NCBI RefSeq assembly: GCF_963675165.1
Contig: NC_087380.1
Coordinates: 1,479,803-1,543,802, forward strand
DNA: 64,000 nucleotides
Reading direction: 5' to 3'
Origin: Halichondria panicea
Lineage: Eukaryota; Porifera; Demospongiae; Suberitida; Halichondriidae
A program made the position numbers and the translations under genes. A model generated the notes under the pieces. That model was given only the letters and a program-made list of their open reading frames with translations, did not search any database and was not told where the DNA came from. Below, in pieces: positions 1 through 64,000 of the stretch; the first letter of the stretch is position 1; every line of letters starts with the position of its first letter.

Positions 1-246
1 AGGGTATACACGAATTTGTAGATCGGCCTGAACACTGAGGTCCACTCTGTGTGCATGTAGGGACATTGACGAGGAACAATTCTCATTAGATCTTATTCTC
101 TTAATCGTGATGACTTCCATGAGCCTCTTAAAGTCACCTTTGTCTACACGGAATCCATTAGGTCGCCTCTCTCTGGCTACAGTCTCAACAGCTGCTTGTA
201 TCTTGGGTTGGATGCGAGCTTTAACGTCCTCTTCAGGGTCAGACAT
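1..246 (-). CDS. Orphan array gene, type B copy 1 (partial, cut by window edge)
   Basis: The frame opens at an ATG (MSDPEEDVKARIQ) and stays open to the window edge, so only about 82 N-terminal residues are visible. It matches the complete type B gene at 8178-8801 in the N-terminal helical motif (KARIQPK...), the ITIKRIRSNENC stretch and the VDLSVQAD strand. The part that would hold the glycine-zipper lies outside the window. No known family is recognised. Its order next to A1 and C1 repeats elsewhere in the array. Confidence reflects clear paralogy but unknown function. Confidence 0.6.
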   Translation of the reverse strand, partial: MSDPEEDVKARIQPKIQAAVETVARERRPNGFRVDKGDFKRLMEVITIKRIRSNENCSSSMSLHAHRVDLSVQADLQIRVYP

Positions 247-528
247 TTTAAACAAGGCTAAAGATGTCCCAACAGTTAACAAAAGTTCAGTTCTGGACTA
301 GTTCTCTAACTATGGAGTCCTATACAGCTAGAAAACACACAAACACGTGTACTTTTTTTGCTTAGCTAGCTGTCACATGATATGGCATATAAACACTACA
401 GTACATCACATGCAGTTTATAATTATTCATTGATCAGTGCAAATTCTAGGAATGTCAATCATAGAATACAATGTAGCCACAAGCCACACACATGCATACA
501 CACGCGTACGCACACAAACAATAAATAA

Positions 529-530
<2 letters not shown>

Positions 531-597
<67 letters not shown>
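531..597. repeat. (CA)n microsatellite
   Basis: About 33 CA units lie just downstream of the type A copy 1 stop codon. They create a spurious poly-Val/Cys reading frame, which is not a gene. Confidence 0.95.
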
Positions 598-603
<6 letters not shown>

Positions 604-613
604 GACCATGTAA

Positions 614-1288
614 TCATACACTAGCGGGTCTAATCCTAGTAACATCACAAGAACTTACAGGGTCAACTACGACAACACAACTAGCTAAATTGTTTGCTTC
701 GTCATAGCTGAATTCAGGAAGTTGAGCCAGCACTTCTTGAGCCAATATTGTCGTTGCATGTCTAGACAGCCTGTGCCGATGCACACGTATTGGGAAATTC
801 CCTTGAACAGAAACTTTAACTCGATAGTTACAATAGTTCTTCCCTTGTGCATGCTCCAATATTGCCTCAGGGGGGTGAACTTCTCTATCAAACTTCTGCT
901 CTTCTTTCTGACCTTTCTTGATATGAATGCCAGCCTTCGCAGCAAATGGACTGACAAGTTTTAGAAGCTTGACAAGGCCACCATTAGCACCCATGTCTAC
1001 ATCAATTTGGTCGACATGTTTGATTTGTCGTGTTGGGTGGTGGGCAAACGTGTGTCCTTCCAACAAGTGATTGGCATCTACCACTTGTGACTCAGGAACA
1101 GTACACTCAGCTTCCAGTTCAACCGTGATCGTTATAATTTCCTTCATCTGCTGTTTGTCTCTTATATTTACATGGGCATAATTAGGATAGTGACCACGAC
1201 TCAACGTTTCCAAGGCAGCCAACACCTTGGTTCAGGCCTTTGCCTTGAGGTCAACTGTCGCCCTCTTTGGTTTTAGAGCCGTGGCCAT
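614..1288 (-). pseudogene. Orphan array gene, type A copy 1, with early in-frame stop
   Basis: The homologous start is the ATG at 1288 (MATALKPKRATVDLKAKA). Codon 19 is TGA (1234-1232), where copy A3 has TGG, and about 206 codons then run open to the stop at 614. The downstream part has the type A layout: ALETLSRGHYPN helix, a His-rich middle (HTFAHHPTRQIKHVDQID), KKGQKEEQKFDREVHPPEAIL, then the beta-rich VKVSVQGNFPIRV and EVLAQLPEFSYDEANN motifs. No ATG serves as an obvious later start. It may be a recent pseudogene, a read-through, or a one-base assembly error. The sequence is almost identical to A3 (10948-11607), including the upstream flank. Function unknown. Confidence 0.6.
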
Positions 1289-1392
1289 TGCCGGTGGAGA
1301 ACGACCTGCTTGTATTGTAAAACACTGCATGCATTATAACACTGCATGCATGTGTACATTGTGTGCTTGTTTACATAATCATTGGTGACACG

Positions 1393-1425
1393 CCCCTATT
1401 GTGTCTATAAATAGTAGTTTAGGGT
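1393..1425 (-). promoter_or_regulatory. Possible TATA-type core promoter of A1
   Basis: TATAAATA at 1406-1413 (TATTTATA on the minus strand) lies about 120 bp upstream of the A1 start codon. The same block (ACACGCCCCTATTGTGTC then TATAAATA) recurs about 90 bp upstream of A3, and a weaker version precedes A2. Conservation of position suggests a core promoter, but A1 and A3 are recent duplicates, so that conservation is weak evidence. Confidence 0.35.
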
Positions 1426-1820
1426 ACTCCCCTCGAGCGCTAGATTGCATAATTATAACACCTCTGTATTAGTACAATACGCTTATACTTGAGGTGGCTA
1501 AGTAATGGTTAGTAATTATGGATGAGGGACACTATAACCCATAGATACATCATGCCCATGACTTAACTAGATCCTACGTACTTTACATTCTAGAGCCAGC
1601 AGCACAATAATTTGTATCCTCAAGCCATCTATATAATCCTCTACTGAACACACTCAAGTGGGATCTAATTACTGCACAATTAACACATATAATTATAGCC
1701 AATCAAGAAAGAGAATGAAAAAAAAACACACACTGACACCAGGTACGTTAGTAACAAAATTCTCATTTACAGCAGTTGATTTACAAACATAACTTATATA
1801 CCACTGTTAGAAACATTGAA

Positions 1821-2628
1821 TTAGTCAAGGCTATAAATCCCACGACGCTCAGTTTCCACTCGGCATGGTAACTCGATAATAGCAATACCTCTTGAATCAT
1901 CCCACCCTTCGAGCATACTCAGCACATAGCGAGCAGAAACAATCTTCATATGGCCATTCATTTTCACAGAGTCATTCAATTTCGCAATATCATTCGATTT
2001 CAACGAGTCGTTCGATTTCGCAATGTCATTCGATTTCAACGAATCATTAGATTTCGAAGGGTCTTTCGAAGAGGCCAACACATTAATCCATGTCCAGTTG
2101 CTGAATTTAATGTCACAGCAAATTTTTAGAGAGACCTCAAACTTACAGGCAAAGACTTCGTGCCCTGTCTCACGGCGTAGTGTTGACCTAGGGGGGAGGG
2201 GCTTACTACTCATGGCATGCTCATTCTTACGTACAGAAGCACTGTCATTATTAGCACCAATTGTTACAGCCCCATTGGTTGAACCTTCAGCAGCATCGCT
2301 CACCGGCTCTTTTTTGATGTCTAATCCAGTGGAATTGATGTCTAATCCAGTACTGCGATCACCTACAACTTGAAACATAAATGCTAGCCCGTTCCTTTCT
2401 TCGTAAGTCTTTGAAGGAAGGAATGTTTTTTGTTGGCATTCAACAAGCTTAATAGATAGACTCTTGAAGAAATCTTCTTTTCCTGATACGTAATAGTAAT
2501 TAACCTTCACCACCAACACGTTTCAGAGCCACTTTCAGCAAGGAGTGAATTTTAGCCTCCATTAGTGAGTAAATTTCAGCCTCACCCACAGTTGGCCCCA
2601 GAGACTTGCCTGTGTCTATACCAGCCAT
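1821..2628 (-). pseudogene. Orphan array gene, type C copy 1, frame-disrupted near the 5' end
   Basis: An ATG at 2628 opens MAGIDTGKSLGPTVGEAE and a helical segment ending KVALKRVGGEG, which then meets a stop. The rest of the type C protein (YYYVSGKEDFFKSL to the stop at 1821, ~225 codons) continues in another frame from about 2510, so one small indel separates them; an assembly error is possible. The body has FLPSKTYEERNG, a variable linker, PPRSTLRRETG, CKFEVSLK and the terminal LEGWDDSRGIAIIEL motif shared with C2, C3 and D copies. A Ser-Asn-Asp repeat sits in the C-terminal half. Function unknown. Confidence 0.55.
1970..2058 (-). repeat. In-gene tandem repeat coding for SNDSLKSNDIAK-like units
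   Basis: A 36-bp unit is repeated about 2.5 times in the reading frame of type C copy 1, encoding alternating KSNDSL and KSNDIA hexads. It lies between the CKFEVSL strand and the GWDDSRG motif. The other type C copies have a single short spacer there (e.g. GNLVDSVNVNG in C2), so this is a local expansion. Confidence 0.8.
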
Positions 2629-2941
2629 ATAATACTGCTTAAAGGCTGCCTACACTAAGGAGAATTGAGTAAATAAAAAATGACAGGCTAGCAATAAAAT
2701 TAATAGGCTGGTGATGACAAGGCAGTGCCCTAATTAGCTTGTACCAGGCACGTGCGGAGGATGAATATCGGTTCAGTTAAACTGATATTCATTTATTCTT
2801 CCTAACATTCCATTACTCTATCGTGTAATGTGATAGTGAGTTGCATGTCCTCTTCTCATAATTTAAGCCCATGTTTACATAATTTCCGCAGTGCATGCAA
2901 TTCATGATTTACTGGTTTTTAGGTACACTTTTGGTTAGAGA

Positions 2942-3319
2942 AATAACTTCTGAAAATTAATAGCTTAGCTTTCAAATTTCTGTAGTAAGTTTACAGATAT
3001 CCATTGTTGAGATATCACTGAAAACTATATATTCTACTATTTTCTATCGTTTTGATGACATCACAAGCTGCTAACCACAAACCAATGACACTTTAATTAA
3101 CCACGTAAGTGGGCGTACAATAACTGTACGCCTACTCTTATGGTTTGTGGCTTGCAGCTGCTGATGTCATCAAAACAGTAAAAAATATGTAGTTTTTCAG
3201 TGTTATCTCAGCAATGGAATAAGCATAGGGGATGTTCTTGGTATCAAAATGTAGCCCATTTATCTGTAAACTTACTACAGAAATTTGAAAGCTAAGCTAT
3301 TAATTTTTCACAAGTTATT
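2942..3319. mobile_element. Foldback / MITE-like inverted repeat (~380 bp)
   Basis: Long imperfect arms face each other. Left: AATAACTTCTGAAAATTAAT and TTTCTGTAGTAAGTTTACAG. Right: the complementary CTGTAAACTTACTACAGAAA and ATTAATTTTTCACAAGTTATT-type end. Complementarity continues inward to TGATGTCATCAAAAC near the centre. There is no coding capacity. It fills most of the gap between C1 and B2. Confidence 0.8.
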
Positions 3320-3479
3320 AGCATATTATAATCCCTGCAGGCTACTGAGCACACGATTGAATTAGTGCACAACACATGCGTACATACTTAACTTACATAA
3401 TCCTCCAGAAAAAAATTTAATGGCTCCACGACATTAAGCTAATGGCGGACGGACGCAACGTGCATTGCTATTTATCGTA

Positions 3480-3699
3480 TACCGTATTAATTACTGGAAT
3501 GTTTTGCGAGCATCAAACATAATGCGAACTTTGCGAGGTTGATCAATTCGCAACAATAAAATCGCAAAACCTAAATTATTACTAGTAAATACACACGATC
3601 CTTGCCAGAACACAATAGTTAGATTGCAAAGGGTCAAATTTTCTGCTGATTTAGCTCATTCGCAAAGGTTTTACCTGCAAAACATTCTAGTAAACGGTA
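3480..3699. mobile_element. MITE family M1, copy 1
   Basis: It is bounded by TACCGTATTA...GGAATGTTTTGCG and the inverted CGCAAAACATTCTAGTAAACGGTA-type end. Interior words GCGAGCATCAAACAT and CTTGCCAGAAC recur in copies at 5667-5874, 53354-53557 and 62983-63166. Non-autonomous and non-coding. Confidence 0.8.
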
Positions 3700-4201
3700 G
3701 CACGAAATTTATTGAAAAGTTCGCACTACACGGTCTGTATGTACAACTCGTAGTTCTTACTCACATTCAAATGAATTACTATACACAACACATGCATGCT
3801 ATAATTATATATACAATTCAAGTATACATACCACATAATTATAATATCAATCTATAAAAAGAATGACAATAAATAAATAAAAAACTCCTTACAATCTATG
3901 GCGGTTGATATAGCGTAACATTACAATTATATTCATTGATCAGTGCAAATTAAATTTAGGAATGTCAACCATCATCAACAAGCCACAACAATAAATAACC
4001 ACATCACACAGAGAGTTACAAAACATATTACTAGCTGGTCTAATCCAATAGCAATAGCGCAATTATCAACTATGACAACATAACTAGCCATATATATAAC
4101 TAGTTCACTTCCACACGATTTCATAGCACTTGCTGAGCTATCCAAATACAAAACGAAATATACAAGTAAATATGGCATGCATGTGAGAATGAATTCAATA
4201 T

Positions 4202-4527
4202 TTAGAGTTCGTGCTGGTATCGTTCAATGTCTGGTCCCTTGTCGCCACTTGGGCACTGGGTGGGTGCGGTCAGTACACAACGACAAATGTTATGAGTCTT
4301 GTCACTTGAATACTCTTCAAACTTTGCAAAACCTTCAGAAATGGGAACGAAAATTAAATCCCCTCTGTACTTAGTGCCAATCATTTTAATACCAGAAACA
4401 GCACCTACTCCAACACCTGCCCCTGCAACAAGACCACTTATACCACCGACAATCCCACCAATAAATCCACCTATGATGGTCCCCACCGTTGGATGCGAGC
4501 TTTAACATCCTCTTCAGGATCAGACAT
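4202..4527 (-). pseudogene. Orphan array gene, type B copy 2, internally deleted
   Basis: The first 13 codons (MSDPEEDVKARIQ, ATG at 4527) join directly to the glycine-zipper and C-terminal coding region, which stays open in a different frame (GTIIGGFIGGIVGGISGL to ERYQHEL, stop at 4202). Compared with B3, about 280 bp covering most of the helical module and the first part of the zipper are missing. The rest, including 3' flank, is nearly identical to 8040-8460. A deleted copy of B3-like sequence is the simplest reading. Confidence 0.7.
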
Positions 4528-4592
4528 TTTGTAAACTAATGTCCCAAAAGTTCAGTTCAGGACTATAGTTCTCTAACTGTGGAGTTCCTATA

Positions 4593-5462
4593 CAGTCTGC
4601 CCTAAGACCCCCAGACAAGACAGGAAATATACATACCACAAGTATTTTAATGGTATTCATAAGGATGACATCACAAAAACATTGTTTTAATGAAATTCAT
4701 AATTATATAATGAGATTCATAATGATGACACCCTACAACTCTGTCAGATTGTAGTGAAGGGTGATTTTTTCTGAATTTCCAAAGCTCATAACACAGACCA
4801 TTTACTGAACTAGAACCTGTTACTAGGAGATAAATTAGTTCAATATGGAATGTATTGCCTCAGCAAGTTTGGACTGGATTGAGATAGTGTGAACAGCTTG
4901 CGCAAACTCTCAAAGTTAGCTCATTCTGAATAATCTCTGTGGTTGGTGGAACTCATGGCTGCATATCTCCAGATGTAAATGGAACCAGTGACTGCCTAAA
5001 GTATCAACTAGTGCATCTGATGCATGTGCATGCTTAGCAGCAAACTAGAAGGCTTGAAGTCATTCATGAAGTGTTCTATGCTATTGCCAAGTTGTGTATT
5101 TATTTCAAAGTTTGTGTAACTGCTTTGCAAACACCATTCATTTGTATGGCATTTACCTTGAATATGTTGTAATTTAGATCCTTTTGATTTGATCAACCAA
5201 TTTTTAGCTTGCTACGTTGATGGTGAACAGCTTGCTCAAACTCTCGAACTTTCCGCAATCGTTTTCACAACTTAATGCCAGTTTGACCCAAATTCATATT
5301 TTAAAGTGTTTATCGTATGTTAAACTGTCTTCTTATTACATATTTCAACTTAGATAGCTCTACTTTTATCAGAAACAAAGAAAAACTGTTTTCATTAATA
5401 TATTCATGAGGCAACTTGTAGCACTTCCTGTCTTACAACATTTGGGGTCTTAGGGCAGACTG
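4593..5462. mobile_element. DNA-transposon-like element with terminal inverted repeats (870 bp)
   Basis: The left end CAGTCTGCCCTAAGACCCC and right end GGGGTCTTAGGGCAGACTG are inverted copies. Just inside them, GACAAGACAGGAA faces TTCCTGTCTTAC. A possible 3-bp duplication ATA flanks both ends. No long ORF supports a transposase, so it looks non-autonomous. It explains most of the gap between B2 and C2. Confidence 0.75.
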
Positions 5463-5666
5463 ATACAACTATAGCTAGTATAAAACCGTGAATAGATTTC
5501 CTAGTTTGTTTGCTAGCTAACTGTCACATGACATGGCATAACAGTACATAATTATATTCATTGATCAGTGCAAGGAATGTCAACCACCATCAGATATACA
5601 TAGCCACAAGCCACACGCACGCATACAAACAATAAATAACCACACGCACACAGTGTTACAATCGTA

Positions 5667-5874
5667 TACAGTATTACTAGAATGTTTTGCGAGCATCAAA
5701 CATATATGCGAGCTTAGATCAATTCGCAACAATCGCAAAACCTACATTATTACTAGTAAATACATACGATCGTTGCCAGAACTCAATAGTTAGATCGCAA
5801 AAGGTCAATTTTTTCTGCTGATTTGGCTCATTCACAAAGGTTTTTCATCCGCAAAATATTCTAGTAATACGGTA
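5667..5874. mobile_element. MITE family M1, copy 2
   Basis: Ends are TACAGTATTACTAGAATG and the inverted ATATTCTAGTAATACGGTA. The interior matches the copy at 3480-3699. Its right end overlaps the left end of the M2 element that follows. Confidence 0.8.
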
Positions 5875-6056
5875 GCGGGTGTATTTCGAGGGTAGAAATT
5901 TTCGCGGAAATGCCTTCAGAAAGGTTTTTGCGGATTTAGTGGAATAGTGGCTGCATGCATACGATATTAAATGTGTGGTTATAAATGTGCGCGGTACATG
6001 CCTAATCCGCGAAAATCACGAACATTTATACCCTCGAAATATACCCGCTATACGGT
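5868..6056. mobile_element. MITE family M2, abutting M1
   Basis: Left arm TACGGTAGCGGGTGTATTTC, then GAGGGTAGAAATTTTCGCGG, faces right arm CCGCGAAAATCACGAAC followed by ATACCCGCTATACGGTA. Shorter or diverged relatives occur at about 20519-20650 and 38626-38768. M1 and M2 share a TACCGTA-type terminus, and here one starts where the other stops. Confidence 0.75.
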
Positions 6057-6120
6057 ACTAGCTGGTGAATGTAATAGCACAATTAATAACTTATAGAGTG
6101 AACTAAGACAACACAACTAC

Positions 6121-6882
6121 CTATATAGTTTTCCTCCATATGCTCTCGCTTTTTATTTTACCGAACTCGTCAAGTTCATAAGTCTTATTACGATCACCTT
6201 CCACTATGGTATAAAACGTGATTGTAGCAGCTTTGTCTTCTTTATTCCACCCATTGAGCTTACTAAGCACATGTTGACCAGAAACAGTCTTTATATAGCC
6301 ATTCACGTTCACAGAGTCAACTAAATTTCCAGGGTCAATCGAAGAGCTCCCCCACAACCAGAAGTACAGCCAATGCAAATTTCTCCACTTGGTGAAACGA
6401 ACGGTACAATCATTTCTTAAAGATACTTTAAATGTACAGGAATAGGTGTAATATCCTGTCTCACGACGTAGTGATGACTTAGCAGGGAGGGGCTGACTAC
6501 GTGTGACACACTCACTACTCGACTTTATTTGTTTAGAAGCACTGATATTAGTACTAGCTGCCATCACACACCCGTTAGTTGAGCCTTCAGCGGAACCACT
6601 CATTTGCTGTTCATTGCTGTCTGATCCAGTGTGATCACCTCCAACTTGAAATTTAGTGTCAAGGTTGTTTGTTTCTTCGTAAATCTTTGAAGGAATGAAA
6701 TCTATTTCTTCTTTTTTAATAAACTTTCGATCTAGGTTCTTAAAGAGCTTAGTTTTTTCGTTTTCTGATAAGAGAGAGTAACTTTCACCACCAGCACGTT
6801 CCAGAGCATTTTCCAGATCAGATAAAATTTCAGTATCACCCATAATCGGCATCAGTGCCGGGCATGTATCCTTACTAGCCAT
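6121..6882 (-). CDS. Orphan array protein, type C copy 2 (intact, ~253 aa)
   Basis: One exon with a clean ATG at 6882 (MASKDTCPALMPIMGDTE) in the conserved context AGCAGTATTATGGC, and a stop at 6121. Residues ~12-60 form the charged helical module (LENALERAGGESYSL, KTKLFKNLDRK) ending IDFIPSKIYEETNN. Residues ~65-120 are a Ser/Asn-rich linker. The C-terminal half has PLPAKSSLRRETG, CTFKVSLRNDCTVRF, a Trp-rich insert (WRNLHWLYFWLWG) and VLSKLNGWNKEDKAATITF. No signal peptide is seen. It is the best intact type C copy without a hydrophobic N-terminus. No known family is recognised. Confidence 0.65.
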   Translation of the reverse strand: MASKDTCPALMPIMGDTEILSDLENALERAGGESYSLLSENEKTKLFKNLDRKFIKKEEIDFIPSKIYEETNNLDTKFQVGGDHTGSDSNEQQMSGSAEGSTNGCVMAASTNISASKQIKSSSECVTRSQPLPAKSSLRRETGYYTYSCTFKVSLRNDCTVRFTKWRNLHWLYFWLWGSSSIDPGNLVDSVNVNGYIKTVSGQHVLSKLNGWNKEDKAATITFYTIVEGDRNKTYELDEFGKIKSESIWRKTI

Positions 6883-8177
6883 AATACTGCTTGATAGCTG
6901 CACTATAACGAGTTTTAGAAATGACAGTTGGCTTATGGGCTTGAAAACAATTGACAGATTAGCTAGCGATGACTAAGCAGTTCCCTAATAAGCACTGTAC
7001 TCACGTGAAGGAAGTATGAGACATGTGTGGAGGATGTAACTTCCACTCATGTACTATGAACATTGAAGCTAATCAGAGAACTAATTGCTCTAACACATGC
7101 AGCACATGCTCTAAACCAGTGACCGTGCAATTGGTGGTTTCCTGCAGGGTTTGCAAAATAAATAGTACACAGACCTAGGAACAAAACAATTTACTTTCAC
7201 TATTCACTCTCATATTGTTTACAATGATGTACTGATGTACATTATGCGTATGTACCATAGATATCTGTGGGTGTATTGGACTTGTACTACCCTCGTGCAA
7301 TTCTATGTATTCCCTCGAATACATAGAACTGTACTAGGGTAAACAAATCCAATACACCCACAGATATCCATCAGAGGAGGTACGACAGGAAGGAGCAATT
7401 AAGCTTGATTGAGCACTTTAATTACATTCCGTTCACGTGTAGGCCTATAGGTTTGTTAATGCTGAGCCAGCTAATTAAGTGTTTTAATTAGCCTAATTGC
7501 TCCTAGATGCATGCATGATCAATTCTAGGTGCTAGCTTTCATGGACTAACTAAAACTAGCAAGATTACATAGTTGTATCTATTGCACAGTACATATGTAC
7601 ATAATTATAGTTACACATGTACAGAGAGCAGACATCTTAGGCTTAGGAATGTCACATGAATGATGAGGCGTGGCCATGCAACCCTCCTCTGGTTAAAGCC
7701 CTTGTGGTCACAGTTATGTACATGTACTTCGTAATCTCTTTGGTCTAGGTCATAGAAGCGACAGCAACTGATATAATTATCACTACGATATAAAAAATAA
7801 CACATGAGTTATTACGGTTATACATTTCATAGGTGATTTATATCAACCAATAAAGATCGAGAACAGTGTTGTGCTTTGTCAAACAAAGTAAACTCTCACT
7901 ACAACAGTTGATCTGCAAACAAAATTATACTGTACACATGCACCACCAAAGCCAGTCCTGGGAATAACACTAGCATAACAATAGCCTACGGTAATAGCTA
8001 TTGAAAGGCTAGCATAAATGCTAGACTAGCGAGAGTCAACTATGACAACATAACTAGCTATATAATATATATATAGTTCACTTCCACACGATTTAATAGC
8101 ACTTGCTGAGCTATCCAAATACAAAACGAAACATACAAGCATGCATGTGAGAACGAATTCAACATTTAGAGTTCGTG
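6883..8177. other. Intergenic spacer with two inverted-repeat elements
   Basis: No gene is supported. A 109-bp foldback at 7260-7368 (arms GATATCTGTGGGTGTATTGGA and complement) is followed by a MITE-like stretch from about 7372 (GGAGGTACGACAGGAAGGAG) that resembles the element at 16495-16640 and the GGAGGTACGAC start at ~20645. The segment 7850-8170 resembles 9985-10130 and the flank of B2. Confidence 0.6.
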
Positions 8178-8801
8178 CTAGTATCGTTCAATGTCTGGTC
8201 CCTTGTCGCCACTTGGGCACTGGGTGGGTGCGGTCAGTACACAGCGACAAATGTTATGAGTCTTGTCACTTGAATACTCTTCAAACTTTGCAAAAACTTC
8301 AGAAATGGGAACGAAAATTAAATCCTCTCTGTACTTAGTGCCAATCATTTTAATACCAGAAACAGCACCTACTCCAACACCTGCCCCTGCAAAAAGACCA
8401 CTTATACCACCGACAATCCCACCAATAAATCCACCTATGATGGTCCCCGCCACAGGCACAATCGATCCTATCGCAGCCCCCGTAGCCACCCCTCCAGTGG
8501 TACCTCCGACAGCACCAACAGCTGCACCAGCAACACCTCCAATAATTACTTCTGGTGGATATACACCAATTTCGAAATTAGCTTGAACACTGAGATCCAC
8601 TTTGTGTGCGTGTGGGGACATTGACGAGCAACAGTTCTCATTAGATCTTATCCTTTCAATCGTGATGATTTCCATGAACTTCTCAAAGTCAACTGTGTTT
8701 ATGCGGAATCCATTAGGATGTCTCTCTCTTGCAGCTGTCTCTAGAGCTGCTAGTATCTTGGGTTGAATGCGAGCTTTAATGTCTTCTTTGGAGTCAAACA
8801 T
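8178..8801 (-). CDS. Orphan array protein, type B copy 3, glycine-zipper insertion (207 aa)
   Basis: Single exon from ATG 8801 (MFDSKEDIKARIQPK) to the stop at 8178. Residues ~8-50 are the array's helical module (ILAALETAARERHPNG). Residues ~68-82 (VDLSVQANFEIGVYPP) match the type A strand VKVSVQGNFPIRV. Residues ~84-150 are a long Gly/Ala/Val/Ile run with GxxxG spacing (IIGGFIGGIVGGISG), the pattern of membrane-inserting glycine-zippers. Residues ~163-190 (ISEVFAKFEEYSSDKTHNIC) resume the type A motif EVLAQLPEFSYDEANN. The zipper therefore looks like an insertion into the C-terminal module. No signal peptide is seen. A membrane association is inference; the function is unknown. Confidence 0.65.
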   Translation of the reverse strand: MFDSKEDIKARIQPKILAALETAARERHPNGFRINTVDFEKFMEIITIERIRSNENCCSSMSPHAHKVDLSVQANFEIGVYPPEVIIGGVAGAAVGAVGGTTGGVATGAAIGSIVPVAGTIIGGFIGGIVGGISGLFAGAGVGVGAVSGIKMIGTKYREDLIFVPISEVFAKFEEYSSDKTHNICRCVLTAPTQCPSGDKGPDIERY

Positions 8802-9016
8802 TTCGTAAAGATGTCCCAACAATGGCAACAGCTCAGTTATTATAACTTCAGCCTAGGTAGGTATACTAGGTAAACATACAAACTGTCACATGATACCATA
8901 TAGAGCCAAGGAATGAATGTAAGCTAGGAATTCTTAGCCACTATCACATAACATAATTATATGCATGAATGCACATTATAATGACCACAATAAAATAACC
9001 ACGCACATGCAGAGAG

Positions 9017-9691
9017 TTAATCACACACTGGTCTAATCCTAGTACTATTGCAAGAACATATAGAGTCAACTACGACAACACAACTAGCTAAATTGTTTGC
9101 TTCGTCACAGCTGAATTCAGGAAGCTGAGCCAGCACTTCTTGAGCTAATATTGTCGTTACATGTCTAGACAACATGTTCTGATACACTCGTATCGAGAAA
9201 TTCCCTTGAACAGAAATTTTAACTTGATAGTTACAATAGTTCTTCCCTTGTACGTGTTTCAATATTGCCTCAGGGGGGTGAACTTCTCTATCAAACTTCT
9301 GCTCTTCTTTCTGACCTTTCTTGATATGAATACCAGCCTTTGCAGCGAGTGGACTCAAAAGCTTTAAAAGCTTGATGAGGCTGCCATTAGCAGTAACATC
9401 GACATCAATATGGTCGATATGTTCGATTTTTCGTGTTGGGTGGTGGGCAAACTTGTGTCCTTCGGATAAGTGATTGATATCTACAACTTGTAACTCAGGA
9501 AAAGTACACTCATCTACCAGCTCAACCGTGATCATCATGATCTTCTCCAGCAGTCGTTTGTCACTTCTATTTACATGGGCATTAGGATAGTGACCACGAC
9601 TCAATGTTTCCAAGGCAGCTTCCACTTTGATCAAAGCCTTTGCCTTGAGGTCAACTTCCCTCTTTTGTGGTAGAGCCGTGGCCATTGCCAT
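9017..9691 (-). CDS. Orphan array protein, type A copy 2 (intact, 224 aa)
   Basis: Single exon from ATG 9691 (MAMATALPQKREVDLKAK) to the stop at 9017; it is the only intact type A copy. The helical module ALETLSRGHYPNAHVNRSD is followed by a VDECTFPELQVVD turn, a His-rich segment (GHKFAHHPTRKIEHIDHID), a Leu/Lys amphipathic stretch (SLIKLLKLLSPLAAKAGIHI) and a charged KKGQKEEQKFDREV. The beta-rich end contains VKISVQGNFSIRVYQ, EVLAQLPEFSCDEANN and CVVVVD. There is no signal peptide or TM segment. It lies ~215 bp upstream of B3's start on the same strand. No recognised family. Confidence 0.65.
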   Translation of the reverse strand: MAMATALPQKREVDLKAKALIKVEAALETLSRGHYPNAHVNRSDKRLLEKIMMITVELVDECTFPELQVVDINHLSEGHKFAHHPTRKIEHIDHIDVDVTANGSLIKLLKLLSPLAAKAGIHIKKGQKEEQKFDREVHPPEAILKHVQGKNYCNYQVKISVQGNFSIRVYQNMLSRHVTTILAQEVLAQLPEFSCDEANNLASCVVVVDSICSCNSTRIRPVCD

Positions 9692-10947
9692 GCAGTACTA
9701 GTGGAGCTTCTATTGTTACAACAAAACACTGCATGTGTACATTGTGTGTTTGTTTACATTATCATAGTGACACACTCTTTTGTTTCTAAAAATAGCAGTT
9801 AAGGGTACTCCCCTCAGAGCTAAACATAAATGGGGTTTGGCTTGTATATATCCTCAATTAAACCACCTCTGGAAATAATGGCTCATAATTCACTACTGAA
9901 CACACACACTGGTACTAACTAGTCCACAATACAACACATGCGTTATTACGGTTATAAACAATAACAACATTTCACATTTCATTGTCATAATTAGGTAATC
10001 AATAAAGAGCAGTGTTTGTGCTTTGTCAAACAGAGTGAACTCTCACTACAACAGTTGATCTGCAAACAAAATTATACTGTACACATGCACCACCAACGCG
10101 GTCCTGGGTAATTTATAACACTACCATAATACTGCTAAAACACAGCTTACAGTAATGGCTTGAAAAAATTGACAGGCTAGCAGTGACTAGTCAGTGCCCT
10201 AAAATTAGCTTGTATACGAGGCATATGCGGAGGAAGTAACTCAATACATGAACTTCAGTTCAACATGCATTCAATTTTGTATGGTTGCATGGCTACCAAT
10301 CCAAATACAAGCTGGTAATGATGGGATAAACACAGCGAGCCTGATACCAGTAAACGAGGCAATGGCAAGCACACGCAAGTATTAAATACATAACATTTTC
10401 GCTGGAATACATATGTATCTACAGTATAGAATATCATTGTGAGAATAATATGTACCTATACCATATTCAGAGTTGCATGGAAACCACTATCATAATTCTA
10501 TGATTGTACGTTATGTGCATTACTCGGACTTTGGGACACTACAACACAACGATACAATACCTCGTGTCCATGATCTAACTATTCCGTAGAAGCCACTATT
10601 TAAAGTGTATTCATTCAGTGCTATGAGAATAGCAAGTTCTGTGGAGTTCCTATAATTATACAGCTATAGATGTATTACACGCACAGTGAAACAAGCTACG
10701 CTGTCACATGATAGTACATACCGTATAAGCAGGTAATTTTGTATCCTTGAAATTCACAAAAATGTTCCAATTTAGAATATTAACCATTGGAAATTGCCCG
10801 CTATATACGGTAAAATCATTGATCAGTGCAGGAAATGACAACCACCATAAAATATACAGTAGCCACAGAGCCACATCACGCACATACGTAACACACAAAC
10901 AATTAATAACCACACAACACACACACACTGTCAGAGTTACCAAACAT
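9692..10947. other. Intergenic spacer between A2 and A3
   Basis: No gene is seen. It holds array-derived flank (9720-9830 resembles the A1/A3 upstream region) and a ~94-bp inverted-repeat element at 10719-10812 with ends TACCGTATAAGCAGG and CCCGCTATATACGGTA, similar in terminus to M1/M2. Confidence 0.6.
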
Positions 10948-11607
10948 CTAATCATACACTGGTCTAATCCTAGTACTATCGCAAGAACATATAGAGTCAA
11001 CTACGACAACACAACTAGCTAAATTGTTTGCTTCGTCACAGCTGAATTCAGGAAGCCAGCACTTCTTGAGCTAATATTGTCGTTGCATGTCTAGACAGCC
11101 AGTGCTGATGCACACGTATTGGGAAATTCCCTTAAACAGAAACTTTAACTCGATAGTTGCAATAGTTCTTCCCTTGTGCGTGTTCCAATATTGCCTCAGG
11201 GGGTGAACTTCTCTATTCAACTTTTGCTCTTCTTTCTGACCTTTCTTGATATGAATGCCGGCCTTCGCAGCAAATGGACTGACAAGTTTTAGAAGCTTGA
11301 CAAGGCCACCATTAGCACTACATCAATTTGGTCGACATGTTCAATTTTTCGTGTTGGGTGGTGGGCAAACTTGTGTCCTTCCAACAAGTGATTGGCATCT
11401 ACCACTTGTGACTCAGGAACAGTACACTCAGCTTCCAGTTTAACCGTGATCGTTATAATTTCCTTCAGCTGCTGTTTGTCTCTTATATTTACATGGGCAT
11501 AATTAGGATAGTGACCACGACTCAACGTTTCCAAGGCAGCCAACACCTTGGTCCAGGCCTTTGCCTTGAGGTCCTGTAGCCCTCTTTGGTTTTAGAGCCG
11601 TGGCCAT
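10948..11607 (-). pseudogene. Orphan array gene, type A copy 3, frame-disrupted
   Basis: The ATG at 11607 and stop at 10948 correspond to those of A1 and A2, but the frame changes several times: near the 5' end (deletion around 11570), near 11316 (lost bases after the HVDQIDV segment) and again toward the 3' end. About 86 codons are continuous (LAALETLSRGHYPNYAHVN to HVDQID). It is almost identical in sequence to A1. Where A1 has a TGA at codon 19, this copy has TGG. Confidence 0.7.
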
Positions 11608-12130
11608 TGCCGGTGGAGAACGACCTGCTTGTATTTAACACTGCATGCATGTGTGCTTGTTTACATAATCATTGGTGACACGCCCCTATTGTGTCTATAA
11701 ATAGTAGTCTAGGGTACTCCCCTCGAGCGCTAGATTGCATAATTATAACACCTCTGTATTAGTACAATACGCTTATACTTTAGGTGGCTAAGTAATGATT
11801 AGTAATTATGGATGAGGGACACTATAACCCATAGATACATCATGCCCATGACTTAACTAGATCCTACGTACTTTTCATTGGCTAACTAGAGCCAGCAGCA
11901 CAATAATTTGTATCCTCAAGCCATCTATATAATACGTAGTTTACTGAACACACTCAAGTGGGATCTAATTACTGCACAATTAACACACACATAGCCAATC
12001 AAGAAAGAGAATGAAAAACACACACACTGACACCAGGTACGTTAGTAACAAAATTCTCATTTACAACACTTGATTTACAAACATAAATTATATACCACTG
12101 TTATGAATTAGTCAAGGCTATAAATTAAAA
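10948..12130. repeat. Segmental duplication of 614-1835
   Basis: The A3 gene and ~500 bp of its upstream flank repeat the A1 gene and flank almost base for base. Shared landmarks are GTGACACGCCCCTATTGTG, CCCCTCGAGCGCTAGATTGC, GGATGAGGGACACTATAACC and the CACTGACACCAGGTACG block. Differences are few substitutions and small indels, pointing to a recent duplication or gene conversion. Confidence 0.85.
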
Positions 12131-12230
12131 GTAATCTTGGTCATAGAAGCGATACACAAACTGAGATATAATTCTCACTACATGCACTTAATATAAAATA
12201 ACACACTTCTTTGCTACAACTTCTTTGTTT

Positions 12231-12926
12231 CTATACGCTACTAACTATATCCCACATAGTTTTCGCTTCGCATTCTAAATAGATTACAGCAGTGCCTCTT
12301 GATTTGTCCCACCCTTTAAGGTTACTAAGCACACTGTGAGCAGTAAGTTCTTTCGAATAGCTCCAGATTAACGACGAATGACTGAATGTAACGTCACAGT
12401 TAACGTTTACAGACACCTCAAATTTACAGTCAAGGAGAGTGGATCCTGTCATATGCTTTAGCATCGTCTTAGGGGGGAGGTATTGACCATGTGTGACACA
12501 CTCCTCACCCGACTTACTTCGTGAACATTCCTTGGCACCATTGTGAACTCCCGCATTGACCACTGACAATGCTTTCACGTCTCCATTGGCTGAATGTGCA
12601 GCAATACGTTTCACTTGCTTTTCATTGCTGACTGTTTTTATGGACTCACGCTGATACTCAATGTCTAGGTTGTTCACTTTGACACTTTGAAACGAAGGAA
12701 CGAATTCGATTTCTCGGCATCCAATCGTCTTACGATGTAGACTCTTAAAGAAATTGTCCTTTCCTGCTGATGTTACATGGTAATCTTTGCCACCAGCATA
12801 TTTCAGAGCAGCTTCCATTAAAGAGGTAAATTTAGTATCACACGATTCATTTCCGAAGGCAAAAAAGGGCCCTGGGTAAATTATAGCCATAGCACTGGCC
12901 AAAACAATAGCCATGATAATACCCAT
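12231..12926 (-). CDS. Orphan array protein, type C copy 3, with hydrophobic N-terminus (231 aa)
   Basis: Intact single exon from ATG 12926 to the stop at 12231. Unlike C1 and C2 it begins with a ~25-residue hydrophobic segment (MGIIMAIVLASAMAIIYPGP) that could be a signal peptide or anchor. The type C body follows: LMEAALKYAGGKDYHV, DNFFKSLHRKTIGCREIEF, a linker rich in Ser/Asn/Lys, PPKTMLKHMTG, CKFEVSVNVNCDVTF and VLSNLKGWDKSRGTAVIYL. Other in-frame ATGs lie within the hydrophobic stretch, so the start could be later. No recognised family. Confidence 0.6.
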   Translation of the reverse strand: MGIIMAIVLASAMAIIYPGPFFAFGNESCDTKFTSLMEAALKYAGGKDYHVTSAGKDNFFKSLHRKTIGCREIEFVPSFQSVKVNNLDIEYQRESIKTVSNEKQVKRIAAHSANGDVKALSVVNAGVHNGAKECSRSKSGEECVTHGQYLPPKTMLKHMTGSTLLDCKFEVSVNVNCDVTFSHSSLIWSYSKELTAHSVLSNLKGWDKSRGTAVIYLECEAKTMWDIVSSV

Positions 12927-13243
12927 GACACTGCTTGAAGGCTAAAGGTTGCCACACTAACAAAAATCGAATTAAAAATGACAGTGGCTTATAGTAAGTG
13001 GCTTGAAATTGACAGGCTAGCAATGACCTAATAAACACTTAGAACAATTAACTTTTGCAAACCCATGAAAAATAAAACAATAAGCGATTACACAATGACA
13101 TCACTGATTTTAGAGCATATTTAGCTTACGAATACTAGGCACACCTACAGTCTACGTGATTCAGTGATTAACAAACTAAGACAATTATCACTATAGCAAT
13201 CTAAAAACAAAATTGGTGTAATTACATCACATTAATTATCAAA

Positions 13244-13902
13244 TTATGCCTTGACAACAACAATCTCATTCTGAGTAGCTTCCACTTTGTATCCAACCTC
13301 GACCACAGCAATACCTTTTAATTTGTCCCATCCTTGGAGCAAACTAAGCACAGCAAGAGCAGGAACACTTTTCACCGCCGTTCTTCCCAACCCTTTCTTC
13401 ACATAGAAACCAATTTGCTGGCTTGGAACACGAAGAGATACCTCAGCTTTACAGACATAAGTACTGTATCCTTTCTGTCGGCGTAGCTTTGCCTTACCGG
13501 GAATGGCCTGACTACACTCGACATAGTCACCACTCGACTTTTTATTCATAAATCCACTAGCTTTAGCAGATAGTTTCCAAAGGTCCATGACAGTGAGAAA
13601 ACTAGATTCAGAGCCACCTTTCACTTGTACTTCATGGCCTGTTGATCCTGTGCGAATAGCTGGTGCCTTTTCAACATGGAAATCAGTGTCAGTTTCATTC
13701 TTCTGGTTGGCATCCTTAATCGAACGGAAACACTTATGTTCATGTTCGAGTTCCTTGATGGATATGTTTTCAAAGAATAGCTCTTTCTGTGACTTCTCGA
13801 TACAGTAATTTTCACCTAGATCGGTACGTACGGTATCCAGAGCAAGTTTCAGAAAGGAGAGAACTCAGCATCAATATCAACAGGTTTGACCTTACTAGCC
13901 AT
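13244..13902 (-). pseudogene. Orphan array gene, type D copy 1 (one frame break near the start)
   Basis: ATG at 13902 gives MASKVKPVDIDAEFSPF and then a stop. One base out of phase, from about 13860, the protein continues without interruption to the stop at 13244 (~205 codons): LKLALDTVRTDLGENYCIEK, a Lys/Glu-rich region, GFMNKKSSGDYVECSQ, IPGKAKLRRQKGYSTYVCKA, EVSLRVPSQQIGFYVKKG and LLQGWDKLKGIAVVEVGYKV. A single indel or an assembly error would account for the break. Type D differs from C in a longer charged middle and the QQIGFYVKKG strand. Confidence 0.5.
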
Positions 13903-14334
13903 TTCATAGGATTAAAGCTATCAATATGTAACAAGAGTTAGAACTATAAAATGACTTCTGCCAAAAACACACAGGCCCCCACAACCCATATGGCCTTAGA
14001 AAGTAACTTAATTAGCTAATGAGGTAAACATTCCACAGGAGCTACATACCTCAAGTGGGCGTGGGGGACGAGGCTATCTTCCACTATGTCTCTACAGCTA
14101 TCCTTTAAAGAGGTATAAATAACAGTACGTCATCAGTCAATTTCCGACTAATTAGCCATTTGACCGGCCATTTTAACTACTTGCTCGGTCACAGTCTCCT
14201 TTCATTAGCAAATATTGCAGGCCAAAGATCATAGTTATGATCGATGCATATGCGCACTAAAACTCATATCAGCCATGTGTCTTTGTTCATATATTATGTC
14301 AAAAGCAAGCTGGAACTCGATGCCAAGGTCATTC

Positions 14335-14468
14335 CCTCTTTTTTAAATTTCTTTCGAACGAAATGTGCTTCCCCCTTTTCAAAGAATTGTTTCTTTGTGA
14401 ATTCTTGATCATGTAATCATTTAGAGCAAGTTCCAAACTTCATAGTCAATCAAATTATTTCTAGCCAT
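14335..14468 (-). pseudogene. Degenerate 5' fragment of a type D gene
   Basis: ATG at 14468 (MARNNLIDYEVWNLL then stop) followed by out-of-frame remnants matching the KEQFF...KLFIPSK part of D2. It is short and heavily decayed. Confidence 0.55.
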
Positions 14469-14902
14469 ATAATATTGCTTAAAGGCTGTGGAGCTCTATA
14501 GTAACGAGTGATCGAGTACTAACAAATTGAGATACAACAACCGATTCAGTTTCAATAACATTATATTCACCTGATTATTATACTTTGTGACCACAAGAAA
14601 AATCTATAGTTATCTGGAAACTATAATATGGCTCATAATTCCCTATACTGAACACACTCAAGTATACTTATTACACAACACATCACACTTACACACACCA
14701 AGAATTTATTTCCTATATAAAGTCATGTCAACACACGGCTAAAAGACACGCTCAGGCAACGCGCTCAGGCAACACACGCTCAGGCCTACATGTGAATGAC
14801 AAAACACTGACTACAATCTATGTCATTAACAAGCAGAGACATACAGTGAACAATACACAGTTTGTCTATATACGCTTGCATCAGTGTTGTGGTCAGATTG
14901 CA

Positions 14903-15559
14903 TTAAGTCTCAAGATTAGTAATCACATGACGCTCAGCTTCCACTTGGTGTTCAATCTCGATTATAGCGGTACCTCTTGATTCATCCCACCCAGCTTACT
15001 AAGTATGGTGCGAGCAGGAGCAGTCTTCACCTCCTCTTTAAACAATTTCCATACATAGAAACCAACTTGCAGGCTCGGAGCACGAAGAGATATCTCAGCT
15101 TTACAGAGACAAACACATCGTATCCTTTCTCTCGACGTAGCTTTGCCCCAGGGAGAATGGGCTCACTACTGACAACGCTTTCTTCACTCGATTTCTTGTG
15201 CACAAAAGCATTGATATCAGCACCAAGTTTTATAACCTTCGCAAGAAAACTAGGAACACCAGCTTTAACATCACCTTTTAATTGCAGTTCGTTGCTCTTG
15301 GATCCTTTGCAACGAATGGGATCTCCTATAAGGCAGTGTCTAAGCCGTTACTTTCTTCGTAAACTTTCGATGGAATAAAGAGCTTGAATTGGCAATCAAG
15401 TAAGATAATAGATACATTCTGAAAGAATTGTTCCTTTTGTAACGTCTTGATACTGTAATATTCACCCAGCAGACTTGTACCAGTGGCTTTCAGAGCAAGT
15501 TCCAAGCAACTGTATACTTTAGCTTCGTACTCAATGAGACTGTTTTTGTTACTAGCCAT
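14903..15559 (-). pseudogene. Orphan array gene, type D copy 2, frame-disrupted
   Basis: ATG 15559 opens ~77 good codons (MASNKNSLIEYEAKVYSCLE to SKVYEESNGLDTAL). Frame changes then occur at ~15325, ~15110 and ~14990. The intervening blocks are recognisable in other frames: GDVKAGVPSFLAKVIKLGAD, HKKSSEESVVSSEPILPGAK, LRREKGYDVFV, then GWDESRGTAIIEIEHQVEAE to the stop at 14903. The pieces align along their length with D1, so this is a recent pseudogene or a poorly polished gene. Confidence 0.6.
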
Positions 15560-15984
15560 TTAATACTGCTAGCAGACCTAGGAATCTACATGATTGTACG
15601 TTATATGCATTACATAATCAAGTATATTGGTGACGTACCTATACGTAAAAACTGACAGCTGGGGTTAGAACAACAATGGACCTCTTTGCCTGAATCAACA
15701 GACCTCTATATAGGGCAGGGGGATACAATACTCTGATACTTAAAGTGGCTACGTAATAGTTACCAATAAGCTGAGGGACATTATTAAACCCCATGGATAC
15801 CGCAGTCATGCACGCCCATGATCTAACTAATTCATTTTTTCATTGACTAACTAGAAGCAACATTACATCTCAAGTTCCCTGGGAGTTATACATAGCTCAT
15901 AATTCACTACTAAACACTCTGATCAAGTGTGATCTAATTACTGCACGCATACACACTTACACATGCACATGCATATACATGTAC

Positions 15985-16240
15985 CATGCAGGAGCCCATA
16001 AAGAGAAGGAGCGGCTAACTTCCACGTATACTCGGGGATCGCGTTTCGTAATTGCCGGTGAAACCGCACTTCCTTGTATGGAAGCAACTAAGTGCTTGCA
16101 AACCGCATCCCTGCATTGCGTATAACACGTGTAGGGATTCAACCACTTAGTGACTCTGCATATATGGAAATGCGGTCATAACCACTTACGAAACGTGATC
16201 CCGTAGTTAGCCGCTCCTTCTCTTTATGGGCTCCTGCATG
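15985..16240. mobile_element. Foldback / MITE (256 bp)
   Basis: The outer arms CATGCAGGAGCCCATAAAGA and GAAGGAGCGGCTAAC are exactly inverted at the other end (GTTAGCCGCTCCTTC, TCTTTATGGGCTCCTGCATG). The inner parts also pair imperfectly (GATCGCGTTTCGTAA against TTACGAAACGTGATC). Non-coding. Confidence 0.85.
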
Positions 16241-16494
16241 TACCAATAGTTCATTTCCACATGTATAATATCAGAAGCATAATTATGAGGAGATGAAGTG
16301 TTTTACTATACACAGTATTGCGGATTCCATATGGCCAACTAATTTTGTGTAATGTGCTAAGTGCTCTATACATGTGTGGCTGATAACGTGGTTGATCTAA
16401 TAATAGTGAATATCATTAAGTACAATGAGTACAGCACTAAGCGGTTTGACATAGCAATTAATGTTTGTACACAGCAGGAGATACAGAATCCACG

Positions 16495-16640
16495 CAGAGG
16501 AGGTACAATATGCAGGATCAATTTTCTAATTATAAAACTTGATTAGCTGACTCAGACCTAGGCCTACACATGAATGGAATGTCATTAAAAATTAATGCTC
16601 AATCAAGCCTAGTTGCTCCTGCATGTCGTACCTCCACGTA
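16495..16640. mobile_element. MITE with GGAGGTACRA...TGTCGTACCTCC ends
   Basis: The left end AGAGGAGGTACAATATGCAGGA and right end TCCTGCATGTCGTACCTCC are inverted. Similar ends occur at 7376 and 20645, so this is a small family. Confidence 0.65.
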
Positions 16641-16646
16641 GTAATA

Positions 16647-16867
16647 CACTCTATTTTCTCATTTGCTCTTGATAATATTAATCAACAAAGAGAATTAATG
16701 ACAAAACACTATAGCTGCCTACAATCAAGTCACAAACAACCTCTGAGACACTAAGTGAGTTATTGTCTCAGAGGTTGTTTGTGACTTGATTGTAGGCAGC
16801 TATAGTGTTTTGTCATTAATTCTCTTTGTTGATTAATATTATCAAGAGCAAATGAGAAAATAGAGTG
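16647..16867. repeat. Perfect 104-bp inverted repeat with 13-nt loop
   Basis: The left arm 16647-16750 and right arm 16764-16867 are exact reverse complements with no mismatch that I can see. The right arm runs straight into a type D gene-start fragment. Perfect identity implies either a very recent inverted duplication or a foldback artefact of sequencing or assembly. Confidence 0.95.
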
Positions 16868-16904
16868 CATCTTCAATATCGACAGGTTTGACCTTACTAG
16901 CCAT
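16868..16904 (-). pseudogene. 37-bp copy of a type D gene start
   Basis: ATG at 16904 encodes MASKVKPVDIED, matching D1's MASKVKPVDIDA and its upstream bases, then stops abruptly at the palindrome edge. Confidence 0.7.
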
Positions 16905-17679
16905 TGCAGGAGGATTAAAGCTATCAAATTATGTTAAAAAGAGTTTAACTATAAACCTGTAGGTAGCATGTGTACTGAAAGTATTAATGCGTACAATCAT
17001 AGATGAATGTGCATTGTCATGTGAAGCCGAATATATCAGGTGCTTTCTAACCTTGACAATGATTGTTAGAAAGCACCTGATGATTATGATTATACGCTAT
17101 TTGTATTACTATTGTGGCGTATGAGTTCTGATGAACTGATGGTCCAGGAGTAATACGTTAGAAAGACAATACTGACTTCTATATTTGTTTCATGGACTTA
17201 TAGGTCAATCAACTTAAGTATTAATCATACTGACTTCTCCTGCTTTTATACTATTATTATGCTTCATGAACTTAGAATGGGAAATAAGAAATCGAGAAAT
17301 AAGAGAACACAACATATATATCTAGTTTCACACATTGTAAACCAGTTAGGAACATTGATGTCTATACATATACGCACGCACACATTATTACATATTATTA
17401 CATCGAAATTTATTCGTTGGCTACCAAAAATTAACCAATTTAGTGATAATGGGCTAATCTGCAAATAGGATTAGCTTAGCGCACCACAAGTATACAATTG
17501 ACCACAATAATATCGAAACCAATTATAACTTTATGGTTTACGTACGTTACAATTTGAACTTTGGGACAGTATAACCCATATATACGTACAGTACATATGT
17601 ACCTCATGCCAATTACATATTACGTGTAAAAGGTCTATAATTATATTCATATAAGCACTACATGCTGACACCCACTCAC

Positions 17680-20600
17680 TAGGACAGAGTGATCCTAGAA
17701 GATGAGCAGCTCCTCCGCCCAGTGACCTCACGTAAGCAGCTGCCACTGCCAGAGCCCTCGCTTGAAGGATCGGGGTCACATGGAACTGGACATTGGAATG
17801 TGGCAGCTTTCGAAATCTGAATCGATCGGAATGGAGTGTTGACAGATGATCAGGTTCCGTTCCAAATGTGGGTGTGGTCCAGATCATGGCTAGGAATCGC
17901 ATCAATGAGCCAGATTGCCCAAATTGCCTCTAAAGAATGGGATATCGTAATAGAACAGTACATAACCTTAATCTCTGTACAGAGCATGCATATGCAAGTA
18001 TTTAAAATAGGTAAACCCCACTAGTTATACATGTAAGTGCTCATGTGCAGTTTCCTACGCCAAACCACTTGAAATACTACACTATTAATACCATTAACAT
18101 TACTGTGACCATAGATTGAATAGGGAGAGGGATTTGAAACGGAAGTAGTGTCACGTGACATTTTACATTGAATTTGCAGCATGGCACCGGAGAGCCTTTG
18201 ATGTCAATCCGTGTTACGGTTGCTCAACACGCGGGAAGCAATGTTTCATGAATTATGATCACTACAAGATATTCAGAGCCCCCCTAAAATGTCATTCCTA
18301 ACGGTGAGCATCAGTTGGAAAAGAAAAAACACATTTTTGACTTTTGTAAAGATAGCTAGAGGTACAAAACGTTCTTTGAGATCTTTATGTACCTATATAT
18401 AATGCTTCTAATAATTATAGCTAAGACTGTGCAACCCATCGGTGTACTGTATCCCATCATATGGTCTCAAGTGTCAGTTTGAAGTGCAAGTTTTAGTACA
18501 AATGTAGCAGACAGTCAAGGCAAGGTACTATCTAGCCTAGATTTTACTTTCAGATACACAGCCTCGATTACACCCCGGCGTAACGCGGATATAATTCAAG
18601 GTAACTTTCGTTTCCAATCCCTCTCCCTATTCAATCTATGCTGTGAATAGCTAGTATATAATACAGCCCCAGCAATGAAACATAAATCTCATCTCTCAGT
18701 TCTAGTCTCCGCCCACCACTCACCTGGTTGAGTTTGGTCAGGAGAGGTCGGGCGGCCTCTGAGACCACACCCTCCACACAGGAAGTGATGAGTGAGAACA
18801 GTGATAGCAACACTTGATAGTAGAGGTCCTCTACCTTGCAACACTTGCGAGGGACCTCCAGCCACATTGCTGTGTGGGCGGTAATAGGGGTCACACTTTA
18901 ATACAACACTGCACACAATATTGCTGTGTGGGCGGTGAGAGGGGTCACACTTCAACACAACACTGCACACAATATTGCTGTGTGGGCGGTGAGAGAGGTC
19001 ACATTACGTACCATAATATTATTGTAGTACTACAGCTACTAAGTGCATATTTCAGTTTTGCATATTTGACGTTTCTAGCGTTAATACCGTATTACTAGAA
19101 TGTTGTGTGAGGGTTAATTGATCAATTTGCTGAAATATACCTGTGCTTAGATTGTCTGGTGTCAGGAGGTGCTCTGTAACGATGTTCAGGACCCACAGTA
19201 GCATGTTGCCATGGCTACGGTTCTTGCTGGGATGCTTCCACATGAGCGGCTGAAGGGACTCTGACAATCCACACACCTTCACACTCACACCCTGGGAGGG
19301 GAGGGGAGAGGCGTAACATTTATTAGTCGATAATAGTTAAATAATGTCCTAGTTCTCCTGTGTTTAATTTATTGAAGGGAGAACGTGGTTAATTAATGGG
19401 CGTGGCATGTTAAAAAAGGGGGAGTGGTCTACATGTTTATGCAGCCTGCAGGTATTATATTATTACAATCATGTAGATGCACCAAATTTCATATTTATCA
19501 TAACATTTCAGAGGGGGGGGGGGGGGGGGGGGCAAAAACAGCCATAAAATGTATCAAAGAAAACAGTAATGTTGATTCCAATGCTTTAAAAAATGCACAA
19601 TGTTTGTAACGAGAATAAATAAATTGTACAATAATTATTGATGAACACATGCAAGTGCACGAGAAAAATAATTGGCTGACAATAGTCTGTACAGCACGTT
19701 TCCATGCGCACACCTCGGGTACACAAGAGAGTTGGTCCCTGGTCATATCCAGTAGGTACCAGATGAGGTGTAGCTGTGTAATGATGTCATCACAGGTCAT
19801 GTGACTCACGGCCGACCCGAGGACACTCAGCAGTGCAAAGTAGGCAGGCTGATCAGGACTAGCCGTTGCCAGCGTGGAGAGTAGCGTAGTCAACTGCATG
19901 TGTGTGTGTGTGTGTGTGTGTGGGGGGGGTCACATGAGGGCACTAATAATTATGTGTATCAATAAGTGCGTAATAGCCACAATGATAGTTGAGTGACTGA
20001 AAGGGTTAGAAAACATCTTAAATAAATGATGTGTTTTAATCCAAAATTTCATTGGGGCCAAAATTTGGTCTAAATTGGACCACCATGGTATTATGTCCAA
20101 ATTGGCAAAGCTGTTATCGATTTTGGTGACACCATTTCAAAGGTTTCCTTTTAAACTTTCAGAAAATCATTTAATCGGTGAAATTGGATCAAGTTAATGC
20201 AGCTGAAATAGTCTCTGAACCGTTGATTAAACGGGGAAGGGTTGTAGTTTAACATTCAACAGTCATAACTTTAGTACCGTTGATCCAAAGTCAACAATTT
20301 TATGATTACATAGCCCTTGCATAGACAACATGCATGTAGAGTAGTGTAAAGTGAACGACAACATACCAGGTTGTGAGCTTCGTCAGTTCCCATGGTGACT
20401 ATTTGCCGACCAATCCGATCAAAGACAGCCTCACAGGCAGCTGCTAGGACAGCCGGGTCCCTATCAGTGTCCACCACCGCTACTCTCCACACTGCACACA
20501 ATCAGTACAGTATACAGTACAGGGTAATTATTTTGAGGGTATAAACTTCCACAGAATGGCAGCCTTTTTTGCAGCATGCATGGTATAAATGTTTGTGGTA

Positions 20601-23600
20601 CATGCGAAAACACTAACATTTATATCCTCGAAATATACATGGTACCCCAGAGGAGGTACGACACGACACATGTGTGCCTTGATTTAGCAACTGCCACTGA
20701 AATAACAAGGTTGAGCGGATAATTGATGCTCACACACATTATTGCAGAGGCTAATTCCTAAATCAAGGCACTTGTCATCATAAGCATACCCACACTAAAC
20801 CAGACATCAGTACGACATTGAGAATTTTGTTCAATTACTTCAATTAGGCCTCCATTAAGCCTAGACACACTACACTGTGCCTGAGCTACTAGGGAGAGAA
20901 CCTTCCAAAAATTCTGTTAGTGTTCACTAACCTCTCGTCATAACTGAAGTTTGCTAAACAAAGGCCTTAGTTTTATAGGCAAGGCTCTCTTCACATATGT
21001 GTGGAAACACAAGAATGGGGAAATTGGTCTCTGAATATAGTTAATACATGTAAATACCTCCATAGTGCTAGAAATAATTGTGTGCAGGCATAAAATAGCT
21101 AGCCTCTACACAGGCTCTCCTTTTTCTGTTCTTTATCACAATCGTTCAATAAGATAAAATACTGTATTATATCGTTCAATGAGATAAAATACGGTATTAA
21201 TTGGAGGAATAAAGAAAGAAATAGAGGTAGAGTTAGGAAAAAGGAGAGCCTGTATCGGGAAGTCGCGTGAGGGTAGAAGGGTGGTAGAAGGGTGAAAATG
21301 AGCGTGGGCATGCTGAGCTAGAGATGTTGGACTGCCCACGCAGAGATCTATGACTAATAAAACTTTGCCTGCAGCAAGCTGGACATGGACTTGGAACTGG
21401 AAGTTTGCAAGCACTAGAGCTAGCTATACCTTAGGCTTAGCTAGATGATCTACTAGTTATGTGTTCAGATTCTATCAGACTATCACCTTTTCTTGTGTCT
21501 TTCTACAGTCATGCTATTATATAGTCTACTGATAGTATAGATCAAGAATAGCTTAGTCATCATTATCATATAGCAGGTAGCTACTGCCACCAGAGCTGGC
21601 CACGCTGGTTCTCTGATCTGACTTGCAGCACAACTTGGTGGTTGTCTCAGTACAGTTTTATTAACTCCGATTGTGGGCTACATATCGCCCACGTTCATAA
21701 AAATCCTTGTGGATCACGCGATTTCCCAAACCAGGCCTTACTTTTTCTTAACTGTACGCTCATTTCTTTCTTTGCTGCCTCACTATGTCTTTCATGGCCA
21801 TATGGATGAACAGTGACAACAGCAAGAAAAAGTAAGGCCTGGGATCGAGGCTATAAAATAGCTGCTTTTTGACCAATTATAAGGCTACGAAAACGTTATG
21901 CTACTAATAATTTATGCGGTTAAATGTCGATGGAGATTGTAAGGCCTTGAATAAAGGCCAATAATGTGGATACACTATGATACAAGGCTGCATCACATTA
22001 ATTAATGTTTTGGAAGCTTAGAATAAGCCCTTTCGGATATTGTATTAAAAAGTTGAAGTCTAAAATACCACAGGCCACAGTCTGATTAATATTCTCCCAA
22101 GGCAAGAAAACCAAGGGATAGAAAAAAACCACAGCATCTATAACACCAACTCTGACCTTCTTCACTGAAGATGTCCGTTAGACCTTTCAGCACATGATGT
22201 ACGCCACTCATTGCACTCTGAACTATCACCTCTCCGACCTTTCCAGCGAGAAGATTGCTATGACGACCGGTGAAAAGGAGCGGAATCACCGTGGCAATGA
22301 CATCACCCACGAGCTGGGGGGCGTGGCAGTCCATCATACTCGGAGAGAGCAGCTTACTGAGTGCTGACAGTGCGTTCTCCTGCACTGTGGGGGGTAACTT
22401 GTGCAGTCGCCTCCTACGAAGATGGTAGAGGAGGGAGGGCACCAGTTGACTAGCGGGGAGGATTGCAAATAGGTCCTATGATTTGAGAGGGGGGAATGGA
22501 GTATTATAAGCAGCAATGATTATAGATTTCACACAAAGTACTACATTGTATAGAGACAGAATATTCCATTGTACTGTTTACCGTACGGTACATTGTAAAG
22601 TACAATCTACTTATGCACAAGCAAGTTTTAACTATTGTAACAGTACTATTCATAATAATACAGATAGATACAAACATTTGGTCTCTATATTATTATTAAG
22701 AGCAACAACTAGTTGAGGTAGTTTTAGACAATACATAATTATAGCAACAAGGTTGGTCACCTGTGTGTCTATAGCGAGTACAGCTGCCACAACTGACGGA
22801 TCATCATCTCTGAGCCGAGCTAGGAGAGAAGAAGAGAGGAAGTCACTATCCACAGCAGGGGAGGTCTGGAGGAGAGGGGGGGCAAGGGTTAGTGTCAATA
22901 CATGGATATGTGGGTACTAACCCCCCCCCCCCACAGCAGGGGAGGTCTGGAGGAGAGGGGGGGCACAAGGGTTAGTGTCAATACATGGATATGTGGGTAC
23001 TAACCCCCCCCCACAGCAGGGGAGGTCTGGAGGGGGGGGGCACAAGGGTTAGTGTCAATACATGGATATGTGGGTACTAACCCCCCCCCCCCCCCACAGC
23101 AGGGGAGGTCTGGAGGGGGGGGGCAAGGGTTAGTGTCAATACATGGATATGTGGGTACTAACCCCCCCCCCCACAGCAGGGGAGGTCTGGAGGGGGGGGG
23201 CACAAGGGTTAGTGTCAATACATGGATATGTGGGTACTAATCACCTACGATATAACAAAAGGCAAATTTGTGTGTTGGATCGAGATTGGGGATTGAAATA
23301 GCCGTCACTTGAAACTTCAGCCTAGGGCACATCCCTGATCCCAGATAATAATCAAATATTGCTTTTGGGATCAATTTGACTTAAGATATAAAACAACCTC
23401 AAGTCTCCGTAGCATGAAGAACAATTGTTGGAAAATGGTACCATCATACGAACCACAATACACTACACTACTGTAAGACTACCACTGCACCAGGCATCCC
23501 CTCACCTTTGCTGAGTTCTTGAGGCTCTGACCCATCTCCCTGACAGCTGCTGCCCTCAGAGCTGGGTTGCTGTGGTGAACACTCAATGCTAGGGTACTCC

Positions 23601-25891
23601 CAAGGTCAGTCATCACCTGCAATGATTGTAACTACACAGTCACACACAACAAGTATCAGGAGTATTATAATTATAATAGAGAGAACGTAGGCATACTGTG
23701 TATCAGATGTATGCAGAGAGTAACGTAACTTCCTGTATCTGTCATGGGCTTGGAATTTGCCCACTGACCAATCCAAGCGTGGGTGATGTTATCTATCACT
23801 CTCCGCGTACATCTGACGCACAGTATGCCTACTTCAATACTCTCTCTCTATTATAATTATAGTCTTGCAGGTACTAGCTAAATGAATACTGACTGGATGG
23901 TACAAGCTAAGGATACGAGTGAGTATACATGCATGTACCTGATGTTTTGAGGCAGCAAAGAAAGAAATGGGCGTACGGGTGAGTATACACGTACCTGATG
24001 TCTTGAGTGTGGTAGTGATGTAGTGAGAAGGCCAGTGAGGTTGACCACACCCCCTGAGTGGGCGGAGTCACCAGTGGCTGCTAGAGCACCCTCAATAGCC
24101 CTGTCCATGATCACAGGGTACCTGAAAGGAGTGATTTATATGAAGTAATTTTTTCACAGAGAACAACAAAACATTTTCCTAATTTGAACGAATAATTATT
24201 GCATGGGTTGTCCTCACACACCAAACATTTCACATGGAAAATTCATCATAGACTATAACTCTTATTAGTTGCAGTTACCCCGTGCAATAGAGTATATTGA
24301 CTCCCCACACACACTTACTTGGCATCCATTGACTGCACTAAAGGAGCTACTGACAAGCGCACAGTCTCCTCCGTTAAGACGTCCTGACCTTTGACCTCCA
24401 GAAACCACTCAAAGAGAGCCCTGTAATAACATAAATTAATAAATTATTAACTCGCTACTATTTTTGATAATTACTTGAGGAAGTCGCTGACTGTTTCTTC
24501 CTCCAATCGCATCGAGTCCAAAATGCCGATAATCATCGTCAAGTATCCATCGTCGTGGTCACCATCGCCATGGAGACCCTCGCAGTGGGAGGCCAGTAGT
24601 GATGTCAGGAGAGATGAGAGGAATGGTGCTATGTAGTAAGACTGAGAGAGCTCAGCCAGCACAGGAACCAAGGAATGGCACTGGCCAAGATGCCTCACAG
24701 CCCTAAACGAGAAAATAATTAATTGCTGGACAACAGTTGATTATGTCAGAGTATAAATTATTAGGTTGGTGAGTTAATTGTGGCACCTTTTAGTGAGAGT
24801 CTTGATTTGCTGTGTGTGGCAGATCACTGCAATAGAGCTAACACCTTCAGTGAGTAGCTCTGGACCCAAGTGCTGTCAGTAGGAGAACGACAATAATTAT
24901 AGTTAATTATTAGAGAATGAAAATATGGGACCTAACTATTAAGTAATATAAGTGCATGGGAAATTCATTATAATGAAACCAGTGCAATAATTTATCAAGT
25001 TAACTGGTAACTATAATTATATATCGGTACCTTAGCAATAACCTCCAGCAATGAATGACACAGTGACGTGTCCAGGGTGGATCGAGCAGCCAACTGACTG
25101 ACCACCATGTAAGTTCCAGCTCTGTAGTCTGCATTCAATGATTTCAGACCCTTCACCAGATAGGGGAGCAGACGGGACAACAACTCTTCAGTGATGGTAC
25201 CCGTGTCCTCCATCACTGCTAACACTGTGGATGTATACAGGCCCAGCAGGGGGTGGTTTGTGGTAGAACTTGAGGTACGAAGCGTCTTGAGTGATTTATT
25301 TACCATTTCACAGAGGAACACTAGAAACGAGGGGACTGAGATGCAGTGCTGTTTTATAGTGAGCTTTGATAGGGGAGAGCCAGCCTTCTGTGATGGACGC
25401 AACCAATGCCAGGGGGAGGTGGGGTCCTTGATTGGGAGCAGCTGGAGAACTCGAGCGAATAGATTTGTCTCGTGATAAGGGAGGATGCATTCCATGAGAG
25501 AATCGACATTGAATGAATTAATTCGGAACGAACGAATAAGCCACTCGAGACATTTCTGAGCAGGCTTGAGCAGAAAGTATGGGGAAAGTTTCTGGAGAAA
25601 CGTCGCTATTATATTGTCGATTTCTTCTAGAATTTCTTTCGTCTGCACTGTACGCTCAAAGTCCTTGCAGCTGTCTTGGAAAAGAGTGGACTCAAACTGT
25701 TCAAAGCTTTGATCAATACTGATGAGTTCTTCTAGTCCATTGATACCCAGGGAGTGAATGGAGTCGATGTCGATATCCGCGGCGACATCTCGGTCGAACA
25801 GCAGAGAGGGACGCTTCTTGGAGATCACCTGACGGAGGGATGGCTGACCAGGAATGGCAAGCTTTTGTAACTGTTTAGCCAATGAAGACAT
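17680..25891 (-). CDS. HEATR1: HEATR1 / UTP10 homologue, N-terminal ~850-880 residues only
   Basis: UTP10 is a HEAT-repeat scaffold of the t-UTP complex, needed for Pol I transcription and 18S rRNA processing in the nucleolus. Exon 1 (25891-25031, ATG at 25891: MSSLAKQLQKLAIPGQPSL) carries the family signature: GLEELISIDQSFEQFESTLF and LSPYFLLKPAQKCLEWLIR. Further exons with consistent phase: 24872-24787, 24702-24475, 24420-24319, 24121-23995, 23616-23506, 22865-22761, 22475-22157, 20491-20367, 19893-19714, 19291-19141, 18869-18724, and tentatively 17785-17680 (LQARALAVAAAYVRSLGGG). That is 847 codons, or ~882 with the last exon. The family is ~2,100 residues, and the C-terminal BP28CT part is absent from the window. 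Large introns hold transposon-like repeats. Confidence 0.85.
18110..18640. mobile_element. TIR element (531 bp) in a HEATR1 intron
   Basis: CATAGATTGAATAGGGAGAG at the left is inverted exactly at the right (CTCTCCCTATTCAATCTATG), and complementarity continues imperfectly (GGATTTGAAACGGAAGT against ACTTTCGTTTCCAATCC). There is no transposase ORF. Confidence 0.8.
18865..19005. repeat. Minisatellite (~62 bp x 2-3) duplicating a HEATR1 3' splice site
   Basis: The unit TTGCTGTGTGGGCGGTRA...CACACTTYAAYACAACACTGCA is tandemly repeated. On the minus strand each unit carries CCGCCCACACAG/CAAT, the acceptor used before HEATR1 exon 12 (18869). Confidence 0.85.
19085..19130. mobile_element. MITE family M1, left-end fragment
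   Basis: TACCGTATTACTAGAATGTT followed by a diverged GATCAATTTGC, without a right end; in HEATR1 just downstream (minus strand) of exon 11. Confidence 0.6.
19511..19532. repeat. G homopolymer (~22 nt)
   Basis: An uninterrupted G run in HEATR1 intron 10; its length is likely unreliable in any assembly. Confidence 0.9.
20492..22156. other. HEATR1 intron 8, repeat-bearing
   Basis: No gene is seen. It contains an M2-related fragment (~20519-20650), an element start with GGAGGTACGACACGAC (~20645), a direct duplication of a GTTCAATRAGATAAAATAC block (~21145-21200), and an inverted pair AGGCCTTACTTTTTCTT / AAGAAAAAGTAAGGCCT spanning ~21733-21841. Confidence 0.5.
22858..23240. repeat. Minisatellite (~72 bp x 5) duplicating a HEATR1 3' splice site and exon start
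   Basis: The unit contains ACAGCAGGGGAGGTCTGGAG, a G-run, then TTAGTGTCAATACATGGATA and a C-run. On the minus strand each copy supplies a pyrimidine tract, the CTCCAG acceptor and ACCTCCCCTGCTGTG, the first bases of HEATR1 exon 7 (start 22865). G/C homopolymer lengths vary between copies. Confidence 0.9.
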
Positions 25892-25948
25892 TGTAGTAGA
25901 TATATAGCCAGAATTGGTATTATATCTTGGAAATTCAGCTTTTTCGAC

Positions 25949-25954
25949 CACGTG
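25949..25954. promoter_or_regulatory. CACGTG E-box upstream of HEATR1
   Basis: A perfect palindromic E-box 58 bp upstream of the HEATR1 ATG. E(CG)-boxes of this type, bound by MYC/MAX-class bHLH-Zip factors, are known to mark ribosome-biogenesis promoters in holozoans. The same site occurs near the starts of PWP1 and the UBF-like gene here. Confidence 0.6.
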
Positions 25955-26199
25955 GAGTGCTCAGTGCAACGCCGCTCATGTGTGGTTATAGCATTGATTT
26001 TTCGCTTTTATAACAGTTAGGTAGTTAATCAACCTGGTCTCGAGGCTAGTTGAAGCTAGGCTAAAGTTCGCGCGCTCTCTTGCGCGGCTTACAAAAAATG
26101 CGTTCTGACAGGCTACATTCGATATTCATACATTGTAAACACTCTATAATTATACACACACACACACACACAACAATTAGTAAGTTTATAGTTTTTTTC

Positions 26200-29100
26200 T
26201 CACACTGATTCTTCGAGCAGTGTCTCTCTGAGCTTAGAAAACCGCATCAAGCGATATGTTCGACTTGTGTGTTGCCTCAATTCAACTGCATTAACTTGAG
26301 AAATCTCCAAGTCATTTTCCAAAGTCTCTGAAATATTGACTTGCTTGTTTGGTTTTTTGAATCTCTTCTTTAGTAGTTCCAAATTCTTATCAATACACAC
26401 CTTGTAGAGTCTTTTATATATTAGCATACAAATGACTAGCACAAATATCAGAAATGCTGATCCAGTTGACAAGTTATGCAACACAAAAAAAGAGTAGTAA
26501 TCCCACATTTCCAACTTTGCCACTTTTACATGATAGACACCGACATAATATAGAAGTAAATTGACAATGAATGACACTTCCAGTAAATCCAACCATCGGC
26601 TATTGTAGATTCCACCCGACACACTTATAATGCTCAGTAGTAGAGTGCATACTGTGCATATAGCCAAAAGACTGAAATGAAAGCCCTCATCTAAAGCAAA
26701 TGTGAGCATGAGCACCCATCTGAGCATGTTACAGAGGCTGACCCAATATCGACTCTCAGGCTTGAAAGCAGTATGGTAGGTATTAACGGAGGCTGTGATA
26801 TAGTACCGACTGAATAACTTTGAGATGGTCTCACTTTTGTAAAGCCACTGAGAGAGAAAGGTCACAGTTGTACCCAATATCATAATCAAGCCAAGAATAA
26901 CTGCTATAATCACCAAGACAGTATGACCACCTGTTCCAAATGGTACAGTCCCGTCTCGTAACCATACAGTGCTAGTATTGTTAGATGGATACTCCAAGTG
27001 AGCAGGGGTTACGATATCGATAATATTTCGAATAAACTTGCTGTACGAGAACAATATGACAGTCTCGAACACTGCTACAGGATCATGTATTTTAGCAAAG
27101 AATTTCGAAGCCTTGATTGAGTAATGACAAATGATACTAATGACCAGGACAATAGCACACAAGTATAGAGGGAACACAAACTGCCAGGAGATGTATTGAA
27201 GTTGATTTAGGCCATCGTAGAAACAAATATTCATCCCAAAATCCAAATTAACCCAGCCGATAAATATGTCAAGGAACTTGATGATGTCGTCTTCATTGTG
27301 AACTCCAAACCGAGTGTTTTTAGCACTTAGTATGTTAGCATAGAATAAAATTCCGTGTACTGTGCCACTTGAGACTGTGAACTGAACAAGAGAAAGGAAA
27401 GCAATAAAGAGAATACCCAGAACAAACATTGCGATTATGACAACAAATGCATAGTTGTCGCTACAGTCAGCACATTTCATAGAGTGCAATTTTAGACTTG
27501 TATTGCCTTTGCATGCTCCACAAAGTAGACCTCCATGATTTTCCCTACATTGTGCATCTGGATTTTTCAAGCTTACAGCCACTGTTTCAATCCCATCTGG
27601 ATTTTGACAGTAGTCAGGTGGACAGTAAGGATAGAGAATCAGACCTAGATAGGTGGAGTTCGGATTAGACGAGTTTTGATAGTGGGCTCCAATCCAGGGA
27701 TTTTTTAGGGGAGACTTGTTTATTTTACCAGTGTCAACGTCGCAGGAAGTGGTGTAGGTCAAAAGTCTATTGTCGCATTTGCAAGGATTACTTGCTGGTT
27801 CGAATCCATTGTCGCAATCTGCAAATGTGAGATTTAATGATAGGCAATAAATATCATCGGTAGATCTGCAGTAACCATTTGCAGTGATTGCTATTTCCTC
27901 AAACGGATGAGGTGAGAATACCTGAAAAGTTACCTCAGAACAATTATCAGTAACCATTTGAGACAACATAGAAATGTAATGACTTGTGATGATACTGGGA
28001 TCATCTAAAAGGCCCCTAACCTCACGTTTGGCCGTTCCACTACTAATGTTCCCATCAAAAGCAAAAGCAGCCATCATAAGTTTAACCTTTTCTCCTCTTT
28101 TATGTGTTCTACTGATTTTTCTTTTGCTATAGTTACGCATCTCATTTTCGCAAAAGTACAGTCGATAAAACTCTGAGTCTAGCAATGGAACTGTGTTGTT
28201 GGGGGCAGTCATATTTATATATGTATAGTTGTATAATTGGACATTTTCAAGTACATCAGCTTGCACATCACTGTAAAGCAAACTCCCGGTACCATTATTA
28301 CGAACAAAGTTTCCTGAAAATGTTATCTGATTGCTTGCTTCATCGACGAATTGAAGAAAACAAGGTAGCTGTAATGAAAATGTATTGTAGCCACAAAATA
28401 AGTTGAATTTGGATATGTACATTACACCGCCATGTTTCTCAGCAAAATTCCGAACAAAAGAGACATGTGCGTATGGTAGTAAAGTTATGAAAGAATCATC
28501 TTGAAGATAGCACACTCCACCGAGTCTAGCTGAATTTCCCTCAAAAGTTCCATTGCCTCTGACAATAATACTACTACTTGCTTGAGCAAATATAACTCCT
28601 CCATCTGCGTATGGTCTGGTGTTTCCTTTGAACGTAAAGTTGGCGTAAAGGAGCAGTTGACACTGATCTAAGTGGATAGCACTGTATGTTGAGGTTCCAT
28701 CAGCATTGTTATTTGAGACATCCAAATTGTCCACAAATTTTAATCTCGAGGAGCGTGCACTAATCACACGAGAATTGCCATCAAATCTGTTTTCCTCAGA
28801 AAAAAACATGTCGCTAGCAATAGCTTCTAAGACAAAGCTGTTCTTGTTTCTGATAAACTCAGAATTTTTTATATAGAAAATACTAGTGTGCAATTTAAAT
28901 ACAGCATTGAGATCTGTCATCAATGTGCCACAGTTTTCAGCTTCCAAATTGAAAAGGGTTCTTCTCACACAATCTGTTAGTTGAGATGGCAGATTTGTTG
29001 GTTGAGATGGCAGATTTGTCGGTGGACTGTTATTTTGGCACAAAACGTGTTCACTCATCCGGACAATTGAGTTGATAGCGTTACAGGAAGACACACCAGC

Positions 29101-30063
29101 AGTATTGCTATTGAATTCGATGTGCTCAGTGACATTCAAAATACTACAGGAGATGTGTATACCGGCCACAGTTTTAAATTCCATGATATTATTTGAGGTG
29201 GCAGTGTTCAAAGAAAAATTACTCGACCCGGCAATTATTGCTTTTGAGTTAAACAAAGACAACACTCCATAAATACCCACGCTATTCTGTTTAAAGTCAC
29301 TGATTCCAATAATTTGAAATGACTCCGCTTCATTGATTCTTATGATAGCCGTAGGGCTAGTATTGTTGAATACCATAAAATATCCGTCTATAGAAATATT
29401 ACACCTCCCTGCCAGTAAGACAGCTGACATTGTTCGTTCATATGAGGGTGTAAGGCAAATCGGAGTTACATTGTTTGGAGGAGAAACATTTCCCAAGAGA
29501 TTGTCTGAAAAAGTGGTGGTCTCTGTGAAATTCACTTGAGAATTTTGAAGCAACATAATTACTGAGTTGTTCATGTGCGAAATCTCGTTGTTTGTCACTA
29601 ACAAGTTTGAAAATTCAATGTCCGTGCTATCTCTTATGTTCACTGCAGTGGATGTACTGCTCATGATAACAATGTCACTGAATGTTCCATACTGCACATG
29701 ACTGACTAGCAGCCCAGGATTAACTGAATTGCCACAAGAAACAAACGAAAGGCCTTCAATTCTCAATCCATAAATATTCTCAAATGTAAGTCCAAATTGA
29801 TAGCCACAGTCTATCGTTACATTCTCACCACTAAACGAGATGTTATCAAGGCCGAAAATATAGAAATTTGTCTCCAAAATGTGGTTCCCTGGTAGTAAAA
29901 TGAACTTGGTGTGAGAGGTGTGGTTCTGCTTTGCACAGTCTGTCAGGGAGACACAAGTTGAACCGTTGGTAGCATTGTGATCTGGTGCAACACGAATCTC
30001 CTCAGCAAAACAAGAGTAGCTAGCAATCACAATAAAACAGAGTATTCCAATTCTTAGCTTCAT
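26200..30063 (-). CDS. Beta-helix, multi-pass membrane receptor-like protein 1 (1287 aa, intron-less)
   Basis: ATG 30063 is chosen because it starts a signal peptide (MKLRIGILCFIVIASYSCFA); the frame extends upstream only without ATG. Residues ~25-700 are an N-glycosylation-rich ectodomain with repeated short strands (FSGENVTIDCGYQFGLTF, GNGTFEGNSARLGGVCYL), typical of right-handed parallel beta-helices. A Cys-rich juxtamembrane part (CRENHGGLLCGACKG then LKLHSMKCADC) precedes about seven hydrophobic segments, including VVIIAMFVLGILFIAFLSLV, VFPLYLCAIVLVISIICHYS and LLAICTVCTLLLSIISVSGG. A basic cytoplasmic tail ends in RETLLEESV. Such proteins are often left uncharacterised in early animals. 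Ligand and signalling partner are unknown. It is the tandem twin of 30664-34488. Confidence 0.8.
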   Translation of the reverse strand: MKLRIGILCFIVIASYSCFAEEIRVAPDHNATNGSTCVSLTDCAKQNHTSHTKFILLPGNHILETNFYIFGLDNISFSGENVTIDCGYQFGLTFENIYGLRIEGLSFVSCGNSVNPGLLVSHVQYGTFSDIVIMSSTSTAVNIRDSTDIEFSNLLVTNNEISHMNNSVIMLLQNSQVNFTETTTFSDNLLGNVSPPNNVTPICLTPSYERTMSAVLLAGRCNISIDGYFMVFNNTSPTAIIRINEAESFQIIGISDFKQNSVGIYGVLSLFNSKAIIAGSSNFSLNTATSNNIMEFKTVAGIHISCSILNVTEHIEFNSNTAGVSSCNAINSIVRMSEHVLCQNNSPPTNLPSQPTNLPSQLTDCVRRTLFNLEAENCGTLMTDLNAVFKLHTSIFYIKNSEFIRNKNSFVLEAIASDMFFSEENRFDGNSRVISARSSRLKFVDNLDVSNNNADGTSTYSAIHLDQCQLLLYANFTFKGNTRPYADGGVIFAQASSSIIVRGNGTFEGNSARLGGVCYLQDDSFITLLPYAHVSFVRNFAEKHGGVMYISKFNLFCGYNTFSLQLPCFLQFVDEASNQITFSGNFVRNNGTGSLLYSDVQADVLENVQLYNYTYINMTAPNNTVPLLDSEFYRLYFCENEMRNYSKRKISRTHKRGEKVKLMMAAFAFDGNISSGTAKREVRGLLDDPSIITSHYISMLSQMVTDNCSEVTFQVFSPHPFEEIAITANGYCRSTDDIYCLSLNLTFADCDNGFEPASNPCKCDNRLLTYTTSCDVDTGKINKSPLKNPWIGAHYQNSSNPNSTYLGLILYPYCPPDYCQNPDGIETVAVSLKNPDAQCRENHGGLLCGACKGNTSLKLHSMKCADCSDNYAFVVIIAMFVLGILFIAFLSLVQFTVSSGTVHGILFYANILSAKNTRFGVHNEDDIIKFLDIFIGWVNLDFGMNICFYDGLNQLQYISWQFVFPLYLCAIVLVISIICHYSIKASKFFAKIHDPVAVFETVILFSYSKFIRNIIDIVTPAHLEYPSNNTSTVWLRDGTVPFGTGGHTVLVIIAVILGLIMILGTTVTFLSQWLYKSETISKLFSRYYITASVNTYHTAFKPESRYWVSLCNMLRWVLMLTFALDEGFHFSLLAICTVCTLLLSIISVSGGIYNSRWLDLLEVSFIVNLLLYYVGVYHVKVAKLEMWDYYSFFVLHNLSTGSAFLIFVLVICMLIYKRLYKVCIDKNLELLKKRFKKPNKQVNISETLENDLEISQVNAVELRQHTSRTYRLMRFSKLRETLLEESV

Positions 30064-30663
30064 TGCTTGCAAAAGTTGAACAGTGTAATACTTTACGACA
30101 ATGTGAGGTAAACTTAAAGATACATCATCTGATAACAAGCAGTCTACTATAAATGACACTGCCTATTGTGTGAGCATACTATATGGTTTACATGACTCTC
30201 CCTAACAGGAACCATTGCATTGTATTGTTACAATACTGCTGCCAGCTGTGTCCATGTGTATTGTCACAATGGTCTTATACAGGTAACTGAAAAGCGCACA
30301 ACATTGGGCCTGGTTGTGCGCGCGGACACTAGAAGGCAATGGTCATCTCCTGTGCTAGCCTTTATCTAAGGCCGAGTTTTCGCTTTTATAACGGTTAGGT
30401 TATAAAAGCGAAACTCGGTCCGGGATCACGTGAGTGCTCAGTACAACGCCGCCCATATGTGTTTCGTTATCAGCCTCGGCCTGGAATAGGGCGCCGCCAT
30501 TGTAGTCTTAAGAATTAGCTGCCCTCTTTGGAGACTACAATGACGCTGATAAGCTTTTCTCAGAGCTGGTACATTCCTATCAACACCATAAATTATATAA
30601 TTATTACATACACTTCAAAACTGTAAACCTTTGTAAAAAAACTGTTTAATTGGTTCATAGTTC
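30064..30663. other. Spacer between the receptor twins, with a copied HEATR1-promoter segment
   Basis: The part to ~30350 matches the upstream flank of the second receptor (34560-34856), including CTCCCTAACAGGAACCATTG. At 30373-30415 a hairpin (TTTCGCTTTTATAAC and complement) is followed by CACGTGAGTGCTCAGTACAA, which matches the HEATR1 upstream region at 25949-25990. No gene is seen. Confidence 0.7.
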
Positions 30664-33600
30664 TCACACTGACTCTTCGAGCAATGTCTCTCTGAGTTTG
30701 GAAAACCGCATCAGATGATATGTTTGACTCGTGGGTTGCCTCAATTCAACAGAATTAGCACAAGAAATCCCAGAGTCACTTTTCAAACTTTCTGAAACAT
30801 CGATTTGCTTGTTTGGTTTTTTTAATCGTTTTAGAAATTCCCAATTACACGCCTTTTGGAGTCTTTGATATAATAGTACACAAACGACTAACACAAATAT
30901 CAAAAAAGCTGATCCAACTGACAAGAAAGTCAGTACAACAGATCTAGACGGACCACCAACTGTTGCTCTTGCATGATAAGTACCGACAGAATATAGAAGC
31001 AAATTGACAATGAATGACACTTCCAGTAAATCCAACCATCGGCTATTGTAGATTCCGCCTGACACACCTATAATACTCAGTAGTAGAGTGCATACTGTGC
31101 AGATAGCCAATAGACTGACATTAAAATCTTCACTGAGAACGAAGGTGAGCATGAGCACCCATCTGAGCATGTTACAGAAGCTGACCCAATATCGACTCTC
31201 AGGCTTGAAAGCAGCATGATAGGTATTAAGGGATGCTGTGATATAGTACCGACTGAATAACTTAGAGATGGTCTCACTTTTGTAAAGCCACTGAGAGAGG
31301 AAGGTCACAATTGTTCCCAGTATCATAATCACACCAAATATAACTGCTATAATCACCAAGACAGCATGAAGATCTGTTGCAAAATGCACATTTCCATCTC
31401 GTAACCATACAGTACGATTAGTAGCGTTAGGTGGATACGTCATGTGAGCAGGGGAGAGGATATCGATTACATTTCGAATAAACTTGAAGTATGAGAACAA
31501 TAGAACAGTTTCGAGCACTGCTACAGGATCATGTATTTTAGCGAAAAAACTCGAAGCCTTGATTGAGTAATGACAAATGATACTAATGATCAGGACAATA
31601 GCACACAAGTATAGAGGGAACACAAACTGCCAGGAGATGTAACCAAGTTGATTTAGGCCATCGTGGAAACAAACATGAAAGCCAAAATCCAAGTTGACCC
31701 AAGCAATAAACACATCAAAAAACGTGACACCATCAAATGCTTGTGTTCCAAGCATTAAGGTGTTGGCACTTAGAATATTGGCATAAAATAAAAGTCCGTG
31801 TACTGTACCGCTTGAGACTGTGAACTGAACAAGAGAGAGAAAAGCAATAAAGAGAATACCGAGAGCAAACATTGCAATTATGACAGCAAATGCAGAGTTG
31901 TCTCTACAGTCAGCACATTTCAAAGAGTGTAATTTTAGACTTGTAGTGCCTTTGCATGCTCCACAGAGTAGACCTCCACGATTTTCCATACATTGTGCAT
32001 CCGGATTATTCAAGCTTACAGCCACTGTTGAATTTTGACAGTAGTCAGGTGGACATTTAGGGTAGAGAATCAGACCTAGATAAGTGGAGTTTGGATTAGA
32101 CGAGTTTTGATAGTGGGCTCCAATCCAGGGATTTAGTGAAAACTTTTTTATTTCACCAGTGTTAACATCGCAGGAAGTGTTGTAGGTTTGAAGTCTACTG
32201 TCGCATTCGCACAGATTATTACTTGCTAGCTTGAATCCATTGTCGCAATCTGTAAATGTGAGATTCAATAATAGGCAATACACATCATCGGTAGATCTAC
32301 AGTAACCATTTGCAGTGATTGCTATTTCTTCAAACGGATGAGGTGAGAATACCTGAAAAGTTACCTCAGAACAATTATCAGTAACCATTTGAGACAACAT
32401 AGAGATGTAATGAATTGTTGTGCTGCTAGAATCGTTTAAAAAACTTTTAACCTCACGTTCGGTCGTTTCACTACTACTGTTCCTATCAAAAGCAAAAGCA
32501 GAAGCAGCCATTGTAAGTTTAAACTTTTCACCTCTTTTATGACTTCTACTGATTTTTCTTTTGCTCAGTCTAGTCTCATTGTCACAAAAGTACAGTCGAT
32601 AAAACTCCGAGTCTAGCAATGGAACTGTGTTGTTGAGGTCAGTTGCATTTATATTTATATATGTATAGTTGTATAATTGGACATTTTCAAGTACATCAGC
32701 TTGCACATCACTGTAAAGCAAACTCCCGGTACCATTATTATGCACAAAGTTTTCTGAAAATGTTATCTGATTGCTTGCTTCATCGACGAATTGAAGAAAA
32801 CAAGGTAGCTGTAATGAAAATGTATTGTAGCCACAAAATAAGTTGAATTTGGATATGTACATTACACCACCATGTTTCTCAGCAAAATTCCGAACAAAAG
32901 AGACATGTGCATATGGTAGTAAAGTTACGAAAGAATCATCTTGAAGATAGCACACTCCACCGAGTCTAGCTGAATTTCCCTCAAAAGTTCCATTGCCTCC
33001 GACAATAATATTACTACTTGCTTGAGCAAATATAACTCCTCCATCTGCGTATGGTCTGGTGTTTCCTTTGAACGTAAAGTTGGCGTAAAGGAGCAGTTGA
33101 CAATGATCTAAGTGGATAGCACTGTATGTTGAGGTTCCATCAGCATTGTTATTTGAGAAATCCAAATAGTCTACAAATATTAATCTCGATGAGCGTGCAC
33201 TAATCACACGAGTGTTGCCATCAAATTTGTTTTCCCCAGAAAAATACATGTCGCTAGCAATAGCTTCGAAAACAAAGCTGTTCTTGTTTCTGTAGAACTC
33301 AGAATTTACGATATAGAAAGTACTACCGTGCAATTTAAATACAGCATTGAAATCTGAAACCCTTTGTATCGATATGCCACACCTTTCAGCTTCCAAAAGA
33401 TTTGCCGGTCTCACACAATTTGTTGGTTGAGATGGTAGATTTGTCGGTGAACTGTTATCTTTGCACAAAACAGTCTTATTCATTCGGACAGTTGACATGC
33501 GAGCATTACAGGAAGACACACCAGCAGTATTGCTATTGAATTCGATGTGCTCGGTGACATTCAAAGTACTACAGGAGATGTGTATACCGGCCACAGTTTT

Positions 33601-34488
33601 AAATTGAGTGATATCGTTTGAGGTGGCAGTATTCAAAGAAAAATTACTCGGCCCGGTAATTGTTGCCTGTGAGTTAAACAAAGATAACACTCCATGAATG
33701 CCCACGCTATTCCGTTTAAAGTCACTGATTCCAATAATTCGAAATGACTCCGCTTTATTGATTCTTATGATAGCCGTAGGGCTAGTATTGTTGAACACCA
33801 TAAAATATCCGTCTATAGAAATATTACACCTCTCTGCAAGTAAGACAGCTGACATTGTTCGTTTATATGAGGGTGTAGGGCACCTCAGAATTATATTGTC
33901 TGGAAAAGAAACATTTCCCAAGAGATTGTCTGAAAAAGTGGTGGTCTCTGTGAAATTCACTTGAGAGTTTTGAAGCAACATAATTACTGAGTTGTTCATG
34001 TGCGAAATCTCGTTGTTTGTCACTAACAAGTTTGAAAATTCAATGTCCGTGCTATCTCTTATGTTCACTGCAGTGGATGTACTGCTCATGATAACAATGT
34101 CACTGAATGTTCCATACTGCACATGACTGACTAGCAGCCCAGGATTAACAGAATTGCCACAAGAAACAAATGAAATGCCTTCAATCCTCAATCCAGAAAT
34201 ATTCTCAAATGTAAGTCCAAATTGATAGCCACAGTCTATTGTTACATTCTCACCACTAAATGAGATGTTAACAAGGCCAGAAATATTGAAATCTGTCTCC
34301 AAAATGTGGATCCCTGGTAGTAAGATGAACGCGGTGTGAGAGGCGTGGTTCTGCTTTGCACAGTCTGTCAGGGAGACACAAGTTGAACCATTGGTAGCAT
34401 CATGATCTGGTGCAACATGAATCTCATCAGCAAAACAAGAGTAGCTAGCAATCACAATAAAACAGAGTATTTCAATTCTTAGCTTCAT
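30664..34488 (-). CDS. Beta-helix, multi-pass membrane receptor-like protein 2 (1274 aa, intron-less)
   Basis: Paralogue of the gene at 26200-30063, with the same start (MKLRIEILCFIVIASYSCFA signal peptide), domain order and C-terminal RETLLEESV. The beta-helix ectodomain is very similar, with blocks of identity (LFCGYNTFSLQLPCFLQFVD). Divergence concentrates around the loops after the first membrane segment (TLMLGTQAFDGVTFFDVFIA versus TRFGVHNEDDIIKFLDIFIG), before the last membrane segment, and in the tail. Both frames are fully open, so both copies are probably functional. No introns in 3.8 kb, unlike most neighbours. Confidence 0.8.
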   Translation of the reverse strand: MKLRIEILCFIVIASYSCFADEIHVAPDHDATNGSTCVSLTDCAKQNHASHTAFILLPGIHILETDFNISGLVNISFSGENVTIDCGYQFGLTFENISGLRIEGISFVSCGNSVNPGLLVSHVQYGTFSDIVIMSSTSTAVNIRDSTDIEFSNLLVTNNEISHMNNSVIMLLQNSQVNFTETTTFSDNLLGNVSFPDNIILRCPTPSYKRTMSAVLLAERCNISIDGYFMVFNNTSPTAIIRINKAESFRIIGISDFKRNSVGIHGVLSLFNSQATITGPSNFSLNTATSNDITQFKTVAGIHISCSTLNVTEHIEFNSNTAGVSSCNARMSTVRMNKTVLCKDNSSPTNLPSQPTNCVRPANLLEAERCGISIQRVSDFNAVFKLHGSTFYIVNSEFYRNKNSFVFEAIASDMYFSGENKFDGNTRVISARSSRLIFVDYLDFSNNNADGTSTYSAIHLDHCQLLLYANFTFKGNTRPYADGGVIFAQASSNIIVGGNGTFEGNSARLGGVCYLQDDSFVTLLPYAHVSFVRNFAEKHGGVMYISKFNLFCGYNTFSLQLPCFLQFVDEASNQITFSENFVHNNGTGSLLYSDVQADVLENVQLYNYTYININATDLNNTVPLLDSEFYRLYFCDNETRLSKRKISRSHKRGEKFKLTMAASAFAFDRNSSSETTEREVKSFLNDSSSTTIHYISMLSQMVTDNCSEVTFQVFSPHPFEEIAITANGYCRSTDDVYCLLLNLTFTDCDNGFKLASNNLCECDSRLQTYNTSCDVNTGEIKKFSLNPWIGAHYQNSSNPNSTYLGLILYPKCPPDYCQNSTVAVSLNNPDAQCMENRGGLLCGACKGTTSLKLHSLKCADCRDNSAFAVIIAMFALGILFIAFLSLVQFTVSSGTVHGLLFYANILSANTLMLGTQAFDGVTFFDVFIAWVNLDFGFHVCFHDGLNQLGYISWQFVFPLYLCAIVLIISIICHYSIKASSFFAKIHDPVAVLETVLLFSYFKFIRNVIDILSPAHMTYPPNATNRTVWLRDGNVHFATDLHAVLVIIAVIFGVIMILGTIVTFLSQWLYKSETISKLFSRYYITASLNTYHAAFKPESRYWVSFCNMLRWVLMLTFVLSEDFNVSLLAICTVCTLLLSIIGVSGGIYNSRWLDLLEVSFIVNLLLYSVGTYHARATVGGPSRSVVLTFLSVGSAFLIFVLVVCVLLYQRLQKACNWEFLKRLKKPNKQIDVSESLKSDSGISCANSVELRQPTSQTYHLMRFSKLRETLLEESV

Positions 34489-34933
34489 TGCTTGTAAAAG
34501 TTAAACGATGCAATACTTTACGACAATGGGGGACACATCATCTATAACACCAGAAGCATCCTGATAACATGCAGTCTACTATAAATGGCAATGCCTATTG
34601 TGTGAGTATGGTTTACATGGCTCTCCCTAACAGGAACCATTGCATTGTATTGTTACAACACACATTGGACACAGCTGTTCACAAAAATGGTTGCAATTCC
34701 AGCTGTGTCTATGTGTATTGTCAATTGTTTTATAGCATGCCATCCAAAGAACAGGGAGATGAGGCAGGTCAAGGAGCATGTGCATCACACTGGCCTGGTT
34801 GCGCGTACTTGCGGTATGGGATTGCGCGCGGGCGCTAGATAGGTAATGATCATCTCCTTGAAAACTAAATAATAGACATAAACCACATACCATGTGGTCA
34901 CCAATTAATTTCTCCTCTCTCAGAAGAACTGAT
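34489..34933. other. Divergent spacer: receptor 2 / CLPP
   Basis: It carries the duplicated receptor 5' flank (to ~34856) and then a short unique stretch before the CLPP start. No gene and no clear TATA box are seen. Confidence 0.5.
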
Positions 34934-35880
34934 ATGCAAGTTCTAAGATGGTACCAAGAGCCATCATAGGAGCAGTCAACATGATTGTATTTAATACAGG
35001 GCTATACCTTCTGCAGGGTGTGGCGCAGGAGATTTCCTCTGAGGGCCTGTCTCCACAGAAACCACTCATCGTCGTTCCACAGCCCAGCCAGCCCCCTCTC
35101 CTCACTGATACCCATGGTGGTGGAGCAAACGGTGAGAACTTTACTATACTGTAATATTCCGTGTATCAGGCGAACCTCTGAATAGCATTTGTGCCGTGAT
35201 GTTTGTGTTAGTGTGTATTATTACTTGCGTGGGCGTGGGCTGTGTGTCCATTCATTATTGTTATAGAGTACATTGAACCACCTCTCACAGGGCAGAGGAG
35301 AGAGGGCTTACGATATCTTCTCCAGGCTGTTGAAGGAGAGAATCATTTGTCTCATGGGACCAGTAAGTATGAGACAAGGAATTATGCAGTGTGTGTGTAT
35401 GTGCGTTAAGTTTCACAGAAACCGGGCGACAACTCAACTCACAATGTTAAAATAATGGCCAAGTAATTTGTACGGCACCTAATTTTATTAGTCTAGTGGA
35501 GTCCATAACTGTATAATGCTGCGTCTTCTTTGCCCCCCTGACTGTGTACGACATTGTGCCCCCCAGATCCATGATGAGTACTCTAGTCTGGTCGTGGCAC
35601 AGCTGCTGTTCTTACAGTCGGAGGATGCTCACAAACCCATCAACATGTACATCAACAGTCCAGGTGAGCTTACAGCTACTGGTGTATCAAACTCTGTGTT
35701 AAAACTAGGTGTATATAATTATGTATGCTAATTATTAGTCCTTTTGTAAACTCAATTGAAACTACGATGTGAATCTTGGCCAGTCTAAGCAGCAATAAAT
35801 TATGTTAGTGAAGGTCACAAAGTACACCTATGATTTTATCTCCCCCTCCCTAAAACGCGTACACACACACACACACACCA

Positions 35881-35924
<44 letters not shown>

Positions 35925-38220
35925 CTATCTATTTAATGCCTGTTGCTAATTCTAAGAACCAACATTTGAGGTCAATGTTTGTTTTGTGCTTGCTTCAGCT
36001 TAACCACATAGAAGAACCCACATTCCCCATGCAACCCCACTATCAACTACATGTACCACAAAGCCTGGCCCAGACAATACAGTGTTGTACTTTATACCTA
36101 AGCCCCCCTCAGAAGTTTTCTTTTAAAAGCCAACTTGAAGTATCACAGCAACCAATATCAAGTCCAAGTTAGAAGATAAGTCTTATAATTCATGTCAGCT
36201 TGACCTCAACGTTTTACAGCTTAATTTACAATAATTATTCAGCATGGCCCCAATGTGAATAGATGTACAATAACTATTGAGTGTTATAATTATAGTACTG
36301 TAGTTGTGTATGTGACTGAATGCAACAGATGAATGGGGAGAGTTGGTGCACCGTTAAAGACTCTTTAACCCATCATTCTCGGCTCTCCAGGCCGAGCATC
36401 TGTTTGCTTTTTGTTTCTATCTGCATGTTCTCTGTTTTGTGTTGTCTGCTATCAATATCTACCTTAATTGTTGGCATATACCACCTTAAAATCAGATCAG
36501 GATGGTCACCCCCAGTATTATACATGTGGAATAGCTAGTTATGAGCATACTTTACACCACTTCTAACCATTGTTATAATTTCTATGTGAAAAGGCAAAGC
36601 CGCAGACAGCATTTTTCTAATTAAAAAAAAAAAAAAAAAAAAAAAAAATCACACCCTCCAAAGAAAGACACAGCAGGTCTATGGGGGGTGATCAGTGCCA
36701 AAACCTCCAGTTCTTTTTATTTAGTACTAAAATTATTTGCATGGTAAAGTTCTACATACAAATGACACGCTCTCTCTTATTTGCATGGTGAAGTTCTACA
36801 TACAAATAATACTCTCATTTGCATGGTGAAGTTCTACATACAAATGACACGCTCTCTCTTATTTGCATGGTGATTTTCTACATACAAATGATACTCTTAT
36901 TTGCATGGTGAAGTTCTACATATAAATTATACTCTTATTTGCATGGTGAAGTTCTACATACGATGAAAGTTCTACATACAAATAACGCTGCATGGCAAAT
37001 GATAAGCTTTGTTAGTTTTACAATGACACTCTCATATATATTTGCATTAACTTGAAACCACTCCCTTTTTCATCTATAAGGAAGGGCTCGGATGAAAAAG
37101 GGAAGGTTGGAATACAATTAGAACAAACCACTATAACTACATAATGTGTGGGTGTTTATTCAGCTTTGATCCCAGACCGTCAGAAAATGTATTTTATACT
37201 CGAGGCTATATAGCAACAGAAATAGTACATGCGTGAGTGGTGGCACGCAAGTTGTTAGGACGTTAACAATAACATTGTGGGAGCGTGACATTCTTCACGC
37301 ATGCCCCTATATAGGACAACTGTAAATTTATTGAAGGAGGACACAATTAACATTATAGTATAGACGGACATTTTAATTAACATATCAACTACGTGTTGGA
37401 CACGCCCGCTCATGTGGCAATCCTTTTTGGTCACATAAGTGGGCGTGTCCAATAATGGAGTTAAAAAAATTACTCTCTCCCCTGAGCCTTTTCTTAGGTG
37501 AAAAGGGGAGTAGTTTCCAGTTTAGCAAATTAACTATGCAAATGCGAGAGTATCATTTGTATGTAGAGCTTCACCATGCAAATGAGAGTATCATTTGTAT
37601 GTAGAACTTCACCATGTAAAAATGAGAGTATCATTTGTATGTAGAACTTCCCCATGCAGATGAGAGTATCATTTGTATGTAGAACTTCCCCATGCAAATG
37701 AGAGTATCATTTGTATGTAGAACTTCCCCATGCAAATGAGAGTATCATTTGTATGTAGAACTTCACTATGCAAATGATTTTAGTACTAAATAAACAGAGC
37801 TGGAGGTTTTGGCACTGATCACCCCCCATACAGGTCAAATCCTATCAATTACTACATCTACATAATTACCCAAACCCCCCTCCCCCCTCCCTCCCCTGAG
37901 AGTATTAAAAACCAACAGATTAGACTCAAAAAACACAATTCAAGTAAAGACTAGACCACAAGAACTGAAGGTAAAGCACACAGTAGACAAACATTACTGT
38001 ATCAATTATAATAATATAGTTAGAAGCATGAATATAAATAATAGCTAGCTAGCTTACCAACTTAAAAATTAACTATAGTGGGTATTCCTGTAGCTATTCA
38101 TGTCTCATAAGCAGTTTAATTTGTAAGTGCATTTATAGAAATAGGAGAGGTGGTTACCCAATTCTACGGTCGGATAAGGCAGTTCCTCACAATTTATTCT
38201 TTTTTTGTTTCAACCCCTCC

Positions 38221-38287
<67 letters not shown>

Positions 38288-39319
38288 GTGGGTCTATTAC
38301 AGCTGGTCTAGCTATCTATGACACCATGGAGTACATCCGTCCCCCTGTCTCCACCCTCTGTATGGGGCAGGCCTGCAGTATGGGGGCCTTCCTGTTAGCA
38401 GCTGGCTCGGAGGGACTCCGCTATTGTCTGCCCCACTCCAGAGTTATGATTCACCAACCACACGGCTCAGCTGGGGTACGTATAAGTCATGTGATACTTT
38501 AACTAGAGGAGTGGTCGTCAGTCATGAGTGTTAAAACCTCCCTTTCAAAAATGCAATCTGTGAATGAGTATGGCATCAATCTGCTAGGCTACACATAGTG
38601 ACACCATTATAATTATTTCTAGGGTATTATTTACGTATAAACTTTTGTGGAATGACCGTTAGAATGGTTTTTTCCCTAAATAGCAGCGTTTTTGCAGCAT
38701 GCATTGCTTGCGATATTAAATTCAGTACATTGAAAACCACAAAATGAAATATAACCGCTATACAGTACTATGTGTGTACTCCATATACATGTATCTGTAC
38801 TGTTTCTTTCAGTGTACGTGTTTTTGCTGTACAGTTAGTTTAAAATGAACTATGCTTCCCATGTCTTACTGACTACAGGGGCAAGCCACAGACATCGCTA
38901 TACAAGCTGAAGAGATTATCAAACTGAAGAAGATGCTCAATCAACTGATGTCACAGCACACCGGACAACCCGTGGATTTGATTGGTGCGTTGTACACGTA
39001 CATAGCTACTGCTTTTGATCCGGTTTATAATTGATAGCCATTATGCAAAATTGTGTCTCTCTTAAGAGGAAGGTCTGAGTAATACTTAGAAAGTTATGGA
39101 TTGACAGTAGAAACTCTGTATAGGAATATGTCAATTTTGATCGTAGTGTTGGCATTTCAGAGATGAGAGTCTTGGTCTGATAGTGCTCTCTGTACTTTCT
39201 TTGCAGGGGAAGTGACTGAGAGAGACAAGTTCATGTCTCCTGTGGAGGCCAAGGAGTTCGGGATAGTGGATCATGTGCTCACTCGAGAACTCAGAGAAGA
39301 AGGCAAAAACAAGGACTAG
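34934..39319 (+). CDS. CLPP: Mitochondrial ATP-dependent Clp protease proteolytic subunit (235 aa)
   Basis: ClpP is the tetradecameric serine peptidase of the mitochondrial matrix, fed by CLPX. Exons: 34934-34950, 35017-35131, 35291-35362, 35567-35663, 38288-38475, 38879-38984, 39207-39319, totalling 708 nt in consistent phase. The 17-nt first exon is inferred from the frame. It gives an Arg-rich, acid-free leader ([20 protein letters not shown]), as expected of a mitochondrial presequence, ahead of the mature start [20 protein letters not shown]. The nucleophile Ser is in [12 protein letters not shown] and the catalytic His in [20 protein letters not shown]; the Asp is expected in the last exon. 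The C-terminal extension of vertebrate CLPP is nearly absent. Intron 4 (2.6 kb) carries a DNA-transposon-like element and two (CA)n tracts. Confidence 0.9.
35861..35923. repeat. (CA)n microsatellite in CLPP intron 4
   Basis: An interrupted CA repeat with two CCACA breaks. A poly(A) run of ~28 lies further on at 36621-36648. Confidence 0.9.
36680..37830. mobile_element. TIR element with mirror-image subterminal tandem arrays (1151 bp)
   Basis: The ends TATGGGGGGTGATCAGTGCC and its inverse are followed by AAAACCTCCAG / CTGGAGGTTTT and TTTAGTACTAAA on both sides. A 6-bp duplication CAGGTC flanks the element (36674-36679, 37831-37836). Inside each end lies an array of ~35-bp units (ATTTGCATGGTGAAGTTCTA, CATACAAATGATACTCT), about six to seven copies per side, in opposite orientation. 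The centre (~37020-37500) is unique and has no transposase ORF, so it is a non-autonomous DNA transposon. Confidence 0.85.
38222..38283. repeat. (CA)31 tract directly before CLPP exon 5
   Basis: The repeat ends 4 nt before the CCTAG acceptor at 38287, taking the place of the usual polypyrimidine tract. Confidence 0.95.
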
Positions 39320-40826
39320 CTCATTTCTGTAATCATTCATTGTCTGTGTGCTTTGTGCATAGCTCGAAACCATACCCTGTGGAAATGTACAAGCATTTAT
39401 GTCATTTGTACCTGTCTTTGTCAATTGTTCTTTATAATAATGATTGATATTGCTGTGACACAGCCACATGGGGATACATTGGCTCAGTAGTGACGTTTGC
39501 CCTATAGCTCGGGCCGCAAATGTGTTATAATAATTATCATGTAGTATTATGATATTATCCTATGGATACTGAAGATTATCACGAGTCTGTGCCAGTAACT
39601 GGACGAGTGCCTGCAAGGCACGAGTGACAGTTACTAGGCACAGACGAGTGATAATCATCAGTATCCATGGGATAATGCATTTATTGCTTGGCAACCAAAA
39701 TGCAGGTTGAATCTGCGCATGCGCAACATGCGGTTGCTTTATCAACCAGAAGAATGCGTAGCAACAAAACCAGTTGAAGACGAGTTTAAGAGAAATAAAA
39801 CAGCTAGAAAGACAAAGAAATAAGACTCTAGAACACCAAGAGAGCTTGCAGAAGGCTACTTAAAGAGTTTGTAGAGAACAGACAAGAAAAAAAGACAAGA
39901 AAAACGTTGACAACCAGCAACCCGTTTTTAAAAATGGATAGTTCTGAAGGATAAACAGCATGTGCTTGCTTTCTATCATGCTCCAGTGTATCAGAAGAGG
40001 AAACATGCACCGCTATAACTGAAGAAAAGTGTGACAATCGTTTTTGAAGCCAAAACGACTTTATACAAGCCTGAACAGGCTTATATGGTGGTGCAGTACA
40101 CTTCTACATGTGCAATACTCCGCTCAAAGCACCCACTCCCAACACTGATGCCTGTTTGATGCATTAAATAACACTGACAACCTCCTGACCCTCAGCTTCA
40201 CTGCAAAAAGAGCACAGAAGTGATACAGAGCACCAAAAAACAAGAAAAGAGACTGATAAACATTGCAATGCATGATTATCAGTACAGTGTGTAAACTATG
40301 TTTTTCTTGTTCTCTCACTGCTGAAAACGTTTTATTCCAAATAAGAATCACTTCCTAGTGTGCAATAACAAGTGTGCAATAATACTTCCGGGTGTGCAAT
40401 ATGGAAAAATATCTGCACAGTCGGTGATGAGTCGCTTCCTGTGCAATTTGAATGTAAAACGCTGATGTCAGCACTTATTAAAAAGCAATAAATGTATATA
40501 CACACTAATGCCGATGACTCTCTATGGGGTATTAGGGTCATCCTAGCCTCTTTCCCAGTCATGAGTGCAGCGTTGGTTGGACTCCGCCCAACTAGTTCGA
40601 CGTCTAGCGTTATTTTAGAGACAAATCGGCCTGGGAAAGAGTCGAGGCTAGGGTCATATCCATGCAGTGGTCAGATTGCATGGTTAAATTAATTAGTTAA
40701 GAACATGTATGAAATTTGATATGATTTCATGAATTCTTGCACAGACAAGAAATTAATGGGGAAATAAACAATGGGAACTATGGTCTAACTATTAATAATC
40801 ATGTCTCTATGGCAACAATGGTTGTT
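39320..40826. other. Convergent intergenic region, CLPP / SDR
   Basis: No gene is seen. Two foldbacks are present: 39556-39673 (GGATACTGAAGATTATCACG against CGAGTGATAATCATCAGTAT) and 40542-40652 (CCTAGCCTCTTTCCCAG against CTGGGAAAGAGTCGAGGCTA). A TGTGCAATAA word recurs at ~40360-40400. Confidence 0.6.
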
Positions 40827-41943
40827 CTAGAGAGTTCCATCTTTGGCCAGTTTTTCAACGTTCTCAACTGTTACGTCGAGGACAACGTTCTTTGAGTTAG
40901 GATGAACAATTACTCCGAGGAGACCCTTGCCCATGGTTATGTTATCCGTACGTGAGAATGTCAGGCCAGGGGGTACAGTGGGGTTATCCCAGGGGGTCAC
41001 AAAACAGGCAATGACAAACTGCAGTAGAGAAATTGAAAAGTATTAAACAGCAAATCAATGGAAGCGGGATTATTTTTACCTCATTGATGCGAACAGGTTT
41101 ATCCTTGTGCTCGGCCATGACGACCTGCACAAGTTTCATGAGAGCGCCATTGGAAATGGTCATGTGACCAAAGTTTGGAAACGGTTGGTAGGCAGCACCA
41201 CCTATGAAAATAAACAACAGACATTACACATGATTGTACATGTATAGATTAGTTTAAAGTGAGTGTAACTATACCTACCATTGATGAATGTGAATGATGT
41301 TCCTTCTTTGTCTTGGATTGGAAGCAAAAAGTACTTTGCAATCAAAAAGTGAGGCTCGATTTTGTCAGTACAGACAATCTGCAAAAGTTATAATTGTCAT
41401 TAGAACAAAACTTATGCAGAAATAATAGTAATTATATAGTGTTGACATGTTCATACTGAATTACTTACTGTTCTTATCTCTTCCACTGAAAATTCAAGTA
41501 GTGTTTTAGCAAAGCTGAAACCGCCGACAGTGGCCACAACATCGGTGTAGCTGCCAACCTTCTCAAGCACCTTCTTCTGCAAGTCAGCAGCGTCCTTCTC
41601 TGAGCCTGCAGGAATAAGTACAACACTTTAAAATTGAAAGCATATTTCCACTATCGTTTACACTAGGTCAATTTCCACCATTCACTCACCGACATTTCCT
41701 ACAACAGAGACGAACTTGTCCTCTGCTGGGTTCCCTAGTCTCTCACTGACTTTCTTGACAGACTCTTCAGAGCGGAAGATACCCACGACTTTCACATCAC
41801 CTGCAAGCATGAAAATAATCATTAAAAAAATGTCAAGCATATGAACATGATGTCGATGATGGATAACCTTTTTCTAGGGAGGCTTTGATGAAACCTTGTC
41901 CAATTGTTCCTGAAGCTCCAAACACAAGTACTGTCTTTGCCAT
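40827..41943 (-). CDS. Short-chain dehydrogenase/reductase-like protein (245 aa)
   Basis: Six exons: 41943-41868, 41800-41690, 41605-41469, 41378-41279, 41201-41080, 41018-40827 (738 nt, all in phase). The N-terminus MAKTVLVFGASGTIGQGFIK is a Rossmann strand with the GxxGxxG dinucleotide-binding loop. VVGNVGSEKDAADLQKKV corresponds to the acidic/NV turn and TVGGF to the NNAG-like segment. The canonical YxxxK is not obvious; the equivalent region is GGAAYQPFPNFGHMTISNGA, with Lys in LMKLVQ, so the catalytic site may be altered. No signal peptide, so probably cytosolic. The substrate cannot be predicted. Transcribed divergently from PWP1. Confidence 0.8.
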
Positions 41944-42262
41944 TGTGGAAATCAGTATAGATGATATCTATGCTTTCCTTGCAAGGAGGTTTATTTATAC
42001 AGACCACAGTGGAATTTGGGAATTCTTTATAGGTCAGCAAATCATGATTTACACGATTTATACACACAGCAAATCAGGCACCAGAAAATGTCACGGTAAT
42101 GATCGTTTTGCTGCAGACCAGCTCCACCCCTCGGCTTTCCTAGAAGGGGAAAGCCCCTTAGAATTGCCTGAATTATGGTCGTCAACAAACTGATGGTTGC
42201 ATAGCCACGTGGCATCTCTCAAGGTCCACAACAGTGCAGTGTAGATACTTGTACTCGTAGAC
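41944..42262. promoter_or_regulatory. Bidirectional promoter, SDR / PWP1, with CACGTG at 42206-42211
   Basis: The 319-bp spacer separates two divergent start codons. A perfect CACGTG lies 57 bp upstream of the PWP1 ATG. Nothing else conserved is recognised. Confidence 0.6.
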
Positions 42263-45200
42263 ATGTCTTCGTGTGTCCCCTGCCTCTGCTGGGTAATAAA
42301 GGGAGCAGCCAAGGAGGTCCCAGACAAGGTGAGTCATCGCTGCATTGGACAATGGCACAATAGCTACTAGCTGCCTACTGAGCAATATTTATTAATGGTG
42401 TGTGTGTGTGTGTGTGTAGGTGAAGCTCTCTAAAGAGGAGGTGCAGGGCTTGTTACAGCATGCACAGGATGAGCTCAAGTGAGTGATTTAAATTAGTAAA
42501 CGTTTTTATAGCCATTAAATTCAGACCAAAATTGATTATTTGGACTAGGCTTTAACTGAGTGTGTATATTGTACCTGTTAGCCCTCTGTAATTATCTGTG
42601 TTGTCAATTTAGCTGGTGTGTGCAGTAACCTTGTGTCCCATCACGTCCTAGACCTCAAACAATTACTTACGAATATAATCACCATTTTTTGTCTTACAAA
42701 CTTTGCTTTATACTGTTTATCATATCTGTGAAAAATAATTATATTATTGTCATATGTAACCTTGTGTGTGCAGAGACATGGGACTGAGTGATAGGGTGAC
42801 TCTGGATGTGGGATCAGGAGACGAGGAGGCTAACGACGACGACAGCAGTTGCCATGACAATGAGAAGGACGAGGGCATTGAGTCGCTCTATGACTTGGAG
42901 AACTATGACAATGACAAAGGTGTTCAAAAAATACCCAAGTAAGATTATATTTACCCCCTCCACTGTACAGGTGAGTCCATGTCTGGAGCTGGCATGGGTA
43001 ACAGTCTCTCTGGTCTGGCCTACTTTGCTTCCAATGAGGACGACCCTTACATCACCCTCAAGAGTGTGGTGAGCACAGTGTGTGTACTGCAGTGTGTTGA
43101 CCTAACCATACCAGGGATGTGCCCACACTGGTCGCTGGTGGACGGTACTAACCACCTCTAGGACCTATAGTTTACCACATGTTAGGCTCTAAAACGGCAA
43201 ATTTGTGTGTTGAATTGAAATTAAGGATTGCAAATAGCCACTGGAAAATTATCAAATCGAATTATTATACTCTCAAGTGTTACAGGTATATGAAATATTT
43301 TCTCCCCCCCACTGTAGGCGGCCCAGGATGATGATACTGATGACTACAGGGTCTTACCCTCGGACAATCTACTGGTAGTGGGTAGGGCAGAGGAGGACTT
43401 CAGTAGTCTAGAGGTTCATGGTGAATTATGCTGAGTAACTCCTTTTTAAGGTGTCTAAACGCTCTCACTTCTCTGTCCAGTCTACAGTGAGGGTGATGAC
43501 CACGCCTACAGTCATCACGAGGTATTGTTGACCGCCTTTCCCCTCGCACTCGAGTGGATGGACTTTGACCCTGAGCAACCTGACAAGAAAGGTACGATGA
43601 TTATTCTACTAAAGTAATCTCTGTATAATTTATAGCAGCCATTTAGAATAATAATGTCCCAGTAGCTGAAGAAGTGTTCTCTCTAAGAGCTCAAATTTGA
43701 TAATTAGATGTACTTTAATTTTTCACTTGATTTTTGTTTTGTTATTGTGTAGGTAACTACGTTGCCGTGGGAAGCATGTCTCCAGTGATAGAGGTGTGGG
43801 ATCTGGACGTTGTGGATAGTTTGGAGCCGGTGTTTGTGCTGGGTGACCCGGCTCGACTGGTAGCAGGGCAGATGATGAGTGATAAGGTGGCAGCAAAGAA
43901 AGACAAGAAGAAAGGCAAAAATAAGGTGGTTAAAATCTTATTAATTACTGTAACAGTACCTTAAAATTATGCTACCAATGGCTTATAAATACATGTAAAG
44001 AAATTCTCGAATATAGCCACACCGTACATTTGTACAATAGTTTAAAGTATACCGATTGTACATGCTACATACTAACCACTGCACACACACACACACGCCC
44101 ACACAGTCCTCCCTGCCAGCCGAGCCAGCGGACGGTCACAGTGATGCTGTGTTGGGGCTCTCCTGGAACCACCTGGTACGCAATGTGCTGGCGAGTGCCA
44201 GTGCTGATTGCACTGTGAGAGTGTGGGATATGAGCTGGCCTCGCAGTGTTCTCAAGCTCAAGCACAAGGATAAGGTGGGTCTAGTCACTGTGTGCGTGCG
44301 TGCGTGCGTGCGTGCGTGCGTGTGTGTGTGCAGTGTACAGTGTACAGTGTATGTGTGTACAGTGTATGTGTTGTTAGGTGGAGCATGGTTGCATGTGTAG
44401 CAGTGTACAGTTGATTGAGTGGACTTGCAATAAATTTTCGAACACCACAATTATTTTGATTGCGAGATAATTATAATCATTATCCTTAGTACATGTACAA
44501 TTACTACTATAAAATCTTGTGGTTTTGTTGTTTTAGCGTACTTTCTGAACTTATCTATAAAATGATGTTAACTTTGTTTGCAATGTTTTTGGGAGCTATG
44601 TGGCTAAGCTAAATGAAAATGTGTTTAGTAGTGGTGGCATTTGTAGTTGTCAGGGAGTTGTCTTACTCTCCCCCCCATCCCTCAGGTTCAGAGTGTGCAG
44701 TGGCATCCCTACTCTCCCGAGCTGCTGGCTACCGGAGGCTACGACAAGTGAGCTACACTTTCAGTTTCAATTCGTACAGAGTCATTATGAATGTTTGTAT
44801 CCCCCAGACATGTTCATCTGTACAACTGCAAAGGTTCAGAGGTCAGTAATGTGTTCTCTATCCTACATGTAGCATTATCATCATTACGCATTCTATAAAA
44901 TAAAAAGTACATAAATTGTTTTTGCGATGCAATAATTTTCTTTCTGATGGTGAAAAATGTTGATTTCAGTGTTGTGTGTACAAGATACAATGTATACTAG
45001 CTGTTTGTGTTTCCATAGAAACCTGTGAGGAGTTGGAATGTGAAGGGTGAAGTTGAGAAGTTGGTTTGGAACCACTTGAAACCAGAGCAGCTGTTGGTGA
45101 GCCTCTTGCTCTTGTGTTACTGACACTGTTTAGTCTCCCCCCCCTCTCAGGCCGCCACTGACAAGAGCACAGTGTGGTGTCTGGACAGAGACGATGGATC

Positions 45201-45763
45201 TGTACTGTTCCAGATACACGCTCACACAGGCCCTATCACAGGTAGAATTGCGTTAGAATGCAACATGTGTGTATTGTACTGCAATACTGTACCATCACAC
45301 AAATCAAGCTAGAGTTCACTTTCCTTGATTTACTGCTACCTACAGGCGTATAATTATGTGTAAATTATGAGAGTGCCTTTTCACTAGACTAGTGAGCACT
45401 TGTCTTCTCCCCATGCAGCGCTGTGTCTGAGTCCACTGGTTCCTGGTCTCCTAGTGACTGGTAGTGCTGACGACTCTCTCAAGTTCTGGGACATTCTGGA
45501 CTGCAAGCCAACCTTTCTCTTCAACAGGGACATGCACATGGTGAGTAGTCCGGGACTGTACTGCCCTCAACATGTTGGATTTTAACACATCGTTTGAAAG
45601 ATTTATTTCTAAGCTTTCAGAAAATCAGAATGGATCAGGTTACGGCTGTTACTGCAAGCCCTCCCCCCTACTCAATTTAATCTATCATTTGGGGACTCTA
45701 GCTGCCATAACTTAAAATGTCATGTCTTCAATTCAAACAATTTTTATGATTTTCTGAAAGCTT

Positions 45764-45819
<56 letters not shown>

Positions 45820-46525
45820 TGTGTGTGTTGCGTTTGTGATTTATGTTGTAGTGTTCTCAGTGTGATTGTTACACAGGGAGCAGTACATTGTGCTCAGTTC
45901 TGTGTGGACACTCCGTACACCCTGGCAGTGGGTGGGGAGAAAAATGGCTTCCACATCATTGACGCCAGCCGACTGCTACCAGGTATCGTATTTTGTCACT
46001 ATAGTCATTGCAGGGAAGGTTGTGCATAATTATGTACTTTTCTAGAATTATAAATACTATTTCAAAAATAATTTCAGTTCTTCCGTGTGTTTTTGTATAT
46101 AGTGACCCAGCGGTTCAAGAAGAGAGGCTTCATGGTCCCAACTGATGGCTCTCCAACTGATAGCTCTCAGGACGTACCAGTGACATCTGCCTCTGAGGAT
46201 GGCCACACCACTGAGGAAACTGAGGAATCTGCTGACCAAGTAAGTCAACCCCCCACTCCACCCACACACACACACACACACTTTGGAGCAATTTTACTGG
46301 CTTTATTTGACCTACTTGTATGCGTGTGCGCGTACTTTAGACCACACCTTTATTCATTGTGTGCAGGATATGATCGGAGAAGCCATGGAGACAGAAGAAG
46401 ACCCAAAGCCAAAACCACAGCAGAGAACTCTTGCTAGCTTTAGTAAAAGTGAACAGACTATTAAACCCAGTAAGAAAATAGGCTCAAAGAGAGTGTCTAA
46501 GTCTAAACTAAAGCGTAAACAGTAA
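42263..46525 (+). CDS. PWP1: PWP1 homologue, WD40 ribosome-biogenesis protein (570 aa)
   Basis: PWP1 is a nucleolar WD40 protein that supports Pol I transcription and pre-rRNA processing. Sixteen exons sum to 1,713 nt in phase: 42263-42328, 42420-42478, 42774-42919, 42971-43068, 43318-43420, 43481-43591, 43753-43925, 44107-44274, 44686-44747, 44808-44841, 45019-45096, 45151-45241, 45419-45540, 45877-45982, 46103-46239, 46367-46525. Diagnostic pieces are [20 protein letters not shown], the acidic YDLENYDND segment, [32 protein letters not shown] and [18 protein letters not shown] Lys-rich insert ([10 protein letters not shown]) precedes the repeats as in the human protein, and the C-terminal tail is basic ([11 protein letters not shown]). 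Confidence 0.93.
43109..43250. repeat. Dispersed intron repeat R1 (PWP1 intron 4)
   Basis: ATGTGCCCACACTGGTCG, then GGCAAATTTGTGTGTTGAAT and ATTGCAAATAGCCAC, recur at 52205-52340 (UBF-like intron) and in part at 23262-23310 (HEATR1 intron 6). All three copies lie inside introns. Confidence 0.7.
45609..45765. mobile_element. Small foldback element in PWP1 intron 13
   Basis: CTAAGCTTTCAGAAAATCA is inverted at TGATTTTCTGAAAGCTTAG. A related AAACTTTCAGAAAATCATTT word is seen at ~20155 in a HEATR1 intron. Non-coding. Confidence 0.6.
45772..45829. repeat. (GT)n microsatellite
   Basis: A GT tract of nearly 60 nt in PWP1 intron 13, directly after the foldback element. Confidence 0.95.
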
Positions 46526-46768
46526 TAGTTTTGTATTATCACTTAATAATAAATTATTCTGTTTTCATAATTATTGTGATGCCAGTATTTATATTAAATG
46601 TCCTATAATTATAGCTGCATGTAGCAATATTTCTATTGGCATGCATGCAGGTGCATGGTATGGTTGTAATTATATAGAGAGCTTCAAGTGTATACGGTTC
46701 AATCAGAAAATGGCCGGGGTTAATAATTATGTTGAGTTGATAATTATATAGCTTCGATTCAGAAAAGC

Positions 46769-47504
46769 TTATAATTCAGTTCTACTGTTCAGTACCTGCT
46801 GGATACCAGATCGCACACTCTTGAGGGCATCTTGCGCTGAGAAGAACTGCACCACATTTCCATCTGCATCCAACAGATATTTGCAGAAATTCCAACTTGG
46901 TCTCACAGAAGTTTGAGAATAGAGATGGTTGTACAGATCACATGACTTGTCACCCAATACGTCGATCTTGGAGAACAGAGGAAAATTGACGGCATATTTA
47001 GTCGTTGCAAAGTCTAGTATGTTTTTATTGGAGCCTGGTTCTTGTCGTCCGAACTGGTTACTAGGGAAACCAAGGACGGTGAAGCCTTTCCCCTCGTACT
47101 CTGATTGCAGCTGGACCAGTTCCTTGTAATTGCTGTCAGTATAGCCACACTCACTGGCTACATTAACAATCAGCAGAACCTATAGAAGAAAAAAAATGAT
47201 CGAGCTAATCTCTCAGCTGGTCATGTGTAAAAAACTGTAAGCTATTGGGTTGCATTGTATGTGTGAGAATATAATGCAACCTCTGTTCTAGGTAGTAGCT
47301 GTAATGTCATACACAACAATTATCTGTGCTGTACTAGTTGCATGCAGTGGTATTACTATAGTATAAACTTACTTTGCCCTTGTACTTTGCCATTGTTGTC
47401 TGTTCTCCTCTGATGGTGGTGAGCTCCAGGGAGTAGAGATCCACACTTCCCTGTACAGAGCCGCCTAATAGCAACAGGAACGCCAAAACTTTCAATTGCT
47501 GCAT
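46769..47504 (-). CDS. Cysteine-type glutathione peroxidase, GPX7/GPX8-like (180 aa)
   Basis: Exons 47504-47373 and 47179-46769 (543 nt). The start was chosen at MQQLKVLAFLLLLGGSVQGS, a clear signal peptide; an in-frame upstream ATG would bury it. The peroxidase motif NVASECGYTDSNY has a cysteine codon (TGT) at the catalytic position, residue ~55, instead of selenocysteine. FPSNQFGRQEP supplies the conserved Gln/Asn, and RPSWNFCKYLLD the Trp/Asn. Like GPX7/8 it lacks the oligomerisation loop of tetrameric GPX. GPX7 has FPCNQ with an extra Cys; here it is Ser. The C-terminus RTEL resembles an ER-retrieval signal. Probable role: ER-luminal peroxide-driven disulphide formation. Confidence 0.88.
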
Positions 47505-47610
47505 CTTTTCTGGTCTAAAAACTTGAGCTTTCCCTTTGTCCACTGCAACTGCACTGCACAATGAGCTATTGTTGTTCCACATGGGCAATCGAGCCCCTCC
47601 CCTCGGTCTC

Positions 47611-47618
47611 TGACGTCA
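47611..47618. promoter_or_regulatory. Perfect CRE/ATF site TGACGTCA in a bidirectional promoter
   Basis: The palindrome lies in the 201-bp spacer between GPX (ATG 47504) and the JMJD8-like gene (ATG 47706), roughly midway. bZIP proteins of the CREB/ATF group bind this sequence. Co-regulation of the two secretory-pathway genes is inference. Confidence 0.55.
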
Positions 47619-47705
47619 GATGACATAATGAACAAATAATAGATGGGCGTTACCTCTCAGTCAGAGAAGGCCACATCAAGTATTTACAGCTAAAAAGAAG
47701 ATAAA

Positions 47706-50066
47706 ATGAACAGAAAAAGAGGCAAAGGAAGTTACAATCTCAAGCAGAAGTCTCTATATGAAAGGCTGAAACAATCTGAAGGCATACTAAAGATTACTGA
47801 GCCGCAAGAAAAGCCAGATGGGGTAGAATTCGACCTGGCATTCTATGTAACTATATTCTTCTTCATACTGCTCACTGTGACCGTAACAGCAGTAATCATC
47901 ACACCTATGGCAAGGCTAAAGTTTCCTGCAATGTATTCAAGGAGCCATCACCCAGCGTACAATACACCAGAGGCAAAAACAGTAAATACCGACTCTAGTG
48001 ATGAGTTCACTCACAGTGGGGTCTCATGCAAACAGCTAATGGAGAGTGCTAGGATAATCCTCGACACTAAACCACAGAGAGAGTGGGAGGGAGCTCTGGA
48101 CCTACTAGCGACCTGTGCACTACAAGAGCCTGAAAATGTGAGCCCTCGTTGGAATTTGGCTGTAGCTTTACTGAAAATGGACAGAGGAGAGGAGGCGATT
48201 GGCTTCATCGATGAAGCTTTGACATTGGACCCAACTAATACGGATTTCTTAAAAACTGGAGGAGCATATCTACTGAAACAAGGTTACCACTCGGAAGTGA
48301 TCAGATGTTTGGAGTATTATCTTGAAGTGTCTTTACACGTTGTCAGCTGGGAGGAGTTGCTGGCTAGTATATCGATTCTTCGGGAGGATGAGTGGGAATT
48401 TCTCTATGATGCTGGCGGCGATATTGTACAAGTGCTGGAGATGCTACAAGCCTCTTATCTCAAGTCTACGTCACTAATTAAAGCTGGCTATTTGTACAAA
48501 GTATTGATTGGACTCAAAGGAGACAGCGTGGAACTTGAACTGTTAGGCGCTTATTCAGCATTTGCATTTGGCCTGGGAGATGTGGCAACTGGAATCAAGT
48601 ACCTGTGCAAGTATACAGAGAAGCAATACATTGCTCAAGGCTATGGAGATACTGGCCAGGCGTATGAAGTTGTCACGGCACACTCACTGAGACTACTCAC
48701 AGCTGGATTCGACTCGACTATCAACAGTATCGTCAAAAACTTACTGAATGGTGGTAGCCCGATATGGGAGGAGCTAATGTACAATTGTGATATGCAGGAG
48801 AACAACGCACTCAACTATTCTGTACTTGTTCGACAGTCGGACGTGAGAAAGATTCTTATTAGATGCATTCTAACTCAAGGTGTAGTTGATCAGTTGATTG
48901 GAAACGGTGCTGTTTTATACGCTGAAAACATATTTGGTTGGACCCCACTGCTACACGCTGCTGCTTTGGGTAGCCCAGAAGTAATCAAGCAAATTTTAGA
49001 CGTTGATCCAGACCCACTATCTAAAACTGTACTTGCTCAAACAGCTCTTCATGTGGCGGCCATTAGAGGCTCCTATTCGATTGTTGAACCGATGCTAAAA
49101 GCTGGATTGAAAGCCTCCGACAAGGATTACTTTAACAGAACTGCTCTCAACATTGCCTGCCTTCAACGATGGTCTGCCAAGGGTATGGCCAGGGCCCTGG
49201 GCGAAACACTACCACATGACTGTCCAGAGAAACCGGTCTACTCCCCTCCCCCCAAACTACACTCTCAGGGTGGATGGTTGGGTAACAGTGTCGAACTACC
49301 GAAAGAACTGACTAAAGAAAAATGTGATATTGACGTTATGTCGGTCGGAGACGTGCAAACATTCGTATTCGATTATCTCTCGCTACAAAGGCCAGTATTG
49401 ATTAGAAATGTCACCAATAATCATCAAATGAAGAGCTTGTACCAGCGATGGCAGAGAAACAAGTTTGAGCAAGAGTTTAGAACTTTGAAATTCACCGAAG
49501 TGGAGATTCCATACGCCGAATCTTTTGGATACAAAACTAGCAAACAAACCACAGTCAAGAAATTTATGACTAAAATGAGAAAGTTGAACCAGGAACAAAA
49601 GGACATCCAAAATTTTGCAGATTTTACCAATCCAACGTATATTTTTGAGACCATTTCGTTGGATTCAACGATCCTTGCTGACTTTACGATGCCGTCTGTG
49701 CTTGACCCAGACACTACAAATATCGATATTAACAAACTACAATTCTACATGGGACCTACGTTGTCTGGTTCACCTGTACATTTCCATAGAAACGCCTGGA
49801 ACATTTTAGTATACGGTCAAAAACGATGGTTTTTATACCCCCCTGATAAAGCCTTCTACTCGAAGCAACATGTACTCGACTGGTGGAAGGATAATCGAGG
49901 GGGCGGTGAGAGGGGGTGGTCTGAAACCCCGCCCCTTGAGTGCGTCCAATACCCGGGTGACTTGATGTTTGTCCCGGACATGTGGGGGCATGCTGTTATC
50001 AATCTAAAAGAAAGTATTGGACTAGCCTCAGAGTTTGTGTACGGTACTTCCGAGTTTTCCATCTAA
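47706..50066 (+). CDS. Membrane-anchored ankyrin protein with C-terminal JMJD8-like cupin (786 aa, intron-less)
   Basis: One exon from ATG 47706. A basic N-terminus (MNRKRGKGSYNLKQKSLYER) precedes one membrane segment at residues ~46-68 (YVTIFFFILLTVTVTAVIIT), giving a type II topology. Residues ~105-360 are helical and TPR-like (PRWNLAVALLKMDRGEEAIG). Residues ~411-490 hold ankyrin repeats (GWTPLLHAAALGSPEVIKQI, QTALHVAAIRGSYSIVEPML). Residues ~545-786 form a JmjC/cupin_8 domain closest in my reading to JMJD8: VHFHRNAWNILVYGQKRWFL, PPLECVQYPGDLMFVPDMWG, then HAVINL. The first metal motif reads HFH instead of HxD, as in JMJD8 (HWH), so 2OG-dioxygenase activity is uncertain. The domain would face the ER lumen if type II. 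Confidence 0.82.
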   Translation: MNRKRGKGSYNLKQKSLYERLKQSEGILKITEPQEKPDGVEFDLAFYVTIFFFILLTVTVTAVIITPMARLKFPAMYSRSHHPAYNTPEAKTVNTDSSDEFTHSGVSCKQLMESARIILDTKPQREWEGALDLLATCALQEPENVSPRWNLAVALLKMDRGEEAIGFIDEALTLDPTNTDFLKTGGAYLLKQGYHSEVIRCLEYYLEVSLHVVSWEELLASISILREDEWEFLYDAGGDIVQVLEMLQASYLKSTSLIKAGYLYKVLIGLKGDSVELELLGAYSAFAFGLGDVATGIKYLCKYTEKQYIAQGYGDTGQAYEVVTAHSLRLLTAGFDSTINSIVKNLLNGGSPIWEELMYNCDMQENNALNYSVLVRQSDVRKILIRCILTQGVVDQLIGNGAVLYAENIFGWTPLLHAAALGSPEVIKQILDVDPDPLSKTVLAQTALHVAAIRGSYSIVEPMLKAGLKASDKDYFNRTALNIACLQRWSAKGMARALGETLPHDCPEKPVYSPPPKLHSQGGWLGNSVELPKELTKEKCDIDVMSVGDVQTFVFDYLSLQRPVLIRNVTNNHQMKSLYQRWQRNKFEQEFRTLKFTEVEIPYAESFGYKTSKQTTVKKFMTKMRKLNQEQKDIQNFADFTNPTYIFETISLDSTILADFTMPSVLDPDTTNIDINKLQFYMGPTLSGSPVHFHRNAWNILVYGQKRWFLYPPDKAFYSKQHVLDWWKDNRGGGERGWSETPPLECVQYPGDLMFVPDMWGHAVINLKESIGLASEFVYGTSEFSI

Positions 50067-50477
50067 CTTAATTATGGAATGTTTTTTTAAACCAGTATTA
50101 TTCTTGTTATTCTTGTTATATTCTTGTTATATTAACACATTATTTTGATAATTTAAAAGCTGCTTTTTTCCCCGGATTTGTAGGTTAATTAGTCACTCGT
50201 CATAAATTATTATGCAGATCTTCAATATTACTTTATGTATATTATTATATATAGCTGTTATGTATTTACTGTAAAATTATATTTTTTGCTATTTAGAGAC
50301 CATGCCATTAATTTTATATGACAATAATGGTTCCAATTTCAGACTCATAATCATTAAAAGCTGCCAAACAAGTTCATGTATGAAATTGACACTCAAAACA
50401 CAATACTTACATACACATGTATGTAACGAAACGAATATCAACAAACAAATCAATATAATTATAAATGCTGTATAAGT
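50067..50477. other. Convergent intergenic region
   Basis: AT-rich sequence between two 3' ends. A TTCTTGTTATAT word is repeated at ~50102-50130. No gene or structured element is seen. Confidence 0.6.
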
Positions 50478-53400
50478 TCATTGGTCAGAATCTGACGAGT
50501 CATCTGATGTCAGAATAGAGTCAGGTGACTTGTCACGTGATTTAGAGTTGAATATAGCAACAGCAGACTTGGGTACGGGGGAGTGCTCATCTGACAACTG
50601 CAGGGGAACAGAAACAAGTGAAATACCCCAATACAACAAGAAATGCATAAATAAAAAATACAATAATTAATAATTAATTGAATACCAACACCTCCACATT
50701 GAGGTATTGTACTGTACACGTACTCATTGTAAGGTTTCACTGTACACACACACACACACGTGTACCCGTTCACCCACACACACACACGCCTGTCGTACCT
50801 GCACACACCACACACACACACACCACACTCACATACACCTCACACACACATTCACCCACCCACACGTGGTTAGTTCCACTCACTTGTTCAGTGTCAGACT
50901 TCTCACTCTCGCTAGGTACTACCACACCCCCTTGTGCCACGCCCCCCTCACTCTCCTCCTCCCCCTCTGATGATGATGTGTCATAGTCTGTCTCTTCGTT
51001 TATCACGTGGAGAGGTCTACCAGGAGTGGCGACCATGCTGGTCTGAGTGGAGGTGTCCTCAGACTTGCTCTTCTTGCCCCTGTGTGCGGTGTGTGTGTGT
51101 GTGTAGTGTGTGGGTGGGCAGGGTAGTTTTACAATGTCGGGCAGTTAATAAGTGTAGAGCTTATTACAGGGGGCTATAACATACTGATTCTTGGCTAAAC
51201 AAATTCATCATAATTATGATGTCTCTCTTACTTGGAGAGTAGGTCTTTGGCATCTGGGTAGGTTTCGTGAAAGATCTTCATTTGCTCCTTGTGGCGTCTC
51301 TTCTCATTGTCATAGCTTTCTTTGTACTTTGCCTAGCCATAAGAAACACAGCGATAAAAACCAGCACCACTAATAAACACAAGTACATGCACCTGTTGTG
51401 TTGAGATCATATCTTTCCACTTCATTGAAAGCTTGAGAGTTATTTGTTTGGAATTTAGTTCAGGATGCTGTTTCTGGACCTTTGATCTTTTGGCCTTGCA
51501 GAAGAGCATGTAGGCAGAGGGAGGTGGCTTGGGGAGGAAGGCCTTCAGCTGTCGTTGTGTGGGCGTGTGTGTGTATGTGTGTGGGCGTGTGTGTGTGGTG
51601 TGAGGGGGGGATTTTATAAACAGTAAATACTGTATACATGTACTTGTAATAAACAGCATGGTAGCATTGACAATCTCTAACCTCTTTGATTCGTTTCTCT
51701 TCAGGGGTCAAGCTATCGTCATCCTTGGCCTTACTACGCATCCTATTAAGAAGAAATTACACAAATCAATATTTGTATGTACAGTGGCAGTATTGCTTTA
51801 CACCGCGTACACGTGCGTATTCAACAGATACCATATGAAGTGACGTCACTGTACAGTATATGGTAATCAATGTCCACACACTAATTAACTTTATTTGCTA
51901 AATATAGACCCGGACTAAGTACATGTGTATATATGGTAACGAACACTCAACGTCCACGTATACTACATCACATGACCTATCACATGACCTACCCACCTCG
52001 TGGGGACTTTAGCGTCCGGATGGTGGCTGTAGAAGTCAGCGAGCTTGGCTTTATACTCAACCTTGAGGTCTTGGTACTGCTGTCGATACTTGTCTTGTTT
52101 CTCTGTGCCAATGGACTGCCACTTGGCACCTGTACGAGTGGGTGGAGTGGAGTGGAGTGAGTGGGTATACAGTCTAGAAGGAGAGGAGGAGTACATGTAC
52201 TTGCATGCAGGAATGTGCCCACACTGGTCGGTGGTGGTTGGTACCACACCTAAACAAAAATAACCTCCTCTTAGACATTAAAAGAAGCAAATTTATGTGC
52301 TGAATTGAGACCGAGGATTGAAAATAGCCACCACTTGGGAAATGCTGGACACATTACTGTTGTAATAGTATATGGATTAAGCATATAATTATAAATGCTT
52401 AATTATTTCTGTATACAGTCAGTACACACAGTGACAGTATAGAGAAGGCATCACAAGGAACTTAGTGCAGTCACCTCACTACGGTCCATGGGGGGGCGGG
52501 GTCTCACCTAATTTCTTGGCTATTTCCATCATCTTTATGCCAGGGTGTTTGGCTCTCATAGCGGCCGTCTTGATGCGCACAAACAACATGTAGGGAGTGG
52601 GAGGGGCCTTGGGGAACTCACTCTTGAACTGGAGGGACAAAACTAAATATTATCTGGAACAACTTTTTTCATTTGCTTCACAGTACATCGTTTAATGCTC
52701 AAATTTCTCTGCGTATAACATCTCCACCAGTTACAGTACATACACTCCCTTCTGTCACCTGTTCCCTGACACCAGCTCTGTTGACCTCCGCTGTGGTTAT
52801 GGCAGTGTACGGCTTGAGCTCATCTCGTATGGCCGTCAGGGACTTCCCGGGAAACTGCAAACACGTACACAATACAAAGTATATTAATTATCATAACAAT
52901 TATCGGCTAAAGCATTGGTGTAAGTTCCAGCTAATTTTGGCCCCGAGTTGAGTATTTGCTTCCATGTAGCTACCCACGATTTTTTCTAAAGGATTGCAAT
53001 TGGACAATTCAAACTACATCTCAAACAATTGACAATGCCAAAATACGAAGCAATCTAGAACGCCACTTATAGCTGCTTCTCAAACCATCACTCAAAAGGT
53101 CGCTAATTGAAACACGCACCTCTTTTTTAATGAGACACCAGATGAGCTCTAGATCTTTGGCTGATATGAACCCGGCAGACATCATGTTCCAGTTGACAGT
53201 TGCCTCGTTCTCCCGCGGGTCAGTCTCCATCATCAGAGCCTGGCTCACGGCACGGTACATGACCAGCGACCCAACATGCTTGCTCCAAGCTGTGTACATG
53301 TGTGTGTGAGTGGGGTGTGTCCAAATACAGTATACTGTAATAATGATAGTGTATACCGTATTAAATGTTTTGCGAGCATCAAACATTTGCGAACTTTGCG

Positions 53401-54958
53401 AGGGTTGATCAATTTGAAACAATAGAATCCGCAAAACCTAAATTATTACTAGTAAATACACACAATCCTTGCCAGAACGCGCAAAGGGTCAACTTTTCTG
53501 CTGATTTGGCTCATTCGCAAAGGTTTTTCACCAGTAAAATATTCTAGTACTACGGTATTAGATTGTTCCTCTAGTTGGGTGAGCCAAAGCACATGTACCC
53601 GATTGGTAGGCATGGGATACCAGTGCGTGTGACTGGAGACTTTAGAAGGTGATGTTCCTCGAGGTAAGGCAGTGGTTGGACTACTCCGCGTTAACCACGT
53701 TTAACTCCTTAACTACATGCTCGTGTGCGTGAGTGAGCAGGGTTCTATCTAGTGGGGGGGCAGGGGGGAAGCTTACCCCCCAAACTATCCAACTTCCCCC
53801 CCAAACTATCTAACTTCCCCCCCAAACTTTCCAGCTTCCCCCCTGGTACCTTCTTGCACTTACACTGTACTAATACCCACTTTTGCATACTATTGTGGAG
53901 TACATGTAGATTGTAGTACTGCCATAGATACTATATTCCTATGGTACTATACTGCACTATTCTATAATTGATAACTAGTGCTCTAGAAGAAGTTATTTAT
54001 CACTACAAACATTCCAAGCAAAGAAGAATAATGCTTTAATAATTATACACATTTGTGAACCTCTATTTGTGCACCTCAAATTTTTAAGTAAAAGACCTTA
54101 TTTGGCTCAAATTGCGTCTCTGGCCATCTAGAATAAAAAATTTTCCGGGGGAGGACCCCTGGACCCCCCTTTCAGCCTATGGCTTGTGCTTTGCACTCGC
54201 CGTAGGCTTCCCCCCCAAAATATTTCTTCTAGATAGAACCCTGGTGAGTGTCATGTAACTATGTTAGGGATGCTTTAAAACTGAATAATTTGTCTGTATT
54301 CAACTCACATCCGTTAGCAGGTTTTAGGTAGAAAGCTTTCCCTTTTCTCTTCGGTTTGGTCTGTACTTCCGTCTGTACTTCTGTAAGAGCGTCAAAACCC
54401 TCAATAAATTGCACATCCAAAGCACATGGGAAATGTTACTTTCCCCCAGTGTATACAAGTGTATAATGAACGGTATGCAACAAATATTTTCAGCACACAA
54501 TGAATAATGTACCAGCAGCGGCTTGCTCCACAGGTTCCTCAATAACTTCCTCCTCCTCCTTGACCTTCTTCTTTTTTTTCTTTCCTGCCTTCGCAGAACC
54601 TCCACCGTTGGCACTAGCACTGGGGGGAGGAGGGGGCTTGGTAATGACAGGGGCGGAGGATTTCTTCCTCTTGGAGGGGGACGAGTGAGTGGGCAGGGGT
54701 GAGTATGTGGGCGGGGAAACTAGAGTATCGTGCATTGTTGACTGATCACGCTTGGAGGACTTCTTTCGCTTTTTTGTTTGCAGATCATCTGCAAAATGAT
54801 AAAATCAATTGGTGAATTTTTGGGATCCGAGCCTGAGACATGTATTTACATTATAACACGCATCTACCAACACATAATTTTTATACAGAATGCATCTTAT
54901 GAATCTCACCAACAGAGGAGTCTGTAGAATGTCTTTTTCTGCCACTTCTTCTCTCCAT
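50478..54958 (-). CDS. UBF-like nuclear protein with two HMG boxes and an acidic tail (516 aa)
   Basis: Twelve exons sum to 1,551 nt in phase: 54958-54910, 54788-54513, 54380-54309, 53289-53120, 52854-52759, 52628-52508, 52129-51997, 51742-51682, 51548-51393, 51332-51232, 51079-50884, 50597-50478. The N-terminus is basic and low-complexity (KKKKKKVKEEEEVIEEP). HMG box 1 (residues ~225-300) starts FPKAPPTPYMLFVRIK and includes KWQSIGTEKQDKYRQQYQDL, close to UBF box 1. Box 2 (~330-410) is FLPKPPPSAYMLFCKAKR to YKESYDNEKRRHKEQMKIF. The tail is Ser/acidic (TSSSEGEEESEGG, DDSSDSDQ), as in UBF. Vertebrate UBF has six boxes, so this is a short form or a different UBF-type protein. Expected role: HMG-box architecture on rDNA for Pol I. 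Confidence 0.75.
52205..52340. repeat. Dispersed intron repeat R1 (UBF-like intron 6)
   Basis: A copy of the repeat at 43109-43250 in the same orientation, sharing ATGTGCCCACACTGGTCG and GCAAATTTATGTGCTGAATT. Confidence 0.7.
53354..53557. mobile_element. MITE family M1, copy 3
   Basis: Ends are TACCGTATTAAATGTTTTGC and its inverted partner AATATTCTAGTACTACGGTA. The interior matches 3480-3699. Inserted in intron 3 of the UBF-like gene. Confidence 0.85.
53738..54243. mobile_element. TIR element (506 bp) in UBF-like intron 3
   Basis: CAGGGTTCTATCTAG is inverted at the right end (CTAGATAGAACCCTG). Next to the left end, a CTTCCCCCCCAAACTWTCYA unit is repeated about three times, and a lone TTCCCCCCCAAAA lies near the right end. 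Non-coding. Confidence 0.8.
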
Positions 54959-55062
54959 CTTGCAATTTAGCTCACGTGGTTGTTGGTGTGCATTATTTAG
55001 AAAGAAGGGAGGAGCTGCTCAATGCACAGAGTACAAAGTTCTTGTAACACTGAGTCAAAGAA
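54959..55062. promoter_or_regulatory. Compact bidirectional promoter with CACGTG at 54973-54978
   Basis: Only 104 bp separate the UBF-like ATG (54958) from the phosphatase ATG (55063). The E-box is 15 bp upstream of the UBF-like start codon, so it may lie in the 5' UTR or core promoter. Confidence 0.6.
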
Positions 55063-56950
55063 ATGGAAGAAGTGTTTTCTCTTGTCCTGTGCTTATGTTT
55101 GCTAGTGGCGACCTCAGACGCGAGTGGAGACAAGCCTAGACTGGTCTTCAATAGTGAGGGAGAGTTCAAGCTCTCTGTGTTCGCTGATTGTGAGTTTTGA
55201 AGGATTGAAATCCTTTGTAGGTACGTAAACAAATCTTACATTTGACAATAATTATTTTTCGGTCATAATTATAGTGCATTATGGAGAAGCTGAGAACAAG
55301 ACTTGGGGACCCCAACAAGATGTGGTAAGATGTTCAATATTTCACCAAAGCTGTATAAATAGATTTATCTGTTGCCTCGCTAGAATTCTACGATTGTGAT
55401 GGAGAAAATGTTGTTCATGGAGAGCCCACATTTTGTCGTCTATTTGGGAGGTAATTCATTTTTATCATTGATATAAATATAAATGCGTGAGGTTTGTCTT
55501 CATCCTGCAGATCAGATAACGGGTGAGAACATTGGTAGCAATGCGACTGTGTACTGGTCCAAGGTGGTGCAGCCATGTGTCATTACCTCAACCAGATGGG
55601 CCACCATATTTGGTAACCATGGTGAGTTGAAACCTGTTTTTCTCAAGTGTGTTACATGTAGTTGCATGTTTTCAGTGTTAAGATTGTCACACTTTTTTTC
55701 TCATTCAGATGATTTAAGTGCGTCCGGTGGTACAAGAAAAGACCTTCTGTCGGTTGATACGAAATATACACTCTCCTATTCTCAGTTTGGGCCGGTGAGT
55801 GATCACATGACGATCACATGACTGTATGAATTATATCCCCTTTTATTTAGCTGAACCTTCATGGACTTACAAACTACTATCTCCTAATCTTCAGCACAGA
55901 AACAGCCAAGGTATATAATTTAAGAGTTAGTTCGATTTAGATACCCTGTATTGTATTGGATTACATACCTGTATTGATGTCATGTGACCCACTGCATGTG
56001 TAGACGCCGTCCTGGATACTGTACATGCTCGACAGTGGAGGAGGGAGTTACCAGGAGCTGGTGTATGACGATCAAATCGAATGGTGGGACTACATTTATA
56101 TGATTCATAATTATGTTAAGAAAAATCTCCATTTTCCTTTTAGGGTTGTGGATACGTCCAGTGAACTAACTGCCAAATATGGAGACATTCCTGCTATTGC
56201 CTTTTCCCACATTCCAAGGTAAGGATATACATTACCTTTTAGTGTTCTCATATTATATCTCTGTTACCCCTCTCCCCCTACTTGTGTATATATCAACTGT
56301 CCCTCCCCCCTCCATTGCAGCACTGGATACCAGAAGGATACTCTCCTAACTTGTGTCAAGGCACTGCCAATGATACCATCTCTCCACAAACACAGGCAAA
56401 CAGTGAGTGTGCTCCTCCTACCTTTAGTCTCATCCCCACACCCAATATCTGCTCTTATTAATCGCTTAGAGGTATGTGTATAGGAGGCTAACAAAATACT
56501 GGTTTATTCCCTCCCCCACACACACCACACACACACATTGTAGAGTTGATATCGACTCTGTTCACTCAGGCCAATGTACGCATGACTGTGGTGGGTCATA
56601 ACCATGGCAACGATTGGTGCTGTCCCGTACTAGGCTCTGATCACATGATCTGCTACGCCAGACACACTGGCTATGGGGGCTATGGAACGTGAGTGCACAG
56701 TAGTACAATATGATCAATCTCTCTACATCACTTTGACCCAAAATTATACCCTTTTGGGAAAACCTCATTTCAATGTAGCTGGCCTTGCTCTGTTGGTGTG
56801 ATAGAGAGTTTTCAAAAATGTATTGATAAGTCTGAATACCTTACACCCCCCCCCCCCTCTAGTTGGATGAGGGGATCGCGTGTGTTGGTACTCAAGGAGC
56901 AGGGACAGTACAGCACTTACGTCAGAATGGAAGATGGCAGGGTCATCTAA
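55063..56950 (+). CDS. Secreted metallophosphoesterase, purple-acid-phosphatase/DCR2-like (322 aa)
   Basis: Eleven exons sum to 969 nt in phase: 55063-55189, 55275-55324, 55384-55450, 55511-55621, 55709-55794, 55851-55910, 56004-56083, 56144-56218, 56321-56402, 56546-56688, 56863-56950. A signal peptide (MEEVFSLVLCLCLLVATSDA) leads into the full calcineurin-like metal-site set: FADLHYGE (D-H), VVYLGDQITGEN (GD), IFGNHDD (GNHD), IAFSHIP (H) and [12 protein letters not shown] (GHxH). An active dinuclear phosphoesterase is therefore plausible; secretion or lysosomal targeting is inferred. The last two exons are duplicated at 60950-61351. The ninth intron ends in a CA-rich tract. Confidence 0.88.
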
Positions 56951-57187
56951 TTCAGAATGACTGTTAGCTACACTTATAAATTTTCTGTAAAAAGTACATA
57001 ATCTGCAATGACATTCAAATATTAAATCTACATTCTCAACTCAGCGGTTAGGTATAGATAGGGTGGGTACAGGATGAGTGTGTGTGCGTGTTTGAGTGGC
57101 TAAGGTTGCTCTGCTATGGCCATGTGGGTGGGTAAAGATCATTACTGAAAAATAACTGTTTTGGATGTGTCTCATGCAAGCCACAAT
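56951..57187. other. Short same-strand spacer
   Basis: Phosphatase 3' flank and promoter of the sushi/Ig receptor. The last ~60 bp (GGGTAAAGATCATTACTGAA) recur before the second sushi gene at 61632, so the spacer belongs to a duplicated unit. Confidence 0.6.
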
Positions 57188-59918
57188 ATGCAAGCAATGA
57201 AGACTCAAGGTGTTCTGCTTCTGCTACTTTTGCTGTTGTGTGCTGTGTCCACCTGCTGGGGACAGCAAGGTAATCCTGTGGTAATGATTTGCTATTGGTA
57301 GTAGGTGCACAATGGTCACCATATCCTATCACCTTCTCACAGTGATCTGCTTGTCCCTCACTCCCCCCACCAATGGGGTCATCTCCTACTCTGATCCAAC
57401 ACTGGGCGATGGTACTGTGGCCACCTATGCTTGTAACACTGGCTACACTCTCAGTGGAGTCAGCAGCACCACCAGGACTTGTGGGAGTGATGGAGTGTGG
57501 AGTGGGTTCGCTCCAAATTGTCAGCGTAAGTGGAATAAATTTTGTACTGTTTGTTTGTTGAGTGCATTGTCTCCCATACAGCTGACTGCCCTGACTTACC
57601 CTCACTGAACAACGGGATGATTATGTACAGTGCTGGATTCCCTGACAACAGACCTTTCATATCTACAGCTACACACTCCTGTAACACTGGCTACACTCTC
57701 ACTGGAGGTACCACCAGGACTTGTCTGAATGGAGGGAGTTGGGATGGGTCACCTCCAACTTGTCAAGGTGAGTTCTGTAACTCTTGTGACAGTTTGTGTT
57801 TATGAGTTTATATGCATATATAATGCATAAACCCAAGAAAGATTGCGCTTATGGAATTGCTGTTGTAATGTTCACTATTTCAGGAGCTTGTTTTGATTTA
57901 CCACCACTAATGAATGGAGGCATTACTTACACTGATGGACTTGTTGACAGCAGACCTATTAATACAATTGCTACCTTCACTTGTGACAATGGCTACACTC
58001 TCACTGGAGGGGGTTTCAGAGCTTGTCAGAATGATAGGACCTGGAGTGGAACAACTCAAACCTGTCAATGTGAGTTCCACTACATCTTAACAGTTGCTTC
58101 ACCTTTCCTTTCTTGATACAGTAACCACTGAACCACCCACCACCTGTCCTGACCTCACTGTACCTGCCAATGGAGTGATCAGCTACAATATGGGGACAAG
58201 ACCAGTGGACACTGTGGCCACTCACACCTGTGACACTGGCTACACTCTCGATGGAGGTAGCACCAGGACGTGTGGGAGTGATGGAGTGTGGAGTGGGTCA
58301 GCTCTAACTTGTCAAGGTAATGAGTACAAGCTAGTGTGTTGATGGTTGACAGATTGTGCTGTCTCCACAGCCACCTGTCCTGACCTCACTGTACCAGCCA
58401 ATGGAATGATCAGCTACACTCCAACCTCCATCCCCAGACTCCAGGGAACAGTGGCTACACACAGCTGTGACGAGGGGTATAGACTGTCTGGTGGGATAGA
58501 GAGAATGTGTCAGTCTGACAGAACGTGGAGTGGAGTGATCATCACCTGCCAACAATGTATGTTGGTCTACTATAATTATAGTCATTCCAGCCCTCACCCC
58601 ACCCACAGTACTTCCTGTCTACGTCTCCTTGGGATTCACCAACTATGCTGCTATGAACTCACAGGTTGCCATAGACACCATCGGGGAGACTGATGATGAG
58701 GCGCTTATCTGCAAAACGGACAATGCTCGGTGTTGTCGCGGAAGCGATGGTCTTGCAGCTGGAGAGTGGAGGTTTCCCAATGGAGACGTTGTTCCCAGAC
58801 GTGCTGATTTCGACACCTCTGTTCCTTTTGTCTCCTCTCGAGATACAGGTGCACTCAGACTCCATCGTCGAGGGTCTGTGTCAGGCCCCACTGGCTCCTA
58901 CTGCTGTGTGATTCCTGACAATACTGGAGTAGATGTGACATTCTGTGTGCAGTTAGGTAAGTGGGTCTGTGTTCTCATCCTGTTACTGTATTATCCTGTG
59001 TTTCAGTGACTGGAGTCATCACAGTCATCACTACCTCTCCCCCCACTGCAAGTAAGTGGTACTATTATTGAGTTGTTAGGACTAAATTGGTACAAATTAG
59101 CAACTTACGGGTTGTCATTGTTTCCATTACAGCCTCTACTGATGAGAGCTGTCTCTGTCAGTGTCCCCAGAGTGACAGCACTGGTGCTGTGGTGGGAGGA
59201 GTGGTGGCCCTGGTAGCAGTGATTGCAGTGACTGTAGTGATGGTGACCTACCTAGTGCTCCGGTACAAGAGAGGAGGGAAAATGTGAGTTTGTTTAAAGT
59301 AGTTTGTGTCATTAGTTTAAGTAGACACACTTTGTTCAGTGTAAACAAGCTTCTTATGAACTTAACAAACTGAAAGCTTTTATTGTCATAATTAAACAAG
59401 CTGTTATGACAAATTTCTACTAAGTATTGTTGTATGTTTGAGCAAAAGATCAAAGAAACCACAGTGGAAATATATATGGCATATTGCACAGTGAAGCCAG
59501 GTACATCAAAGCTAACATGTTACCGCAGTGCAATATGCCATATATTTGCACAGCCAGAAAGCTTGGACGAAAGTTAGAATGATCTCGTTCCTACAACTCA
59601 CTTTTTGTGGTATCAAAGTAAGGAATGCAGAATGCTATGCTTCTCCCACGCAACAAATCAGTTTTTGCATAATCACTCGTGCTCATGCAATAACTAAACT
59701 AATACATATCATCCACACACAGGACTGTTCCTCGAGATATCTCCCTTACTGACCAGGGTCAAAGTGCAGCTGCTACCTACGAGACCGTCCCTGCCACTTA
59801 TGAGGAGATCCCAGCCTCTAGAGAGGTCAAAGGTGACTACAGCTACACACAGAACAATGCCTACTCGACTGTGAGTGGGCGTGAGGCTCCTGCTGCTGAA
59901 GGAATATATGATAACTGA
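57188..59918 (+). CDS. Sushi/Ig single-pass receptor with tyrosine-rich tail (585 aa)
   Basis: Ten exons sum to 1,758 nt in phase: 57188-57269, 57343-57525, 57582-57767, 57884-58069, 58122-58316, 58371-58556, 58609-58956, 59007-59051, 59133-59283, 59723-59918. A signal peptide (VLLLLLLLLCAVSTCWGQ) is followed by five CCP/sushi domains, one per exon, each with CxxLxxPxNG...CxxGYxLxGG...RTC...WSGxxPxCQ. Next is an Ig-like domain (~residues 341-455; LICKTDNARCC to SYCCVIPD), a Cys-rich stalk and a membrane helix (~489-512, AVVGGVVALVAVIAVTVVMV). The tail has six tyrosines, including TYETV (Y540) and TYEEI (Y547); YEEI is the classic Src-family SH2 docking sequence. Likely a recognition or adhesion receptor. 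A later in-frame ATG is possible at 57197. Confidence 0.85.
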
Positions 59919-60049
59919 ACTATCACATGACTCCATTTCTCATTAAATATCACGTTTAATTTGTATTTTTTTAGTTGATGCAGAGCATGTAGATATTATA
60001 TTTTATACGTGCTTCATCAGCCCACTATGTTCGTGTACAACGTGATAAT

Positions 60050-60885
60050 TCAAAGACACGTTGGTCGGCATGGGTGTGGGTAAAGATCATTAATGGAACA
60101 ACTTCTTAATGGAGAGGATGCTACTGGTGGTCTGCCCTCTCTCACCTGTCATACTGACCTCATTGCCAGCTGCTGTAGTAACGCTGACAACAATTATGGC
60201 ATAGTAGTGTGTTACTGGGCTGTAGTGCCTCAGTAACTGCTGGAGATCAGTTCTACACTATAACAAGAATGGTCCTCAGCTCATCAGACTATACCGTAGG
60301 CAGGCTAACAACCCCCTCACTCTAACCGGGTCCTACTGTTGTACTGTACCAACTACTGGAGGAGATATGACCCTCTGTGCTAACCTGGGTGAGTGGATTG
60401 CACAATGGTCAGTAATCTAATATCATCTGTACACAGTGGTGTGTATGTCCCTTCCTCCCACCACCAATGGAGGGGTCTCCTACTCTGACCCAACACTGGG
60501 TCTAAACACTGTGGCCACCTATACCTGTAACAATGGCTATGCTCTCACTGGAGGGTGCACCACCGGGACTTGTGGGAGTGATGAAGTGTGGAGTGGGTCA
60601 GCTCCAACTTGTCAAGGTAAGTGGAGTGGACTTTGTACTGTTTGTTTGTTGAGTATCATCTCCCATACAGCTAACTGCCCTGACTTACCCTCACTGATCA
60701 ATGGGATGATTATGTACAGTGCTGGATCCATTGACAACAGGTGAGTGTGCTCCTACCTTTAGAGTCTCATCCCCACACCCAATATCCGCTCGGCTTATTA
60801 ACTGCTTAGAGGCTTGTGTAGGAGACTAACAAAATACTGGGCTTCAAAATGTGTATACAATAAGTTTATTTATTCCCTCCCCCCC

Positions 60886-60937
<52 letters not shown>

Positions 60938-61351
60938 CACATTGCAGAGTTGATATCGACTCTGTTTGCTCAGGCCAATGTACGCATGACTGTGGTAGGT
61001 CATAACCATGGCAACGATTGGTGCTGTCCCGTCCCAGGCTCTGATCGCATGATCTGCTACGCCAGACATACTGGCTATGGGGGCTATGGAACGTGAGTGC
61101 ATAGTAGTACGATCAATCTCTGTATGTACATCACTAATTATCCAAAATTATACCCTTTTGGGAAAATAAATACATTTCATGTATTTATTTCACCTCCTGA
61201 GTTTTCAGTTAGTGTATTGTTGATAAGTCTGATTACCTCACTTACCCCCCCTCCCCCCTCTAGTTGGATGAGGGGATCACGTGTGTTGGTACTCAAGGAG
61301 CAGGGACAGTACAGCACTTACGTCAGAATGGAAGACGGCAGGGTCATCTGA
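60050..61351 (+). pseudogene. Chimeric remnant: Ig/sushi receptor exons fused to phosphatase exons
   Basis: Pieces in order: a decayed Ig-like exon (~60110-60390, several stops), an intact sushi exon (60437-60616), a sushi exon cut short at 60740 (MIMYSAGSIDNR), and then sequence matching phosphatase intron 9 with copies of phosphatase exons 10 (60950-61092) and 11 (61263-61351, ending TGA). At the junction ACAACAGGTGAGTGTGCTCC fuses the sushi exon to the phosphatase donor region, so a working GT donor exists. Splicing to the copied exon would not keep the phosphatase frame. Presumably non-functional, although the phosphatase exons themselves remain open. Confidence 0.75.
60889..60940. repeat. 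(CA)n microsatellite before the copied phosphatase exon
   Basis: A CA tract expanded relative to the original copy at ~56520-56537, directly upstream of the 3' splice site of the copied exon. Confidence 0.9.
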
Positions 61352-61690
61352 TTCATAATTATGGACTAATAGTTAAATACATGACTGTTAGCATTTATAG
61401 CTACACTGATCAATTTTCTGGATGAAATACATAATCTGCAAATGATATTTCATAGATTTACATTCTCAACTATCAAACTATGGTATATCCATTACTGATC
61501 ATTGAATTCATGTGAGGACATGATGAGTGTGTGTGTGTGTGTGTGAGGAGATGTAGTGTAAACTAAGGTTGCTCTGTGCTAGTCTGGGGGGGGGCAGACC
61601 TACATACTTGTATGTGTTGGTCATGTAGGTGGGTAAAGATCATTACTGAAAAATAACTGTTTTGGATGTGTCTTATGCAAGCCACAAGGA
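61352..61690. other. Spacer before the second sushi gene
   Basis: It repeats the spacer at 56951-57187 (phosphatase 3' flank, GTGTGTG tract, GGGTAAAGATCATTACTGAA). No independent feature is seen. Confidence 0.6.
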
Positions 61691-63957
61691 ATGGAGACTC
61701 AAGGTGTTCTGCTTCTTTTGTTGTGTGCTGTGTCCACCTGCTGGGGACAGCCAGGTAATACTGTGATAATAATTGCTATTGGTAGATCTAGTAGGTGCTA
61801 GTGGTAATCCTGTGGTAATGATTGTATTGGTAGTAGGTGCTATCCTGGGTGAGTGGATTGCACAAGTCACCATATCCATATCACCTTCTCACTGTGTGTA
61901 TGTACTCAATTGCAAGGTATGATATTGTGTACTTTTACTAATTCACTATTTCAGGAACTTGTTCTGATTTATCACCACTAATGAATGGAGACATTGCCTA
62001 CACTGATGGACTTGCTGACAGCAGACCTATTAATACCATTGCTACCAACACTTGTGACAATGGCTACACTCTCACTGGAGGGGGTTTCAGACAATGTCAG
62101 AATGATGGGACCTGGAGTGGAACAGCTCCAACCTGTTAAGGTGAGTTCCACTACATCTTAACAGTTGCTTGATACAGTGAACACAGGACCCACTGAACCA
62201 CCCACCACCTGTCCTGACCTCACTGTATCAGCCAATGGAATGATCAGCTACAATATGGGGACTGCTAGTCTGAGACCAGTGGGCACTGTGGCCACCTTGA
62301 CTTGTGACACTGGCTACACTCTCAATGGAGTCAGCACCAGGACTTGTGGGAGTGATGGAGGGTGGAGTGGGTTTGTTCCAATATGTCAGCGTACGTGGAA
62401 TGGACTTTGTACTGTTTGTTTGTTGAGTGTATTGTCTCCCATACAGCTAACTGCCGTGACTTACCCTCACTGACCAATGGGATGATTATGTACAGTGCTG
62501 GATCCACTAACAACAGACCTTTCCTCTCTAGTGTTGTGTACTCCTGCAACACTGGCTACACTCTCACTGGAGATACCTTTAGGTTGTTCTGTGTGACTGG
62601 AGGGAGATGGAATGGGTTAGCTCCAATTTGTCAGCGTAACCGTAAGTGTCTGTACTGTTGAATGTATAATTTTCACTATTTCAGAGTTCCACTTCACCTT
62701 TCTTGATACAGTAACCACTGAACCACCCACCACCTGTCCTGACCTCACTGTACCAACCAATGGAATGATCAGCTACAATATGGGGACTGTTAGTCTGAGA
62801 CCAGTGAACACTGTGGCCACCTCCACCTGTGTCATTGGCTACACTCTCAGTGGAGGTACTTTAAGGGTCTGTGTGACTGGAGGAGTTTGGAGTGGGTCAT
62901 ATCCAGTGTGTCAGCGTAAGTTGAATGGACTTTGTACTGTTGTGTAGCTAGATCTTACCATGGCTGGATCTACATGCATGTATACCATAATTATGAGACT
63001 AAAATGTTTTGCGAGCATCCAACATAAGCAAATTTTGAGAGCAGTATTTGTACAACAACACACCCTTGCCAGAACGTAATAGTTGGATCACAAAGTGTCA
63101 CATTTTCTTGATTTGTCTCATTCGCAATGGTTTTACACCAGCAAAATATTCTATAGTAATACGGTATTCGTTCCAGTTCAGTGTGTTTATTGTTGAGTTT
63201 ACCTGTATTGTCTCTCATACAGCTAACTGCCTTGACTTACCCTCACTGACCAATGGGATGATTATGTACAGTGCTGGATCCAGTAACGACAGACCTTTCA
63301 GCTCTAGTGCTACACACTCCTGCAACACTGGCTACACTCTCACTGGAGGTACCACCAGGGTCTGTGTGAGTGGAGGGAGATGGAATGGGTTAGCTCCAAC
63401 TTGTCAGCGTGAGTTCTGTAACTCTTGTACAGTTTGTGTTTGTGAGTTATAGGTACATAAACCCAAGGAAGATTGCATAGGTGGAATTGCTGTTGTAATA
63501 TTTATGTTCACTATTTCAGGACCTTGTTCTGATTTACCACCACTAATGAATGGAGACATTACCTACAGTGGTGGACTTGCTGACAGTAGACCCATTGCTT
63601 TCTTCGCTTGTGACAATGGCTACACTCTCACTGGAGGGAGTTTCAGAGCTTGTCAGAATGATGGGACCTGGGATGGAACTACTCCAACCTGTCAATGTGA
63701 GTTCCACTACATCTTAACAGTTGCTTCACCTTTTCTTGATACAGTGAACACAGGACCCACTGAACCACCCACCACCTGTCCTGACCTCACTGTACCAGCT
63801 AATGGAATGATCAGCTACAATATGGGGACTGCTAGTCTGAGACTAGTGGACACTGTGGTCACCTACACTTGTGACACTGGCTACACTCTCAATAGAGACA
63901 CCACCAGGATCTGTGTGAGTGGAGGGAGATGGAGTGGGTCACCTCCAACTTGTCAAT
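61691..63957 (+). CDS. Second sushi-domain gene, 5' part (runs past window edge); carries an in-frame stop
   Basis: A signal peptide exon 61691-61754 (METQGVLLLLLCAVSTCWGQ) is followed by sushi exons 61955-62140, 62178-62390, 62447-62635, 62712-62915, 63223-63408, 63520-63696 and 63745-63957, all in compatible phase. Exon/intron order mirrors the receptor at 57188, but the homologue of its first sushi exon is missing (remnants at ~61840-61920). The first sushi exon ends ACC TGT TAA G, where paralogous exons have TGT CAA, so the stop at 62137-62139 would give a secreted one-sushi protein unless that exon is skipped. Removal of this phase-symmetric 186-nt exon restores the frame. It may be a pseudogene, a short secreted form, or an alternatively spliced gene. 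Confidence 0.7.
62983..63166. mobile_element. MITE family M1, copy 4 (diverged left end)
   Basis: Inserted in a sushi-gene intron. GTTTTGCGAGCATCCAACAT, CTTGCCAGAACG and the right end AATATTCTATAGTAATACGG match the other M1 copies. The left terminus is degraded. Confidence 0.8.
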
Positions 63958-64000
63958 GTGAGCTCTGTAACTCTTGTACAGTTGAGTATACGCATAAACC

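Follow-up and report, generated by a model that had tools for sequence, protein, structure and literature searches.

A cluster of short genes in the sponge Halichondria panicea raises the question of whether a small soluble domain can acquire, or lose, a segment that seeks the membrane. The stretch of DNA analysed here (the window, 64,000 nucleotides, C4:1479803-1543802 of the organism's own assembly, which comprises 131 Mb in 39 contigs and was the genome searched) carries a gene, B3, in which a long glycine-rich segment separates two motifs that lie close together in the adjoining type A gene. An earlier note on this DNA had proposed that a membrane-seeking hairpin was placed in a loop of an otherwise soluble domain. 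The features on which the argument rests are listed in Table 1.

Table 1. B3, its parts and the related genes in the window (aa, amino acids; H and E, helices and strands modelled by AlphaFold2).
Feature	Position in window	Strand	Remarks
B3, type B gene	8178..8801	minus	207 aa, single open frame
B3 N-terminal two-helix part, residues 5-45	8667..8789	minus	common to A and D; H5-27, H36-45
Motif 1, B3 residues 65-82	8556..8609	minus	strands preceding insert; common to A and D; E65-73, E77-81
Glycine-zipper insert, B3 residues 85-150	8352..8549	minus	two glycine ladders (96-112, 124-139) around SIVPVAG turn
Motif 2, B3 residues 167-192	8226..8303	minus	helix and last strand; common to A and D; H166-170, E184-192
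Type A gene adjoining B3	9017..9691	minus	224 aa; same module, 6-residue loop, without zipper
Type A copy	614..1291	minus	open frame 614-1225; single in-frame TGA close to N-terminus
Broken type A copy	10951..11585	minus	several stops
Another type B gene, N-terminal part	1..246	minus	continues beyond window edge
Type B fragment	4202..4486	minus	second half of zipper and motif 2; 92% identity to B3 over genome-search match
Type C gene (probable relative)	6121..6882	minus	corresponding loop 31 residues, aromatic
Type C gene (probable relative)	12231..12926	minus	corresponding loop 7 residues
Type C frame (probable relative)	1821..2519	minus	corresponding loop 49 residues, overlaps 36-nt tandem repeat at 1955-2069
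Type C, C-terminal part only (probable relative)	13244..13624	minus	corresponding loop 9 residues

A search of the genome with B3 returned 16 matches at E <= 0.01, all of them on C4 and 14 of the 16 within 1459-1492 kb. These were read as seven type B genes, four type D genes, two type B fragments and three type A N-terminal parts; the outlying members are one type B at 1157 kb and one type D at 6432 kb. B3 is 66, 62, 53, 54 and 49% identical to five other type B rows. The corresponding searches with type A and type C gave eight matches (including broken copies and one D gene) and six matches respectively. The type D genes lie outside the window, beyond the view of the earlier note; the three longer copies encode 284-307 aa, and the type combines an A-like linker with a B-like zipper. 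Near the distant copy D6432 (L015:4372-5289, insert of 112 residues) an open frame at L015:1507-1887 matches the Death domain. Among the type C frames, that at 12231-12926 has a hydrophobic start, a possible signal peptide, and in this it differs from the frame at 6121-6882. B3 is read here as one of a family of small proteins that arose by tandem duplication, have a single alpha/beta domain as their basis and seem to lack a leader.

The A and B genes adjoin in three places, and one A+B stretch of ~2.1 kb has been copied as a unit at 91.5% identity. HEATR1 (UTP10) spans the whole A/B/C/D cluster (1459-1494 kb) and is encoded on the same strand: its residues 1-288 were found at 24995-25951 of the window (minus), residues 2078-2117 at C4:1445065-1445385 (minus; chain E 0.00062, stretch E 0.015), and BP28CT at C4:1447041-1447208 (minus). 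A recent segmental copy pairs C4:1473034-1475768 with 5463-8190 of the window (99.2% over an alignment of 2,735), carries a type C gene and touches the end of B3. Just upstream of the type B fragment lies an 870-bp element (4593-5462) with perfect 19-nt inverted ends, and a scan of the window allowing 2 mismatches gave no other copy of the end than these two. Smaller elements occupy 2953-3307 (perfect 47-nt inverted ends, with more inverted repeats inside) and 7257-7371 (nearly palindromic, arms of 29 nt and 25 nt). Further along are two similar large open frames of 1,319 and 1,274 aa (26200-30159 and 30664-34488), of which the former matches nothing in Pfam at E up to 0.01 and the latter has strongly hydrophobic stretches, and a single open frame at 47706-50066 that matches TPR, ankyrin and JmjC/Cupin_8.

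The same two parts are encoded by B3 and the neighbouring A genes, the N-terminal one helical and the C-terminal one a beta/loop/alpha-beta module. The N-terminal match of the A and B profiles is clear (E 3.1e-10, 96.8%), and it is seen between two single sequences as well (E 1e-5 for the N-terminal part, 0.005 for motif 1). The comparison of whole A and B profiles left the C-terminal part unaligned, and this part was therefore tested separately. An insert-free B/D profile was made by joining the 18 residues before the insert to up to 38 residues after it in 10 of the 13 zipper-bearing stretches, omitting the near-copy B1479 and two fragments. With this profile, among the 1,103 regional frames of at least 40 aa, the three longer A frames scored E 2.7e-13, 3.2e-12 and 5.6e-12, followed by two A fragments (E 3.7e-5 and 4.8e-5); the best frame outside A, B and D reached E 0.22. 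Motif 1 reads AHKVDLSVQANFEIGVYP in B3 (residues 65-82) and NYQVKISVQGNFSIRVYQ in A, while motif 2 reads SEVFAKFEEYSSDKTHNIC in B3 (residues 167-185) and AQEVLAQLPEFSCDEANNLASC in A. When B3 was compared with two A genes both motifs gave P = 0.0005, the floor of 2,000 shuffles, so that the pairing of motifs claimed in the earlier note is borne out by the shuffles and by the profile alike. Across the B/D rows, shuffles gave P <= 0.013 for motif 1 against A in all ten and P <= 0.0030 for motif 2 in eight of the ten, motif 2 being weak in D1468 (P 0.0745, 0.0130) and D1476 (P 0.2479, 0.0565). The significant N-terminal and C-terminal matches, in the same order, indicate that A and B are members of the same family.

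Type D bridges A and B, having an A-like linker as well as the zipper. Its relationship to B is certain (E 2.3e-39), and it matches A at E 1.4e-4 over A residues 12-171. The A-D profile alignment runs over 198 columns with its main gap at the zipper (E 4e-4, with a low hhalign probability of 34%). By one measure, the loop between the motifs is 6 residues long in all three A rows and 78 in B3; nine of the B/D rows fall within 73-81, and D6432 reaches 112. The spacing given in the earlier note, of ~15 residues between the motifs in A and a run of ~65 in B, holds in both respects, the run itself being 66 aa. The coordinates attached to that note, 8178 to 8801, cover all of B3, whereas the zipper occupies 8352-8549.

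Type C is probably a fourth type of the family, with the C-terminal module in common. Profiles of whole type C alignments were negative (3.4% against A, 0.4% against B/D), no type C gene gave a significant match with the insert-free B/D profiles among the 1,103 frames, and the N-terminal part of type C did not match A/B/D, its score being reached in 8 of 150 shuffles. The C-terminal module of four C proteins, with loops cut by eye, aligned to that of A/B/D with an hhalign score of 27.7, where 150 column shuffles gave 16.1 at most. Since the loop at the corresponding site in these four proteins measures 31, 7, 49 and 9 residues, this one loop of the domain looks like a site that tolerates inserts.

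The insert itself is a true glycine zipper, by a spacing that goes beyond composition. Residues 85-150 of B3 contain no D, E, K, R, H, N or Q, and 23 of the 66 are glycine. The GxxxG spacing that had been remarked upon in B3 stands, with 17 such pairs against 7.2 in shuffles. Over nine B/D rows, glycine pairs at a spacing of 4 number 142 where 65.8 are expected (z 13.5) and those at a spacing of 8 are likewise in excess (z 8.1), with spacings 1, 2, 3, 5, 6 and 7 close to the expected number or under it (z -4.6 to 0.4). Twelve glycines are invariant in these rows (96, 100, 103, 104, 108, 112, 124, 127, 128, 131, 135 and 139) and make up 8 i,i+4 pairs, where 2.8 would arise by chance (P 0.0002). 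In B and D the zipper is 65-75 residues long and consists of two charge-poor stretches with glycine at each fourth place; the two ladders flank the turn SIVPVAG in B3, which is S-V/I-V-P-V-A-G across B/D. Deviations are an arginine in the turn of B1463 and acidic residues at the end of the stretch in B1459. On the opposite strand (8263-8586, plus) a Pro/Ala/Thr-rich open frame of 107 aa runs antisense to the zipper and is probably a shadow of the glycine codons.

Structure prediction places the insert within a single domain. AlphaFold2, given seven rows from the window only, modelled B3 with a mean pLDDT of 56.9 and a pTM of 0.49 (means of the five models 56.9, 55.8, 52.8, 37.5 and 31.5). In the best model 92 of the 207 residues lie at pLDDT 70-90 and none above, and none of the 92 is in 85-159. 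The modelled elements are H5-27, H36-45, E47-53, E65-73 and E77-81 before the insert and E162-165, H166-170, E177-179 and E184-192 after it. Because the low-confidence residues 85-159 lie between these elements, the insert is placed as one loop of the predicted soluble alpha/beta domain. Together with the module common to A and B, this upholds the first half of the earlier proposal, that of a segment in a loop of a soluble domain. Residues 85-159 were modelled at pLDDT < 50 and without a helix, which read literally is the disorder that the earlier note had named as counting against it. As the insert was covered solely by B3 and one 97%-identical fragment (second half), the model says little either way about this region.

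Hydropathy was assessed on three scales (Kyte-Doolittle, a simplified Hessa-type scale and octanol). Kyte-Doolittle windows of at least 1.6 occur in all ten B/D rows, some of them outside the zipper in B1459 and D1468, and in none of the three A rows. On the Hessa-type scale the best 19-residue window of the ten zippers scores +0.8 to +3.1, compared with -4.6 to -1.5 for the TM controls (the two best windows of three neighbouring proteins) and with +7.8 for a HEATR1 exon and +8.7 and +9.6 for two A proteins as non-membrane controls. On this scale the zipper gives poor values in its first half (+3.2 to +4.9), and C1492 has an N-terminus as good as a zipper (+1.5). On both of these scales the zippers fall between the membrane spans of the neighbours and soluble sequence, and the insert of B3 is separated from A. 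The octanol scale does not separate them: the best window of B3 (-1.5) equals that of A1489 (-1.5) and is weaker than that of A1471 (-2.3), with TM controls at about -10 to -15. Given this mixed result the insert is rated a marginal membrane span.

Divergence between copies bears on how long the zipper has been present. In the flanks dN/dS is 0.39-0.92 in all six pairs that involve B3; over type B as a whole the six pairs that include B1157 give 0.61-1.2 and the remaining 15 give 0.37-0.66. Within the type B zipper it is 0 in one of 21 pairs and 0.49-1.32 in the other 20. Pairs of A genes give 0.26-0.48, pairs of D genes 0.48, 0.78 and 1.19, and pairs of C genes 0.85 (a nearly identical pair), 1.14 and 1.25. 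At codon positions 1+2 the zipper has diverged less than the flanks in B-D pairs (0.30 vs 0.445) with fourfold sites equal (0.490, 0.492), a sign that the zipper is constrained between the two types; in type B pairs the values are 0.265 for the zipper and 0.221 for the flanks, and within type B the zipper changes at the flank rate or faster. Taken together, these ratios and the codon-position divergence show purifying selection on most flanks and the maintenance of most of the genes as proteins, and the zipper likely dates back to the B-D split. With A having the linker and no zipper, B the zipper and no linker, and D both, an unrooted three-way tree would assign the change in the zipper to the branch of A and that in the linker to the branch of B. 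The word 'inserted', as used in the earlier note, therefore names one direction only; a loss in A fits as well as a gain in B/D. Type C, if related, is also without the zipper and is the sole pointer to the root.

We put the chances at about even that the insert is a conditional, membrane-seeking and self-associating hairpin. Under this reading B3 would be made as a soluble or loosely membrane-bound protein whose loop holds the two charge-poor stretches and their short turn. The hairpin would enter the membrane from one side, leaving both ends of the domain on the side of entry, and copies of B3 would pack together via their glycine faces; B3 may have a role in pore formation or membrane remodelling. 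The zipperless A, encoded beside B, may co-assemble as a non-inserting partner, a suggestion that comes from adjacency. As regards a membrane helical hairpin, the second half of the earlier proposal, the glycine spacing and lack of charge fit, and the marginal hydrophobicity and helix-free model do not. The pace at which the zipper changes within type B, the arginine of B1463 and the acidic residues of B1459 also count against the hairpin.

A rather unlikely alternative is that the hairpin is a permanent monotopic anchor, holding the domain on the ER or on lipid droplets in the manner of oleosin, with neither regulated insertion nor a pore. A hydrophobic stretch of ~70 residues with a proline turn and soluble parts on both sides would suit such an anchor, and PMC12687448 describes monotopic hairpins as a known form of lipid-droplet-bound proteins. 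A glycine at every fourth residue, however, seems more than an anchor would need, the hydrophobicity is marginal, and type A is otherwise alike and does without the hairpin. It is quite improbable that the insert has no dealings with the membrane and is a glycine-rich loop that is disordered or packs in a soluble form. The helix-free, low-confidence model of 85-159 and an octanol value no better than that of A would agree with this, but the model is weak evidence on so thin an alignment, and the strict spacing of 4, the absence of charge and the conservation between B and D speak against it.

We consider it distinctly unlikely that B3 is a pore-former of innate defence or self-recognition, in which B hairpins oligomerise into a channel and A serves as guard or partner. 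The copying of A+B as a unit is consistent with such a system, as is dN/dS above 1 in two of the three type C pairs, although these are the diverged pairs of 200 codons. The bacterial effector TelE depends on a glycine zipper to be toxic (PMC10434224), and in a family of CDI ionophores the one element that the members share is a putative glycine zipper (PMC11630599). Against it, no leader was seen in B3 and no toxin relative was found. Very doubtful, too, is a broader scheme in which the permissive loop receives cassettes, being short in A, tandem-repeat or aromatic in C and a membrane-inserting zipper in B and D, with A and B forming a two-part membrane-attack or gating system where A holds or gates B. 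Returning to the conditional hairpin, a single small domain may here exist in a membrane-active form too. If so, close paralogues would display stepwise how a soluble domain turns membrane-active via a single loop, with a natural zipperless control (A) encoded next door. How membrane-inserting proteins originate could then be tested directly, and the family may have a part in the defence or recognition of an early lineage of animals.

Searches of Pfam, the PDB and prokaryote, viral and plasmid sequences confirmed no relatives of the family. TelE and the CDI ionophores likewise have a glycine zipper as their likely membrane part, whereas B3 is eukaryotic, with no homology to them found, no leader seen and no immunity gene identified. 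Oleosin is absent from the four Pfam families matched by nine members at E up to 1. In oleosins a long hydrophobic hairpin with a proline turn forms the centre and is flanked by soluble ends, and B3 is similar in this respect; its insert, however, has a glycine ladder instead of the proline knot and sits inside a folded domain. B3 did not match Gly-zipper_YMGG (PF13441) at E up to 1, and among the nine members PF13441 matches two weakly (best E 0.0013), while TIGR03789 (8.9e-5) and NF053611 (0.0019) match one each and neither matches B3. Glycine-zipper membrane domains, reportedly the subject of Kim et al. 2005 (cited in PMC10434224), include Gly-zipper_YMGG and its kin, and resemble the insert in having GxxxG ladders on two charge-poor stretches. 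Those of the Gly-zipper_YMGG type are mostly bacterial envelope proteins, whereas here the zipper lies within a loop of a predicted eukaryotic alpha/beta domain.
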